Shown here: piece after piece, positions 1-42,522 of the stretch
Layout of the letters: every line of letters starts with the position of its first letter
Numbering within the stretch: the stretch's first letter is position 1
From: a virus
Reading direction: 5' to 3' (one strand)
IMG/VR virus record: IMGVR_UViG_3300030520_000055
Coordinates: 1 to 42,522 of that record
Length of the DNA stretch: 42,522 nucleotides
The notes under the pieces: generated by a model
Database searches by the model: none
What the model was told of the DNA's origin: nothing
Seen by the model: the letters and a program-made list of their open reading frames with translations, nothing else
Made by a program: the position numbers and the translations under genes

Positions 1-141
1 CGAGCATCACCGCCTCGGGGGCGGCAAGGCCCCGTGCGCCGCCATCTGGTCGGGGTGCACGGCGCCAGGCATCTGCTTCATGTTGGCGGGCGCGCCGGGC
101 TGCGCGCCGGGAGATGGCGCGCCCCCTCCGTTCGGATTTCC
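1..141. repeat. Left copy of the 141-bp terminal overlap
   Basis: These bases recur at 42382-42522 in the same orientation with two mismatches (127 T versus 42508 A; 131 T versus 42512 G). The repeat covers the 3' end of the portal gene. The simplest reading is the overlap of a circular or circularly permuted assembly, because the late genes read continuously across the joint. Confidence 0.9.
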
Positions 142-2094
142 CCCGCCCCCCGGGCCCCCGCCCTGCGCCATCTGTGCGGCCTGTGCCTTGTGCTGCATCT
201 GCTGCTGGTGCATCTGGAGATGCTTGCGGACGTTCCCGTGCGGATCGCCGCTCTGCATGAGCTGCATATGCGCCTGCATGTGTTGCTGGTCGTCGTCGCC
301 AGGATGGACCGCGACATCGAAGCCGTGTTCGAGCATGTCGTTCTCGATCATCGGATCGACCGACGGCTCGTTCTTGTCGACCAGGATGAGCGGCGCCAGC
401 CGCGGGCCGAACAGGTTCTCTGCCATCTGCTTGAGCAGGGGCGCGAGGTTGAGCGTATAGTCCTGGTATAGCTGCGGCGGAATTTCCTTGAGGACGTTGA
501 TCGCCGCGGTCTGCTGCTGCATCATTGCGGCGTTTCGCGCCGCCTCGACCCCATACCATTTGAAGAAGTAGCGCGCGTTGTCCTGCTGCGGCTCGACGTC
601 CTGCATGATCGCCTTCTGCCCAACCTCGCCGAGCATCCGAACGGTGATCTCGTCTTCGCGGAACTGATAGTCGTACTCCATGAACCGCTCAAGCATCGGG
701 GTCAGGATGCCCTCCTCGATCACGGTCACGGCGTCGGCGGTGGTGAGGATGTCGACCTGCTGCTCGTTGGCGAGTTCCGCCTGGTTCATCTTCTTGCCGC
801 GCCCGGCGGCGGCCGGGATCATCGAAGGGTTGACGCCGAGCGTCTGGAATATCTGTTGCTTGACCTCCGCTAGGCGCTCAAAGCAATCCTTCCACAGCGG
901 TGGGAACTCCGCGAACTGCGTGTCTTTCGGACTGGTCTGCCAGATGGCACCGAGCCCCAACACCATCGTATTGGCCTTGGGGTTCTTCTCGGGGTCGGTC
1001 ATGATGATCGGCATCGCCGAATAGTGCCCGGTGTCCGCGCCCTCGTTGAGCGTGTCGTTGGCGAGGACCTGGAGGTCGAGCACGTTCGACACCGGAGGCC
1101 GCCCCTTGGCGACGCCGGCGTCGCGCTCGACCGGCACCGACAGCACCGGGCATTTGTCCGACCAGTAGGGGCACAGCTTGACCCCCAGGATGCGGTCCGG
1201 CCCGGCCATGTAGATGCGGCAAAGCCGGTACGTTCCCGCGATCTTGAGATGCGTCCATATCTCGACTCCCTGGAGGTGACCGCCCTTCTCCTTGATGCCA
1301 AGGATCGAGGCGATCTCCTTCTGCGGGCTCTTGCGACGGTTCGGCGTCTGGACCGCGGTCATCTCCTCGACGACAGCCTCGCCTTCCTTGGAGGTGAACT
1401 CCTTGTCGGCGATCATCTTCTTTATCGTCGCCTTGGTCCAGCGACGGATGATCGCGACGAAGCCGCCCTTGGCGATCGCATCCTCGACACCGTCGCAGGT
1501 CACCGGCGAGATGACGAGGTCGGGGTCGTTGATGATCTCGACATGGGGCCCGGCCTCCGTGACCTCGATCTCCTCGTAGTCGTCTTCCTGATCGTCGTTG
1601 GTAGTCCGCGCGCCCGCATAGCGGGTCTTGCTCTCCCACGAGACGTAGAGCGAATACTGCCCCTCGCAGTCCCCCACCGCGATCAGGGGGCGCACCACGC
1701 GCGTCTTGAGATCGTCGCGGCGGACGTAATGCTCGAGCAGCGCCATGCGCGCGTGCGGGATCTCGTCGTCGGGCGTGGTGACCTCGACGAAGCGCCCGCT
1801 CACCGGGAAGAGCTGGTTTGAGAAGCGGGTCTGCCGGGCGTCGACCGCGTCACGCACGAACGGGATGTAGACGCGCGAATTGCCGTTGTAGAACTGTCGG
1901 TCGCCGAGCTTGAGGCGGAAGGCCTCCCAATTGTCCAGCGCATCGTTGGTGCGGCTGTTCTGGTTCTCGAACGCCTTGTTGACCTTGGCGTGCAGCTTGA
2001 AGACCTGGTCCCTTATGTCCTTTCGCCCCGACAGCTCGTCGTTGCGATCCGGCATCTTGCGCGAGGTCTTTTCCTCTTTGGTGTCGTCGGCCAT
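7..2094 (-). CDS. Portal protein
   Basis: This 695-residue protein would form the dodecameric ring at the capsid vertex through which DNA is packaged and ejected. The assignment rests on its size, its position directly after the large terminase and before the scaffold (across the circle joint), and the general look of podovirus portals: a charged N-terminus, a mixed alpha/beta body, and a region near residues 425-450 typical of portal helices. The last ~100 residues are rich in Gln, Met, His, Gly and Pro and look disordered. The start ATG at 2094 lies 3 bp downstream of the terminase stop. The stop at 7-9 overlaps a possible tiny ORF reading across the joint. The right-end copy of its 3' end carries one silent change and one Asn-to-Thr change. 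Confidence 0.85.
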   Translation of the reverse strand: MADDTKEEKTSRKMPDRNDELSGRKDIRDQVFKLHAKVNKAFENQNSRTNDALDNWEAFRLKLGDRQFYNGNSRVYIPFVRDAVDARQTRFSNQLFPVSGRFVEVTTPDDEIPHARMALLEHYVRRDDLKTRVVRPLIAVGDCEGQYSLYVSWESKTRYAGARTTNDDQEDDYEEIEVTEAGPHVEIINDPDLVISPVTCDGVEDAIAKGGFVAIIRRWTKATIKKMIADKEFTSKEGEAVVEEMTAVQTPNRRKSPQKEIASILGIKEKGGHLQGVEIWTHLKIAGTYRLCRIYMAGPDRILGVKLCPYWSDKCPVLSVPVERDAGVAKGRPPVSNVLDLQVLANDTLNEGADTGHYSAMPIIMTDPEKNPKANTMVLGLGAIWQTSPKDTQFAEFPPLWKDCFERLAEVKQQIFQTLGVNPSMIPAAAGRGKKMNQAELANEQQVDILTTADAVTVIEEGILTPMLERFMEYDYQFREDEITVRMLGEVGQKAIMQDVEPQQDNARYFFKWYGVEAARNAAMMQQQTAAINVLKEIPPQLYQDYTLNLAPLLKQMAENLFGPRLAPLILVDKNEPSVDPMIENDMLEHGFDVAVHPGDDDQQHMQAHMQLMQSGDPHGNVRKHLQMHQQQMQHKAQAAQMAQGGGPGGGGNPNGGGAPSPGAQPGAPANMKQMPGAVHPDQMAAHGALPPPRR

Positions 2095-2097
2095 GGG

Positions 2098-4068
2098 CTA
2101 CCTCAAGGCGCTCTGATAGCGCACGCCTCCGGGCGTGTAGCTGAAATTGCCGGTGCCGTCATCCATGTCCAGCATGGCCCCGGCTTCCAAGATCGCCGCC
2201 CACGATTCGAGGCCTTCGATCAGCACGCGGTAGAAGCCCTCTTCCGCCGCGCCCGCCATTACGCCCTTCCGATTGACCTGCCGCGCATAGCCGGACGACA
2301 ACCCGTTGAGGGTCCAGCGCGCGGCCGGCGACACCTGGAGAGCTGGGAACCCGCGCACCTCGCGCTGGAGATGGCTGCGGATGACGGAGCGCCCTTCGGC
2401 GGGCTGGCCCCCACGGTCCAGGGTCGAGGGTATGCGCGCGATCGCCTGCTTGAGCCCGACGTTGTTGTATTGATCGAAGTGCAGTGGGCCCCCGATCAGC
2501 CGCATCTTCCGGCCCATGGCGAGGAACGCCATGTCGATCAGGTCGCTGGTCATGGTGACGACATCGCCTTCCAGTATACCATCCCAAAAGACAGTCATCT
2601 GCCCGCGATTATATTGCACCAGCACGCCTGTCACCATATTGTGCGCGGCGTTCATCGCAAGGTAGAGCGGGAGCTGCGTGTTGACCGCCGGGTCTTCGGC
2701 CACATGCCGACCCGAGAAGTCTTCGTAGATCGGTGCCCCGGGGCGTAGCAGCGTCGCGTAGGCGAGCGCATTGGGCGCATCGATCTTGCCGGTCGGGAAC
2801 CCCTCGAGTTCTTCCTCCAGCTCGGGAAGCCGGCGGACGAACTCGACCTCGCGCGCCTTGAAGTAGGGTTGCAGGCTCTTGATGAACCCGATCTTGTTAC
2901 GCGGGGCCTTGAGCGCCTTCACCGGGATCGTCACGCCCCGGCGCGTCATCTCCGTTCGGATCGGCTGCATGAGGAACTCGTTGAGGCCGTCCTCCTCGAC
3001 GCCCACAAGAGTGGGCTGGAGCTCTTCCGACAGGCCGGCGTCGAATATGGCCTTCACGATCTCGTTGGGTAGAAGGCGTCTTGCCCATGCGTCCCACACC
3101 ACCAGTTTGGGGCCAATCCATGACCATGCGGCGAAACCCGTCATGGCGCTGCTTTCCTTGACCGTCCGCGCGGGGTCGAACATGCAATAGACGGACTGCC
3201 ACGTCCGTATCCGCGGGGCGACCCTGAACATATCCTTGGTGAACGCCTGCGCCTCGGGGCTCACCGCCTGGCACATATACTCCATGGAGAACTCGCGCTG
3301 GAGGCCGTGCCTGCGCATCGACTCCTCCTTCTTGTCCACCCACTCCAGCGAGTAGCGCGAGGGCCATGCGGAGACGAGCACGCCCCGCTCGTCGACCATG
3401 CGGATCGGGAAATGATGCGTCACCCACATCGGGTCGCGCGTCAGCGAGACCGCGAGGCTCTCGGGGTCGAGCGGAGTCGCCGCCATGCGGACGCGGTGGC
3501 GGGTGTCGAGCGCGGACAGCAAGACGGTATGGAACCACTTGATGAGCTTCGACCGTCGCTTGGAATCCTCGGCCTCCTCGCGCGTCTCGAGATCGTCGCA
3601 GAAGACCATGTCGGGGCGCTTGTCGAGATGCTTGATCCCGCGCAGCGCCTGCCCCTTGCCGAGAGCCAGGAGCCGCACGCCGTTGGACAGGATGATCTCG
3701 TCCTCCGACCAGGTCGGCCCACGCAGGTCGCCGAACACCTCGCGGATCTTGTCGTTGGTCTCTATCTCGTGCTTGATCGCCCGCAGGCGCTCGACCGCGC
3801 GGTCGTTGTTCTCGCCGATCACCAAGCCGTTCGAGAAATCGCGAAACGCCGCCAGCAGCGTGATCGCCTCTTCGGCGATCGTCGACTTGGCGCCGCCGCG
3901 AAAGACGAGATCGAGGACGTAGGGGAGCGCCGGGTTGTGCCAGTCCCGTATGATGCGCCGATGGAACGGCGGCGACGTTTCGGGCCGCCGATGCGCAAAG
4001 AAGACGCGATGCGCCAGTTCCCGGTCTGCATACAGGGTTTCGATGACCTCGCGTAGCTGGTCGTTCAT
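2098..4068 (-). CDS. terL: Terminase large subunit
   Basis: This 656-residue DNA-packaging motor has an ATPase and a nuclease. A Walker A-like loop FRGGAKST lies at residues 57-64 and a Walker B PDMVFCDDLE at 152-161. An RNase H-like nuclease follows, with candidate acidic residues at D298 (MFDPAR), E359/D360 (VEED) and D430 (KIDAPNA). A further ~220 residues follow the nuclease; residues 465-500 look like a degenerate copy of an RNase H-like first strand. I chose ATG 4068 rather than the longer upstream start at 4149 because it gives an ATGA overlap with the KTSC gene and the upstream extension reads as a shadow of that gene. No small terminase subunit is recognised; one of the small upstream genes could fill that role. 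Confidence 0.9.
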   Translation of the reverse strand: MNDQLREVIETLYADRELAHRVFFAHRRPETSPPFHRRIIRDWHNPALPYVLDLVFRGGAKSTIAEEAITLLAAFRDFSNGLVIGENNDRAVERLRAIKHEIETNDKIREVFGDLRGPTWSEDEIILSNGVRLLALGKGQALRGIKHLDKRPDMVFCDDLETREEAEDSKRRSKLIKWFHTVLLSALDTRHRVRMAATPLDPESLAVSLTRDPMWVTHHFPIRMVDERGVLVSAWPSRYSLEWVDKKEESMRRHGLQREFSMEYMCQAVSPEAQAFTKDMFRVAPRIRTWQSVYCMFDPARTVKESSAMTGFAAWSWIGPKLVVWDAWARRLLPNEIVKAIFDAGLSEELQPTLVGVEEDGLNEFLMQPIRTEMTRRGVTIPVKALKAPRNKIGFIKSLQPYFKAREVEFVRRLPELEEELEGFPTGKIDAPNALAYATLLRPGAPIYEDFSGRHVAEDPAVNTQLPLYLAMNAAHNMVTGVLVQYNRGQMTVFWDGILEGDVVTMTSDLIDMAFLAMGRKMRLIGGPLHFDQYNNVGLKQAIARIPSTLDRGGQPAEGRSVIRSHLQREVRGFPALQVSPAARWTLNGLSSGYARQVNRKGVMAGAAEEGFYRVLIEGLESWAAILEAGAMLDMDDGTGNFSYTPGGVRYQSALR

Positions 4069-4268
4069 GCCTGCTCGTAGGGGTAGCGATCCTGCACCAC
4101 GCGACGAAGGAACTGACCCTTCGAGGTGGCGAGCCCGAACTGGCGCCACACCGACGGCGGCACGCCCGAATAGACATAGTCCTGTCCGGACCGGAACGTC
4201 ACCGTCAGCGTTTGGGCGTCGGCGTCATAATCGGCTTGGTCGATATTGCTCGACCCCGGGCAAGGCAT
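4065..4268 (-). CDS. KTSC-domain protein
   Basis: This 67-residue protein has the full pattern of the KTSC domain: an N-terminal SSNID segment, a YD..AQTLTVTF strand, a YVYSGVP turn, and a C-terminal SKGQFLRRVVQDRYPY segment. KTSC domains occur alone or fused in phage and bacterial proteins and are sometimes linked to nucleic-acid enzymes, but their function is not established. ATG 4268 places the domain at the N-terminus, as is usual; a GTG at 4280 would add four residues. The stop overlaps the terminase start by four bases (ATGA), so the two are probably translated together. Confidence 0.8.
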   Translation of the reverse strand: MPCPGSSNIDQADYDADAQTLTVTFRSGQDYVYSGVPPSVWRQFGLATSKGQFLRRVVQDRYPYEQA

Positions 4269-4272
4269 GACT

Positions 4273-4473
4273 TCACCCACGGCGCACCAAGTCCCACCCG
4301 GAGAACTCTTCGGTCACTTCCAGCGGAAACCCATTCCACTTGTCGCCCAAAGGCGTGGGGGCGATACACGCAGCGAGGGCATGGCGTGCCGCTGCTCCCA
4401 ATCGTATGGTATGCGATCCGGTACGAGCCCCTTCTACGCGAAGCGCAGAATCTATGTCTCGGCCTATCGGCAT
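4273..4473 (-). CDS. Small hypothetical protein
   Basis: This is a 66-residue unknown. It starts one base after the stop of the 59-residue gene (TGACATG) and ends 4 bp before the KTSC start, so spacing supports it more than sequence does. It contains a hydrophobic Ala-rich stretch around residues 27-38, then Pro, Trp and acidic residues (WNGFPLEVTEEFSGWDL). No family is recognised. A small terminase subunit would be plausible at this position, but the protein is shorter than typical TerS and shows no clear helix-turn-helix. Confidence 0.6.
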   Translation of the reverse strand: MPIGRDIDSALRVEGARTGSHTIRLGAAARHALAACIAPTPLGDKWNGFPLEVTEEFSGWDLVRRG

Positions 4474-4474
4474 G

Positions 4475-4654
4475 TCAGTCGCTCGACAGCGCGTCCGTCA
4501 GCCATGCGACGAGATCGGGGATCTTGTCCTGCATCACCTTGAGATTGGCGACGCTCTCGCCCGAAGGCGACACCAGCTTGAACGTCGCGATGCCGTCCTC
4601 GCTCTTGGCCTTGACGACGAAGCCCTTCGCCTTGAGCACGCGGAAGTCAGTCAT
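4475..4654 (-). CDS. Small hypothetical protein (59 aa)
   Basis: This is a 59-residue reading frame with convincing coding character (GC-rich third positions). Its start overlaps the stop of the upstream gene by eight bases and its stop lies one base before the next ATG. The protein begins MTDFRVLKAKGFVVKA, alternates charged strands with hydrophobic ones, and ends in a helix-like VAWLTDALSSD. No family is recognised. Its place between the lysis-type genes and the terminase would suit a small packaging or regulatory protein, but that is only positional inference. Confidence 0.7.
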   Translation of the reverse strand: MTDFRVLKAKGFVVKAKSEDGIATFKLVSPSGESVANLKVMQDKIPDLVAWLTDALSSD

Positions 4655-5345
4655 CCATCAGGGCCTTTCGTGCGCGGGCCTCTTCGGCCTCGGAACCGGT
4701 GAGCGTCGGGGTGCCATCGGGCGCGGTCTGCGCGACCTCACCCGTACCGGGTGCGACCGGCAGGTCCGCGTCGGCTTTGGCCTGGCCGGCTTGCGCCGCA
4801 ACAGGCGTGGTCGTGGCCGACGTGACGGCGGGAAGATCGGAGGTGACGCGCGCGTCCATCGGCGTCTCGGCAAGCCCTTGCGAGCCCGGCGTCACGATCG
4901 GCGCGTCGGCCGGCGCGGGCGGCGGCGCTGCGGTCTCCAGCGTCTCGGCGACGGGCTTGCCGTCATCGTCGAGCGGCACCGCAGCGGTCTGCACCGTGCC
5001 CGGCGTCGAGCCTGCGACCAACCCATCCGGACCGGTGCCTTCGGGCGCGTCGACGAACACGTCGGTCGTCTTAACGGGGTTGCCATCCAGATCAGTGGCA
5101 CCGGAAAGGTCGTTCGGGTCTTCGCCCTCGGGCACGTCCAGTTCACCGGACAGCGTGGCGATCTGCGCCTCGATCGCGGCCCATTCGGTCGGCGACGGAT
5201 TGCGACCCTGCGCCTCCATGGCGCGGATGTTGGCGAGCCCGCTCACCACGAGTTGCTCGGCGGCGCTGCCGGCTTCGAGCACGGAGGGCAGCACCTCAAG
5301 GATGCTGATCGCCATGGCAAGCGTCGAGGTAGCCGTCGTAACCAT
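4647..5345 (-). CDS. Hypothetical protein near the lysis genes
   Basis: This is a 232-residue protein. Residues 1-70 are probably helical (hydrophobic ISILEVLPSVL, then NPSPTEWAAIEAQI); this resembles short proteins that often follow phage holins. From about residue 75 it becomes a low-complexity acidic Pro/Ala/Thr/Asp-rich tail with no predicted fold. There is no signal peptide and no clear membrane segment. ATG 5345 lies 4 bp after the stop of the lipoprotein gene. The function is unknown; a cytoplasmic or virion-associated accessory protein is possible. Confidence 0.8.
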   Translation of the reverse strand: MVTTATSTLAMAISILEVLPSVLEAGSAAEQLVVSGLANIRAMEAQGRNPSPTEWAAIEAQIATLSGELDVPEGEDPNDLSGATDLDGNPVKTTDVFVDAPEGTGPDGLVAGSTPGTVQTAAVPLDDDGKPVAETLETAAPPPAPADAPIVTPGSQGLAETPMDARVTSDLPAVTSATTTPVAAQAGQAKADADLPVAPGTGEVAQTAPDGTPTLTGSEAEEARARKALMDD

Positions 5346-5349
5346 AGGA

Positions 5350-5712
5350 TCAATCCTTGTTGAGCGTCACCGCGAGCGTCTGATAGCTCTGAACCAAGGT
5401 CAGCGCAACACCGACGAGGTCGGCGGCGTTCGACGCATCGGCGGTCACCGCAGCCTGCGCCGCGGCCAGCGCCGCGCGCGCCGCAGTATCCGCCGCCACG
5501 AGCTTCGCGACCACCGCCGGATCGTGGCACACCGCCACCCCATGACCACAGGTCGGCAACTGCCGGTACGCCACTGCGAGCGTCAGCGCCGCGGAATAGG
5601 CCGTCTCGGCCCCGTACAGCGACTGCGCGGGCGTCAGAGTTCCACTCGTGCCGGTGGTGGCACAACCCGACAGGGCGAGCCCGGCCGCAACGACGAGAGC
5701 CAGGGCGCGCAT
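5350..5712 (-). CDS. Small lipoprotein
   Basis: This 120-residue protein starts with a lipoprotein signal peptide: a short positive N-terminus, hydrophobic LALVVAAGLAL, then the lipobox LSGC with the modified cysteine at residue 17. The mature part is Ala-rich and probably helical with two further cysteines (residues 55 and 62). ATG 5712 overlaps the stop of the holin-like gene (TGATG). Lipoproteins beside a holin are often outer-spanin subunits, but this one is longer than typical Rz1 and lacks its Pro-rich body, so it could also be another phage outer-membrane lipoprotein. Confidence 0.8.
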   Translation of the reverse strand: MRALALVVAAGLALSGCATTGTSGTLTPAQSLYGAETAYSAALTLAVAYRQLPTCGHGVAVCHDPAVVAKLVAADTAARAALAAAQAAVTADASNAADLVGVALTLVQSYQTLAVTLNKD

Positions 5713-6269
5713 CAGTCGAGTGGTCCTTTCGTGATCGCGGGTGCTACGAACGTCGAAGGCGTCGCGAACCCGGCAAGATCGAGAGGGGCGACCACGCCAT
5801 CCGTGGGGACGGACGCCGGCGCGGTCGTTCCGGCGGGCAGGGGGGTGCTCACCGAAAGGGCATCCGCCCCGAGCGCTATGGCACCCGGGGCGGCATCCGC
5901 CACCAACCCGGAGACCGACTCCACGAGCTGGGACAGAACCTTGGAATGCGTGCCGGTCGCGGCGACCAGCGCATCGAGCTTGGCGTCGCTCGACGCCGGT
6001 CCGAACAGGATCGAAACCAGATGATCGACCTGTGCCGCGAGCTTGGCGTGCGTGCCGGTCGACGCCCATGCCCATGCTTGCGACAGGCCGCCTGCGACGA
6101 TCGCCGTGGTCACCTCGACGAACTCGGTCTGCTGGCTCGTCGCGATCAGCCCGTGGGCGAGCAACGCGCCGGCGGCCAGCGTCCCGAAGTGACGGACCAT
6201 CGAGGTCGCGTAAGGCGCTACCACGGGCCAGAATGCGGGGGCCGAAGGGAGGTTAGGGGCGTCGGTCAT
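5712..6269 (-). CDS. Holin-like membrane protein
   Basis: This 185-residue protein has two probable membrane segments near its N-terminus (around residues 27-42, TLAAGALLAHGLIA, and 50-67, VTTAIVAGGLSQAWAWA) joined by a short polar turn. A long soluble, Ala/Val/Pro-rich C-terminus follows. The double hairpin close to the N-terminus resembles small phage holins, and the gene heads the late transcript beside a lipoprotein. The ATG at 6269 has no convincing ribosome-binding site, while a promoter-like sequence ends six bases upstream, so the message may be leaderless. A longer in-frame start at 6347 reads through noncoding-looking sequence and was rejected. Confidence 0.65.
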   Translation of the reverse strand: MTDAPNLPSAPAFWPVVAPYATSMVRHFGTLAAGALLAHGLIATSQQTEFVEVTTAIVAGGLSQAWAWASTGTHAKLAAQVDHLVSILFGPASSDAKLDALVAATGTHSKVLSQLVESVSGLVADAAPGAIALGADALSVSTPLPAGTTAPASVPTDGVVAPLDLAGFATPSTFVAPAITKGPLD

Positions 6270-6275
6270 GAGGCG

Positions 6276-6304
6276 GGTATGGCGGGGGTGGGGAGGGCTG
6301 TCAA
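6276..6304 (-). promoter_or_regulatory. Candidate late promoter, possibly leaderless
   Basis: On the minus strand, TTGACA (6304-6299) is followed by a 17-base spacer and CATACC (6281-6276). The -35 box is a perfect consensus and the -10 box is weak (3 of 6). The expected start point, about seven bases downstream, falls on or next to the ATG at 6269 of the holin-like gene. Confidence 0.5.
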
Positions 6305-6675
6305 GCCGGAAAAATTGGGAGATGGCCGCGATTTTTCTGGCAGGCATTCAAAAAATTTTTCAGCCCGCCAACCCCCCGCCCCTCCCAGATCCCGGGCTGG
6401 AAGGCTCTCACGCGCGTAGGATACACCCCGCGCGGGGGTAATAGACTCCCGCGTAGGTCGCAGGGCTCGCTGACGGTCCAGCTGTCAGGCTTCAAGGCTT
6501 GAAACCATGGGCTTGGGTTGTGGGGCCTGAAAGATTGGGACGGGCGGCGGGGCGCCTGGCAAGCGCCGCAAGGCCTCCAGCCGCCAGCGGCACAGCGCCG
6601 ACAGGGGCTATGCCCCGTGCGCATGACAGGCGTCACGCGCGACCAACCTAACACGTTGAAAACACACGCTTTTTC

Positions 6676-6822
6676 AAAACCGCAAAAACGCTAAGTCATT
6701 GATATTGAAGCCTTTTGCATTTGTGAGAATTTACAGAGTTTTCAGAAATTCCAGAATTTTCAGAAATTATGGAAATTCAAAACCCTTACAGATAAAGGGT
6801 TTTGGAACTATTTTGCGGTTTT
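6676..6822. repeat. AT-rich repeat cluster (possible origin or operator)
   Basis: AAAACCGCAAAA at 6676-6687 is matched by its exact reverse complement TTTTGCGGTTTT at 6811-6822. Between them TTTTCAGAAATT occurs twice in direct orientation at 6739-6750 and 6757-6768, 18 bp apart. Flanking inverted arms, iteron-like direct repeats and AT-richness are common in phage origins and in multi-site operators. No DnaA box was identified. Confidence 0.55.
6778..6804. promoter_or_regulatory. Perfect 10-bp hairpin upstream of the early promoter
   Basis: CAAAACCCTT (6778-6787) and AAGGGTTTTG (6795-6804) pair perfectly around a 7-base loop. The stem ends in T-rich sequence on both strands, so it could work as a two-way terminator insulating the divergent promoters, or as a protein-binding operator. 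Confidence 0.5.
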
Positions 6823-6835
6823 TCAAACTTTTCTG

Positions 6836-6863
6836 TTGACGGCTTGCGGCGCCGCTCTATGCT
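6836..6863 (+). promoter_or_regulatory. Candidate early promoter
   Basis: TTGACG at 6836-6841, a 16-base spacer, and TATGCT at 6858-6863 give a good sigma70-type promoter. It lies 27 bp before the first early gene, which has the leader GGAGACCGACC at 6879-6889. Confidence 0.65.
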
Positions 6864-6890
6864 GAACCCATCAACCACGGAGACCGACCG

Positions 6891-7106
6891 ATGACCATCT
6901 ATTGCGACCATCTCGACCCTTGCGAGGATACCGCCGAAATCAGCGGACGCGAAGCCCGCCGCCTGATCGAGGCGCATAGCCTGGACGCCAACGATTTCTG
7001 GCAGGATCACGCCGCGACCAATTGGACGGGCACGGAAGGCACGGCGATGGCCTGCCTTCGCGGCCCCGTCACGCGCGGCATGGTCTACGCATGGTTGGGG
7101 TACTGA
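6891..7106 (+). CDS. First early gene, hypothetical
   Basis: This is a 71-residue acidic protein, the first gene after the early promoter. It starts at ATG 6891 behind a strong GGAGACCGACC leader. It begins MTIYCDHLDPCEDTAEISG and ends in MVYAWLGY. A middle helix (GREARRLIEAHSLDAND) and several Trp/Tyr residues suggest a small folded protein. No family is recognised. Genes in this position in lytic phages often encode host-takeover or anti-defence proteins, but nothing in the sequence proves that here. Confidence 0.75.
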   Translation: MTIYCDHLDPCEDTAEISGREARRLIEAHSLDANDFWQDHAATNWTGTEGTAMACLRGPVTRGMVYAWLGY

Positions 7107-7109
7107 ACG

Positions 7110-7292
7110 ATGAAAATGCCCGTCTATTCCGTCTATCTGCCCATGACGAACGGCAAGCCGCAGTTCATGGGTTGGGTCCAAGCCCTTTCCGGCTTCGAAG
7201 CGCGCAAGAGCATCGCGGACACCAATCCGGGGATGCATGTGACCGACCTTTACGCCAAGCTGGCGGCGGACGACCGCGACAACCGCCTTTGA
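7110..7292 (+). CDS. Small hypothetical early protein
   Basis: This is a 60-residue protein following the first early gene by three bases. It starts MKMPVYSVYLPMTNGKPQFMGWVQALSGFEA in broken pattern terms: a beta strand, then an aromatic turn, then a helix. This strand/helix arrangement suggests a small alpha/beta fold. No family is recognised. It is followed by a hairpin in the intergenic gap. Confidence 0.75.
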   Translation: MKMPVYSVYLPMTNGKPQFMGWVQALSGFEARKSIADTNPGMHVTDLYAKLAADDRDNRL

Positions 7293-7301
7293 TGACAACC
7301 T

Positions 7302-7328
7302 TGACCGGCGGGCCCTGTCCGCCGGTCA
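7302..7328 (+). promoter_or_regulatory. Intergenic 10-bp hairpin
   Basis: TGACCGGCGG (7302-7311) and CCGCCGGTCA (7319-7328) pair perfectly around a 7-base loop. No T-run follows, so it is a poor intrinsic terminator. It may be an RNA stability or processing element ahead of the GGAGACCGAC leader of the next gene. Confidence 0.5.
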
Positions 7329-7363
7329 TAGATGCCATCTCGCATCGCTTAGGAGACCGACAC

Positions 7364-7585
7364 ATGCCACTGACCATGGAAAGCGCGCTGCGCAAAGACA
7401 AGAGCTCCGGCAAGGGTTCTCTCGAACATCGGCATTTCGCCACGATAGCGGCGATCATAACCGAAATCAGCGTTCCAGATGAAAGCTATCGCGAGACACT
7501 CGCGAAGGAATTCGCATGGTCGCTTGCCTCTACTAACCCCCGCTTCGATAAGGCTCGATTCCTGCGCGCCTGCGGGGTGGAGTGA
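7364..7585 (+). CDS. Small conserved-looking phage protein
   Basis: This is a 73-residue protein. I chose ATG 7364 because it sits three bases after the GGAGACCGAC leader (7352-7361); longer upstream starts would read through a hairpin. The C-terminal pattern STNPRFDKARFLRACGV, preceded by a helix HRHFATIAAIITEI, is a recurring signature of short proteins in proteobacterial phages, whose function I do not know. The stop overlaps the next start (TGATG). Confidence 0.75.
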   Translation: MPLTMESALRKDKSSGKGSLEHRHFATIAAIITEISVPDESYRETLAKEFAWSLASTNPRFDKARFLRACGVE

Positions 7586-7794
7586 TGGAACGCCTCCTAG
7601 CAGACATGGCCGCCACCGCGGCCCGGCTCGACCAGCGCGCGGCAGGGTACAGGATGACCGGCGAACGCCGCCTGGCGTTTGAATGCCGCACCGCCGCGCT
7701 TCACCTCAACAATGCGGCGAGGGCGTTGGGTGACGCGCTCGCCAGCGAAGACGCCGCCAAGGCGGCAAGGGAGGCAATCGATGCGGACGATTGA
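7585..7794 (+). CDS. Small Ala-rich helical protein
   Basis: This is a 69-residue, mostly helical protein with heptad-like Ala/Leu spacing (LADMAATAARLDQRAAGY, AALHLNNAARALGDALA). It probably forms a helical hairpin or a short coiled coil. ATG 7585 overlaps the previous stop; a GTG three bases upstream is an alternative. The end overlaps the start of a tiny membrane protein gene. No family is recognised. Confidence 0.7.
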   Translation: MERLLADMAATAARLDQRAAGYRMTGERRLAFECRTAALHLNNAARALGDALASEDAAKAAREAIDADD

Positions 7795-7879
7795 ACCGAT
7801 CCTGCGGGGCACGTTGATCGGCGGCCTCGTTTCGCTTTGGCTATGGTGCCTGATTTTCGGCCTGTACCATATTCTGTGA
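7781..7879 (+). CDS. Tiny single-span membrane protein (32 aa)
   Basis: This is a 32-residue ORF starting with MRTIEPILRGTL and continuing into one strongly hydrophobic stretch of about 18 residues with two Trp. It is a credible single transmembrane helix, with the positive N-terminus likely inside. A clear GGGAGG ribosome-binding site lies 5-10 bases before ATG 7781, inside the end of the previous gene. Phages often encode such peptides to act on the host membrane, for example in lysis timing, superinfection exclusion or inhibition. The target here is unknown. Confidence 0.6.
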   Translation: MRTIEPILRGTLIGGLVSLWLWCLIFGLYHIL

Positions 7880-7888
7880 TGTCCCCTT

Positions 7889-7923
7889 GGGCTGGCATGG
7901 CGCGCGAAGCGTGATGCCAGCCC
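7889..7923 (+). promoter_or_regulatory. Intergenic 10-bp hairpin
   Basis: GGGCTGGCAT (7889-7898) and ATGCCAGCCC (7914-7923) pair perfectly around a 15-base loop, in the gap before the gene at 7950. No T-run follows. It is the second long perfect stem in this early gene cluster. Confidence 0.5.
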
Positions 7924-7949
7924 GACGATGACACCAAGGAGCGATTGAC

Positions 7950-8753
7950 ATGCTGACCGAAGACAACAGCATCCGCGGCGACCGACCGACGACACGCCTT
8001 CTATGGGATGGCGTCGAGGTGGTGCGCGTCATGGGGAAACCCGGCAACAAGGCGACTGCGCTTCGCATGGGGCATGAGCACGTCTTCGCGCGCACCGAGA
8101 TCATGGGCCAAGCCCTGGCCGCGTGGTTCGTCGGACGCGGCATCGACGTCGAGCTCGAGACCATCGAGGGGCGCGACTATCTCGTTCGCGATGACAAGAA
8201 GCTCCCCGTCTACAATCTTTCGAGCACGACGCGGCTCGATCCGGATCTGAATAATATCCAGATTGAGGGAGAATTGTGGGAAAATTCCACAATTTTTAAA
8301 GGCGAGCAGGAGCGCGTCGCGACCCCTGACAAGCCCCTAGCGACGGTGGCGATCCCCTCGCCCAGGCCTTCGCCCCTTCCCGCGCGCGCCAACGCCTCGC
8401 ACACGCGCGGGCAGTTCAAGGTGCCGCCGGTGCGGGGTCGCTATTATCCGGTCTACGGCGCCCGTTTCGACGTCGCCGGTGACGAGGTGGTGATCCGCTT
8501 TCAGGATGAACCGGTCATCGCCATGGCGCCGGGCCGCGTCGAGGTCGCCCCGATCAATTTCGACAAGCGCCGCGCGCAACGTCTCGACCATCTGGTCGAG
8601 GCGCTTCCCTTGGGCTTCACCACGCGCCGGCATGGCGCTTTCACCATGCTCTCGCCTCTCCCCGGGTTCGTCGCTTCCACCGCTGACGGCGACCTCGCCA
8701 GCGATGGCGATTGGCTGGCGCTCAACCAGGCGGTGACGGTCGAGGCTTGCTAA
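7950..8753 (+). CDS. Hypothetical early protein
   Basis: This is a 267-residue protein with AAGGAG in front of ATG 7950. Residues 1-95 form one compact segment with alternating strands (TTRLLWDGVEVVRVMG, RDYLVRDDKKLPVYNL). A Pro/Ser-rich linker lies around 130-150, and a second strand-rich part (160-267) has repeated acidic/basic pairs. Inside it (8250-8300) the DNA becomes AT-rich and forms a perfect hairpin. No motif is recognised. The two-part design could be a fused pair of small domains. Confidence 0.75.
   Translation: MLTEDNSIRGDRPTTRLLWDGVEVVRVMGKPGNKATALRMGHEHVFARTEIMGQALAAWFVGRGIDVELETIEGRDYLVRDDKKLPVYNLSSTTRLDPDLNNIQIEGELWENSTIFKGEQERVATPDKPLATVAIPSPRPSPLPARANASHTRGQFKVPPVRGRYYPVYGARFDVAGDEVVIRFQDEPVIAMAPGRVEVAPINFDKRRAQRLDHLVEALPLGFTTRRHGAFTMLSPLPGFVASTADGDLASDGDWLALNQAVTVEAC
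8272..8297 (+). promoter_or_regulatory. AT-rich hairpin inside a coding region
   Basis: AATTGTGG (8272-8279) and CCACAATT (8287-8294) pair around a 7-base loop, followed by TTT. It sits in an AT-rich patch inside an otherwise GC-rich gene. It could act as an attenuator or a protein-binding site. Confidence 0.4.
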
Positions 8754-8795
8754 GCCCGAAAACTTGTTTTAAGCAGGGGGATAAGGAGACCGACC

Positions 8796-9170
8796 TTGGC
8801 CACAGATTTGGCGATATTTTCCGAGCAACTCCCCGCCGCCCCTTGGCGCTGGCGCTCCGCCTCCATCAACGGAGGCGGAGCGCGATTGCCGTCTGAGATG
8901 GCGACCTCCCACCTCTTTTACACCTTGCGCATGGTGTGGAACCATTCCATGCCGATGCAGGTTGGCCGCAATTCCAAGCGCTACTGTTTCTCTGCGAGTT
9001 ACACCCCGGCTTACATGCAGGAAGCCGTTCAGCGTCTCGGCGCCGAGCTCGCGACGCGAACGGACCTCGCTGCGTGGCAACGCTTCGAACTCGAGCAGAT
9101 GGCGCGCTATCTCCGCGGTCAACGCAAACCGATCGGGCACACGCCGAAACTGGAATCCCACCGTGGCTAA
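8796..9170 (+). CDS. Hypothetical early protein
   Basis: This is a 124-residue protein starting at a TTG directly after the GGAGACCGACC leader (8785-8795), which decides the start. The middle contains MVWNHSMP and an aromatic/basic YCFSASYTP segment. The end is a helix (DLAAWQRFELEQMARYL) with a basic tail. No family is recognised. It overlaps the next gene by eight bases. Confidence 0.7.
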   Translation: MATDLAIFSEQLPAAPWRWRSASINGGGARLPSEMATSHLFYTLRMVWNHSMPMQVGRNSKRYCFSASYTPAYMQEAVQRLGAELATRTDLAAWQRFELEQMARYLRGQRKPIGHTPKLESHRG

Positions 9171-9375
9171 GCCCATCCTCCGACGCGTCGGGGAAGACCT
9201 GTGCTTCACCATGACGCAGCTCGCGATGGAGATGGGGTATCCCCGCTCCAGCATGGGAGGTGCCGTGCGCGGGGAGAACGCGGGCAGGATGACGAGCGAC
9301 CAGCGCGAGGCGTTGGTCGCTTTTCTCGTCAAGCACCGCGAGCTGACCGACCTTTTGCTGCTGGAGCTGTTGTGA
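9163..9375 (+). CDS. Small hypothetical, possible DNA-binding protein
   Basis: This is a 70-residue protein starting with GTG 9163, inside the previous gene's stop region. The central part (MTQLAMEMGYPRSSMGGAVRG) has the helix-turn-helix rhythm of small DNA-binding proteins, followed by a Leu-rich C-terminal helix (KHRELTDLLLLELL). The DNA-binding role is only a guess. It overlaps the RuvC-like gene by four bases (GTGA). Confidence 0.65.
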   Translation: MAKPILRRVGEDLCFTMTQLAMEMGYPRSSMGGAVRGENAGRMTSDQREALVAFLVKHRELTDLLLLELL

Positions 9376-9791
9376 TCGTCATCGGCATAGACCCCGGCAA
9401 GACCGGCGCGCTGTGCGCGATGGAGGCGGGCAGGATCGTTGACCTGATCGATATGCCCGAGGACGTGCGCGCCGTAGCCCGGTGGCTGCGGCCTGCGAGA
9501 GCGTTCCTTGAGAAAGTCGGCGGGCTTCCCGGTCAATCCGCGCCCGCCGCGTTTAACTTCGGACACCATTGCGGCCAGCTTGAGATGATTCTTAACTGGC
9601 AGGTTGGGGAGCCTACACTTGTCCGCCCGCAGCGCTGGAAAGGCGACCTCCGTGTACCCCGCGACAAGAAGCTGTCGCGGGCGCGCGCCTCCGAGCTTCT
9701 ACCCGCCGAAGCCCATCGCTGGCCGCTCGTCAAGCATGACGGGCGCGCCGAAGCCGCCATGATAGCCCTGTGGGGAGAGTTGTATGGATAA
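9372..9791 (+). CDS. RuvC-like Holliday junction resolvase
   Basis: This 139-residue protein has the RNase H fold signature of RuvC-type resolvases. The first strand is IVIGIDPGKTGAL with catalytic D7, a second acidic strand is FLEKVGG with E47, and the last motif KHDGRAEAAMIA holds H122, D123 and E127. Such enzymes cut branched DNA during phage replication and packaging. GTG 9372 gives a four-base overlap with the previous gene and places the first strand at the N-terminus; longer starts would extend into the other frame. The length is close to phage RuvC proteins. Confidence 0.85.
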   Translation: MIVIGIDPGKTGALCAMEAGRIVDLIDMPEDVRAVARWLRPARAFLEKVGGLPGQSAPAAFNFGHHCGQLEMILNWQVGEPTLVRPQRWKGDLRVPRDKKLSRARASELLPAEAHRWPLVKHDGRAEAAMIALWGELYG

Positions 9792-10140
9792 GATCTACAC
9801 CACCGCATCCCAACCCCCTGTTTCGCCGACGCAGGCGGACAGGGAGATAGCTGCTGATTGGCAGACCCGGTGCGGATATGCGCCGCACGTCGTTCAAATG
9901 TTCCGAGACGGCAGGGTGGATAACTCGCCTATCGTCCAAGCCTTCGCCGCCCACCGCCAGCACGCCCGCGACGCCGGTTTTGCGCAGGGTTGGGCGAAGG
10001 CAACCGCCTGGCACAAGCACGGCATCGCGTGGAAGCACCTTGAGCGCGCCAGCCAAGACGAGCTGCTTGCAGACGCCCGGAAAGCCCTCTCCGCCGAGGC
10101 GAATGAGGGGCGTTGCGATGCCGAAGGAGGTTCGCTGTGA
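9784..10140 (+). CDS. Hypothetical early protein
   Basis: This is a 118-residue protein whose ATG 9784 overlaps the resolvase end by eight bases. It has two likely helical parts (ADREIAADWQTRCGY and AFAAHRQHARDAGFAQGWAK) and a third near DELLADARKAL. His, Trp and Gln are abundant. No known motif was found. It probably folds as a small helical protein. Confidence 0.7.
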   Translation: MDKIYTTASQPPVSPTQADREIAADWQTRCGYAPHVVQMFRDGRVDNSPIVQAFAAHRQHARDAGFAQGWAKATAWHKHGIAWKHLERASQDELLADARKALSAEANEGRCDAEGGSL

Positions 10141-10325
10141 TGGAACCATTCGCCCTTGTCATCAGAAAGCGCGGCGGCGGAGAACGGGTCATCGAACCCG
10201 CTAAGTTCTGGATAAACCGGAACACACCACGCGGTGAGGACGCCGAAATATGGGAACGCATGCCCTACGAAGGGCGGCGCGAGATCCTTTGGAGCCAAGT
10301 CATTCGTAAGGAGCCTCGCCCATGA
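10140..10325 (+). CDS. Small basic hypothetical protein
   Basis: This is a 61-residue basic protein; ATG 10140 overlaps the upstream stop (TGATG). It starts with the strand FALVIRKRGGGERVIEP, followed by KFWINRNTPRGEDAEIWERM. The basic strand/turn/strand pattern would suit nucleic-acid binding, but no family is recognised. Its end overlaps the next start by four bases. Confidence 0.7.
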   Translation: MEPFALVIRKRGGGERVIEPAKFWINRNTPRGEDAEIWERMPYEGRREILWSQVIRKEPRP

Positions 10326-11140
10326 CCCAAGACCCAACCAAATCCCCGGCCGTGTCTGAGCGGGCCTTCCAGGATCGCGTGCAACCTTGGCTGTTGGCCT
10401 GCTTCGGCGAGATAATTGCCGGCGACCGCGAGGAGCGCAATCACCGCTTCCTTGAAGAAGCGCTTGAGCTTGTGCAGGCGTGTGGCTGCTCGGAAAACGA
10501 GGCGCACCAGCTAGTCGATTATGTCTACGGACGGCCGATCGGTGAGCCCGCGCAAGAAGTCGGCGGCGTCATGGTCACCCTCGCGGCACTGTGCCTTGCC
10601 AACGGTCTCGACATGCACACGGATGGCGAGACCGAGCTTGCTCGCATATGGACCAAGGTCGAGGCGATCCGCGCCAAGCAAGCCGCCAAGCCGAAACATT
10701 CGCCGCTCCCGGAAGGCCGCCTCGCCCCAGCGCCCGAGAAGGGGGTGCGGGATAAGGCGATTGCAGCCATGCGAGCTTATGTAACCAGCGCAGGCGTACC
10801 GGAAACCGAGTTCGATCCCGACTTCGTCGTCCGAATGATGGCGGCGATGATGGTCAGCTTCCACAAATACGGGCTGGTCGCGAAGGCTTATCCGCTCAAG
10901 TTCAACGCAGCGGATGATGTGCGCGCTCGCATGGCGAAGTACCGCCAGACCGGGAACAAGCACTACCTCGTCGACGCCGCTAACTTCGCGATGATCGAGG
11001 CTATGCACCCCGGTCGCGCGTCCGAATGGGGCGAGAACGACGCCGCCGACAGCCCCGGCCGAACGACGGCGAGCGGCCACCGGCTTGTTCATGAAACCAA
11101 CGAGGGTGAACGCCTGACAGCACAGGAGCGCGGACTATGA
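10322..11140 (+). CDS. MazG-like NTP pyrophosphohydrolase domain protein
   Basis: This is a 272-residue protein. Residues 35-110 resemble phage MazG-like domains: HRFLEEALELVQACG carries the EExxE-type metal-binding helix and EVGGVMVTLAALCLANG the second helix, where the usual Asp of ExxD is Gly. MazG enzymes hydrolyse nucleotides, and phage versions may change alarmone or dNTP pools. The loss of the second acidic residue could lower activity. Residues 150-245 form a second region containing NKHYLVDAANFAMIEAMHP, found in several phage proteins of unknown role. ATGA overlaps exist at both ends. Confidence 0.7.
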   Translation: MTQDPTKSPAVSERAFQDRVQPWLLACFGEIIAGDREERNHRFLEEALELVQACGCSENEAHQLVDYVYGRPIGEPAQEVGGVMVTLAALCLANGLDMHTDGETELARIWTKVEAIRAKQAAKPKHSPLPEGRLAPAPEKGVRDKAIAAMRAYVTSAGVPETEFDPDFVVRMMAAMMVSFHKYGLVAKAYPLKFNAADDVRARMAKYRQTGNKHYLVDAANFAMIEAMHPGRASEWGENDAADSPGRTTASGHRLVHETNEGERLTAQERGL

Positions 11141-11511
11141 GCGGCGAGGATATGGTGCTGGTGCCGCGCGAGCCGACCGAGGCGATGCTTAGGGTTGGCG
11201 TAGGTGAATGGCTAGGGCGTGGTGTACCGGCATTCAGCGCTGGTTGGCAGGCGTACGTTCTCAAGACATGGAATGCTATGATCGCCGCCGCCCTCGCCCA
11301 TCCCGAAGCCGAACGTGCTCGAACGGCAGACCATCCGTCATGGATCGACGGTGTGGCGCTGACAATCGCGCGAGGCATCGCTGCAGAGTCAAAAATCACC
11401 GACGTTCAATATATCGCCCGCATCCAGATAGGCGCGATTGAAGGCATCAAGTGGTCTATCGAAGACCGCCACCGCGCTCTCGCCCAGGGGGGTGGGGAGG
11501 GTTCGAAGTGA
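11137..11511 (+). CDS. Hypothetical phage protein
   Basis: This is a 124-residue protein that begins with MSGEDMVLVPREPTEAML, then W-Q-A-Y-V and WNAMIAAAL. This arrangement is common in short proteins of proteobacterial phages (a loop-rich N-terminus and a helix ending in MIAAA), and I know no function for it. The end includes a helix QIGAIEGIKWSIEDRH. It overlaps both neighbours by four bases. Confidence 0.7.
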   Translation: MSGEDMVLVPREPTEAMLRVGVGEWLGRGVPAFSAGWQAYVLKTWNAMIAAALAHPEAERARTADHPSWIDGVALTIARGIAAESKITDVQYIARIQIGAIEGIKWSIEDRHRALAQGGGEGSK

Positions 11512-11786
11512 GCGACTTGTCCATCATATTCGTCGCGGGCGCTTGCTTTGGTGGGGCTTTCGTCACCCTCTTGCGCTACCGGGCCGCATCGCGTGATCTC
11601 GGGCGCAATGAAGCCGTCGACGAGCTTCGCCAGATCGAAGCGACCATGACGGAAGACCAGGTCCGCGCGTCGGCGATGCTGCTGATCGGTTGGGGCTTCC
11701 CGATGTCGCCACCGCCGCCGGTGTGGGCGTGGAAGAAAGCCTATACGGCGGTGCTGTGCGGGCAGACGGGCGGGATGAAGCAGTGA
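11508..11786 (+). CDS. Small membrane-anchored protein
   Basis: This is a 92-residue protein with one N-terminal membrane helix (LSIIFVAGACFGGAFVTLL), followed by a basic segment RYRAASRD and a mostly helical, then Pro/Trp-rich cytoplasmic part. GTG 11508 overlaps the previous stop (GTGA) and places the hydrophobic segment at the N-terminus. The function is unknown. Its end overlaps the methyltransferase start by four bases. Confidence 0.65.
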   Translation: MSDLSIIFVAGACFGGAFVTLLRYRAASRDLGRNEAVDELRQIEATMTEDQVRASAMLLIGWGFPMSPPPPVWAWKKAYTAVLCGQTGGMKQ

Positions 11787-12790
11787 CCGCCTACTACAAT
11801 GAGTTCGATCCGTTCGCCGCCGAATGGCTGCGCTGCCTTATGCTCGAGGGTCATATCGCCGAAGGCGAAGTCGACGAGCGCAATCTATGGGACGTCCATC
11901 CGCATGACCTTCGAGGATTTACACAGGTCCACCTCTGCGCCGGGATCGGTGTCTGGAGCTACGCCTTGCGACGTGCCGGATGGGGCGACGACCGACCCGT
12001 CTGGACAGGTTCCTTCCCCTGCCAACCTTTCAGCGCGGCAGGCAAAGGACTCGGGTTTGCTGACGAGCGGCATCTCTGGCCTGCCGGGTTTCACCTCGCC
12101 CGACAGTGCCGACCTAGCGTCTTCCTTGGCGAGCAGGTTTCGAGCAAGGACGGGCTCGCTTGGCTCGACCTTGTACACACTGACATGGAAGCAACGGGCT
12201 ATGCCTTCGGGGCGCTCGATCTGTGCGCTGCGGGCGTCGGCGCGCCGCATATCCGCCAACGAACGTACTGGGTGGCCAACGCCAATGGCCAAAACGGCGG
12301 GGCCCGACTTCGCAACCAGCAACCGGCCGGGGACGGGGGCGCCGCTATTGCCGGCCGTGGCGACGCTCTGCGGTTGGGCGACGCCGACGACGCGCGATTG
12401 GAAAGACTCGACGGGCATGGCGGCCACGGGGATCAACCCGGACGGCTCGCTGCGCAGTCGGTTAGATCGGGTGGGGCTGCAAGCGGGATTGGCGGGCTGG
12501 TCGACACCAATAACGAACGACGCGGAGAAACGTGGTCGGGTGTCACCCGGCAACCCGTTGCCGGGGGATGCGCAGATGATGACGGGTCCGGCCCGACTAA
12601 CGGCTTCTGGCGAAATGCTGACTGGCTCGGATGCACGAATGGAAAGTGGCGGTCAGTTGAACCCGGAACATTCCCGCTGGCTCATGGGGCTCCCGCCCGA
12701 GTGGGACGATTGCGGGGTTATGGCAACGCTACCGTCGCGCCGCTCGCCACGGCGTTCGTCGAAGCGGTCAAGGACGTGATCGATGCTTGA
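11783..12790 (+). CDS. DNA (cytosine-5) methyltransferase
   Basis: This 335-residue enzyme would methylate cytosine in DNA, probably to shield phage DNA from host restriction. Motif I is [13 protein letters not shown], motif IV is [14 protein letters not shown] with the catalytic Cys, the ENV-type motif is replaced by GEQVSS, motif VIII is IRQRTYWV, and motif X is [17 protein letters not shown] near the C-terminus. The middle is a low-conservation, repeated region (LGDAD, LVDTN). GTG 11783 gives the GTGA overlap with the upstream gene; earlier starts run in noncoding sense. A long second frame overlaps most of the gene. Confidence 0.9.
11904..12779 (+). CDS. Alternate-frame ORF over the cytosine methyltransferase
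   Basis: This is a 291-residue reading frame (from 11799 if the earlier ATG is used) lying entirely over the methyltransferase gene in another frame. It contains recurring units GWPTP, GWATP, GWSTP, a [20 protein letters not shown] block, and an end block with [11 protein letters not shown] and [14 protein letters not shown] recall the same blocks as annotated proteins in other phages, also overlapping methyltransferases. No convincing ribosome-binding site was seen at either start. It may be a true overprinted gene or a by-product of conserved methyltransferase coding. Confidence 0.4.
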
Positions 12791-14123
12791 CCTTTTCCCC
12801 TACCAGCACGTCGGGGCCCAATTCCTCGCCGACCGGCCACGCGCGGGGCTGTTCGATGTGCCTGGCATAGGAAAAACGGCTCAATCTGTCAGTGCGTGCG
12901 ATCTCATCGGTGCGCAGCGCGTGCTCGTCATCTGCCCGGCCGCCGTGCGTACCGTCTGGCCGACGGAGTTCCGCAAATTTCAGCGGATACCGCGGCGCGT
13001 GACCGCGGCAAAGAAGATCGACGACCTCAACCTCTGGTTGCGTGGCCGGTTCGACGTGCTGGTCGTCTCCTACGAGCAGGCGACGCGATGGGCGCCGCAT
13101 CTCCAGAAGGATTTGATCGAGGCGGTCATCATCGACGAGGCCCACTATATCAAGGACGCCAAAGCCAAACGCACCAAGGCGATCCTGGGAGGACGCTGCG
13201 ACGGGACCACGGGCATCGCGCGCATGGGTGGCGCGGTCTGGTTCCTGACCGGCACCCCGCATTCCAACTCTCCGACCGACACATGGACATGGCTACGCTT
13301 CTGCGGTGCCACCGAGTTGAGCCTCGCCAATTACACGAACACCTATTTCAACGCGCAACCCGGCGCGTTCAATATGAGTTTCTCCGTTCGCAAGGAGCGC
13401 GTCGAGGAACTGCGGACGATCATCCGCTCGAACAGCCTTCGACGCACCAAGGAGCAGGTAGGGCTCCAGCTCCCGCCGGTATGGCTGACGACGCAGGCGA
13501 TCGAGGGAGACGACGATGGTATCAAGGCGCTCCTGCGACAGCATCCCGGACTGGATGCAGCCATACTTGATGCGGTTGAACGAGGTTCCCTATCCTTCGT
13601 CGACGCGCAGCACATCGGAACCCTCCGCAGGCTCACCGGCACCGGTAAAGCGCCCGCCTACGCCGCGCAGCTCATAGAGGAGCTGGAGACCGACGGCGCC
13701 AAGCGCGTCGTGATCGGCATCCACCGCGCGGTCCTCGACATCGTGGCGGCGGCGCTGGAGCGCGAGGGGATCGGTTACGTCCGCATCGACGGCCAGGTCA
13801 CCGACAGCGACGTCCGCGAGATGATGGTCACCCAATTCCAGCTCGACCCCAAATGCCGGGTGTTCCTGGGGAATATCAAGGCGGCCGGCACGGGGCTGAC
13901 GCTCACCGCCGCCTACCGAATCGACATGCTCGAATGGTCGTGGGCGCCGGCGGACAACGCGCAGGCGCTCATGCGCGTCCATCGCATCGGGCAGACGCAC
14001 GAGGTCCACGCGCGGTTCATATCGCTCGCCAAGTCGATCGACGAGCGCGTCAGCGCGACCGTCGCCCGCAAGACCGCGGCGATCGCGGCGATAGAAGGTC
14101 ACGAGGAAGACGAGGCGGCTTGA
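12783..14123 (+). CDS. SNF2-family DEAD-like helicase
   Basis: This 446-residue protein has the superfamily 2 helicase core. Walker A is DVPGIGKT (25-32), motif II DEAH (118-121), motif III FLTGTPHSN (154-162), and motif VI QALMRVHRIGQ (394-404), where RIGQ is the SNF2 hallmark. It would translocate on or remodel DNA in an ATP-dependent way during replication or recombination. It has no extra domain and is close to the minimal phage SNF2 length. The start overlaps the methyltransferase end by eight bases, and its stop codon lies inside the -35 box of a promoter. Confidence 0.92.
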   Translation: MLDLFPYQHVGAQFLADRPRAGLFDVPGIGKTAQSVSACDLIGAQRVLVICPAAVRTVWPTEFRKFQRIPRRVTAAKKIDDLNLWLRGRFDVLVVSYEQATRWAPHLQKDLIEAVIIDEAHYIKDAKAKRTKAILGGRCDGTTGIARMGGAVWFLTGTPHSNSPTDTWTWLRFCGATELSLANYTNTYFNAQPGAFNMSFSVRKERVEELRTIIRSNSLRRTKEQVGLQLPPVWLTTQAIEGDDDGIKALLRQHPGLDAAILDAVERGSLSFVDAQHIGTLRRLTGTGKAPAYAAQLIEELETDGAKRVVIGIHRAVLDIVAAALEREGIGYVRIDGQVTDSDVREMMVTQFQLDPKCRVFLGNIKAAGTGLTLTAAYRIDMLEWSWAPADNAQALMRVHRIGQTHEVHARFISLAKSIDERVSATVARKTAAIAAIEGHEEDEAA

Positions 14124-14148
14124 CACCCTCCCCATCCTGTGATTTATA
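14120..14148 (+). promoter_or_regulatory. Strong sigma70-type promoter for the replication module
   Basis: TTGACA (14120-14125), a 17-base spacer and TTTATA (14143-14148) give the best promoter match in the window. It overlaps the helicase stop codon and lies 29 bp before the next ATG, which has the GGAGACTGAC leader. It would add transcription of the replication genes on top of read-through. Confidence 0.75.
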
Positions 14149-14177
14149 ACAAGTTTTACAACCCAAGGAGACTGACG

Positions 14178-14681
14178 ATGGCAATTTTCCGTTTCGAGAT
14201 CGAGAGTGAAGATCGCGAAGAGATGCGCGACCTGCTCGGCGCGCTGTTCTTTATCGGCGGCGGCGGCGTGGTGCCCGAGGTTGCGGCAGCGAAGCCAGCC
14301 CGCGCCACTGGCGCCAAGAAGGCCGCTACGGCGACCGTCAAGGAGATCGAGCCCGAGGACGCTCCCGTCGTCCCCGAGACGCTCCAGGAGCCCGAAGAGA
14401 AGGTCATCTCCAAGCCGACCGCCGTCGAGGATACCAAGCCGGTCGAGACGAAGCCGGCCCCCGCGGCGGCCAGCGACGTGACGCTGGAGATGGTCAAGGC
14501 CAAGGGCACCGAGCTCATGCCGCACCTCGGCGGCGCTACCGGCGTGATCGCTTTCCTCAAGGAGACGACCAAGGCCCACGGCGGCAAGGAAATCGGCGGC
14601 TACGGCTCGCTCCCCGAGGAACTCTATGCGCCCGTCCATGCGGCGATGGAGAACAAGCTCGCGGACCTGCTGTCCGCCTGA
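14178..14681 (+). CDS. Hypothetical protein heading the replication module
   Basis: This is a 167-residue protein starting at ATG 14178 next to the GGAGACTGAC leader, which decides the start over an in-frame ATG at 14139 that lies inside the promoter. N-terminal residues 1-40 are acidic and then hydrophobic (DLLGALFFIGGGG). A long Ala/Pro/Glu/Lys linker spans about 40-105. The C-terminal part (LEMVKAKGTELMPHLG, IAFLKETTKAHGG) is helical. No family is recognised. Its position just before the DUF2800 nuclease suggests a part in replication or recombination. Confidence 0.75.
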   Translation: MAIFRFEIESEDREEMRDLLGALFFIGGGGVVPEVAAAKPARATGAKKAATATVKEIEPEDAPVVPETLQEPEEKVISKPTAVEDTKPVETKPAPAAASDVTLEMVKAKGTELMPHLGGATGVIAFLKETTKAHGGKEIGGYGSLPEELYAPVHAAMENKLADLLSA

Positions 14682-14691
14682 CCAACGAGAG

Positions 14692-14709
14692 GGGCGGTTT
14701 CGGCCGCCC
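14692..14709 (+). promoter_or_regulatory. Intergenic GC hairpin
   Basis: GGGCGG (14692-14697) and CCGCCC (14704-14709) pair around a six-base loop, 20 bp before the next ATG and directly before the GGAGACCGAC leader (14716-14725). It has only two T bases after it, so it is a weak terminator at best. Confidence 0.45.
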
Positions 14710-14728
14710 TTCAACGGAGACCGACACC

Positions 14729-16015
14729 ATGACCGCTCACGCCAAGTTCGGCGGCTCGTCCGCCTACCGCTGGTTGCAATGCCCCGGCAGCATCCGCCTC
14801 TCCGAGGGCATCGCCGACAAGGGCTCGTCGGTATATGCCGACGAGGGCACCTTCGCCCACGCGCTCGCCGAGAAGTGCTTGCTGGAGAGCGCGGTCGTCG
14901 CCGACGGCTATCTCGGCGTCGTGATCCCTCACCAGACGCTCGCCAGCAAGAAGCCTGTCACGCAGGAGATGATCGACGCGGTCAATGTTTACCTCGCCGC
15001 GGTATGGGCAGAGGTCGATCGCGACGACATCACCTATCTTTGCGTCGAGGAGCGCTTCGAGTTGGCGATCCCCGGCGCGGAGGGCGAGGTCTTCGGCACC
15101 AACGACGCGACGACCTTTTCCCACGTCACCGGCAAGCTGACGATCTTCGACTACAAGCACGGCCAGGGTAAGGCCGTGTTCGCCCGCGACAATCCGCAGC
15201 TCAAATTCTACGCGGCCGGCGCGGTGTCCAACCATCCCGAATGGGAGGTCAAGTCGATCGAGCTGGTCATCGTCCAGCCGCGCTGCACGATGCACGACGA
15301 GCGCGGCGGGGTTGACCGTTGGGAGATGCCGATCGACGAGCTGGTCGACTTCCCGTGGAACATAGAGGTCGCGGTCAAGGACGCCAAGTCCGACGCCCCG
15401 ACCTTTGCCGCCGGCACCCAATGCGACTGGTGCCCGGCCAAGGACGTCTGCACCGTGCGCGAGAAACTGTTCCTCGCAGCCGCGGCGCTGGAGCTGGAGT
15501 CTTTATCCCAATTAGGCCCTATGGACCTCCCGACGTTGGAGATTACCGTAGACGACATTAGAGATGAGGCAGAGCGGTTCAAAAACGTTACGCATATGGC
15601 CGCTATCTTACATGCCTACGATCTCTTCTTGACCCCATGGGTGAAAGGCATCCGCGAGAAACTCGACGCGATGGTCATGGCGGGCGACACGGTCCCCGGC
15701 CGCAAGCTGGTCGAGAAGATCGGGTCGAGGAAGTGGGTTGAGGCAAAGACCCCCGAGTTGCTCGACACGCTCGACATGTACGGCCTGCCCCTCGACGAGG
15801 CGATGCCGCGCAAGCTGCTCAACATCACCGGCATGGAGAAGGCGCTCAAGCATCTTCTCGACGTCAAGACCTTCACCCAGGCCAAGAACGACCTCACGGT
15901 CAACTTCATGGTCAAGGAATCGAGCGGCCTTACGGTCGTCGATGAAAGCGATCGACGCCCTGCGGTCGCTGCCAACGGAGACATGCAGGGCTTTGTTTTC
16001 GAGACGGAGGAATAG
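14729..16015 (+). CDS. DUF2800 protein (Cas4/RecB-like nuclease family)
   Basis: This is a 428-residue protein that begins with the DUF2800 pattern: FGGSSAYRWLQCPGSIRLSE, then EGTFAHALAEKCL, then a nuclease-like strand with D and K residues (LTIFDYKHGQGK, where DYK resembles the PD-(D/E)XK motif). A cysteine cluster near residues 232-246 (CDWCPAKDVC) suits an Fe-S or zinc site as in Cas4/AddB-type nucleases. It is usually found with DUF2815 and phage DNA polymerase, as here, and probably processes DNA ends in replication or recombination. Bases 15499-15615 are less GC-rich with rare codons. Confidence 0.85.
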   Translation: MTAHAKFGGSSAYRWLQCPGSIRLSEGIADKGSSVYADEGTFAHALAEKCLLESAVVADGYLGVVIPHQTLASKKPVTQEMIDAVNVYLAAVWAEVDRDDITYLCVEERFELAIPGAEGEVFGTNDATTFSHVTGKLTIFDYKHGQGKAVFARDNPQLKFYAAGAVSNHPEWEVKSIELVIVQPRCTMHDERGGVDRWEMPIDELVDFPWNIEVAVKDAKSDAPTFAAGTQCDWCPAKDVCTVREKLFLAAAALELESLSQLGPMDLPTLEITVDDIRDEAERFKNVTHMAAILHAYDLFLTPWVKGIREKLDAMVMAGDTVPGRKLVEKIGSRKWVEAKTPELLDTLDMYGLPLDEAMPRKLLNITGMEKALKHLLDVKTFTQAKNDLTVNFMVKESSGLTVVDESDRRPAVAANGDMQGFVFETEE

Positions 16016-16017
16016 AG

Positions 16018-16707
16018 ATGTTGATGGCAGATACGAAGATGTCGGACGCCTGGATTGCGGATATGTGGAAGAAGTTCCCGTGCCGCCCATCGCCGACCGT
16101 GGAAGGCAACTTCCTCACCGGCCCCGTTCGCCTGTCCTACCCCAAGCTGTTCGAGCGCGGTAAGGCGCGCAAGGACGGCTCGCAGGGCGACTATGGTGTG
16201 CTGGCGCTGGCCCCCGAAGGCGCCGACATTTCCCTCCTCGAGCGCGCGTGCGCGGATGCGATCATCGCCAAATGGCCGAACGCCGGTAAGCCCGGCGGCC
16301 CCAAGGTCAAGCGTGCGATCAAGGACCAGGAAGACCTCCAGGGGCGGCCCGGCACGATGGCGGGCTCGAAGATGTTCAACGCCAACGCCAAGAAGCAGGC
16401 GCCGGGGATCTTCGACCACTTCAACAAGAAACTGGAGAACCGCGACGCGGTCTATCCCGGCTGTTGGGCGATCCTCGTCGTGCGGCCCTACACCTATGAC
16501 GTCGACAACCAGAAGGGGGTCACCTTCGGCCTCCAGTCGGTCACCATCCTGCCGATCGAAGACATCGACATCGGCACGGGCACGTCGGGCTCGGCGAAGG
16601 AATATGAGGGCATGGACCTCTCGGGCTTCGCCGACCCCAATGCGGTGTTCGGGGCGGGTGGTGACGCAGGCGAGGACAAGGCCGCGCTCGACGAACTCTA
16701 CGGCTGA
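16018..16707 (+). CDS. DUF2815 single-stranded-DNA-binding-type protein
   Basis: This is a 229-residue protein two bases after the DUF2800 gene. It has the DUF2815 pattern: TGPVRLSYPKLFERGKARKDGSQG near the N-terminus in outline, a PGGP..KRAIKDQEDL middle, and AGSKMFNANAKKQAPGIFD followed by YPGCWAILVVRPYTYD. The family is linked with single-stranded DNA binding in phages. The acidic, Gly-rich C-terminal tail is also typical of SSBs. ATG 16018 has GGAGG seven bases before it; ATG 16024 is also possible. Confidence 0.85.
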   Translation: MLMADTKMSDAWIADMWKKFPCRPSPTVEGNFLTGPVRLSYPKLFERGKARKDGSQGDYGVLALAPEGADISLLERACADAIIAKWPNAGKPGGPKVKRAIKDQEDLQGRPGTMAGSKMFNANAKKQAPGIFDHFNKKLENRDAVYPGCWAILVVRPYTYDVDNQKGVTFGLQSVTILPIEDIDIGTGTSGSAKEYEGMDLSGFADPNAVFGAGGDAGEDKAALDELYG

Positions 16708-16709
16708 TC

Positions 16710-16892
16710 GTGGCCGCGTCCACGAAGGACGGGACGGTGAAGGTGTCGTGCGACAAGTGCGGCACCTTAGCCCCTCCCGCCAAGACCATCCTCAAGGCGC
16801 ACGGGTTGATCCGTCTCGGCTGGTATTGCAGCGGCGGGACGCATCTCTGCCCGGGGTGCCCGCATCCGGGAGGCGGCTATGGCCGTATTTAA
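16710..16892 (+). CDS. Small zinc-ribbon-like protein
   Basis: This is a 60-residue protein with two cysteine pairs, CDKC near residue 14 and CPGCP near residue 47, plus another Cys at 40. The layout is that of a zinc ribbon. GTG 16710 starts two bases after the DUF2815 stop. It could bind DNA or support the neighbouring polymerase; no family is certain. It overlaps the next gene by 14 bases. Confidence 0.65.
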   Translation: MAASTKDGTVKVSCDKCGTLAPPAKTILKAHGLIRLGWYCSGGTHLCPGCPHPGGGYGRI

Positions 16893-17079
16893 GATGGGCG
16901 GTGTACATGCCAGCGCTGGTGCCAAGGAAACGCAGAAAGGTTGGGTGTCAGTTCATCAAGTCGCCGGAGGTGTTCAACTTCGGGTTCCGGCCGATCATTG
17001 GCCGATCATGACCGTCGAGGAGGCCTTGTCTCTTGCCGGCCAGATCATGGCCCTTGCGCAGAACTACCCGAACAAATGA
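16879..17079 (+). CDS. Small hypothetical protein before DNA polymerase
   Basis: This is a 66-residue protein with a strand-rich first half (WVSVHQVAGGVQLRVPADHW) and a C-terminal helix (TVEEALSLAGQIMALAQNY). Its stop overlaps the DNA polymerase start (ATGA). It is tightly coupled to replication genes, but no family is recognised. Confidence 0.7.
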   Translation: MAVFKMGGVHASAGAKETQKGWVSVHQVAGGVQLRVPADHWPIMTVEEALSLAGQIMALAQNYPNK

Positions 17080-19136
17080 CCGTCTCCTCCCTTGATTACG
17101 AGACGCGGTCGCCCGTCGACCTGCGCGCCTGCGGGCTGTTCGTTTATTTCGAGCATCCCGCGACCAAGGCCCTGTGCCTTGCGTGGCGCGTGGGCGCGGA
17201 CAGCGTACAGGGGTGGGAGCCCGGCGACCCCGACCCCGAGCCGCTGCTCCAGTACATCCGCGACGGGGGCATCGTGCGGGCTTGGAACGTCGCCTTCGAC
17301 CGGAACTGTTGGAACACGCAGGCGCCCGCCCATTGGCCCCGTCTCCCGATCGAACAAACGGAGTGCGTCATGGCGCGCGCCGCGGTGATGACCTTGCCGC
17401 AGTCGCTGGAGATGGCGGGCAAGGTGCTCGGCGCACGCATCCAGAAGGACAAGGAGGGCGCTGCGATCATGAAGCGGCTGTGCGCCCCCATCCACACCGG
17501 CGACTGTCACGCCTGCGGCGGTGTAGGCATAGATTGCCCCGAGTGCGTCGGCGGCGTCGAGTATATCTTCGAGGAAGACCCGAAGCTCCACGCGCGCAAC
17601 CTCGCCTATTGCAAGGTCGACGTCGCCTCCGAGCGCGAGATCGACCACGCCATCCCGCGCCTGACGCCGTCCGAGCGCAAAGTGTGGATCTTGGACCAGA
17701 AGATCAATGAGCGCGGCGTCATGGTCGACGTGCCGCTGGTCCGCAAAGCGCTGGCCGCGGTCACGCTGGCAGTCGGCCGCGCCGACGAGCGCCTTGCCGA
17801 GATCACCGGCGGCGACGTCACCAAGGCGTCGCAGGCGGCCCGCCTGCTGGCATGGCTCGGTAAGCGCGGGATCGTGGCGGGCAGCATGAGCAAGGGCGCG
17901 CACGCCGAGCTGCTGGTCTGGTCCGATCTCAACGAAGACCCCGTCGCGCGCGAAGCGATCGAGCTGCGCCGCGAAGCCGGCAAATCCTCCAACGCCAAGT
18001 TCAACGCGATCCTCAATCAGGTCTGCGCCGACGGGCGCGTGCGCGGGTCGCTGCGCTACCATGGCGCCTCGACCGGCCGTTGGGCGGGGTCGGGCATCCA
18101 GCCGCAGAATTTCCCGCGCGCGGGCAAGATCGCGCAGGTCAAGGAAGCGCTCGAGATCATCCGCTCGGGGAAGACCGCCGAAGCGATCGTCGACGGCATC
18201 GAACTGGAGATCGGGCCCGCGCTCGGGCTACTCTCGCGGTGCCTGCGCGCGATGCTCATTGCAGCACCCGGCACGCGCTTCATGGGCGGCGACTATTCCA
18301 ACATCGAAGGACGAGTCAATGCGTGGTTGGCGGGAGAAGCCTGGAAGATCGATGCCTTCTCGGACTTCGACAAAGGAGTGGGCGCTGACCTTTATATTCG
18401 CGCTTATGCTGCTGCTTTCGATATACCTGAACACCTAGTCGACGACCACCAGCGCCAGATAGGCAAGGTCATGGAGCTGTCCATGGGCTACCAGGGCGGC
18501 TGGCGCGCCTTCGAGAAGATGGGCGCCAACTACGGGGTGTCGGTCGGCAAGGAGCGCGGCGAGGAACTCAAGCGCGCGTGGCGCGCGGCGCATCCGGAGA
18601 TCGAGCGGAGCTGGTACGAGCTCCAGCAAGGCGCGATCGACGCGGTGAACTACAAGGGCTCGACGGTGACCTGCCTCGACGGCAAGGTCTCGTACAAGGT
18701 GCAGGGCAACGCGCTGTGGTGCCTGCTCCCGTCGGCCCGCCCGCTGGTCTATCTCTCCCCGCGTATCGTCGAGGGGACGATATGGGACGAGGACGCCGAG
18801 GCGTTCGTGCCCACGGGGAGACCTCAGGTCGCCTTCATGGGTACGGAGAGCGCTACGAAGCGCTGGACGCTCCAGCGGCTCTACGGCGGGCTCCAGTGCG
18901 AGAACATCGTGCAGGCGACCGCGCGCGACGTCCTGGTCCACGGGATGCACGCGCTGGAAGAGGGCGGCTACCCGACGGTGCTGACCATCCACGACGAAAA
19001 CCTCAACGAGGTGCCCGACGGTTTCGGTAGCCTCGACGACTACACCGCGCGCATGGTCCGCAAGGATCGTTGGTATCGCGATCTCCCCGTCGCCGTGGCG
19101 ACGTGGGAAGGTCCGAGATATGGATTGAACAAATGA
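17076..19136 (+). CDS. Family A DNA polymerase with 3'-5' exonuclease
   Basis: This 686-residue polymerase would copy the phage genome. The exonuclease domain shows D7/E9 (DYETRS), D75 and D182. Polymerase motif A is GGDYSNIEGR (D406), motif B is RQIGKVMELSMGYQGG (R460, K464, Y472), and motif C is TIHDEN (H639, D640). Between exonuclease and polymerase, C144, C147, C154 and C157 form a CxxC-x6-CxxC cluster likely to bind zinc; textbook Pol I lacks this. ATG 17076 gives an ATGA overlap and places the exonuclease at the N-terminus. A short less GC-rich patch sits at about 18375-18440. Confidence 0.95.
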   Translation: MTVSSLDYETRSPVDLRACGLFVYFEHPATKALCLAWRVGADSVQGWEPGDPDPEPLLQYIRDGGIVRAWNVAFDRNCWNTQAPAHWPRLPIEQTECVMARAAVMTLPQSLEMAGKVLGARIQKDKEGAAIMKRLCAPIHTGDCHACGGVGIDCPECVGGVEYIFEEDPKLHARNLAYCKVDVASEREIDHAIPRLTPSERKVWILDQKINERGVMVDVPLVRKALAAVTLAVGRADERLAEITGGDVTKASQAARLLAWLGKRGIVAGSMSKGAHAELLVWSDLNEDPVAREAIELRREAGKSSNAKFNAILNQVCADGRVRGSLRYHGASTGRWAGSGIQPQNFPRAGKIAQVKEALEIIRSGKTAEAIVDGIELEIGPALGLLSRCLRAMLIAAPGTRFMGGDYSNIEGRVNAWLAGEAWKIDAFSDFDKGVGADLYIRAYAAAFDIPEHLVDDHQRQIGKVMELSMGYQGGWRAFEKMGANYGVSVGKERGEELKRAWRAAHPEIERSWYELQQGAIDAVNYKGSTVTCLDGKVSYKVQGNALWCLLPSARPLVYLSPRIVEGTIWDEDAEAFVPTGRPQVAFMGTESATKRWTLQRLYGGLQCENIVQATARDVLVHGMHALEEGGYPTVLTIHDENLNEVPDGFGSLDDYTARMVRKDRWYRDLPVAVATWEGPRYGLNK

Positions 19137-19615
19137 GCCATTGGGAGAAATCGAAGGGTGCTTCCGACGAATGGTACACGCCCGCCTATATCTTCGAGGC
19201 GCTCGGCGAACGGTTCAATCTGGACGTGGCGCACCCGGCTGTCACTCATCCGATCACGCCGTGCGGCGTTTGGTATGACGATCACGGTCTCTATCGGGAC
19301 TGGATAGGCTTCGTATGGATGAACCCGCCGTTTGGCGGTCGTAATTCCCTAGAGCGGTGGCTTCGTCGGTTCTTCGATCACGGTAACGGGATCGCGCTGA
19401 CGCCGGATCGCACGTCGGCACCGTGGTTCCGAGAAGCGTGGGGGCGCGCAGACCTAGCCTTGTTTACGCCAAAGGTGCGATTCATCCGCCCCAATGGCTC
19501 GACCGGGGATTCGCCTTCCAATGGCACAACCCTTTGGGCGTCTGGAGCCAGAGCCGTTGAGGCTCTGCGACGCGCCCGCTCTCTCGGCATCCTCGCGAAA
19601 CCGGAAAGACTATGA
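19133..19615 (+). CDS. Phage Dam-like DNA adenine methyltransferase
   Basis: This 160-residue protein has the pattern of phage DNA N6-adenine methyltransferases (Dam family): an N-terminal SDEWYTP binding motif and the catalytic MNPPFGG near residue 65. The length is normal for this short family. It would methylate adenine, probably GATC-like sites, although the recognition site cannot be read from sequence. ATG 19133 overlaps the polymerase stop by four bases. It adds a second kind of DNA methylation beside the cytosine enzyme. Confidence 0.88.
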   Translation: MSHWEKSKGASDEWYTPAYIFEALGERFNLDVAHPAVTHPITPCGVWYDDHGLYRDWIGFVWMNPPFGGRNSLERWLRRFFDHGNGIALTPDRTSAPWFREAWGRADLALFTPKVRFIRPNGSTGDSPSNGTTLWASGARAVEALRRARSLGILAKPERL

Positions 19616-19851
19616 CCGACCTCACTCCTCGCCAAGCGTCCCTCGTGTCGTTGTTCGCCGAGCCCTGCGCCGACGTCAGCATCGAGATCCTCTTCCGCGA
19701 GTTCTTCGACCGCGCGCCCGAGCCCCACATGGAGCGCCGCGCGATGCAGCAACAGCTCGGGCCGTATATCAAGGCGATCAACGATCGCGGCGGCCCGGTC
19801 CGGATCATCCCCGGCGTCGCGCGCGGCACCTATCGCCTGATCCGGAACTGA
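19612..19851 (+). CDS. Small winged-helix-like DNA-binding protein
   Basis: This is a 79-residue protein. Its last part, GPYIKAINDRGGPVRIIPG followed by VARGTYRL, resembles the end of the trans_reg_C winged helix (recognition helix, then a beta hairpin ending in G..RGTYRL). It could be a transcription regulator of the replication module, or a replication accessory. It overlaps the Dam stop by four bases (ATGA). Confidence 0.6.
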   Translation: MTDLTPRQASLVSLFAEPCADVSIEILFREFFDRAPEPHMERRAMQQQLGPYIKAINDRGGPVRIIPGVARGTYRLIRN

Positions 19852-19855
19852 CCTC

Positions 19856-21661
19856 GTGGCGATGGTCGACCATGCGCTCGCGCTGGCCGCGCGGGGGATA
19901 CCGGTCTTCCCCCTCGTCAAGGGGGGCACGACGCCCCGCGACAAGGGCTTCTACAATTTCGCGACCACCGACCCCGACAAGGTGCGCCAGCTTTGGGGTT
20001 CGGGGGAATGGAACGTAGGCGTCTCGACCGGCAACGGGCTGGTCGGCGTCGACGTCGATGTAAAAGGAGGCAAGGATGGATTGGCTTCGTTCGATCTGGC
20101 AGGCTTTTCTGCTGAAACGTTTACAGTCGTCACTCGCTCGGGCGGGTTTCACTATTATTATCGGACGAGCACCGACGTCCGCAATGCCGCAGATATGCTT
20201 GGACCCGGGTCGGGACTGGACGTTCGGGGGCATCACGGCTTCCTTGTCGGCCCCGGGTCCGTCACAGAGTCGGGGAGTTATCGAATTGAACGTGAAGCTC
20301 CAGTCTTACCTTTAGAGGGCCCTTGCCTCTCCCTCCTCAAGACCACGCACAGGGCCCGTACGCGCCGCCAAGACGTCCCCGACGACGAGGCGGCTAGGGT
20401 AGCGGCGTCCGCCTATCTGATCGAGGCTCCTGCGGCCGTACAGGGCCAGTCCGGAGACGCGACGACCTTCAAGGTGGCGTGCGCGGTGCGCGACTGCGGT
20501 GTCGGCCCCGACACCTGCCTCGACCTCATGCTCGACGAGTGGAATTTCCGCTGTGTGCCCCAATGGGAGCCCGAAGCCTTGGAGCAGAAGGTCTTGAACG
20601 CCTACGCCTACGCGTCGGGGAGCGGGGTCGAGCAGTATCCGGATGGCCCGGGGCCGATCGACATCATCCCGCCGACCGGCGCCGAAGGGCGTGCCTGGTA
20701 TCGCCATGGCGACCCGTGGATATCGAACCATCGTTGGCTGATCTACAAGACCCTCCCCGCCGTGGGCGTCGCGCTGCTCGTCGGTCCGTCAGGATCGGGC
20801 AAGTCCTTCCTTTCGACCTATCTTTCCGAGTGCGTTGCCACGGGGCAGGACTTCTTCGGTAACGAGGTCGAGGAGCGTGGCGGGTCGATCATCCTCGCCG
20901 GCGAGGCCTTCACGTCGCTCGCGCCCCGGTTGAGCACGCTCGGGGGCGGCAAGCCGCTACCGATCAGCGCGACGCCCGTCGACCTGCTCCGCGACGCCGG
21001 CAACTGGCATCGGATCATCCAGGCGATCGATCTGGAGCGCGCCTACATATTGGGCCAGCACGCTATGCCGGTCCGCATCATCACCGTGGACACCGTACCG
21101 GCCGCCGGCCTGCTCGAGGACGAGAACGACAACGTCGAGGTGACGGCGATGATGAAGATGAAGCTCGCCAAGCTCGCCGAAGCCTACCAGTGCCTCGTCA
21201 TCGCCCTTGTGCATCCGCCCAAGAGCGGCGGCCCCGACCCGCGCGGCGGCGGCGCCTTCCGGGGCTCGGCGGATTATGTCCTGCACGTCGACCGGGTCGG
21301 CAAGGCCAAGGCGCGGCGGCTGGAGATCACCAAGTCGCGTGACGACAGCGAGCGCGTGCTCGGCGGCTTCACGCTGCGCGTCGTCGAGGTCGGCCGGGAC
21401 CATAAGGACCGGGCGATCGAGACCTGCGTCGTCGAGGCGTCGACGGAGGCGCCTCGGGGGCGAGCGCCGGCGGGGTATGAAACCTTCATGGGCATCGTCA
21501 TGTCCTGCGTCACCGACACGCGGGCAAGTCTTCGCATCCATGTCGGAGACGACTATACCGACGAGCAATTCGAGAAGCTCTACGCCTACGGTTTGGGCAT
21601 CGACTATCAGGAGGACGACCATGGCATCATCTCTCGTACCCCCCTCAACCTTGAAGCCTGA
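19856..21661 (+). CDS. Primase-polymerase/helicase fusion
   Basis: This is a 601-residue protein with two parts. Residues 1-150 are a bifunctional primase-polymerase domain: VGVDVDVKGG gives acidic D66 and D68, GGFHYYYR gives H99, and DVRGHHGFLVGPGS closes the site. Residues 290-500 are a RepA/AAA_25-type helicase: Walker A GPSGSGKS (310-317), Walker B IITVDTV (408-414) and the sensor-like LVHPPKS. It would prime and unwind DNA at the fork. GTG 19856 or ATG 19862 may be the start. Bases 20055-20330 include several less GC-rich stretches. Confidence 0.85.
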   Translation: MAMVDHALALAARGIPVFPLVKGGTTPRDKGFYNFATTDPDKVRQLWGSGEWNVGVSTGNGLVGVDVDVKGGKDGLASFDLAGFSAETFTVVTRSGGFHYYYRTSTDVRNAADMLGPGSGLDVRGHHGFLVGPGSVTESGSYRIEREAPVLPLEGPCLSLLKTTHRARTRRQDVPDDEAARVAASAYLIEAPAAVQGQSGDATTFKVACAVRDCGVGPDTCLDLMLDEWNFRCVPQWEPEALEQKVLNAYAYASGSGVEQYPDGPGPIDIIPPTGAEGRAWYRHGDPWISNHRWLIYKTLPAVGVALLVGPSGSGKSFLSTYLSECVATGQDFFGNEVEERGGSIILAGEAFTSLAPRLSTLGGGKPLPISATPVDLLRDAGNWHRIIQAIDLERAYILGQHAMPVRIITVDTVPAAGLLEDENDNVEVTAMMKMKLAKLAEAYQCLVIALVHPPKSGGPDPRGGGAFRGSADYVLHVDRVGKAKARRLEITKSRDDSERVLGGFTLRVVEVGRDHKDRAIETCVVEASTEAPRGRAPAGYETFMGIVMSCVTDTRASLRIHVGDDYTDEQFEKLYAYGLGIDYQEDDHGIISRTPLNLEA

Positions 21662-22094
21662 TCCCGACGGCGTAACGCTGATCGCGGACTTCGAGCAGTA
21701 TTGCGGGCGTGCCTACAAGCCGATCCCGACCGACCCCTGGACCATCGGCTACGGCTATACAGGCCCCGACGTGCACCCCGGGCTGGTGTGGACGCCGGCC
21801 TATGCCTGGACCCGTCTTCTCTCCCGGGTCAACGATGCGGCGGACAGCGTGCGCGCGCTGCTCACCGGGCCGACGTCGCAGGCGCAGTTCGACGCGCTGG
21901 TGTCGCTCGGCTACAATGTCGGCGCGGGCGCGCTGCACGGGTCCGACATCCTCGCCATGCACAACCGGGGCTTGTGGAGCCACGCCGCGTCGCAGTTCCC
22001 CTTGTGGGACCATAGTGGGGGGCACGTCGTCAACGGTCTGCTCGCGCGCCGTATCAAGGAGCAGACACTCTATCTTTCCGGGAGCCCGACATGA
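21621..22094 (+). CDS. Endolysin (GH24-like lysozyme)
   Basis: This 157-residue protein resembles T4-type lysozymes: the N-terminal catalytic Glu in ADFEQYCG, then Asp in PTDPWTIGYG with the Thr that follows, and the C-terminal FDALVSLGYNVG helix. It would cleave peptidoglycan at the end of infection. It has no signal peptide, so it needs a holin or other export. ATG 21621 follows GGAGG and overlaps the primase gene end by 41 bases. It lies in the early strand block, away from the holin-like gene. Confidence 0.88.
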   Translation: MASSLVPPSTLKPDPDGVTLIADFEQYCGRAYKPIPTDPWTIGYGYTGPDVHPGLVWTPAYAWTRLLSRVNDAADSVRALLTGPTSQAQFDALVSLGYNVGAGALHGSDILAMHNRGLWSHAASQFPLWDHSGGHVVNGLLARRIKEQTLYLSGSPT

Positions 22095-22342
22095 CCGACA
22101 CCGTCTTCAAGCTGCGCGCGGTCGACCCGCCGAAGGATGCGCCAACGCTGACCGACCAGCTTCGCATCCTCGCCAACGCGATCGAGGAAGGCGGCGACGC
22201 TCCCGATACCCTGCTCGTCATCACGCTCGGGGCGAAGGACGGCTTCACCTTCCTCGGGCACTCGACGATCGGCGCCGACCCCGGACCGTTCGCCCACATC
22301 GGCGTCCTCGAAGCGGTGAAGAAGTCTATCCTTGGTGGGTGA
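22091..22342 (+). CDS. Hypothetical protein at the end of the early block
   Basis: This is an 83-residue protein coupled to the endolysin by an ATGA overlap. Strand and helix segments alternate (TLTDQLRILANAIEEGG, DTLLVITLGAKDGFTFLG). It has no recognised motif. It is the last gene of the plus strand, and its stop overlaps the stop of the opposing late gene by 17 bases, leaving no space for a classical terminator between them. Confidence 0.75.
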   Translation: MTDTVFKLRAVDPPKDAPTLTDQLRILANAIEEGGDAPDTLLVITLGAKDGFTFLGHSTIGADPGPFAHIGVLEAVKKSILGG

Positions 22343-22790
22343 GCACGCGTCGGGTCGTCTTGATGTCGTCGAGGATCGACCCGAGCTTGTCCGCGGACTT
22401 CTTCTTCATGGCGCTGGAGTCGACGCGCATCGCGGCGGTCATCATGCTCGACATGACCTGCTGCTTGGCGACCATGACCCGGATGAAATTGGCGTCGTCC
22501 TTGTCGAGGTCCATGTCCATGACCTGCTTGGCGAAGGCGAACACCTGATCGAGGATCGCGTTGAACTGCTCGGGGCGTTCGCCCTTTAGAAGGTCAAACC
22601 GGTCGCGAAGCCCATCGCCTGCAAGACCGGGATCTGCTCCTTCAAGCGGCTCCCGATGTCGTTGCGCCAGAAAGGGCTGTTCGGCATCTCGATCGTGTTC
22701 AGTATTCGATACGCGCGTGATCGCGCCCGTCGCACGGTCTCGCCTGTACCCGATGCCACCAGAACGTAGTCGCCCGCCGTCACCACGCAT
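22326..22790 (-). CDS. Hypothetical helical protein with unresolved start
   Basis: The coding-like part is the last ~90 codons (from about 22600 down): helical, with many Met, Lys and Asp residues (FAFAKQVMDMDLDKDDANF, VAKQQVMSSMMTAAM). The only ATG (22790) would overlap 205 bp of the ATP-grasp gene and gives N-terminal residues that look like a frame shadow. No canonical start exists near the ATP-grasp stop; the nearest GTG is 22544. A non-AUG start, an overlapping start or an assembly frameshift are all possible. The frame is -1 relative to the ATP-grasp gene. Confidence 0.5.
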   Translation of the reverse strand: MRGDGGRLRSGGIGYRRDRATGAITRVSNTEHDRDAEQPFLAQRHREPLEGADPGLAGDGLRDRFDLLKGERPEQFNAILDQVFAFAKQVMDMDLDKDDANFIRVMVAKQQVMSSMMTAAMRVDSSAMKKKSADKLGSILDDIKTTRRVLTHQG

Positions 22791-23914
22791 GGAACCGTCA
22801 CCACCTTCCCGTCTATATCGTGGGGCGCCTCGCCCGCCATCACCTCGCAGAAGTGGACGTTGTGCTCCATCGGCGGCTTGATACCGTAGATCGGGATGCC
22901 GGTCACCTCCTTCAACGTGAACTTGGAGAAGGGGAAATCGGGGATCGCCATCACCACGCCGATCGCGACGCTATCCATCTCGAAGGGGTTGCTGTCGACG
23001 CCGTCGGCAAGGTCGCGCAACCATTCCGCCGGGTCGCCCGCGAGGAGCGCCTGCTGGATGTTGAAGGTCGGCCAGCCGGGGCGCATGGTGAACTCCAGCG
23101 GCCACGGCGTTCCATCCTCGTCGATGATGCAGTTGACATCGCAGTAGCCGACGTACCCGATCTTCTGGAGGTGCTTCTCCATGGGCTTCAATACCAGGTC
23201 GGCCAGCTTCGACACCGCCACCACGCGGACGACTGTACCCATCTCGCCGGTCGCCGGGCCGGTATCACCTGCCATGAGCTTCTTGAATTCCCAATTCTCA
23301 TGCCAGCCCCTGTTGAACCCGTGCGGACCGAACCACCCGCCGACGGCCATCTCAACGCCCTTGACCCGCTCCTGGAGGATGAAGGCACCCTTGTGGCGCT
23401 TGGCGCGCTTCCACCGCTCCAGCATATAGACCATGTCGGCCGCGCTCTTGGCGACGTAGGTCAAGGACTTGTCCGGCTCGTCGCCGCAGGGCTTCGAGAC
23501 GAAAGCGCGGCCCTCGCGCTTCACATAGGCGATCGCGTCGTCGTAGCGGCTGAACTCCTTATAGTCCGCGACCTTGAGCCCCGCCTTCTTCATGATCGCC
23601 TGCCCCGCGTTGCGGTCCAGCTCCCACGCGGCGGCCTCCATCGTGGCACCGATGACGCGGATACCCTCGCGCTTGCGCCAATGGTCGATCATCTGGATAT
23701 GCTTGGTGTTGTCGGTCAGGAGGACGATGTCCGCCCACCGCATCCACTCCATCCAGTCGTCGACAATCTTCGACTTGGGGCCCAACATCCCCTTGCCGAT
23801 GTCGAGCGCGCGCCCGTGCCTGCGGATATACCAGCGGACTTCGTGCCCGTGGTCTTCGACCCGCCCCACCCAATCCATGCAGAAGCCGGCGGGGTCGATG
23901 ACCAGGATCTTCAT
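22586..23914 (-). CDS. PurD-like ATP-grasp ligase
   Basis: This 442-residue protein resembles phosphoribosylamine-glycine ligase (PurD) in length and layout. It has an N-terminal MKILVIDPAG strand, an ATP-grasp region with AFVSKPCG and QERVKGVEMAVGG, the PurD-like loop GDTGPATGEMGTVV, and a final active-site strand PWPLEFTMRPGWPT. The usual RFGDPE sequence is changed to RPGWPT, so the substrate may differ. ATP-grasp enzymes join a carboxylate to an amine using ATP. Here it sits in the virion gene cluster, with an ATGA overlap to the 1063-residue internal protein, so a purine pathway role is only one option. Confidence 0.85.
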   Translation of the reverse strand: MKILVIDPAGFCMDWVGRVEDHGHEVRWYIRRHGRALDIGKGMLGPKSKIVDDWMEWMRWADIVLLTDNTKHIQMIDHWRKREGIRVIGATMEAAAWELDRNAGQAIMKKAGLKVADYKEFSRYDDAIAYVKREGRAFVSKPCGDEPDKSLTYVAKSAADMVYMLERWKRAKRHKGAFILQERVKGVEMAVGGWFGPHGFNRGWHENWEFKKLMAGDTGPATGEMGTVVRVVAVSKLADLVLKPMEKHLQKIGYVGYCDVNCIIDEDGTPWPLEFTMRPGWPTFNIQQALLAGDPAEWLRDLADGVDSNPFEMDSVAIGVVMAIPDFPFSKFTLKEVTGIPIYGIKPPMEHNVHFCEVMAGEAPHDIDGKVVTVPCVVTAGDYVLVASGTGETVRRARSRAYRILNTIEMPNSPFWRNDIGSRLKEQIPVLQAMGFATGLTF

Positions 23915-26900
23915 ACGATGCTCACATGGACATGGCCGCCGGTCGCGTTCGCCGACGGGTGGTTATACTCGTCGATGACGTGCGCCGAGAAGCCCTGCGC
24001 CTTGAGGTTGCGGCGCAGCGTCGCCACGAAGTCTGCCGCGGCGGCGCGCCCTCCCTTGATCGTGAAATCCATCGCGCGGCCCTGCCCGTGGACATCGGTC
24101 GCCGGGTGGTAGAGGTCGTTCTCCGCGGTGATCTCCTTGAACCCATGGAGGCCGGTGACGTAGTCGACGATCGGTTTGAACTCGGGGCGGATGTTACCGC
24201 CACTGGTCGCACCCGGCTTGATCGCCGGCCCCTGCCGCTGCGACGGGTCCGCCCACGAGGGAGGGCCGGGCGCTGCCCATGAAGGGGTTGCGTCCGCGGG
24301 TTCCGTCGACTGCTCGCTCCGCGCCTCGCGGCGCGCGTCGCCCTTGAGCTTCGCCTTCCACTCGCGACCCTCGTACTTCTGCGTGTTGCGCGCGACGCCG
24401 TCCGGGTCTTCGAGGTAGGAGGGCGCCTGCTTCATCCCGAGGAAGTGGCCAAGTGGGCCGATCTTGCTGTTCGCGTTCGGCGCCCCCTTGCTCTCCAGCG
24501 ATATGGGCGCGCCCGCGTCGAGCAGGAACTTGCCGATGTCGACCGGGCGGTCGAGCCCCGCCTGCGCGGTGTCGGTCGTTGGCGCCACACCGCGGGGACG
24601 GACGATGGGGCGGCCGAAATAATCCTTGTTCGACCATAGCTGCATCATCGCCGACAGCGCGGGGTTGGCCTTGTTCTCGATTGCGGTCTGCGGGTCGTTG
24701 TGGAAGGCCAGCACGTCCTTCATGTACCCGGGCATCATCACGCGCTCGGGCTGGCCTTTGGCGTCCGTCCCCCCGGTCCGCGCGGCGAGATAATCCGCCC
24801 CGGTCGGTTGCTCACCCGTAGCCATGCGGGTGTAGACTCCGTTGAGCACCGCTGTCGTGGCCGCCAGCGCGCCGGCATAAGCGACCGGGTCGGTTACGCC
24901 CTTGCCACTCATGAGGCCCTTCATGCTATCTCCTAGCCCCGTGGCGGCCCCATGGGCGAGGTGCGCGGTGCCGAAGTCCCACGAGGGGGAGAGGAGCAGG
25001 AGCTGGCCCGCCTGCGTCATGGAGCGGTGCCAGAACTGGTTGTCGGTGACCATCTCGCCGAAACGGTTGTCGATGCTGTCGACGATCTTCTCGGCGACGT
25101 GCTGCGCCTCCTTGGTGGTCGCATTGGGATTGAGCTTGTACCACGCGCCCATCTCGTCGGCGAAGGCGCCCGCCTTCACGCGCGGGATGTACTCTTTGAA
25201 GATAGGCGCCATGGAGGTTTCGAGCAGCTTCGCGCCGAGCTCGATCGACTTGCCGGCCTTGCCGAGCACACCGTTGGCGTCGCCGACCGCGCGCACCGAA
25301 TCCATGAGGTCGCGCTTGAACGTGCCGCGCTTGAGCGCCTGAAAGAAGTCCGCGCTGTTCGAGTTCGAGCTGTAGAAGCGGTCCATCGTCGCCCGGCCAC
25401 CGGCCTCCGTGTACGCCTTGGCGATGCGGGGATCGAGGCCCTTCGAGATGGTCGGGTCGAGGATCTCGGATCGCAGCTTGCTCCCTGTCACCGCCTTGGT
25501 GATCGGGGAGAGGGGCGCCTTGGCGAGTTCCTTTCCGGCGGTCAGCGCCGAGCGCCCCGCGCCGCGCAGGTCGCCGGCCGCCGCTTGCCCCGGTACGCGC
25601 GAGACGGCCTTGAAGGCGTCCTTCACCCCGGAGACGATACCCTCCTGCCCCATCGTCATGGCGTGGAAAGCGGACAGCGAGAGCTTGGCCTGCGTCAGCG
25701 TGTTGGCCGCCTTGCGCGCCCCCTGGTAGACAGGGCCGCCGAGCGTCCCCTCCAGTCCCTTGGAGACGTGATTATTGTAGATGCGCGCGGCGTTCTCGGG
25801 GGCGGCCAGTACTTCGCGGGATGCCTGCGGCTTGCCGTCGGCGATGAACTTGCGAGTGCGCGTCTCGAAGGGGCTGGTCTCCGATCCGAGCCGCTTCCAG
25901 TCCGGCGGGATGGAGCGCTCTGGCACCCATTTGGCGATGCCCTTGTCGAGCATCGAGTTGCGGATGTCGTGCGTCGCGAGGAAGCTCGCCATGTTGTCGA
26001 CGTAGGCGCGCGTCGCGTCGAGCGGATTGGTGAAGACCGGGGTCAGCCCTGCCTTCAAGCCTTCCTCGTAGCTCGGGATGGTGCGCGCGCGCAAGCTGCG
26101 GCTGCTCCCCTGCACCCCACCGCCGTAGCCGGTCTTGCTCAAGGCCGTCTGCACGTCCTTGGGCGGGTTCTTCCACAGGCGCGCGTAATAGTCGTTTACG
26201 AACGCCGGCCCTCCGTTGTCGCTATCTCCGAGCACGTTTTCGATGCGAGAGCGGTAGCGCATATTGGTGTCGCGAATGGCGTCGGCGGCGGCCTGGTACT
26301 TGGAAGGGAGCTTGACCGAGCCGGTGCTGCGCGTGTCGATGTACCGCGCCAGCAGATGCTGGTCTTCGACGGGCGCGTTGCCGACCACCGACTGGAGCTT
26401 GCGCGTGTTGAGCGCGTGCATGTCGGCGTCGGCTTCGGCGCGCCTGGTCCCGATCGCCATGCGGTGCAGCGACGCGGTGTCGTGCGCCTGGCTGTCGACC
26501 CCGGCGGGGTTGAGGAACTTGCCGGCATAGGCCGAGCCTTCCTTCACGCCGCCGCTGATCTTGCTCATCAGCTTGTTGGCCCCGGACAACTCACCGAGCG
26601 GCAACGCCCCGGCGACGAGATCGGAGGCGGTACTGGCGCGTAGGCCGGTGGCGGCCTGCATGTCCCGTCCCAAGCCCGAACCCTTGATCGCGCCGCCGAC
26701 ATAGCCGATCGGCACACCCAAGGCGGACAGCGCGGTCTTACCCGCATGGAGCAAGGAGGAATCGTTCTCACCCGCCGTCTTGTGGAAATCGCGAGCGGCC
26801 TGGTTGCCTTCTTCAAGCGCGCCGGTCACCGCACCCTTGCCGGCCGCATAGAGCCGGCGAGGCGCCCCCATGATGCCGTCCTTGTGGTCGGCGGCATAGT

Positions 26901-27102
26901 CGGCACGCGCGGCGGCGCGACGCTGCGGTAGCCCCGTCAGCTCATCGACCACGCGGTCCTTGACGCCCGAGAAAAAGTCACCGACTTCCGCGAGCATACC
27001 GGGTGGCGCGCGTGAAGGCTTGGGCGGGGGCGGCGCGGGCGCGGTAGGCGCAGCCCATGCGGGGGGCGCGTCGGTCGCAGCCCAGCTAGGCTTGTCGACC
27101 AT
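23911..27102 (-). CDS. Large internal virion protein with C-terminal M15-like peptidase
   Basis: This is a 1063-residue protein. The N-terminus is Pro/Ala-rich, followed by a very long helical body with Ala/Lys repeats, as in the large ejection proteins of podoviruses. The last ~125 residues have the zinc peptidase M15-like pattern: HGQGRAMDF with H and D, and GGHVHVS with the HxH pair. This suggests a DNA-ejection protein that also cuts the peptide side chains of peptidoglycan. It starts two bases after the previous gene's stop and is coupled to the ATP-grasp gene by ATGA. Confidence 0.8.
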   Translation of the reverse strand: MVDKPSWAATDAPPAWAAPTAPAPPPPKPSRAPPGMLAEVGDFFSGVKDRVVDELTGLPQRRAAARADYAADHKDGIMGAPRRLYAAGKGAVTGALEEGNQAARDFHKTAGENDSSLLHAGKTALSALGVPIGYVGGAIKGSGLGRDMQAATGLRASTASDLVAGALPLGELSGANKLMSKISGGVKEGSAYAGKFLNPAGVDSQAHDTASLHRMAIGTRRAEADADMHALNTRKLQSVVGNAPVEDQHLLARYIDTRSTGSVKLPSKYQAAADAIRDTNMRYRSRIENVLGDSDNGGPAFVNDYYARLWKNPPKDVQTALSKTGYGGGVQGSSRSLRARTIPSYEEGLKAGLTPVFTNPLDATRAYVDNMASFLATHDIRNSMLDKGIAKWVPERSIPPDWKRLGSETSPFETRTRKFIADGKPQASREVLAAPENAARIYNNHVSKGLEGTLGGPVYQGARKAANTLTQAKLSLSAFHAMTMGQEGIVSGVKDAFKAVSRVPGQAAAGDLRGAGRSALTAGKELAKAPLSPITKAVTGSKLRSEILDPTISKGLDPRIAKAYTEAGGRATMDRFYSSNSNSADFFQALKRGTFKRDLMDSVRAVGDANGVLGKAGKSIELGAKLLETSMAPIFKEYIPRVKAGAFADEMGAWYKLNPNATTKEAQHVAEKIVDSIDNRFGEMVTDNQFWHRSMTQAGQLLLLSPSWDFGTAHLAHGAATGLGDSMKGLMSGKGVTDPVAYAGALAATTAVLNGVYTRMATGEQPTGADYLAARTGGTDAKGQPERVMMPGYMKDVLAFHNDPQTAIENKANPALSAMMQLWSNKDYFGRPIVRPRGVAPTTDTAQAGLDRPVDIGKFLLDAGAPISLESKGAPNANSKIGPLGHFLGMKQAPSYLEDPDGVARNTQKYEGREWKAKLKGDARREARSEQSTEPADATPSWAAPGPPSWADPSQRQGPAIKPGATSGGNIRPEFKPIVDYVTGLHGFKEITAENDLYHPATDVHGQGRAMDFTIKGGRAAAADFVATLRRNLKAQGFSAHVIDEYNHPSANATGGHVHVSIV

Positions 27103-27104
27103 GG

Positions 27105-28256
27105 CTACCGGGCAGATAGCGCGGCCATGGCGGCGCCTTGCCCGTACTGCTTATCGAACCCGGCACGGTTCTGCGGGGTGTTGTGCTTCTTGAGATAGTC
27201 GAGATCGCCCGCCGAGGCCGTAGGCTTACCGCCCCCGCCTCCCATGGGCGCGTCGGGATGCGGAGGCTTCTGCCCGGCGGTAATTGCGGCGGCGTTCTCG
27301 CGGGCGGCCCGGTTGGTGCCGGCAATACGCTCGCGGCTGGCATCCGTAGCGCCCGCCGTCTGCGAGCGCTTGTCCGCGCCATATCGCTGGGTGGCGTCGT
27401 GGCCGGCGCCGACCTTCTCACGAGAGCCCGCGCCGATCTGCGCGGACTGCACTCGCGCGCCTGCGTTGGTGCCCGCCACCCGTTCGCGGCTGGTGGCGCC
27501 TACGTCGGCGGCGTCGGTTCGCGCGGCGTCGTGTCCGCTCGCGATCTTCGACATCACTTCCATCTTGTCCGTCAGCATCTTCATTTGCGCTTCCATCGCA
27601 TCCTCGCGCGTCTGCGAGGCAAGGATGGATGCTTGGTGCCGCTGGTCGATGGCCGCCATCTGGACCTGCGCTTGGAGGTACGCCTTGTCGTCGCTCGACA
27701 CCCCCTTCAACATGGCGACGCCCTGGTTGACCGCGCCGAGAAGGTTCTTCGGAGAGATCCCCGGGTTCGCCTTCTTGATCCGATCCGCCATCGACTTGAT
27801 CGTGCCCGCCGAGTCCTGCCCGAACACGCCGGAAGGGGTGAGCAGGGTGGGCGTCGGGGCAGGCGCTGCGCCCGCGCCGGGCTGCGGAGACGGCGCGGCC
27901 GGGGCAGGCGCGCCTCCCCCCATCGGCGAGGGGGGCGCACCCATGCCGGGAACAGGGGCGCCGGGGGCAGGCGGTGCGCCACCGCCGGGCGCGGGCATGG
28001 GTGGGCGCGCCATGGGCGCAGGAGGTCCGCCTCCACCCATCGGTGAAGGAGCGCCGCCCATCGGAGGCGCCCCGGGGGCGGCAGGCGCGGGCGGCGCGCC
28101 AAGCGGGGCCGGCGCCCCGCCGCCTGCCATGATGCCGTTGAGCGCCGCGACGCCTTGGCCCTGCTGCTGCTTCTGCTGCGAGGCCTGGAGGAGCGCTGCG
28201 ATGAGAGGTTGAATACCACCGCTGAACTGCTGGAGCCCACGACCGATACTGCTCAT
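27105..28256 (-). CDS. Gly/Pro/Ala-rich internal virion protein
   Basis: This is a 383-residue protein. Residues 45-145 are a long Gly/Pro/Ala/Met low-complexity stretch. The rest is helical, with repeated ARTDA, SRERVAGTNA and AGSREKV units that look like imperfect 12-20-residue repeats. It lies between two large virion genes and overlaps the upstream stop by four bases, so it is likely a virion structural or ejection protein. No family is recognised. Confidence 0.7.
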   Translation of the reverse strand: MSSIGRGLQQFSGGIQPLIAALLQASQQKQQQGQGVAALNGIMAGGGAPAPLGAPPAPAAPGAPPMGGAPSPMGGGGPPAPMARPPMPAPGGGAPPAPGAPVPGMGAPPSPMGGGAPAPAAPSPQPGAGAAPAPTPTLLTPSGVFGQDSAGTIKSMADRIKKANPGISPKNLLGAVNQGVAMLKGVSSDDKAYLQAQVQMAAIDQRHQASILASQTREDAMEAQMKMLTDKMEVMSKIASGHDAARTDAADVGATSRERVAGTNAGARVQSAQIGAGSREKVGAGHDATQRYGADKRSQTAGATDASRERIAGTNRAARENAAAITAGQKPPHPDAPMGGGGGKPTASAGDLDYLKKHNTPQNRAGFDKQYGQGAAMAALSAR

Positions 28257-29521
28257 AGCCCGAGATCCCCGAAGACCGTACCGCCCCCACCGGTCGACGC
28301 ACCGCCAAGCTGCCCGAGCGTGCCGAGCAGCGAACCGAGTCCGCCCATGAGGCTCGACTGGTTGTTGTACTCGGTCGCCTGATCGTCGATCTGCGTCGCG
28401 TTCTGGCCGATCCCGAGATACTGGCCGAAGCCGCTGGTGTCGGTGGCCTGCTGGCCGTTGATGCTGGTCAGCGCCGAGACCAAGGCCTGGAGCTGCGAAG
28501 ACGCCGCCGTCTGCTGGTTGTTGTAGACGTCGGCGCCGAACTGCCCCGTGGTCGAGAGCGTGTCGAGCGCCTTGCTGGCGTCGCCGACATAGTCGGAGTT
28601 GAGCGTGTTCGCATCGCTCACTCCGCTGTTGGTGAACCCCATCGACGACGTGAGCGCGGAGAGCAGGTTGCTCAATCCGGAATTGGTCGAGGTCTGCGCC
28701 GAGCCGAGCAGGGTCGCGAGGTTGTTGACCCCGGTCGACGACGCGCTGTCCATGAGCCCGCCCACGCCGGTCAGCGCCGACGTGGCACCGCCCAAGCTGG
28801 AGTTGCTCGAGCCGAGCAGGCCTTCGATACCCGTGGCGCCGGCGAGCTGGCGCGCCTGCTGCTGGTTCTGCCAGTTGAGGTTGAAGTTCGTCGCAGCGTC
28901 GGACGCCTGCCCGGCGGCGAACGGCGAGCCCGCAAGACCAGCCGCCGCCGACTGCGCCTTGCTGGTGTCGGTCGCGGTCTGGAGCTGCTGGTTGTAGAGG
29001 GCCGACTGCGGGTCATAGCCGCTCTGGACGAGGCTCGGGATCAGCGAGTTCGCGGTCTGCGCATTCTGTCCATAGGCCGCCATGATCTGCGGCAGGTAGC
29101 TCGCCCCGGCGTCGTAGACGCCATTGGCTTGGCCGACCGCCGTCGGGGCGTAGCCGGCCGCCGCGCCAGCCAGGGCGTTGGACGTGTTCGATGCGCCGAC
29201 GCCCGCACTGGTCGCCGCTCCGGAAGAGGCCGACGCTTGCCCGAGAATGCCCGGGATGAGGTTGGCGAGGCCGGTCCCCAGCGACGTCTCGTTCCCCGCG
29301 GTCGCGGCACCCTGCGTCGCGACGTTCTGCGCGCTGGTGAGAGCCTGCGAATAATAGGGGTTGTTGAGCGTGTTGTTGTAGAGGCTGGAGAAGCCTTGGT
29401 TCGCCGTATTATAGAGGCTGTTCATATTCGCGGCGTTGGTCGACAGCCCCGAATAATACTGCTGATCGGCGCCTGCCTGGTTCGCAGGCTGGTATGCCAT
29501 CGGCGCGTCGCTACCACCCAT
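28253..29521 (-). CDS. Asn/Ser/Ala-rich virion protein
   Basis: This is a 422-residue protein with low charge and abundant Ala, Ser, Gly, Asn and Gln, in helical and Gly-rich stretches (SALYNQQLQTATDTSKAQSA). This composition is typical of podovirus internal or ejection proteins. ATG 29521 overlaps the GNAT stop (TGATG); a GTG three bases upstream is also possible. No enzyme motif was found. Confidence 0.75.
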   Translation of the reverse strand: MGGSDAPMAYQPANQAGADQQYYSGLSTNAANMNSLYNTANQGFSSLYNNTLNNPYYSQALTSAQNVATQGAATAGNETSLGTGLANLIPGILGQASASSGAATSAGVGASNTSNALAGAAAGYAPTAVGQANGVYDAGASYLPQIMAAYGQNAQTANSLIPSLVQSGYDPQSALYNQQLQTATDTSKAQSAAAGLAGSPFAAGQASDAATNFNLNWQNQQQARQLAGATGIEGLLGSSNSSLGGATSALTGVGGLMDSASSTGVNNLATLLGSAQTSTNSGLSNLLSALTSSMGFTNSGVSDANTLNSDYVGDASKALDTLSTTGQFGADVYNNQQTAASSQLQALVSALTSINGQQATDTSGFGQYLGIGQNATQIDDQATEYNNQSSLMGGLGSLLGTLGQLGGASTGGGGTVFGDLGL

Positions 29522-30000
29522 CACAGCAACCTTGAATAGACGTCCTCGTCGTGACGATAGCCCATGCGGGCCAGCATGTCACCTATGGTCGAGGTCTTGG
29601 CGTGGCCGACCATGACGTGTCGCTTCGAGCGGTACATGACCTTCTCGACGCCGAGCTGCTTCAAGAGCTGCTCGGTGCCCCGGACAAGTCGAACGCCGGC
29701 AAACCCCCGCTCGTCCCGATCCAAGAAGATGACATCGTTCACCGCATGAATCGTATGGCGGTAATGAATGTGGGGCGTAACGTGGAAGGCATTGTAGCCG
29801 ATCAGCCTCCCGTTCTTCCGCAGCGCTGCGGTCCATAGAACCTCTTCCCTCTGGAGACGGAAGGCACGCTCCCAATCGGGAGCGAGCGGGATCTCCATCT
29901 TGTCGCACGCGACCTCCTCCCAATGCGCCGCGAGAAGGTCTTCCACGCCATCGTCGAGAAGCTGCTGGAGCGGCTCCCAATCAAGCGTCAGGCTGGGCAT
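29521..30000 (-). CDS. GNAT-like acetyltransferase
   Basis: This is a 159-residue protein with the general GNAT layout: an N-terminal helix pair, strands around VLWTAALRKNGRLIGYNAF, and an acetyl-CoA-binding-like segment DERGFAGVRLVRGTEQLLKQLG, followed by VEKVMYRSKRH. The classical Q/RxxGxG/A loop is only partly kept. Small GNAT-like proteins are frequent near podovirus ejection genes, and their substrates are unknown. It overlaps the 71-residue gene by 20 bases. Confidence 0.65.
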   Translation of the reverse strand: MPSLTLDWEPLQQLLDDGVEDLLAAHWEEVACDKMEIPLAPDWERAFRLQREEVLWTAALRKNGRLIGYNAFHVTPHIHYRHTIHAVNDVIFLDRDERGFAGVRLVRGTEQLLKQLGVEKVMYRSKRHVMVGHAKTSTIGDMLARMGYRHDEDVYSRLL

Positions 30001-30196
30001 AGCGCTTCTCGGCGACCGCGATCGACAGCATCATCATGACATGGGCGGCGGTGGTGTCGTCGCGACTGTCGACCCCCGACAGGCTCTTCTTCGCCGCAAT
30101 GCCGAGTTGCTCCGTTGCCGAGCGATGCAACCATCTGACGATGGCGTTTTCGGCGGCGTCACGCTTCGAGCGCGACGAGGGCTTCGGCGTCGTCAT
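29981..30196 (-). CDS. Small basic hypothetical protein
   Basis: This is a 71-residue basic and helical protein (SSRSKRDAAENAIVRWLHRS, VMMMLSIAVAEKRYA). A good AAGGAG site precedes ATG 30196, and both ends overlap neighbours. It has no known family. It may be a virion or DNA-associated protein, but there is no direct evidence. Confidence 0.65.
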   Translation of the reverse strand: MTTPKPSSRSKRDAAENAIVRWLHRSATEQLGIAAKKSLSGVDSRDDTTAAHVMMMLSIAVAEKRYAQPDA

Positions 30197-30692
30197 CGGT
30201 TTCTCCTTGGTCAGGGGAGACCAACTCTGTCACCAATTCGACCAGCGGGCAAGGCCCGAGGTTGATCGCCGAGTGCAGGATGCGATGCTCGACCAGGAGC
30301 AGGTTGCCGACGGCCGGGCAGATGCTCATGCCTCCCGAGAACAGGAACCCACCCGGAGACGGGTTGAGACAGATATGGACGCGATGCACCGGCGCCGGAT
30401 CGGTATGCCAATCGATGCGCCCGCCAGGCGCGATGCTGCGCACGAAGACATCGCCGAAGCTCGGCGCCCTATTCCCGAACAACGGAGCGGCCTCGTTGCG
30501 GAGCCTCGTGAGAAAACCCTTCGCGGCCTTCCACGGCTTGTCGTTCTCGACGTCGCGCCCCTCGTGCCGCAGCCAGAAGTGCCGTACATCGTGGTCGACA
30601 ACGTCGCGGCTGTCGACCATGTCCTTCGCGAATATCATCGTGAAGGAACCCGACAGCCGCGCTACGTCGAGGAACCCAAGTGGTCGGATCAT
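30159..30692 (-). CDS. 2-oxoglutarate/Fe(II) hydroxylase, Asp/Asn beta-hydroxylase-like
   Basis: This is a 177-residue protein with the jelly-roll pattern of aspartyl/asparaginyl beta-hydroxylases: GRIDWHTDPAPVHRVHICLN (H96, D98, R104, H106) and later LLLVEHRILHSAINLG (H136 or H140 as second metal ligand). It would hydroxylate a side chain using 2-oxoglutarate and oxygen. It is short for this family and probably catalytic domain only. The ATG overlaps the stop of a 55-residue gene (ATGA), suggesting coupled production. Its target is unknown; a virion protein or the small partner are candidates. Confidence 0.75.
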   Translation of the reverse strand: MIRPLGFLDVARLSGSFTMIFAKDMVDSRDVVDHDVRHFWLRHEGRDVENDKPWKAAKGFLTRLRNEAAPLFGNRAPSFGDVFVRSIAPGGRIDWHTDPAPVHRVHICLNPSPGGFLFSGGMSICPAVGNLLLVEHRILHSAINLGPCPLVELVTELVSPDQGETDDDAEALVALEA

Positions 30693-30856
30693 ACCTCGCG
30701 GGGGCCCAACGTCTTGGGGCTGGCGGCGACGTTGCCGCGCGTGGCGCCATCGTTGACGTGGCCGCTGCCGGGCCGCATGCCGCTGTCGCCGGGAAGGCTA
30801 TGGTTGGTCAGACCCTTGTGCAGGTCGCCGACGGTCTTGTTGCTGCTCTTCATCAT
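30689..30856 (-). CDS. 55-residue disordered protein coupled to the hydroxylase
   Basis: This small ORF starts MMKSSNKTVGDLHKGLTN. It has an AGGAG site about seven bases before the first ATG and ends with an ATGA overlap into the hydroxylase gene. It also overlaps the end of the upstream gene by 59 bases. The peptide is rich in Gly, Asn, Ser and Pro, with His/Asn/Asp residues (GHVNDGATRGNVA) and no hydrophobic core, so it looks disordered. It could be a small virion protein or the substrate of the neighbouring hydroxylase. Confidence 0.6.
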   Translation of the reverse strand: MMKSSNKTVGDLHKGLTNHSLPGDSGMRPGSGHVNDGATRGNVAASPKTLGPREV

Positions 30857-31292
30857 AGGCTCCTAGCAAGGCGTTCAGCACGGCAGACTCCTTGAGGCCG
30901 CCCTGTTGCGCCATAACACGAACGATCGAGTTCTGGAAATTGATGAATTGCCGGTGGACGCCGTCGAGCTTGGCCTCGTAGGCGTTCCGCATATCGATCA
31001 TCTTCCCCTCATAGTCGTTGCGTACCGACGTAATCTGCCGCTGGCACTCCTGCTCCCCTGCGTCGAGCTTGGCTTCGAGCTGCTCGATGCGCGTGTCGAG
31101 GCGCGCGTTCTGCGCCTGCCGCGTCTCGCCCAAGAATTTGACGTAGGGGAACAGCCCACGCAGAAGCGCGCCCGCCAAGAACCCGGCGATCGTCCACACC
31201 CCGTAAGCCGTCGGACCCCAAGGGTTGACAGGCACGGTCTTGGTTATCGGGGCCGCATTGATCGCGGCTTGGACCACTTCATTCGCAACCAT
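30798..31292 (-). CDS. Membrane-anchored coiled-coil protein
   Basis: This is a 164-residue protein with one membrane helix (VWTIAGFLAGALLRGLF, about 32-48), then a basic-acidic coiled-coil region (LDTRIEQLEAKLDAGEQE) of about 60 residues and a polar tail. It resembles spanin- or Rz-type inner-membrane proteins by general design, but its position in the virion cluster also suits a tail or ejection component. It starts directly after the previous stop (TAAATG). Confidence 0.7.
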   Translation of the reverse strand: MVANEVVQAAINAAPITKTVPVNPWGPTAYGVWTIAGFLAGALLRGLFPYVKFLGETRQAQNARLDTRIEQLEAKLDAGEQECQRQITSVRNDYEGKMIDMRNAYEAKLDGVHRQFINFQNSIVRVMAQQGGLKESAVLNALLGAYDEEQQQDRRRPAQGSDQP

Positions 31293-31736
31293 TTAATCGC
31301 CCGCCGTCGTAAGGGTGACGGTCCATGTTTGGATAACCCCGGCTGCGGTCGCCGATACATCCCAAGTGGTGGCGAGGCCTGTACGGTGCGGGGCGGTGCC
31401 GTTTACCCCCTGCTGGAAAACAATCGACGTTGCAGAAGCCCCGCTCGCAATACTGACCGACGTCGCCGTGCCCCCGCTGGTCACGCTGTACGTCCACACC
31501 GCGCTCTGGGTGCAGGAGAGCGTAGTTTGGGCGAGGTAGGGCTTCGAATCCGCCACCGTCCCGCCGTTCGGCGTGAAGACGACATCGCTAGCTCCGTAAA
31601 ACGCCTCCAGCGACACCGGGTTGCCCGTCGGCGCCCCCGGCTTTCCGATGTAGCCGGCAAGCGGCGTCGTGTTCGGAACCCCGTATTCCGTCGCGAGATC
31701 GTTCATCGAGATCGGGCCGGACGTGGGAAGCGTCAT
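31293..31736 (-). CDS. Small virion/tail protein with Ig-like strands
   Basis: This is a 147-residue protein. Its N-terminal MTLPTSGPISMNDLATEYG is a pattern often seen at the start of small phage structural proteins. The rest consists of beta strands (VSITSGG..-like, VWTYSVTSGGTATSVSI), fitting a beta-sandwich. It overlaps the upstream fibre-like gene by four bases. It is likely an appendage or decoration protein; no exact family was identified. Confidence 0.7.
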   Translation of the reverse strand: MTLPTSGPISMNDLATEYGVPNTTPLAGYIGKPGAPTGNPVSLEAFYGASDVVFTPNGGTVADSKPYLAQTTLSCTQSAVWTYSVTSGGTATSVSIASGASATSIVFQQGVNGTAPHRTGLATTWDVSATAAGVIQTWTVTLTTAGD

Positions 31737-32674
31737 GGCGCGCCGTTCGCGGTGACGTTACCCTTGGCGATCACGTTGCCACTTGAATCAATAGAGAACA
31801 AAGCAACGCCGCCGATGACCACGGTCAGCTTATTGGTGCTGCGGTTGTAAGACAAATAGTCATTCGCATCGAACAAGATCAGAGGGTTTCCCCCGCCAAT
31901 CTGCGCCAAGAAGTTTCCGTCACCGAACGTGACGCCACCTGTAAACTGGCCTTGTCCCGTTACGACCGCGTTGCCCCCAACGGTTGCGCCGCCCGACACG
32001 GTCAGCGTAGCACCCCCGATACTACCGGAAGTCGAGAAGCTCGCGGCGCCCACGGCACCGGCGAAGGTCACATTGCCCGTGACCCCCGCCGGGAAAGCCA
32101 CCGATCCGTTGAACGTCGTCGACCCGCTGACCCCGCCCGCCAAGATCGTGGCACCGCTGACGGTGAGCCCGGGCACCGTCAACCCCGTCGCGAGCATAGA
32201 AGCCGCTACGGTGTTCCCGATGACGAAATTATAAGTACCGGAGGACCGAACGAAACCGACGTAGCTGTTTGCCCCAAAACTTATGAGCGGGTTTCCACCG
32301 CCGATTTGCGCGAAGAAGTTGCCGTCACCGAACTGCGCCGTCGTGCCGCTCGTGATCGTGGACCCGCCCGAAGACATCGTCCCGCTTACGACCGCATTAC
32401 CCCCTACGGTCGCGCCGCCCGTAACAGCCAGAGTTGCGGCACTGACCGCGGCGCCAGCCGATATAGCCCCGGTCGTCGTCAGCGTTCCGGCGGCCAGGGC
32501 ACCTACCCCGGAAAGGGATTGCCCGTTCCAATTGATCCCCGCCGTCGGCCCGATCGTCCCGTCCGCCGCAAGCGAGTTGTTGACCGCAGAGAGGAGCGCC
32601 AGGAAGTTGGCCTCGACCTGCCCCGCGTCGCCGGTCGTCCCGTTGAGGATCGTATTGGGTAGCGAGTAGGCCAT
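31733..32674 (-). CDS. Tail-fibre-like repeat protein
   Basis: This is a 313-residue protein made of beta-strand repeats. An approximately 75-80 residue unit occurs twice (residues about 81-160 and 223-297), each with GGATVGGNAVV, then FGDGNF.AQIGGGNPLI, then a Tyr/Arg segment. The rest has shorter repeats (GALAAGTLTTTGAISAG). Such trimeric beta repeats are usual in tail fibres and baseplate spikes. Both ends overlap neighbours. Confidence 0.75.
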   Translation of the reverse strand: MAYSLPNTILNGTTGDAGQVEANFLALLSAVNNSLAADGTIGPTAGINWNGQSLSGVGALAAGTLTTTGAISAGAAVSAATLAVTGGATVGGNAVVSGTMSSGGSTITSGTTAQFGDGNFFAQIGGGNPLISFGANSYVGFVRSSGTYNFVIGNTVAASMLATGLTVPGLTVSGATILAGGVSGSTTFNGSVAFPAGVTGNVTFAGAVGAASFSTSGSIGGATLTVSGGATVGGNAVVTGQGQFTGGVTFGDGNFLAQIGGGNPLILFDANDYLSYNRSTNKLTVVIGGVALFSIDSSGNVIAKGNVTANGAP

Positions 32675-34812
32675 TACGACACCTGTGGAGAGTTGTAGCC
32701 GGTGAGCTGGAATCCCAACGTCCAGTTACCGGCCTTCTGCCCATAAGTCGAGGTCGCGCATTGGGCTTGGAGAACCAACTGGCGCCCCACCACGGGCTGC
32801 GAAAAATAGAGAGGCTTGGCGGTGAAGCTGTAGCTGTTGCCCCCGCCGCCCCATACGAAACTGCCCCACACCATAGACCCCCATTTGGGGACCACCGAGA
32901 CGCTCGCCGCCGGGATGACGTAGCTCCCGCTTGAGTTGCCAGGGTCTTGCGCGTAGATGGACGTCATGATCGGCCCGCCGGGAACCTGCACGCAAGAGAA
33001 GCTCGCGCGCACCACCTGAACGTAGGCGAGCTGCTGGTTGTCCGGAAGCGGCGCCGACGTCATCTGCCAGCCGAGCTGCACCGACGTAGCCTTCCCTCGA
33101 GCTTCGACAAAAGTCGACGCCCCCGAAGGCTCGGGGTCCGACTTGAATATCGCCGCCGGGTAGATCCACGACGTCACGAGGAAGCTGGTCCCGTCCGCCG
33201 TCGATTCAACGAGCTGTGAGGGGAAGCTGTGGGGGCCGGTCCACTTTCCGGTTTCGATATGAAACCAGTATTCGCTTGCGGTCACCGTGAACCCCGGCAC
33301 CGATGCCGTCGTCGCCGCAACGCTGACCCGGTACGTCGTCCCGGCATAGGCGGCGTTGATCCGCGACGTGAGCGCCTTGGTGGTGAAGGGTGCCACCACT
33401 CCCTGCCCGTACCCGCCCACGATGTCGCCCTGGAGCCCAGTGAGACCCAACAGCCGCGTCCCATCGACCGCGACCATCATCACGCCCTTGGGCGTCTGCG
33501 CAATCGTGGCGGGGGCCAGCGTGCCTACGGAGCCCGTGACGGCGTTGAGCTCGAGGTTCGCGGTCAGCGCGTCGCCCGTGACCTGAAAGAAGCTTTCGCC
33601 GCCCTTGTAGATCGTGAGCGACTGTTGGATGCCTCCGGTGAGCTGCGAGGTCAGCGGCACGCTCTGCATGGCGGTGATCGACGTCGGGTCACCGATCGCG
33701 AGCGCCTGGCTGGCGAAGCTGACCTGCGTCGGGTTCTCGACATCGGAATAGACGGCAAAGGCGCCCATCCCGAACCACGCGCGCGCGTTGTAACCGGCGA
33801 CGCAGGTCGGGACGGATATGAGCGCATTCGTGTTGGTGTTGCCGGCGGTCCACAGCGGCGCGGTCGGCGTGCCGCCGCTCACCGTCAGCGCCACGCCGTT
33901 GGCCGTGGCGGTCGCCGCGTTCGACATCGTGATCGTACCGCCGCCGGTGAAGGTGACGACGGCGCCCGCGGCGGTCGCGATCGCATTGCCGGACAGCGTC
34001 ACGGTCGAGCCCGAAATCGCGGTGACGTACAGCCCCGTCGTCGGAAGCTCGGGACCGGACGCCAGCATACCGACCTGTACGCCGCTAAGGTTCGCTACGC
34101 TGGTGACGCTATTCGACCCGCTGGTGAATGACCCGGTCGTCGCCAGCGAGAACGTCCCCTTCGTCGTCGAGACAATCGTCGTGCCGGCCGGGATGCCGGC
34201 ACCGGCGATCGCGAGCCCCGGATAGTATCCCGAATCGATCGGGTCCGAATTGCCGACGGGGGTGCGAAGGCTCTGGACGACGTTCGATCCGCTCGTCGTG
34301 TTGCCCGTTGTCGCGCCCGAATAGACCGTCGAGGTGAAGCTCGATATGTCGAAGCTGCCGAAGAAGGCCCCGCTGCTCCCGCCCGCGAACCCCGGATGCG
34401 TGGCGAGGATGCGCCCCCCGATCGCTACCATCGTCGGTGGAACCCAATCGCCAACCTGTGGGATCGTAGCGGGGAGGTTGGCCGCCGCGGCACCCGCCAC
34501 GGTGTAGACCGTGCCGGTCTGGACGTTGGCCGCGAAGGGCTGGTCCTTGCCGGGGAACGCCGTCGACGAGATCAGCCCGTAGACGATGTTGCCAAGCGGC
34601 AGGAAGCAGCTCACCACCCCGTTGGGATTGATCGACGAAAGGTCGATGACCTTGGTCGCGGCCGGGCGCGGCACGAACAGCGAGGCATCGGTCGGCGATA
34701 TGACGAGGTCCGAACACACCGTCAGCGCGCCGGGCGGCGCCTGCGTCCCGTCTACCGAGTCGGTGAGACTTCCCGGCGTGAAGGTGAAACGCTGCTCCTG
34801 GCGGATACCCAT
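32674..34812 (-). CDS. Tail hub/packaged-DNA stabilisation-type protein
   Basis: This is a 712-residue protein directly after the connector gene, in the position of P22 gp10-type DNA-stabilisation or tail-hub proteins. Its N- and C-terminal parts are mixed beta structures with GGRILATHPG, YRVSVAATTASVP and WFHIETGKWTGPHSFP segments. Residues around 170-300 form an insertion of repeated Gly/Thr/Ser beta units. It starts one base after the connector stop. Confidence 0.7.
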   Translation of the reverse strand: MGIRQEQRFTFTPGSLTDSVDGTQAPPGALTVCSDLVISPTDASLFVPRPAATKVIDLSSINPNGVVSCFLPLGNIVYGLISSTAFPGKDQPFAANVQTGTVYTVAGAAAANLPATIPQVGDWVPPTMVAIGGRILATHPGFAGGSSGAFFGSFDISSFTSTVYSGATTGNTTSGSNVVQSLRTPVGNSDPIDSGYYPGLAIAGAGIPAGTTIVSTTKGTFSLATTGSFTSGSNSVTSVANLSGVQVGMLASGPELPTTGLYVTAISGSTVTLSGNAIATAAGAVVTFTGGGTITMSNAATATANGVALTVSGGTPTAPLWTAGNTNTNALISVPTCVAGYNARAWFGMGAFAVYSDVENPTQVSFASQALAIGDPTSITAMQSVPLTSQLTGGIQQSLTIYKGGESFFQVTGDALTANLELNAVTGSVGTLAPATIAQTPKGVMMVAVDGTRLLGLTGLQGDIVGGYGQGVVAPFTTKALTSRINAAYAGTTYRVSVAATTASVPGFTVTASEYWFHIETGKWTGPHSFPSQLVESTADGTSFLVTSWIYPAAIFKSDPEPSGASTFVEARGKATSVQLGWQMTSAPLPDNQQLAYVQVVRASFSCVQVPGGPIMTSIYAQDPGNSSGSYVIPAASVSVVPKWGSMVWGSFVWGGGGNSYSFTAKPLYFSQPVVGRQLVLQAQCATSTYGQKAGNWTLGFQLTGYNSPQVS

Positions 34813-34813
34813 C

Positions 34814-35539
34814 TCAACTGTTCGACCCGTAGGACCAGCCCATGACCTTCGTGTCCTTGAGATTGCCCCCGCCGCGCCCGAACGTGCGGCGATCTAGCGT
34901 CACCAACTGCGCGCGGCTGCTCTGGTCGTCCTTGAGGTCGAGATAGCGCCGAAGGATGCCCTGCGCGCCCGAGGGCCCGTCGCCGAGATAGCTGTCCTTA
35001 CGATCGTCGTCGGTGAGCTTCATGAGTTCGCCGGCAACGCGGGTCAGGAGATAATTCTGGTCGGGGAACCAAGGGATCGTACCCGTGCCCGCGATGATGT
35101 CGGGCATCTGGCGGCGGTAGCGGATCGTCATGGGATAAGCGCCGGATGGCGGCGGCCAAACGTACATGACGGGGACGATCGAGTTCTGGAGTGACAGGTC
35201 GGTCGCGTAGGCCGTCGGGTACGACGCCATGCCGGGCTGCTGGAGGAAGCTGTCGAACTCGGAGAGGTCGTAGCTAATCAGCGGGTACGGCACGCCCTGG
35301 ATCGTGAAGAAGACGTCGTCCTTGTCCGCGCGCAGATAGTCGGCGGGGAGCGGAATAGGCCCGCTCCCCAAACTGGTATTGAACGTGAACAGATAGGTGC
35401 CCCGAGCGACGTCGAAGTCGTAGTTCTGCGCCAGCTCCTGCAACGCTATGTTGAGGAAGCTCATGCCCTGCGACACGAAGCCGGGGGCCTTGGCGACCTG
35501 CGCCGCCAAGGATACTAGCTGATCAGCCGTCTGCGGCAA
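34814..35539 (-). CDS. Head-tail connector/adaptor
   Basis: This is a 241-residue protein resembling T7 gp11- or P22 gp4-type adaptors: an N-terminal helix ADQLVSLAAQVA, then FLNIALQELAQNYDF, a beta sheet around TYLFTFNTSLG, and a C-terminal helix region ending in RYLDLKDDQ. It would join portal and tail. Its position between the capsid and tail genes supports this. It overlaps the upstream coiled-coil gene by 17 bases. Confidence 0.75.
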   Translation of the reverse strand: MPQTADQLVSLAAQVAKAPGFVSQGMSFLNIALQELAQNYDFDVARGTYLFTFNTSLGSGPIPLPADYLRADKDDVFFTIQGVPYPLISYDLSEFDSFLQQPGMASYPTAYATDLSLQNSIVPVMYVWPPPSGAYPMTIRYRRQMPDIIAGTGTIPWFPDQNYLLTRVAGELMKLTDDDRKDSYLGDGPSGAQGILRRYLDLKDDQSSRAQLVTLDRRTFGRGGGNLKDTKVMGWSYGSNS

Positions 35540-36098
35540 GGAGCGCCTCCTTCTCGGCGAGCTTCTCCTTGTCGCGCGCGATCGCCGCCTCGTAGCGGCG
35601 CTTGCCGACCACGATGTTGTTGCGATACTGCTCGCGCTCGGCGATGTTCTTTTCCTTCTGTGCGGTGTAGTCGGCGATGACCGACTGGTGCTGGTCGATG
35701 CGCGCCTTGTCCGATCCGCGCGGCTCGTATTCGCCCCGGCGCCCGCTGGCTACGTGCTCGTTGTAACCCCGCTGCACAAAGCTGTCACGCGTATCGACCG
35801 CGGTCTTCATGCCGATGTCGAGTTCCGCCTGGCTCTTCTCGAAGGCTTCGTCGGCCGCCGCGAGGTCGCGCTCCATCTGCGCGAGGGTCGCTTCCTGCTC
35901 CTCGATCTTGTCCTTGATCTCGGGGATCTCGTAGCGCGCCTTCTGGCGGTCGAGGAAGCCGAACGCGCGGTCGAGCCGCTTGTTGACCGCCTCGTTCTCC
36001 TCGTCCTCGGCAACGAAGCACTGGACAGTTACCTGCCGGTCCCCCGGCAGGTTGGCGACGATGCTGTAGCCAATCGCCGGCGCGGTGGACGCGTTCAT
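35523..36098 (-). CDS. Coiled-coil structural protein
   Basis: This is a 191-residue protein. A short beta N-terminus (YSIVANLPGDRQVTVQCFV) is followed by a long charged coiled coil from about residue 55 to the end (KDKIEEQEATLAQMERDLAA, RDKEKLAEKEALL). It is coupled to the previous gene by ATGA. Such proteins can be scaffolds, ejection proteins or tape-measure-like parts; no exact role can be read. Confidence 0.7.
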   Translation of the reverse strand: MNASTAPAIGYSIVANLPGDRQVTVQCFVAEDEENEAVNKRLDRAFGFLDRQKARYEIPEIKDKIEEQEATLAQMERDLAAADEAFEKSQAELDIGMKTAVDTRDSFVQRGYNEHVASGRRGEYEPRGSDKARIDQHQSVIADYTAQKEKNIAEREQYRNNIVVGKRRYEAAIARDKEKLAEKEALLAADG

Positions 36099-36589
36099 GC
36101 CGCCACCTTGCCCGACAGCGTGATCCCCGACGGACGCTGGTAGGCGCCGGTCTTGGACTTGCCGTCGATCTCGGCTTGATGATCCCAGGTCCGCTGCTGC
36201 ATCTCGCGCAGCGTGTCGACCACATGGCGCGGCTGGCGATAGGTGTGCCCATGCCAGAACTGGAGACCGTTGATCGAGAGATATGCGGCGAACTCGGGAA
36301 GGTCGATGCGGATGTTGACCTCCTCGTCCTTGACCGGGTCTCCGGAGTGGAACCCCTCTTCGCGCTGGAGACGGAGCGTCTCTGCCTCGATCAGGTGGGC
36401 GATCGCCTTGTCCTTGGTCTCCTCGAGCACCTTCGCGCGCGCCTTGGCGACCGCAGCTTCGTACTCCTCGTTGGACAGGACAGGGTGCTTGCGCTCGGTC
36501 TCGCCGTCGAAGACGTCGGGCCGCGAGGGCTTTTCTTCGCCCGCGAGTTCGGCCAGCGTGACGGCCTCTTCATATTCTGCTCTGGTCAT
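36095..36589 (-). CDS. Hypothetical virion-cluster protein
   Basis: This is a 164-residue protein with a helical, acidic/basic N-terminal half (YEEAVTLAELAGEEKPSR, KVLEETKDKAIAHLIEAE) and a beta-rich second half containing LSINGLQFWHGHTYRQPRHV and a helix LREMQQRTWDHQAEI. The His/Trp/Tyr-rich middle is noteworthy. It is coupled to the next gene by ATGA. No family is recognised; it is probably a structural protein. Confidence 0.7.
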   Translation of the reverse strand: MTRAEYEEAVTLAELAGEEKPSRPDVFDGETERKHPVLSNEEYEAAVAKARAKVLEETKDKAIAHLIEAETLRLQREEGFHSGDPVKDEEVNIRIDLPEFAAYLSINGLQFWHGHTYRQPRHVVDTLREMQQRTWDHQAEIDGKSKTGAYQRPSGITLSGKVAA

Positions 36590-36616
36590 TGCGTTCTCCT
36601 CATGCGGTCCGTTTTA

Positions 36617-36688
36617 GGCCCCTCCCTCGTTTCCTGCAAGGGAGGGGCCGGCGAGCCCGCAACGACCAAGGAGACCGGCTCGCCGGCC
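36617..36688. promoter_or_regulatory. Two overlapping GC hairpins
   Basis: Hairpin A pairs GGCCCCTCCCT (36617-36627) with AGGGAGGGGCC (36639-36649). Hairpin B pairs GGCCGGCGAGCC (36646-36657) with GGCTCGCCGGCC (36677-36688). The arms share 36646-36649, so the full forms compete. They lie in a 115-bp gap between late genes. No T-run follows on the minus strand, so an RNA processing or attenuation role is more likely than a classical terminator. The plus-strand text GGAGACCGGC at 36670-36679 resembles the early leader motif. Confidence 0.6.
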
Positions 36689-36704
36689 CCAACATGCCAC
36701 GCTA

Positions 36705-37004
36705 TCAGGTGTGGGTATAGGGCCCGTTGGCGATCGCGTTGGCAGAGATATAGATCGGCCAGCCGGTCGCCGGGTCTACCGCGACATAGTCCCCTGGCGA
36801 CACCCGCACGACCTCCTTGCCGGGGATGCGAAACATTCCCTCGCGCGACAGCACGGGCTCAAGAAGGTTGTTCGTGTTCTTGTCCGACTTGCATAGCGCG
36901 TTGAAGGCGGCAAGGTCGGCCATCGACAGCACCGCAGGGTCATGGCTAAACATGATCGCCGAGAGGGACGTGGCGGCGTTGGTGCCGAGCGTGCGAAGTG
37001 CCAT
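36705..37004 (-). CDS. Small virion-cluster protein
   Basis: This is a 99-residue protein with an AGGAG site before ATG 37004. It has an Ala/Ser-rich N-terminal helix, a middle charged part and a beta C-terminus (IPGKEVVRVSPGDYVAVDP) that could be a small barrel. It might decorate the capsid, or be a head or tail completion protein. No family is recognised. Confidence 0.65.
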   Translation of the reverse strand: MALRTLGTNAATSLSAIMFSHDPAVLSMADLAAFNALCKSDKNTNNLLEPVLSREGMFRIPGKEVVRVSPGDYVAVDPATGWPIYISANAIANGPYTHT

Positions 37005-37014
37005 TGTTAGTCTC

Positions 37015-37533
37015 CTATTGGGTCGGCTCGCGGCCGACGAACATCACAGGCGTACCCGCGGTGCACGTCGTTCCGAACGGCGTCAGCGTGAGCCCCGTCG
37101 TGACGATCGAAAGCGAAAGCGCGGTCGATTGGGCTGGCGCGCAGACACCCGTCTCGGTCTGCGCCGATCGCGTCTGGATCTTGCACGGCATCTGGTTGCC
37201 GCTGCTATCGACGACCGCGGCATAGACGAACGGCACGGCACTGGTGAACGCGCGCGAGAAGGTGATCGTGAAGGTGCAGTTCGCGAGCAGTGTCGTGTTG
37301 CCCGCCTGGACCGCCGTGGGGCGCGTGTTGTCGGATAGTGGCGTGCAGCCCGCCGCCGTGCCTACCGAGCCGTTCAGCGTGTCCTTGGCGGGCGCTGTCG
37401 AGCAGACGGGCGGGATTGCGGCTTGAACGGCTACCGGGTCAGCAGTGCTGCCAAGCGATGGCTGACACCAGGCCGCGCACGTTGCGGATAGCCCTATCGC
37501 CCCGACGAGGGCAATTCTACTGATACCGCGCAA
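37015..37533 (-). CDS. Secreted cysteine-rich protein
   Basis: This is a 172-residue protein if TTG 37533 is used. That start has GGGAG about 12 bases upstream and overlaps the previous stop by 17 bases. The N-terminus MRGISRIALVGAIGLSATCAAW looks like a Sec signal peptide in two parts: a positive end, then a hydrophobic stretch. At least seven cysteines follow the signal region, suggesting disulphides outside the cytoplasm. The body is beta-rich (FTITFSRAFTSAVPFVYAAV). It is a likely periplasmic or virion-surface protein. Confidence 0.6.
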   Translation of the reverse strand: MRGISRIALVGAIGLSATCAAWCQPSLGSTADPVAVQAAIPPVCSTAPAKDTLNGSVGTAAGCTPLSDNTRPTAVQAGNTTLLANCTFTITFSRAFTSAVPFVYAAVVDSSGNQMPCKIQTRSAQTETGVCAPAQSTALSLSIVTTGLTLTPFGTTCTAGTPVMFVGREPTQ

Positions 37534-39412
37534 AGGTCCCACTCCCGTTTGAGGAACAGAATTTGCCCGACGTGTTCGCCGCAAGCGCCACGCTGGTCAT
37601 GCCGGTCGCTGCCACGGTCAGAGCTGCCGCCGACCCGTTGGCATTGGCGATCGTGAGGCATGACCCCTGCGGCGCCGCTGTCGTGATGGACGCGCTGAGC
37701 TGCGGCGATATCGTAATCGTGCGAGCCGCCGTGTCGGTCATGATCAGGTTGCCTGGACCCTGCGCGTAGACCGTCTGGCTGGCGTCGGTAAGCGTCGAGG
37801 TGTTGTTGTTGTTCGGATCGGCGATCAATTGCGGATCGATTTGTGTTCCCGTGCTGGCCGCGGTGAGCGCGCTGCCGACCGCCGTGCCATCCCAGCGTGT
37901 CGGCTGGACAGAGAACGCCCCTGTCGCCGTGCCATCGCGATAGAAATACGGGCGATCGTCGGTTCGGCGAAGGATGTTCGCCATGATGCCGCTCGGAACC
38001 ATCGTCTTGGCGATCGTCGCCGTGCGCGCGGCCGACACCGCCCCGGTGTAATTCACCATCGCGTTATGATGGACGCCGTATAGCGTGAAATTGGCGTCGG
38101 TGACGTTGATCAGCGCATTCTCGGTCGTCGAGACACCGCGATCCCATGTGTAGCTTCCAAAGCCCGCGACGTTGCCGAACGTCGCCGCCGGCAGGCTCGC
38201 GTCAAGGCTCAGCGTGCCGGCGATCGCCGTACCCTTCAACGTCAGGTTGTTCACCGTCAGCGTCGAAGGCGAGACAGGCACCGTGCTCGTATCGTAATCG
38301 AACAGGCGCCACGCGAGCGTCAGACTACCGACGCTCGTCTGGTAGACGCTCAGCCCGTTGATCAGGACATTATTCTGTCCGTAATAGTGGATGAGGTTCG
38401 GCGTGCCCGACGTGCCGATCGTCCCGTTGGCACTCCAGTCATATACCTGGACACCGGTGAGCGTGCACGAATAGCAGGTTCCGAAGTTGAATATTTGCGG
38501 CGAGTACGCGTTTTTCGCCTGCACGTCCTCGAAGTGGAGCGCAGTTGCCGAGAACGCATTTTCGTTATCGACTTCCAGTGCGGTTGAGGCGTTGACGTGC
38601 TCGATATTGCCACGAATGATGCTCATGTCGTGGTTGTTGGCGAAATAGACCACGCTGCCGGAAAGCGTGGTCAGATCGGTGGGTGAGCCATCCGCCCAAT
38701 ATATGTCGATGAAGTTGCTACCGCTGTCGTTAGCAACGTCGCGAAAATAGCTGACCTGCCCAGCCGCGATGTTGTCGCGCAGATAGGTATTCTGGAAAGC
38801 GTTCCCGCCCGCCATGACCTCCCAGCCGATGTTAGGATGGTAAGGGCCTGCGCCGGAGGCATAGCGGCTGCAATTGACGCGCTCAAACATCGAATAGAAA
38901 AGCGAGCCCTGCAGCACGCAGCGGCTGTTCGTCGTGCCCTGCACCCCCATGCCGAGTGTGACATCGCCATAGTATTGATACGATCCGGTAGTGAACGTCG
39001 TGTCGCCGATCTTGAGCGCCTGGGCGTCGGGGCTGTATTGCACGATCGACGAGATCGCTCCCTGCCAGCCTTTGAGACCCTTCGCGCCATCGGGATTGAA
39101 GACGGTGCCGTAAACCTCGAGCCTCTTGGGCGGGAGCTGAGGCAGCAGATTGTTCGTCACGGCCGTGGCGAGGCACGCGTTGATGTTCGTCGCGTTGCTC
39201 GTCTGGATGGCCTGGGTCTGCTGCGCGCCCGCCGGCTGGCCGTTGTCGTAGACAACGCCAGGGCATAGCGAGAGGTCGAAGATTCCGGCCGGCGGGACAT
39301 ATGGCGTGATAGGCGCCGGAACCGCATAGGCGGCCGATCCCGCAACGAGCGCCGCAAGCGCAACGAGCGCAACGAGCGCGCGCGTGATAAAGCGGTGCAT
39401 TGCCAACCTCAC
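37517..39412 (-). CDS. Secreted beta-helix protein, tailspike-like
   Basis: This is a 631-residue protein. It begins with a signal peptide: from M at residue 5, RFITRALVALVALAALVAG followed by an AYA cleavage-like site. The central part consists of repeating beta-strand coils (NIEHVNASTALEVDNEN, ALHFEDVQAKNAYSPQIF, VLINGLSVYQTSVGS) as in pectate-lyase-type right-handed beta helices of tailspikes and polysaccharide depolymerases. GTG 39412 gives a GTGA overlap with the next gene; ATG 39400 is an alternative. An exported tailspike-like protein in the late operon is unusual. Confidence 0.65.
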   Translation of the reverse strand: MRLAMHRFITRALVALVALAALVAGSAAYAVPAPITPYVPPAGIFDLSLCPGVVYDNGQPAGAQQTQAIQTSNATNINACLATAVTNNLLPQLPPKRLEVYGTVFNPDGAKGLKGWQGAISSIVQYSPDAQALKIGDTTFTTGSYQYYGDVTLGMGVQGTTNSRCVLQGSLFYSMFERVNCSRYASGAGPYHPNIGWEVMAGGNAFQNTYLRDNIAAGQVSYFRDVANDSGSNFIDIYWADGSPTDLTTLSGSVVYFANNHDMSIIRGNIEHVNASTALEVDNENAFSATALHFEDVQAKNAYSPQIFNFGTCYSCTLTGVQVYDWSANGTIGTSGTPNLIHYYGQNNVLINGLSVYQTSVGSLTLAWRLFDYDTSTVPVSPSTLTVNNLTLKGTAIAGTLSLDASLPAATFGNVAGFGSYTWDRGVSTTENALINVTDANFTLYGVHHNAMVNYTGAVSAARTATIAKTMVPSGIMANILRRTDDRPYFYRDGTATGAFSVQPTRWDGTAVGSALTAASTGTQIDPQLIADPNNNNTSTLTDASQTVYAQGPGNLIMTDTAARTITISPQLSASITTAAPQGSCLTIANANGSAAALTVAATGMTSVALAANTSGKFCSSNGSGTFARYQ

Positions 39413-40035
39413 TTCAGGTTCGAGTAGGTGCAGGTCGCGGTCGTGCCGGCGCTGCTCACCGTCGTGACCGCGATCGGATAGGTCTGCGTGCCGAACGTCG
39501 CCGACCAGACGCCGGTCGAGCCGTCCGAATAGGTCACGCTGATATTACCGGCAGCCGTACAGATCGCCTTGAGCGAGCGACCCGCGGTGCCTGCGGTGCC
39601 GACCGTCAGCGCGATCTCACCACCGAACGCGGCGCTTTGGCTGTCGACGACGCCGTTCGTCGTCCCCGGGGTCGTCTGGTCGATCCCGACCTTGCCGATG
39701 ATGGCTGAGCCTGCGGTCAGCGCCAATATGCCCGGCGTACCGCTGTCGACGGTAATGCTTCCGCCGTTATCGCTGACCGCGACCGCCGTACCCCCCGTGA
39801 TTCCCTGGACGGAAATTACCGCAGCGTTCGGAGAACCTGCAGTGCCCGTGGGCACGCTACCACCGCCCCCTCCGTTGACGCTATACATGGCCGGAACGTA
39901 GCAAACCGAAGTCAATCCGCTCGCGTTGGTACAGGCCACCGCGTAGGACGGCACGCTGTTGTAGGTAACGATCTGCGCGTGGGCCGGAACCGCAAGAAGC
40001 GCCGCCGCGACTATAGAGGCAAGGAGGCGCTTCAT
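39409..40035 (-). CDS. Secreted beta-rich protein
   Basis: This is a 208-residue protein with a clear signal peptide: MKRLLASIVAAALLAVP then an AHA cleavage-like site. The mature part has many beta strands and Gly/Thr-rich turns (GTAGSPNAAVISVQGITGG). ATG 40035 has GGAGA upstream and is preferred over the earlier in-frame ATG at 40155, which would start within the capsid gene. It lies directly downstream of the capsid gene. It may be a periplasmic or virion decoration protein. Confidence 0.7.
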   Translation of the reverse strand: MKRLLASIVAAALLAVPAHAQIVTYNSVPSYAVACTNASGLTSVCYVPAMYSVNGGGGGSVPTGTAGSPNAAVISVQGITGGTAVAVSDNGGSITVDSGTPGILALTAGSAIIGKVGIDQTTPGTTNGVVDSQSAAFGGEIALTVGTAGTAGRSLKAICTAAGNISVTYSDGSTGVWSATFGTQTYPIAVTTVSSAGTTATCTYSNLK

Positions 40036-40052
40036 AGGGGTCTCCAGTTTAA

Positions 40053-40072
40053 GAGGGGGCCTAAGCCCCCTC
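40053..40072 (-). terminator. Hairpin after the capsid gene
   Basis: GAGGGGGC (40053-40060) and GCCCCCTC (40065-40072) pair perfectly around a 4-base loop, six bases after the capsid stop. On the minus strand it is followed by only a short TTAAA, so it could act as a partial terminator or an mRNA-end stabiliser that sets high capsid expression over the genes downstream. Confidence 0.55.
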
Positions 40073-40078
40073 CCTTTA

Positions 40079-41422
40079 TTAGCCGAACGTCGCGGTGAAC
40101 GCCGAGACGCTTTCGATGCGCGCCATGAAGGTGACATTGGAAAGCAACGTGCCATAGAAGCATTTCCAACCCGTCACGCGGACCTGGTTGAGCGGATCGC
40201 TCTTGTCGGCGCCGGTCAGGTAGGAGAACTCGGCGTTCTTCAAGACGACCTGCCCGTAGGCGCCGCGGCCGAAGATGAACGTCGGGAACACCGTGACACC
40301 CGTCGCGGGCGCGGCGGGCGGGGTCTGCGCGACGCCAAGGCCGGTGATGACCACCGTCTGCCCCGGAGCAAGCTGCGTCGCCTGCCCCGTCATCGGCCCG
40401 ACGGTCGGACCGCTGACGCTGGTGCCGAGATTGGCGGGGCTCGTCGTCGTGCCGACATAGACGTTGTAGGTGAAGCCGGGCAGCGCGGGAAGCGTGACGC
40501 TGATCGACCCGTTAGGGCCGGTCACCGCGACGCCCGCCGAGACCTGGTAGATCCGGCTCTCGTACTGGTTCTGCGTATCCGACGCGGTCACCGTCACGTA
40601 GTAGGTTCCGGTCGCAAGAGCGCCCGCCGTGCCCGCCGTGCCGGCGATCGCGGCAGCGCCCGTATAGGTCGGGACCATGTTCGACTTACAGAAGCGGATG
40701 CCGCTCCACTCACCGATCTCGAAGTTGTAGAGCTTGTTGATCGCCGAGTAGGACGAGGCCAGGACGAAGGTCGAGTTCTGCCGGAAGTCGGCCAGTACCA
40801 GCGGGTGGATGATGCCGCAATAGTGCGGCATCGACCGGGGGTCGGCGTTCGCATCGGCGCCGCCGCTGGCAACATCCTTCATCTCGTCCGTCGATTCGTC
40901 GCCCATGTACCGCGGCGCGCCGATGGTCTCGAGCGCGCCGTTGGTCCGGGTGACCGTGGTGGTGTCGAGCACGTCGCCCGCCACCAGCGCCGCGCGCGAG
41001 CCGCGCGTGTTGACGTAGTTGACCTGCGTGCCCGCCATGAGGCTGTTGAAGCAGTTACGCTCCAAGGTCTCGGCGAGCTGGAGCGACATCAGCTCGATCG
41101 CCTTCTTGAAGAGCGGATGCTTGATCGTCAGCTCGGCGACGTCGGTCAAGGTGATCTTGTCGCCCCACTGTTGCGCGATCGCCGAGACCGTGTTGAGGGT
41201 CATCGTCTGCCCGAGCGGCGCGACGCCTTCGGACAGGGGGGCGAAGGGCAGCGGCACGCGGTTGTAGCGCACGGCAGTGTAGGTCACGCCGCGGCCTTCG
41301 GGCAGCGACAGCGGATCGCCGAACTGATACGCGACCAACTGGCGGCGGGCCAGCGGCAGGGTCTCGTCGGCGATATAGTTTTCGATGTCGGACGCGAACT
41401 GCCCGGCGGTATTCGTAGGCAT
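40079..41422 (-). CDS. Major capsid protein, N4-gp56-like
   Basis: This is a 447-residue protein resembling the N4 gp56 capsid family: an N-terminal TLPLARRQLVAYQFGDP, SAIAQQWGDKITLTDVAELT, LMSLQLAETLERNCFNSLM, the central MPHYCGIIHPLVLADFRQNS, and a C-terminal FGRGAYGQVVLKNAE. A beta-rich, Gly/Thr insert of about 120 residues (around 255-375), probably an Ig-like domain, sits in the last third and would project from the capsid. AGAAGG precedes ATG 41422. Its position after the scaffold supports the call. Confidence 0.9.
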   Translation of the reverse strand: MPTNTAGQFASDIENYIADETLPLARRQLVAYQFGDPLSLPEGRGVTYTAVRYNRVPLPFAPLSEGVAPLGQTMTLNTVSAIAQQWGDKITLTDVAELTIKHPLFKKAIELMSLQLAETLERNCFNSLMAGTQVNYVNTRGSRAALVAGDVLDTTTVTRTNGALETIGAPRYMGDESTDEMKDVASGGADANADPRSMPHYCGIIHPLVLADFRQNSTFVLASSYSAINKLYNFEIGEWSGIRFCKSNMVPTYTGAAAIAGTAGTAGALATGTYYVTVTASDTQNQYESRIYQVSAGVAVTGPNGSISVTLPALPGFTYNVYVGTTTSPANLGTSVSGPTVGPMTGQATQLAPGQTVVITGLGVAQTPPAAPATGVTVFPTFIFGRGAYGQVVLKNAEFSYLTGADKSDPLNQVRVTGWKCFYGTLLSNVTFMARIESVSAFTATFG

Positions 41423-41465
41423 GACCTTCTACCCCACATTACGACGAGGGCGGAAGGCCGACCCG

Positions 41466-42251
41466 TCAGATTGACTGATTCTCCAGACGCTTGCGGCGCG
41501 CCGCTGCGTCGTCCGGAGTGGACCGGGTGCTCGCCCCGCCCACGTCGCTCCGCGCCCCGGAAGGTGCGGTTCGATTTCGTTCGAGCCTGTCGGACGTGGG
41601 CCGACGGGTGCTTGGCTTCTTCCCGTCCATGACGTCCTGCCCGATAAGGAGTTGAGCGACGAGCGCGCGGGGGATGTGCGTCCCGGGTGCCTGCCGCATG
41701 AGTTTGGTGCGCTCGGCTTCGACACGATCGGCGACCGCCCGAAGCGCAGGGCTGCTTGCCGCGAGAGCGGCGAAAGCCGCGCGGTCCGAAGCGTCCTGGC
41801 TGTTGGTCGATACGTGCCCAAGTGCCTGCTCGATCCTTCGCATCCGTTGGTCGGTCTCGTATTGAGACCGCTCCCACGGGTCCATTGCCTCGACACGAGC
41901 GCGCTCCTGCGCCTCCGTCTCGTTCGTCCGTCCGCGGAGCAACTCGTTGAGCTGGCCCTCTACCCGGCCCGCCCGCTCCTCCGCTTGCCGCGCGCGTTCG
42001 AGGGCTTCCTCGACGCGGCGGGTTGCCCGCGACGCTACCCGGGGCTGCGCCCCGTCCGCCGGTCTTCCGCCATCACGACCGCCTTGGTCGGCCGATTGGG
42101 AAGGATCGACATTTCGTCCATCGTCCCCACCTTGGTCACCGGCATCGTCGAGGTCGGCATCGTCATCGTGGTCGCCTTGGGCGTGCCCGTCGTTTCCACC
42201 ATCACCAATATCCTCGTCGAGTTCGTCGTCGTCCTCGGGACCAAAGTTCAT
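41466..42251 (-). CDS. Capsid scaffold protein
   Basis: This is a 261-residue highly charged protein. The N-terminal 60 residues are strongly acidic and Gly-rich, a coiled-coil-like region is at about 78-140 (VEEALERARQAEERAGRVEG), and the C-terminus is basic. This composition and its location between portal and capsid genes are typical of phage scaffolding proteins, which shape the procapsid and then leave. GAAGG stands before ATG 42251. Confidence 0.85.
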   Translation of the reverse strand: MNFGPEDDDELDEDIGDGGNDGHAQGDHDDDADLDDAGDQGGDDGRNVDPSQSADQGGRDGGRPADGAQPRVASRATRRVEEALERARQAEERAGRVEGQLNELLRGRTNETEAQERARVEAMDPWERSQYETDQRMRRIEQALGHVSTNSQDASDRAAFAALAASSPALRAVADRVEAERTKLMRQAPGTHIPRALVAQLLIGQDVMDGKKPSTRRPTSDRLERNRTAPSGARSDVGGASTRSTPDDAAARRKRLENQSI

Positions 42252-42333
42252 GTCATCTTCCTTCGTGAGCGATTTAGCGCGATGCTCTACGCGATGTCCC
42301 TACGATAGCGCGCATAGGGGGCGCGACGCGGTA

Positions 42334-42363
42334 CTGATACTGCTCAATCTAGCGGGCAGTCAA
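42334..42363 (-). promoter_or_regulatory. Candidate promoter before scaffold and capsid
   Basis: On the minus strand TTGACT (42363-42358), an 18-base spacer and TATCAG (42339-42334) form a moderate sigma70-like promoter, about 83 bp upstream of the scaffold ATG. It would add transcription for scaffold and capsid. Confidence 0.45.
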
Positions 42364-42388
42364 CCGGCAATCCTTCGTTGTCGAGCAT
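42344..42388 (-). CDS. Possible 14-residue ORF at the circle joint
   Basis: The portal stop overlaps an ATG (TGATG) that opens MLDNEGLPVDCPLD before a stop. It has no ribosome-binding site of its own and may just be a coupling or re-initiation leader. It overlaps the candidate scaffold promoter. Existence as a product is doubtful. Confidence 0.2.
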   Translation of the reverse strand: MLDNEGLPVDCPLD

Positions 42389-42522
42389 CACCGCCTCGGG
42401 GGCGGCAAGGCCCCGTGCGCCGCCATCTGGTCGGGGTGCACGGCGCCAGGCATCTGCTTCATGTTGGCGGGCGCGCCGGGCTGCGCGCCGGGAGATGGCG
42501 CGCCCCCACCGGTCGGATTTCC
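42382..42522. repeat. Right copy of the terminal overlap (portal 3' end)
   Basis: This repeats bases 1-141 with mismatches at 42508 and 42512. It holds the last codons of the portal gene on the minus strand (stop at 42388). The mismatches give one silent change and one Asn-to-Thr change in a Gly/Pro linker, consistent with mixed strains or assembly noise. Confidence 0.9.

Follow-up and report, generated by a model that had tools for sequence, protein, structure and literature searches.

A PurD-like ATP-grasp ligase with replaced substrate residues in the late operon of uncultured phages

The window, that is, the whole stretch of DNA analysed here, is a 42.5-kb virus record (42,522 nucleotides) with no terminal repeats of 10 nt or more. 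The minus strand comprises genes for a portal-like protein (7-2094), a terminase (2098-4149) and a capsid protein (40079-41422), together with tail/adaptor and ejection-type genes, and the plus strand comprises DNA polymerase, helicase, primase, nuclease and lysozyme genes. Within the replication module, a DUF2800/PD-(D/E)XK nuclease gene (14729-16015, plus strand) adjoins the gene of an Enc34-type ssDNA-binding protein (16018-16707, plus strand). Of the late-operon genes recognized in the window, the last but one encodes a PurD-like ATP-grasp ligase, and the genes and features that bear on its interpretation are the following:

22586-23914, minus strand: PurD-like ATP-grasp ligase gene, recognized by its open reading frame, Pfam and TIGR00877 matches and a fold model
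23911-23914, minus strand: ATGA stop/start overlap, exactly 4 nt, between the ligase gene and the upstream large-protein gene
23911-27102, minus strand: 1063-residue late protein, a probable internal virion/ejection protein, with a sub-threshold match to LPD38 (polyvalent protein)
29521-30000, minus strand: GNAT acetyltransferase-like late gene (weak match to phrog_1249, sub-threshold match to Pfam Acetyltransf_1)
30159-30692, minus strand: Asp/Asn β-hydroxylase-like late gene, sub-threshold here and clear in the relative L034
22326-22613, minus strand: small conserved gene of the late operon, read in the -1 frame across the ligase gene's 3′ end; its start is uncertain
19070-19615, plus strand: Dam-like DNA N6-adenine methyltransferase gene (PF05869, E = 4e-8), the only DNA-modifying gene seen

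The ligase gene lies on the minus strand, which the initial annotation had not named, with the coding region running from 23914 to 22589, the stop codon at 22588-22586 and no internal stop. Its 442-residue product is GAR-synthetase-like, bearing out the earlier description of a full-length ATP-grasp protein; the PurD-type loop then described, AGDTGPATGEMGTVVR, is found at residues 215-230, and RPGWPT, reported in place of the usual RFGDPE, at residues 278-283. The protein matches (i) the Pfam domain GARS_A, PF01071, with an E-value of 6e-11; (ii) the Pfam domain GARS_C, PF02843, with an E-value of 2.5e-8, just under the cut-off of that model; and (iii) TIGR00877 (purD), with 95.5 bits, about a third of the 288 bits that this model requires of an equivalog. 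Family members score 70-95 bits on the same model, compared with 482-628 bits for the cellular PurD enzymes of a phylum sample. No PHROG family matches the ligase, and a sequence-profile search of the PDB gives clear E-values for GAR synthetases alone, the lowest being 2e-22 using the family profile. The Pfam, TIGR00877 and PDB matches, the hundreds of homologues and a dN/dS of about 0.2 or less in diverged family pairs show that the open reading frame does not arise by chance; judging from these ratios, the family is under purifying selection.

The predicted fold (model m26e230a5b075, for which 74 family members were used; mean pLDDT 95.2, pTM 0.92) is that of a full-length GAR synthetase, the model aligning with solved GAR synthetases over 377-396 residues with Z-scores of 31-35 and rmsd values of 3.0-4.3. 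PurK and PurT are the next-nearest solved folds (Z 23-24) but lie clearly further away, with 10-15% identity and a different C-terminal region, and the closest viral structure in BFVD reaches a TM-score of only 0.41. The modelled fold and the conserved nucleotide and phosphate residues in the alignment place the protein in the ATP-grasp superfamily. Compared with PurD, the phosphoribosylamine-glycine ligase, the phage ligase displays the same full-length domain order and fold, the ATP- and phosphate-handling residues, the carboxylate arginine, the RxDIG motif at the C-terminus and the GD.GP.TG..G frame of the loop; nevertheless, it shows 20-24% identity, forms a separate clade, sits among phage late genes rather than purine genes, and carries other residues at the glycine-ammonium positions, at the metal Asn and in the GGREH and GPE motifs of the N-domain. 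Other phage-encoded ATP-grasp ligases of unknown substrate, discussed following Iyer et al. 2009, include the ATP-grasp/amidoligase clusters of Pa11-like phages (PMC6209634) and the R2K ligases of jumbo phages (PMC7824862), which belong to other ATP-grasp subfamilies.

The roles of the PurD residues are taken from one computational paper (PMC8880213) and from general ATP-grasp knowledge, and were mapped by HMMER alignment. That paper names K103, K143, E185, E192 and K214 (Aquifex numbering) as ATP residues and D212, R287 and E292 (A. aeolicus numbering; D214, R290 and E295 in E. coli) as glycine residues. The corresponding segments of the phage ligase, in its own residue numbers, are:

23873-23896, minus strand: residues 7-14, N-domain loop DPAGFCMD versus GNGGREHA in PurD, with REH lost in all members
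23708-23713, minus strand: D68-N69 versus P72-E73 of the PurD GPE motif; D68 in 143/148 and N69 in 147/148 members
23237-23269, minus strand: residues 216-226, loop GDTGPATGEMG, corresponding to the GPNTGGMG loop of PurD; E224 and G226 invariant in 148/148
23066-23095, minus strand: residues 274-283, EFTMRPGWPT versus EFNxRFGDPE in PurD; E274 and R278 kept, N replaced by T276, D by W281 and E by T or L at 283

Residue conservation was counted in 148 family members and 35 cellular PurDs, and is given here in E. coli numbers. E102, K145, G192, E194, K216, G228, G231, E286, R290, P294, R416 and D418 are invariant in all 148 members, a set to which belong the ATP residues that PMC8880213 names for PurD, and K153 is kept in 144 of them. 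Seven replacements, K105R, E187Q, D214E, G229E, A232T, Y271D and N288T, are likewise fixed in 148/148, and D293 is replaced by W in 138/148. Of the three glycine-binding residues, R290 is thus retained throughout, whereas D214 is always E and E295 is T or L. The N-domain motifs GGREH and GPE, which we take to bind phosphoribosylamine and which are present in 35/35 or nearly all of the cellular set, are replaced family-wide. The Asn of the E-x-N-x-R metal motif, T in the phage family, is not known from PurK or PurT either. Judged from the alignment, the family has retained the core of phosphoryl transfer together with the carboxylate arginine and has rebuilt the N-domain motifs, one metal ligand and the pocket for the glycine ammonium group, a replacement pattern that looks like a substrate change and not like simple decay. 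The changes, which extend well past the RPGWPT motif first pointed out, are shared in fixed form by the whole family. The sequence comparison does not reveal the close resemblance to cellular PurD, complete active site included, that the initial annotation had named as the sign of ordinary purine synthesis.

Two successive profile scans of IMG/VR gave 440 related contigs and at least 461, respectively, of which the 80 best per scan were retained; these figures count contigs, many of them closely related, and not independent lineages. Among 50,697 phage records there is one true relative, the circular metagenomic genome MW202796.1 (44% identity), and most of the other tblastn matches that carry a phage label, at 20-30% identity, probably represent ordinary PurD of the host within prophage or bin records. 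The genomes of GTDB species display matches on four MAG contigs only, three of these MAGs carrying a full PurD besides and the fourth a truncated PurD at a contig end. A pattern scan for cellular-type PurD found 17 viral contigs, a number not strictly comparable with that of the family profile scan. In a quick tree, the phage ligases, 43-70% identical within the family, form one clade set against the PurD clade (SH-aLRT 100), with about 6 changes per site between the two. The family is common in uncultured phages of soil, peat and freshwater and almost missing from reference phage collections, and our literature search found no paper on PurD-like ligases of virion operons.

The late-operon place, whose retention among homologues had been raised as a point to check, is widely kept: a same-strand open reading frame of at least 500 residues lies directly upstream of the ligase in 91 of the 113 loci with 2 kb of upstream sequence, and 41 of these 91 relatives display the exact ATGA overlap. 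In the window itself, the coupling claimed by the initial annotation is exact, and its description of the partner as a large internal virion protein is plausible. The 1063-residue protein as a whole has no Pfam match; in the relative L099, the large protein directly upstream of the ligase (5568-10001) matches ART-PolyVal (ADP-ribosyltransferase of polyvalent proteins; E = 6e-16), and in L128 a protein further upstream matches a "DNA ejection" PHROG. The C-terminus of the 1063-residue protein (about 24220-23914, minus strand) carries an M15/LAS-peptidase-like HxxGxAxD...HxH motif; since this motif is confined to the nearest relatives, the peptidase was rejected as a general functional partner of the ligase. 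The upstream large proteins split into several sequence clusters, with the ligase conserved throughout. Elsewhere in the operon, a GNAT gene is found at the equivalent place in 49 relatives, and an Asp/Asn hydroxylase gene shares the operon in 18. The gene at 30159-30692 is another possible protein-modifying enzyme of the virion operon.

Relatives were also sought by terminase and capsid, so that their choice did not depend on the ligase. Of 12 near-complete relatives obtained in this way, 8 carry the ligase and 4 lack it, and in the latter the large-protein gene is followed directly by the small late gene (132-138 residues), coupled by ATGA or GTGA. Since the small gene takes over the coupling in these four genomes, the ligase gene represents an optional cassette, flanked by two late genes that are themselves conserved. 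This variable occurrence is easier to reconcile with an accessory enzyme than with an indispensable component of assembly, and says nothing on substrates; within an otherwise conserved late operon, it provides natural with/without pairs for seeking the ligase product. The ligase-free relatives L294, L295, L296 and L301 (G075, G071, G072 and G074) represent the natural empty site.

The gene probably encodes an active PurD-derived ATP-grasp carboxylate-amine (C-N) ligase, re-specified in phages, made late and not devoted to purine synthesis. With the ATP-burning core kept and the PurD substrate residues swapped, the enzyme probably joins two other molecules and is not countable as a purine gene; the PurD lineage, the fixed substrate-residue changes and the late place all support the initial suggestion that it may ligate another acid or amine. 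Catalysis would comprise (i) binding of ATP and Mg between the two ATP-grasp lobes; (ii) formation of an acyl-phosphate, as a carboxylate bound at R278 receives the γ-phosphate; and (iii) attack on this intermediate by an amine placed on the N-terminal domain, yielding an amide, ADP and phosphate, the carboxylate substrate being other than glycine and the amine other than phosphoribosylamine. Since the cassette is inserted after the gene of the large ejection-type protein and before the small late gene, synthesis of the ligase is expected to be late and translationally coupled to that of the large protein; what the enzyme makes would serve late infection or the virion. With both PurD pockets swapped, we tentatively propose that this phage-only family makes a new amide, for example a modified co-translated ejection protein or a late small molecule.

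One possible special case of this chemistry, not exclusive of it and put forward with similar reserve, is a reaction directed at the virion, in which an amino acid or small acid is joined to a virion protein such as the upstream large one, or the ligase itself is packaged and ejected. The direct ATGA coupling, the GNAT and hydroxylase neighbours and the polyvalent-type domains upstream (LPD38, sub-threshold, and ART-PolyVal) all point this way, and the virion peptide considered in the initial annotation is compatible with the late place; on the other hand, a single shared target is not obvious when the upstream proteins fall into several clusters next to a ligase conserved at 43-70% identity, and close relatives without the ligase retain the same neighbours. 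To our knowledge, the enzymes of the PurD lineage act on small molecules. An altogether different reading, that the protein is a former enzyme serving as a structural or nucleotide-sensing late protein, draws on the replacement of N288, usually a metal ligand, by T and on altered ATP contacts such as K105R, through which activity could be lost. Such exact fixation of residues is unusual for a dead enzyme, and the invariance, in 148 diverse members, of the E, K and R residues at the centre of phosphoryl transfer, together with strong purifying selection, renders this reading quite improbable.

That the gene simply raises nucleotide supply by making GAR, as PurD does, is unlikely, even though PurD accounts for all of the closest families and solved structures. 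The family-wide loss of the glycine-ammonium and N-domain motifs and the low scores on the purD model speak against it, as do the late place, away from the replication genes, and the lack of accompanying purine genes, no purM or purF being found in 27 near-complete ligase contigs searched for these two. The initial annotation had also proposed a modified base precursor, i.e., the coupling of an amino acid to a modified nucleotide, and ligases of other kinds do take part in phage thymidine hypermodification. We regard this as very improbable here: the ligase sits with virion genes and not with replication genes, and a non-exhaustive scan of the early open reading frames disclosed no thymidylate-hypermodification gene, the Dam-like methyltransferase being all that was seen.

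The preferred reading, a C-N ligase with substrates other than those of PurD, bears on viral gene annotation, since automatic pipelines would label the family purD and thereby enter it under the purine metabolism of viruses. Virome studies list purD or GART among viral auxiliary metabolic genes (PMC11097641, PMC12043954, PMC11360552), and some of the genes so annotated may belong to the phage ligase family; where these papers list them, they are read as purine synthesis, with no active-site inspection accompanying the call. Given the replaced PurD substrate residues, viral purD and GART calls need an active-site check, and the fixed replacements clearly predict that the phage ligase does not make GAR.

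In 81 of 148 loci, the small late gene is found in the -1 frame, across the terminal (3′) part of the ligase gene. Its product is helical and has no PHROG or PDB match. A programmed -1 frameshift joining this domain to the ligase was rejected, as there is no conserved slippery heptamer, and is not needed, the gene being separate with its own start in the four ligase-free relatives; its presence in those relatives also led us to reject it as a dedicated peptide substrate. In most loci, a canonical start near the conserved part is absent, and the most suitable canonical candidate in the window is the ATG at 22790. Suggestive of a start, though not conclusive, is an ATG formed 204 nt before the stop by CCA-TG at ligase codons 375-376: this arrangement occurs in 20 of the 36 loci that carry the small domain and have Pro-Cys there, CCA accounts for 12% of Pro codons, and synonymous change is lowered at ligase codons 367-382.
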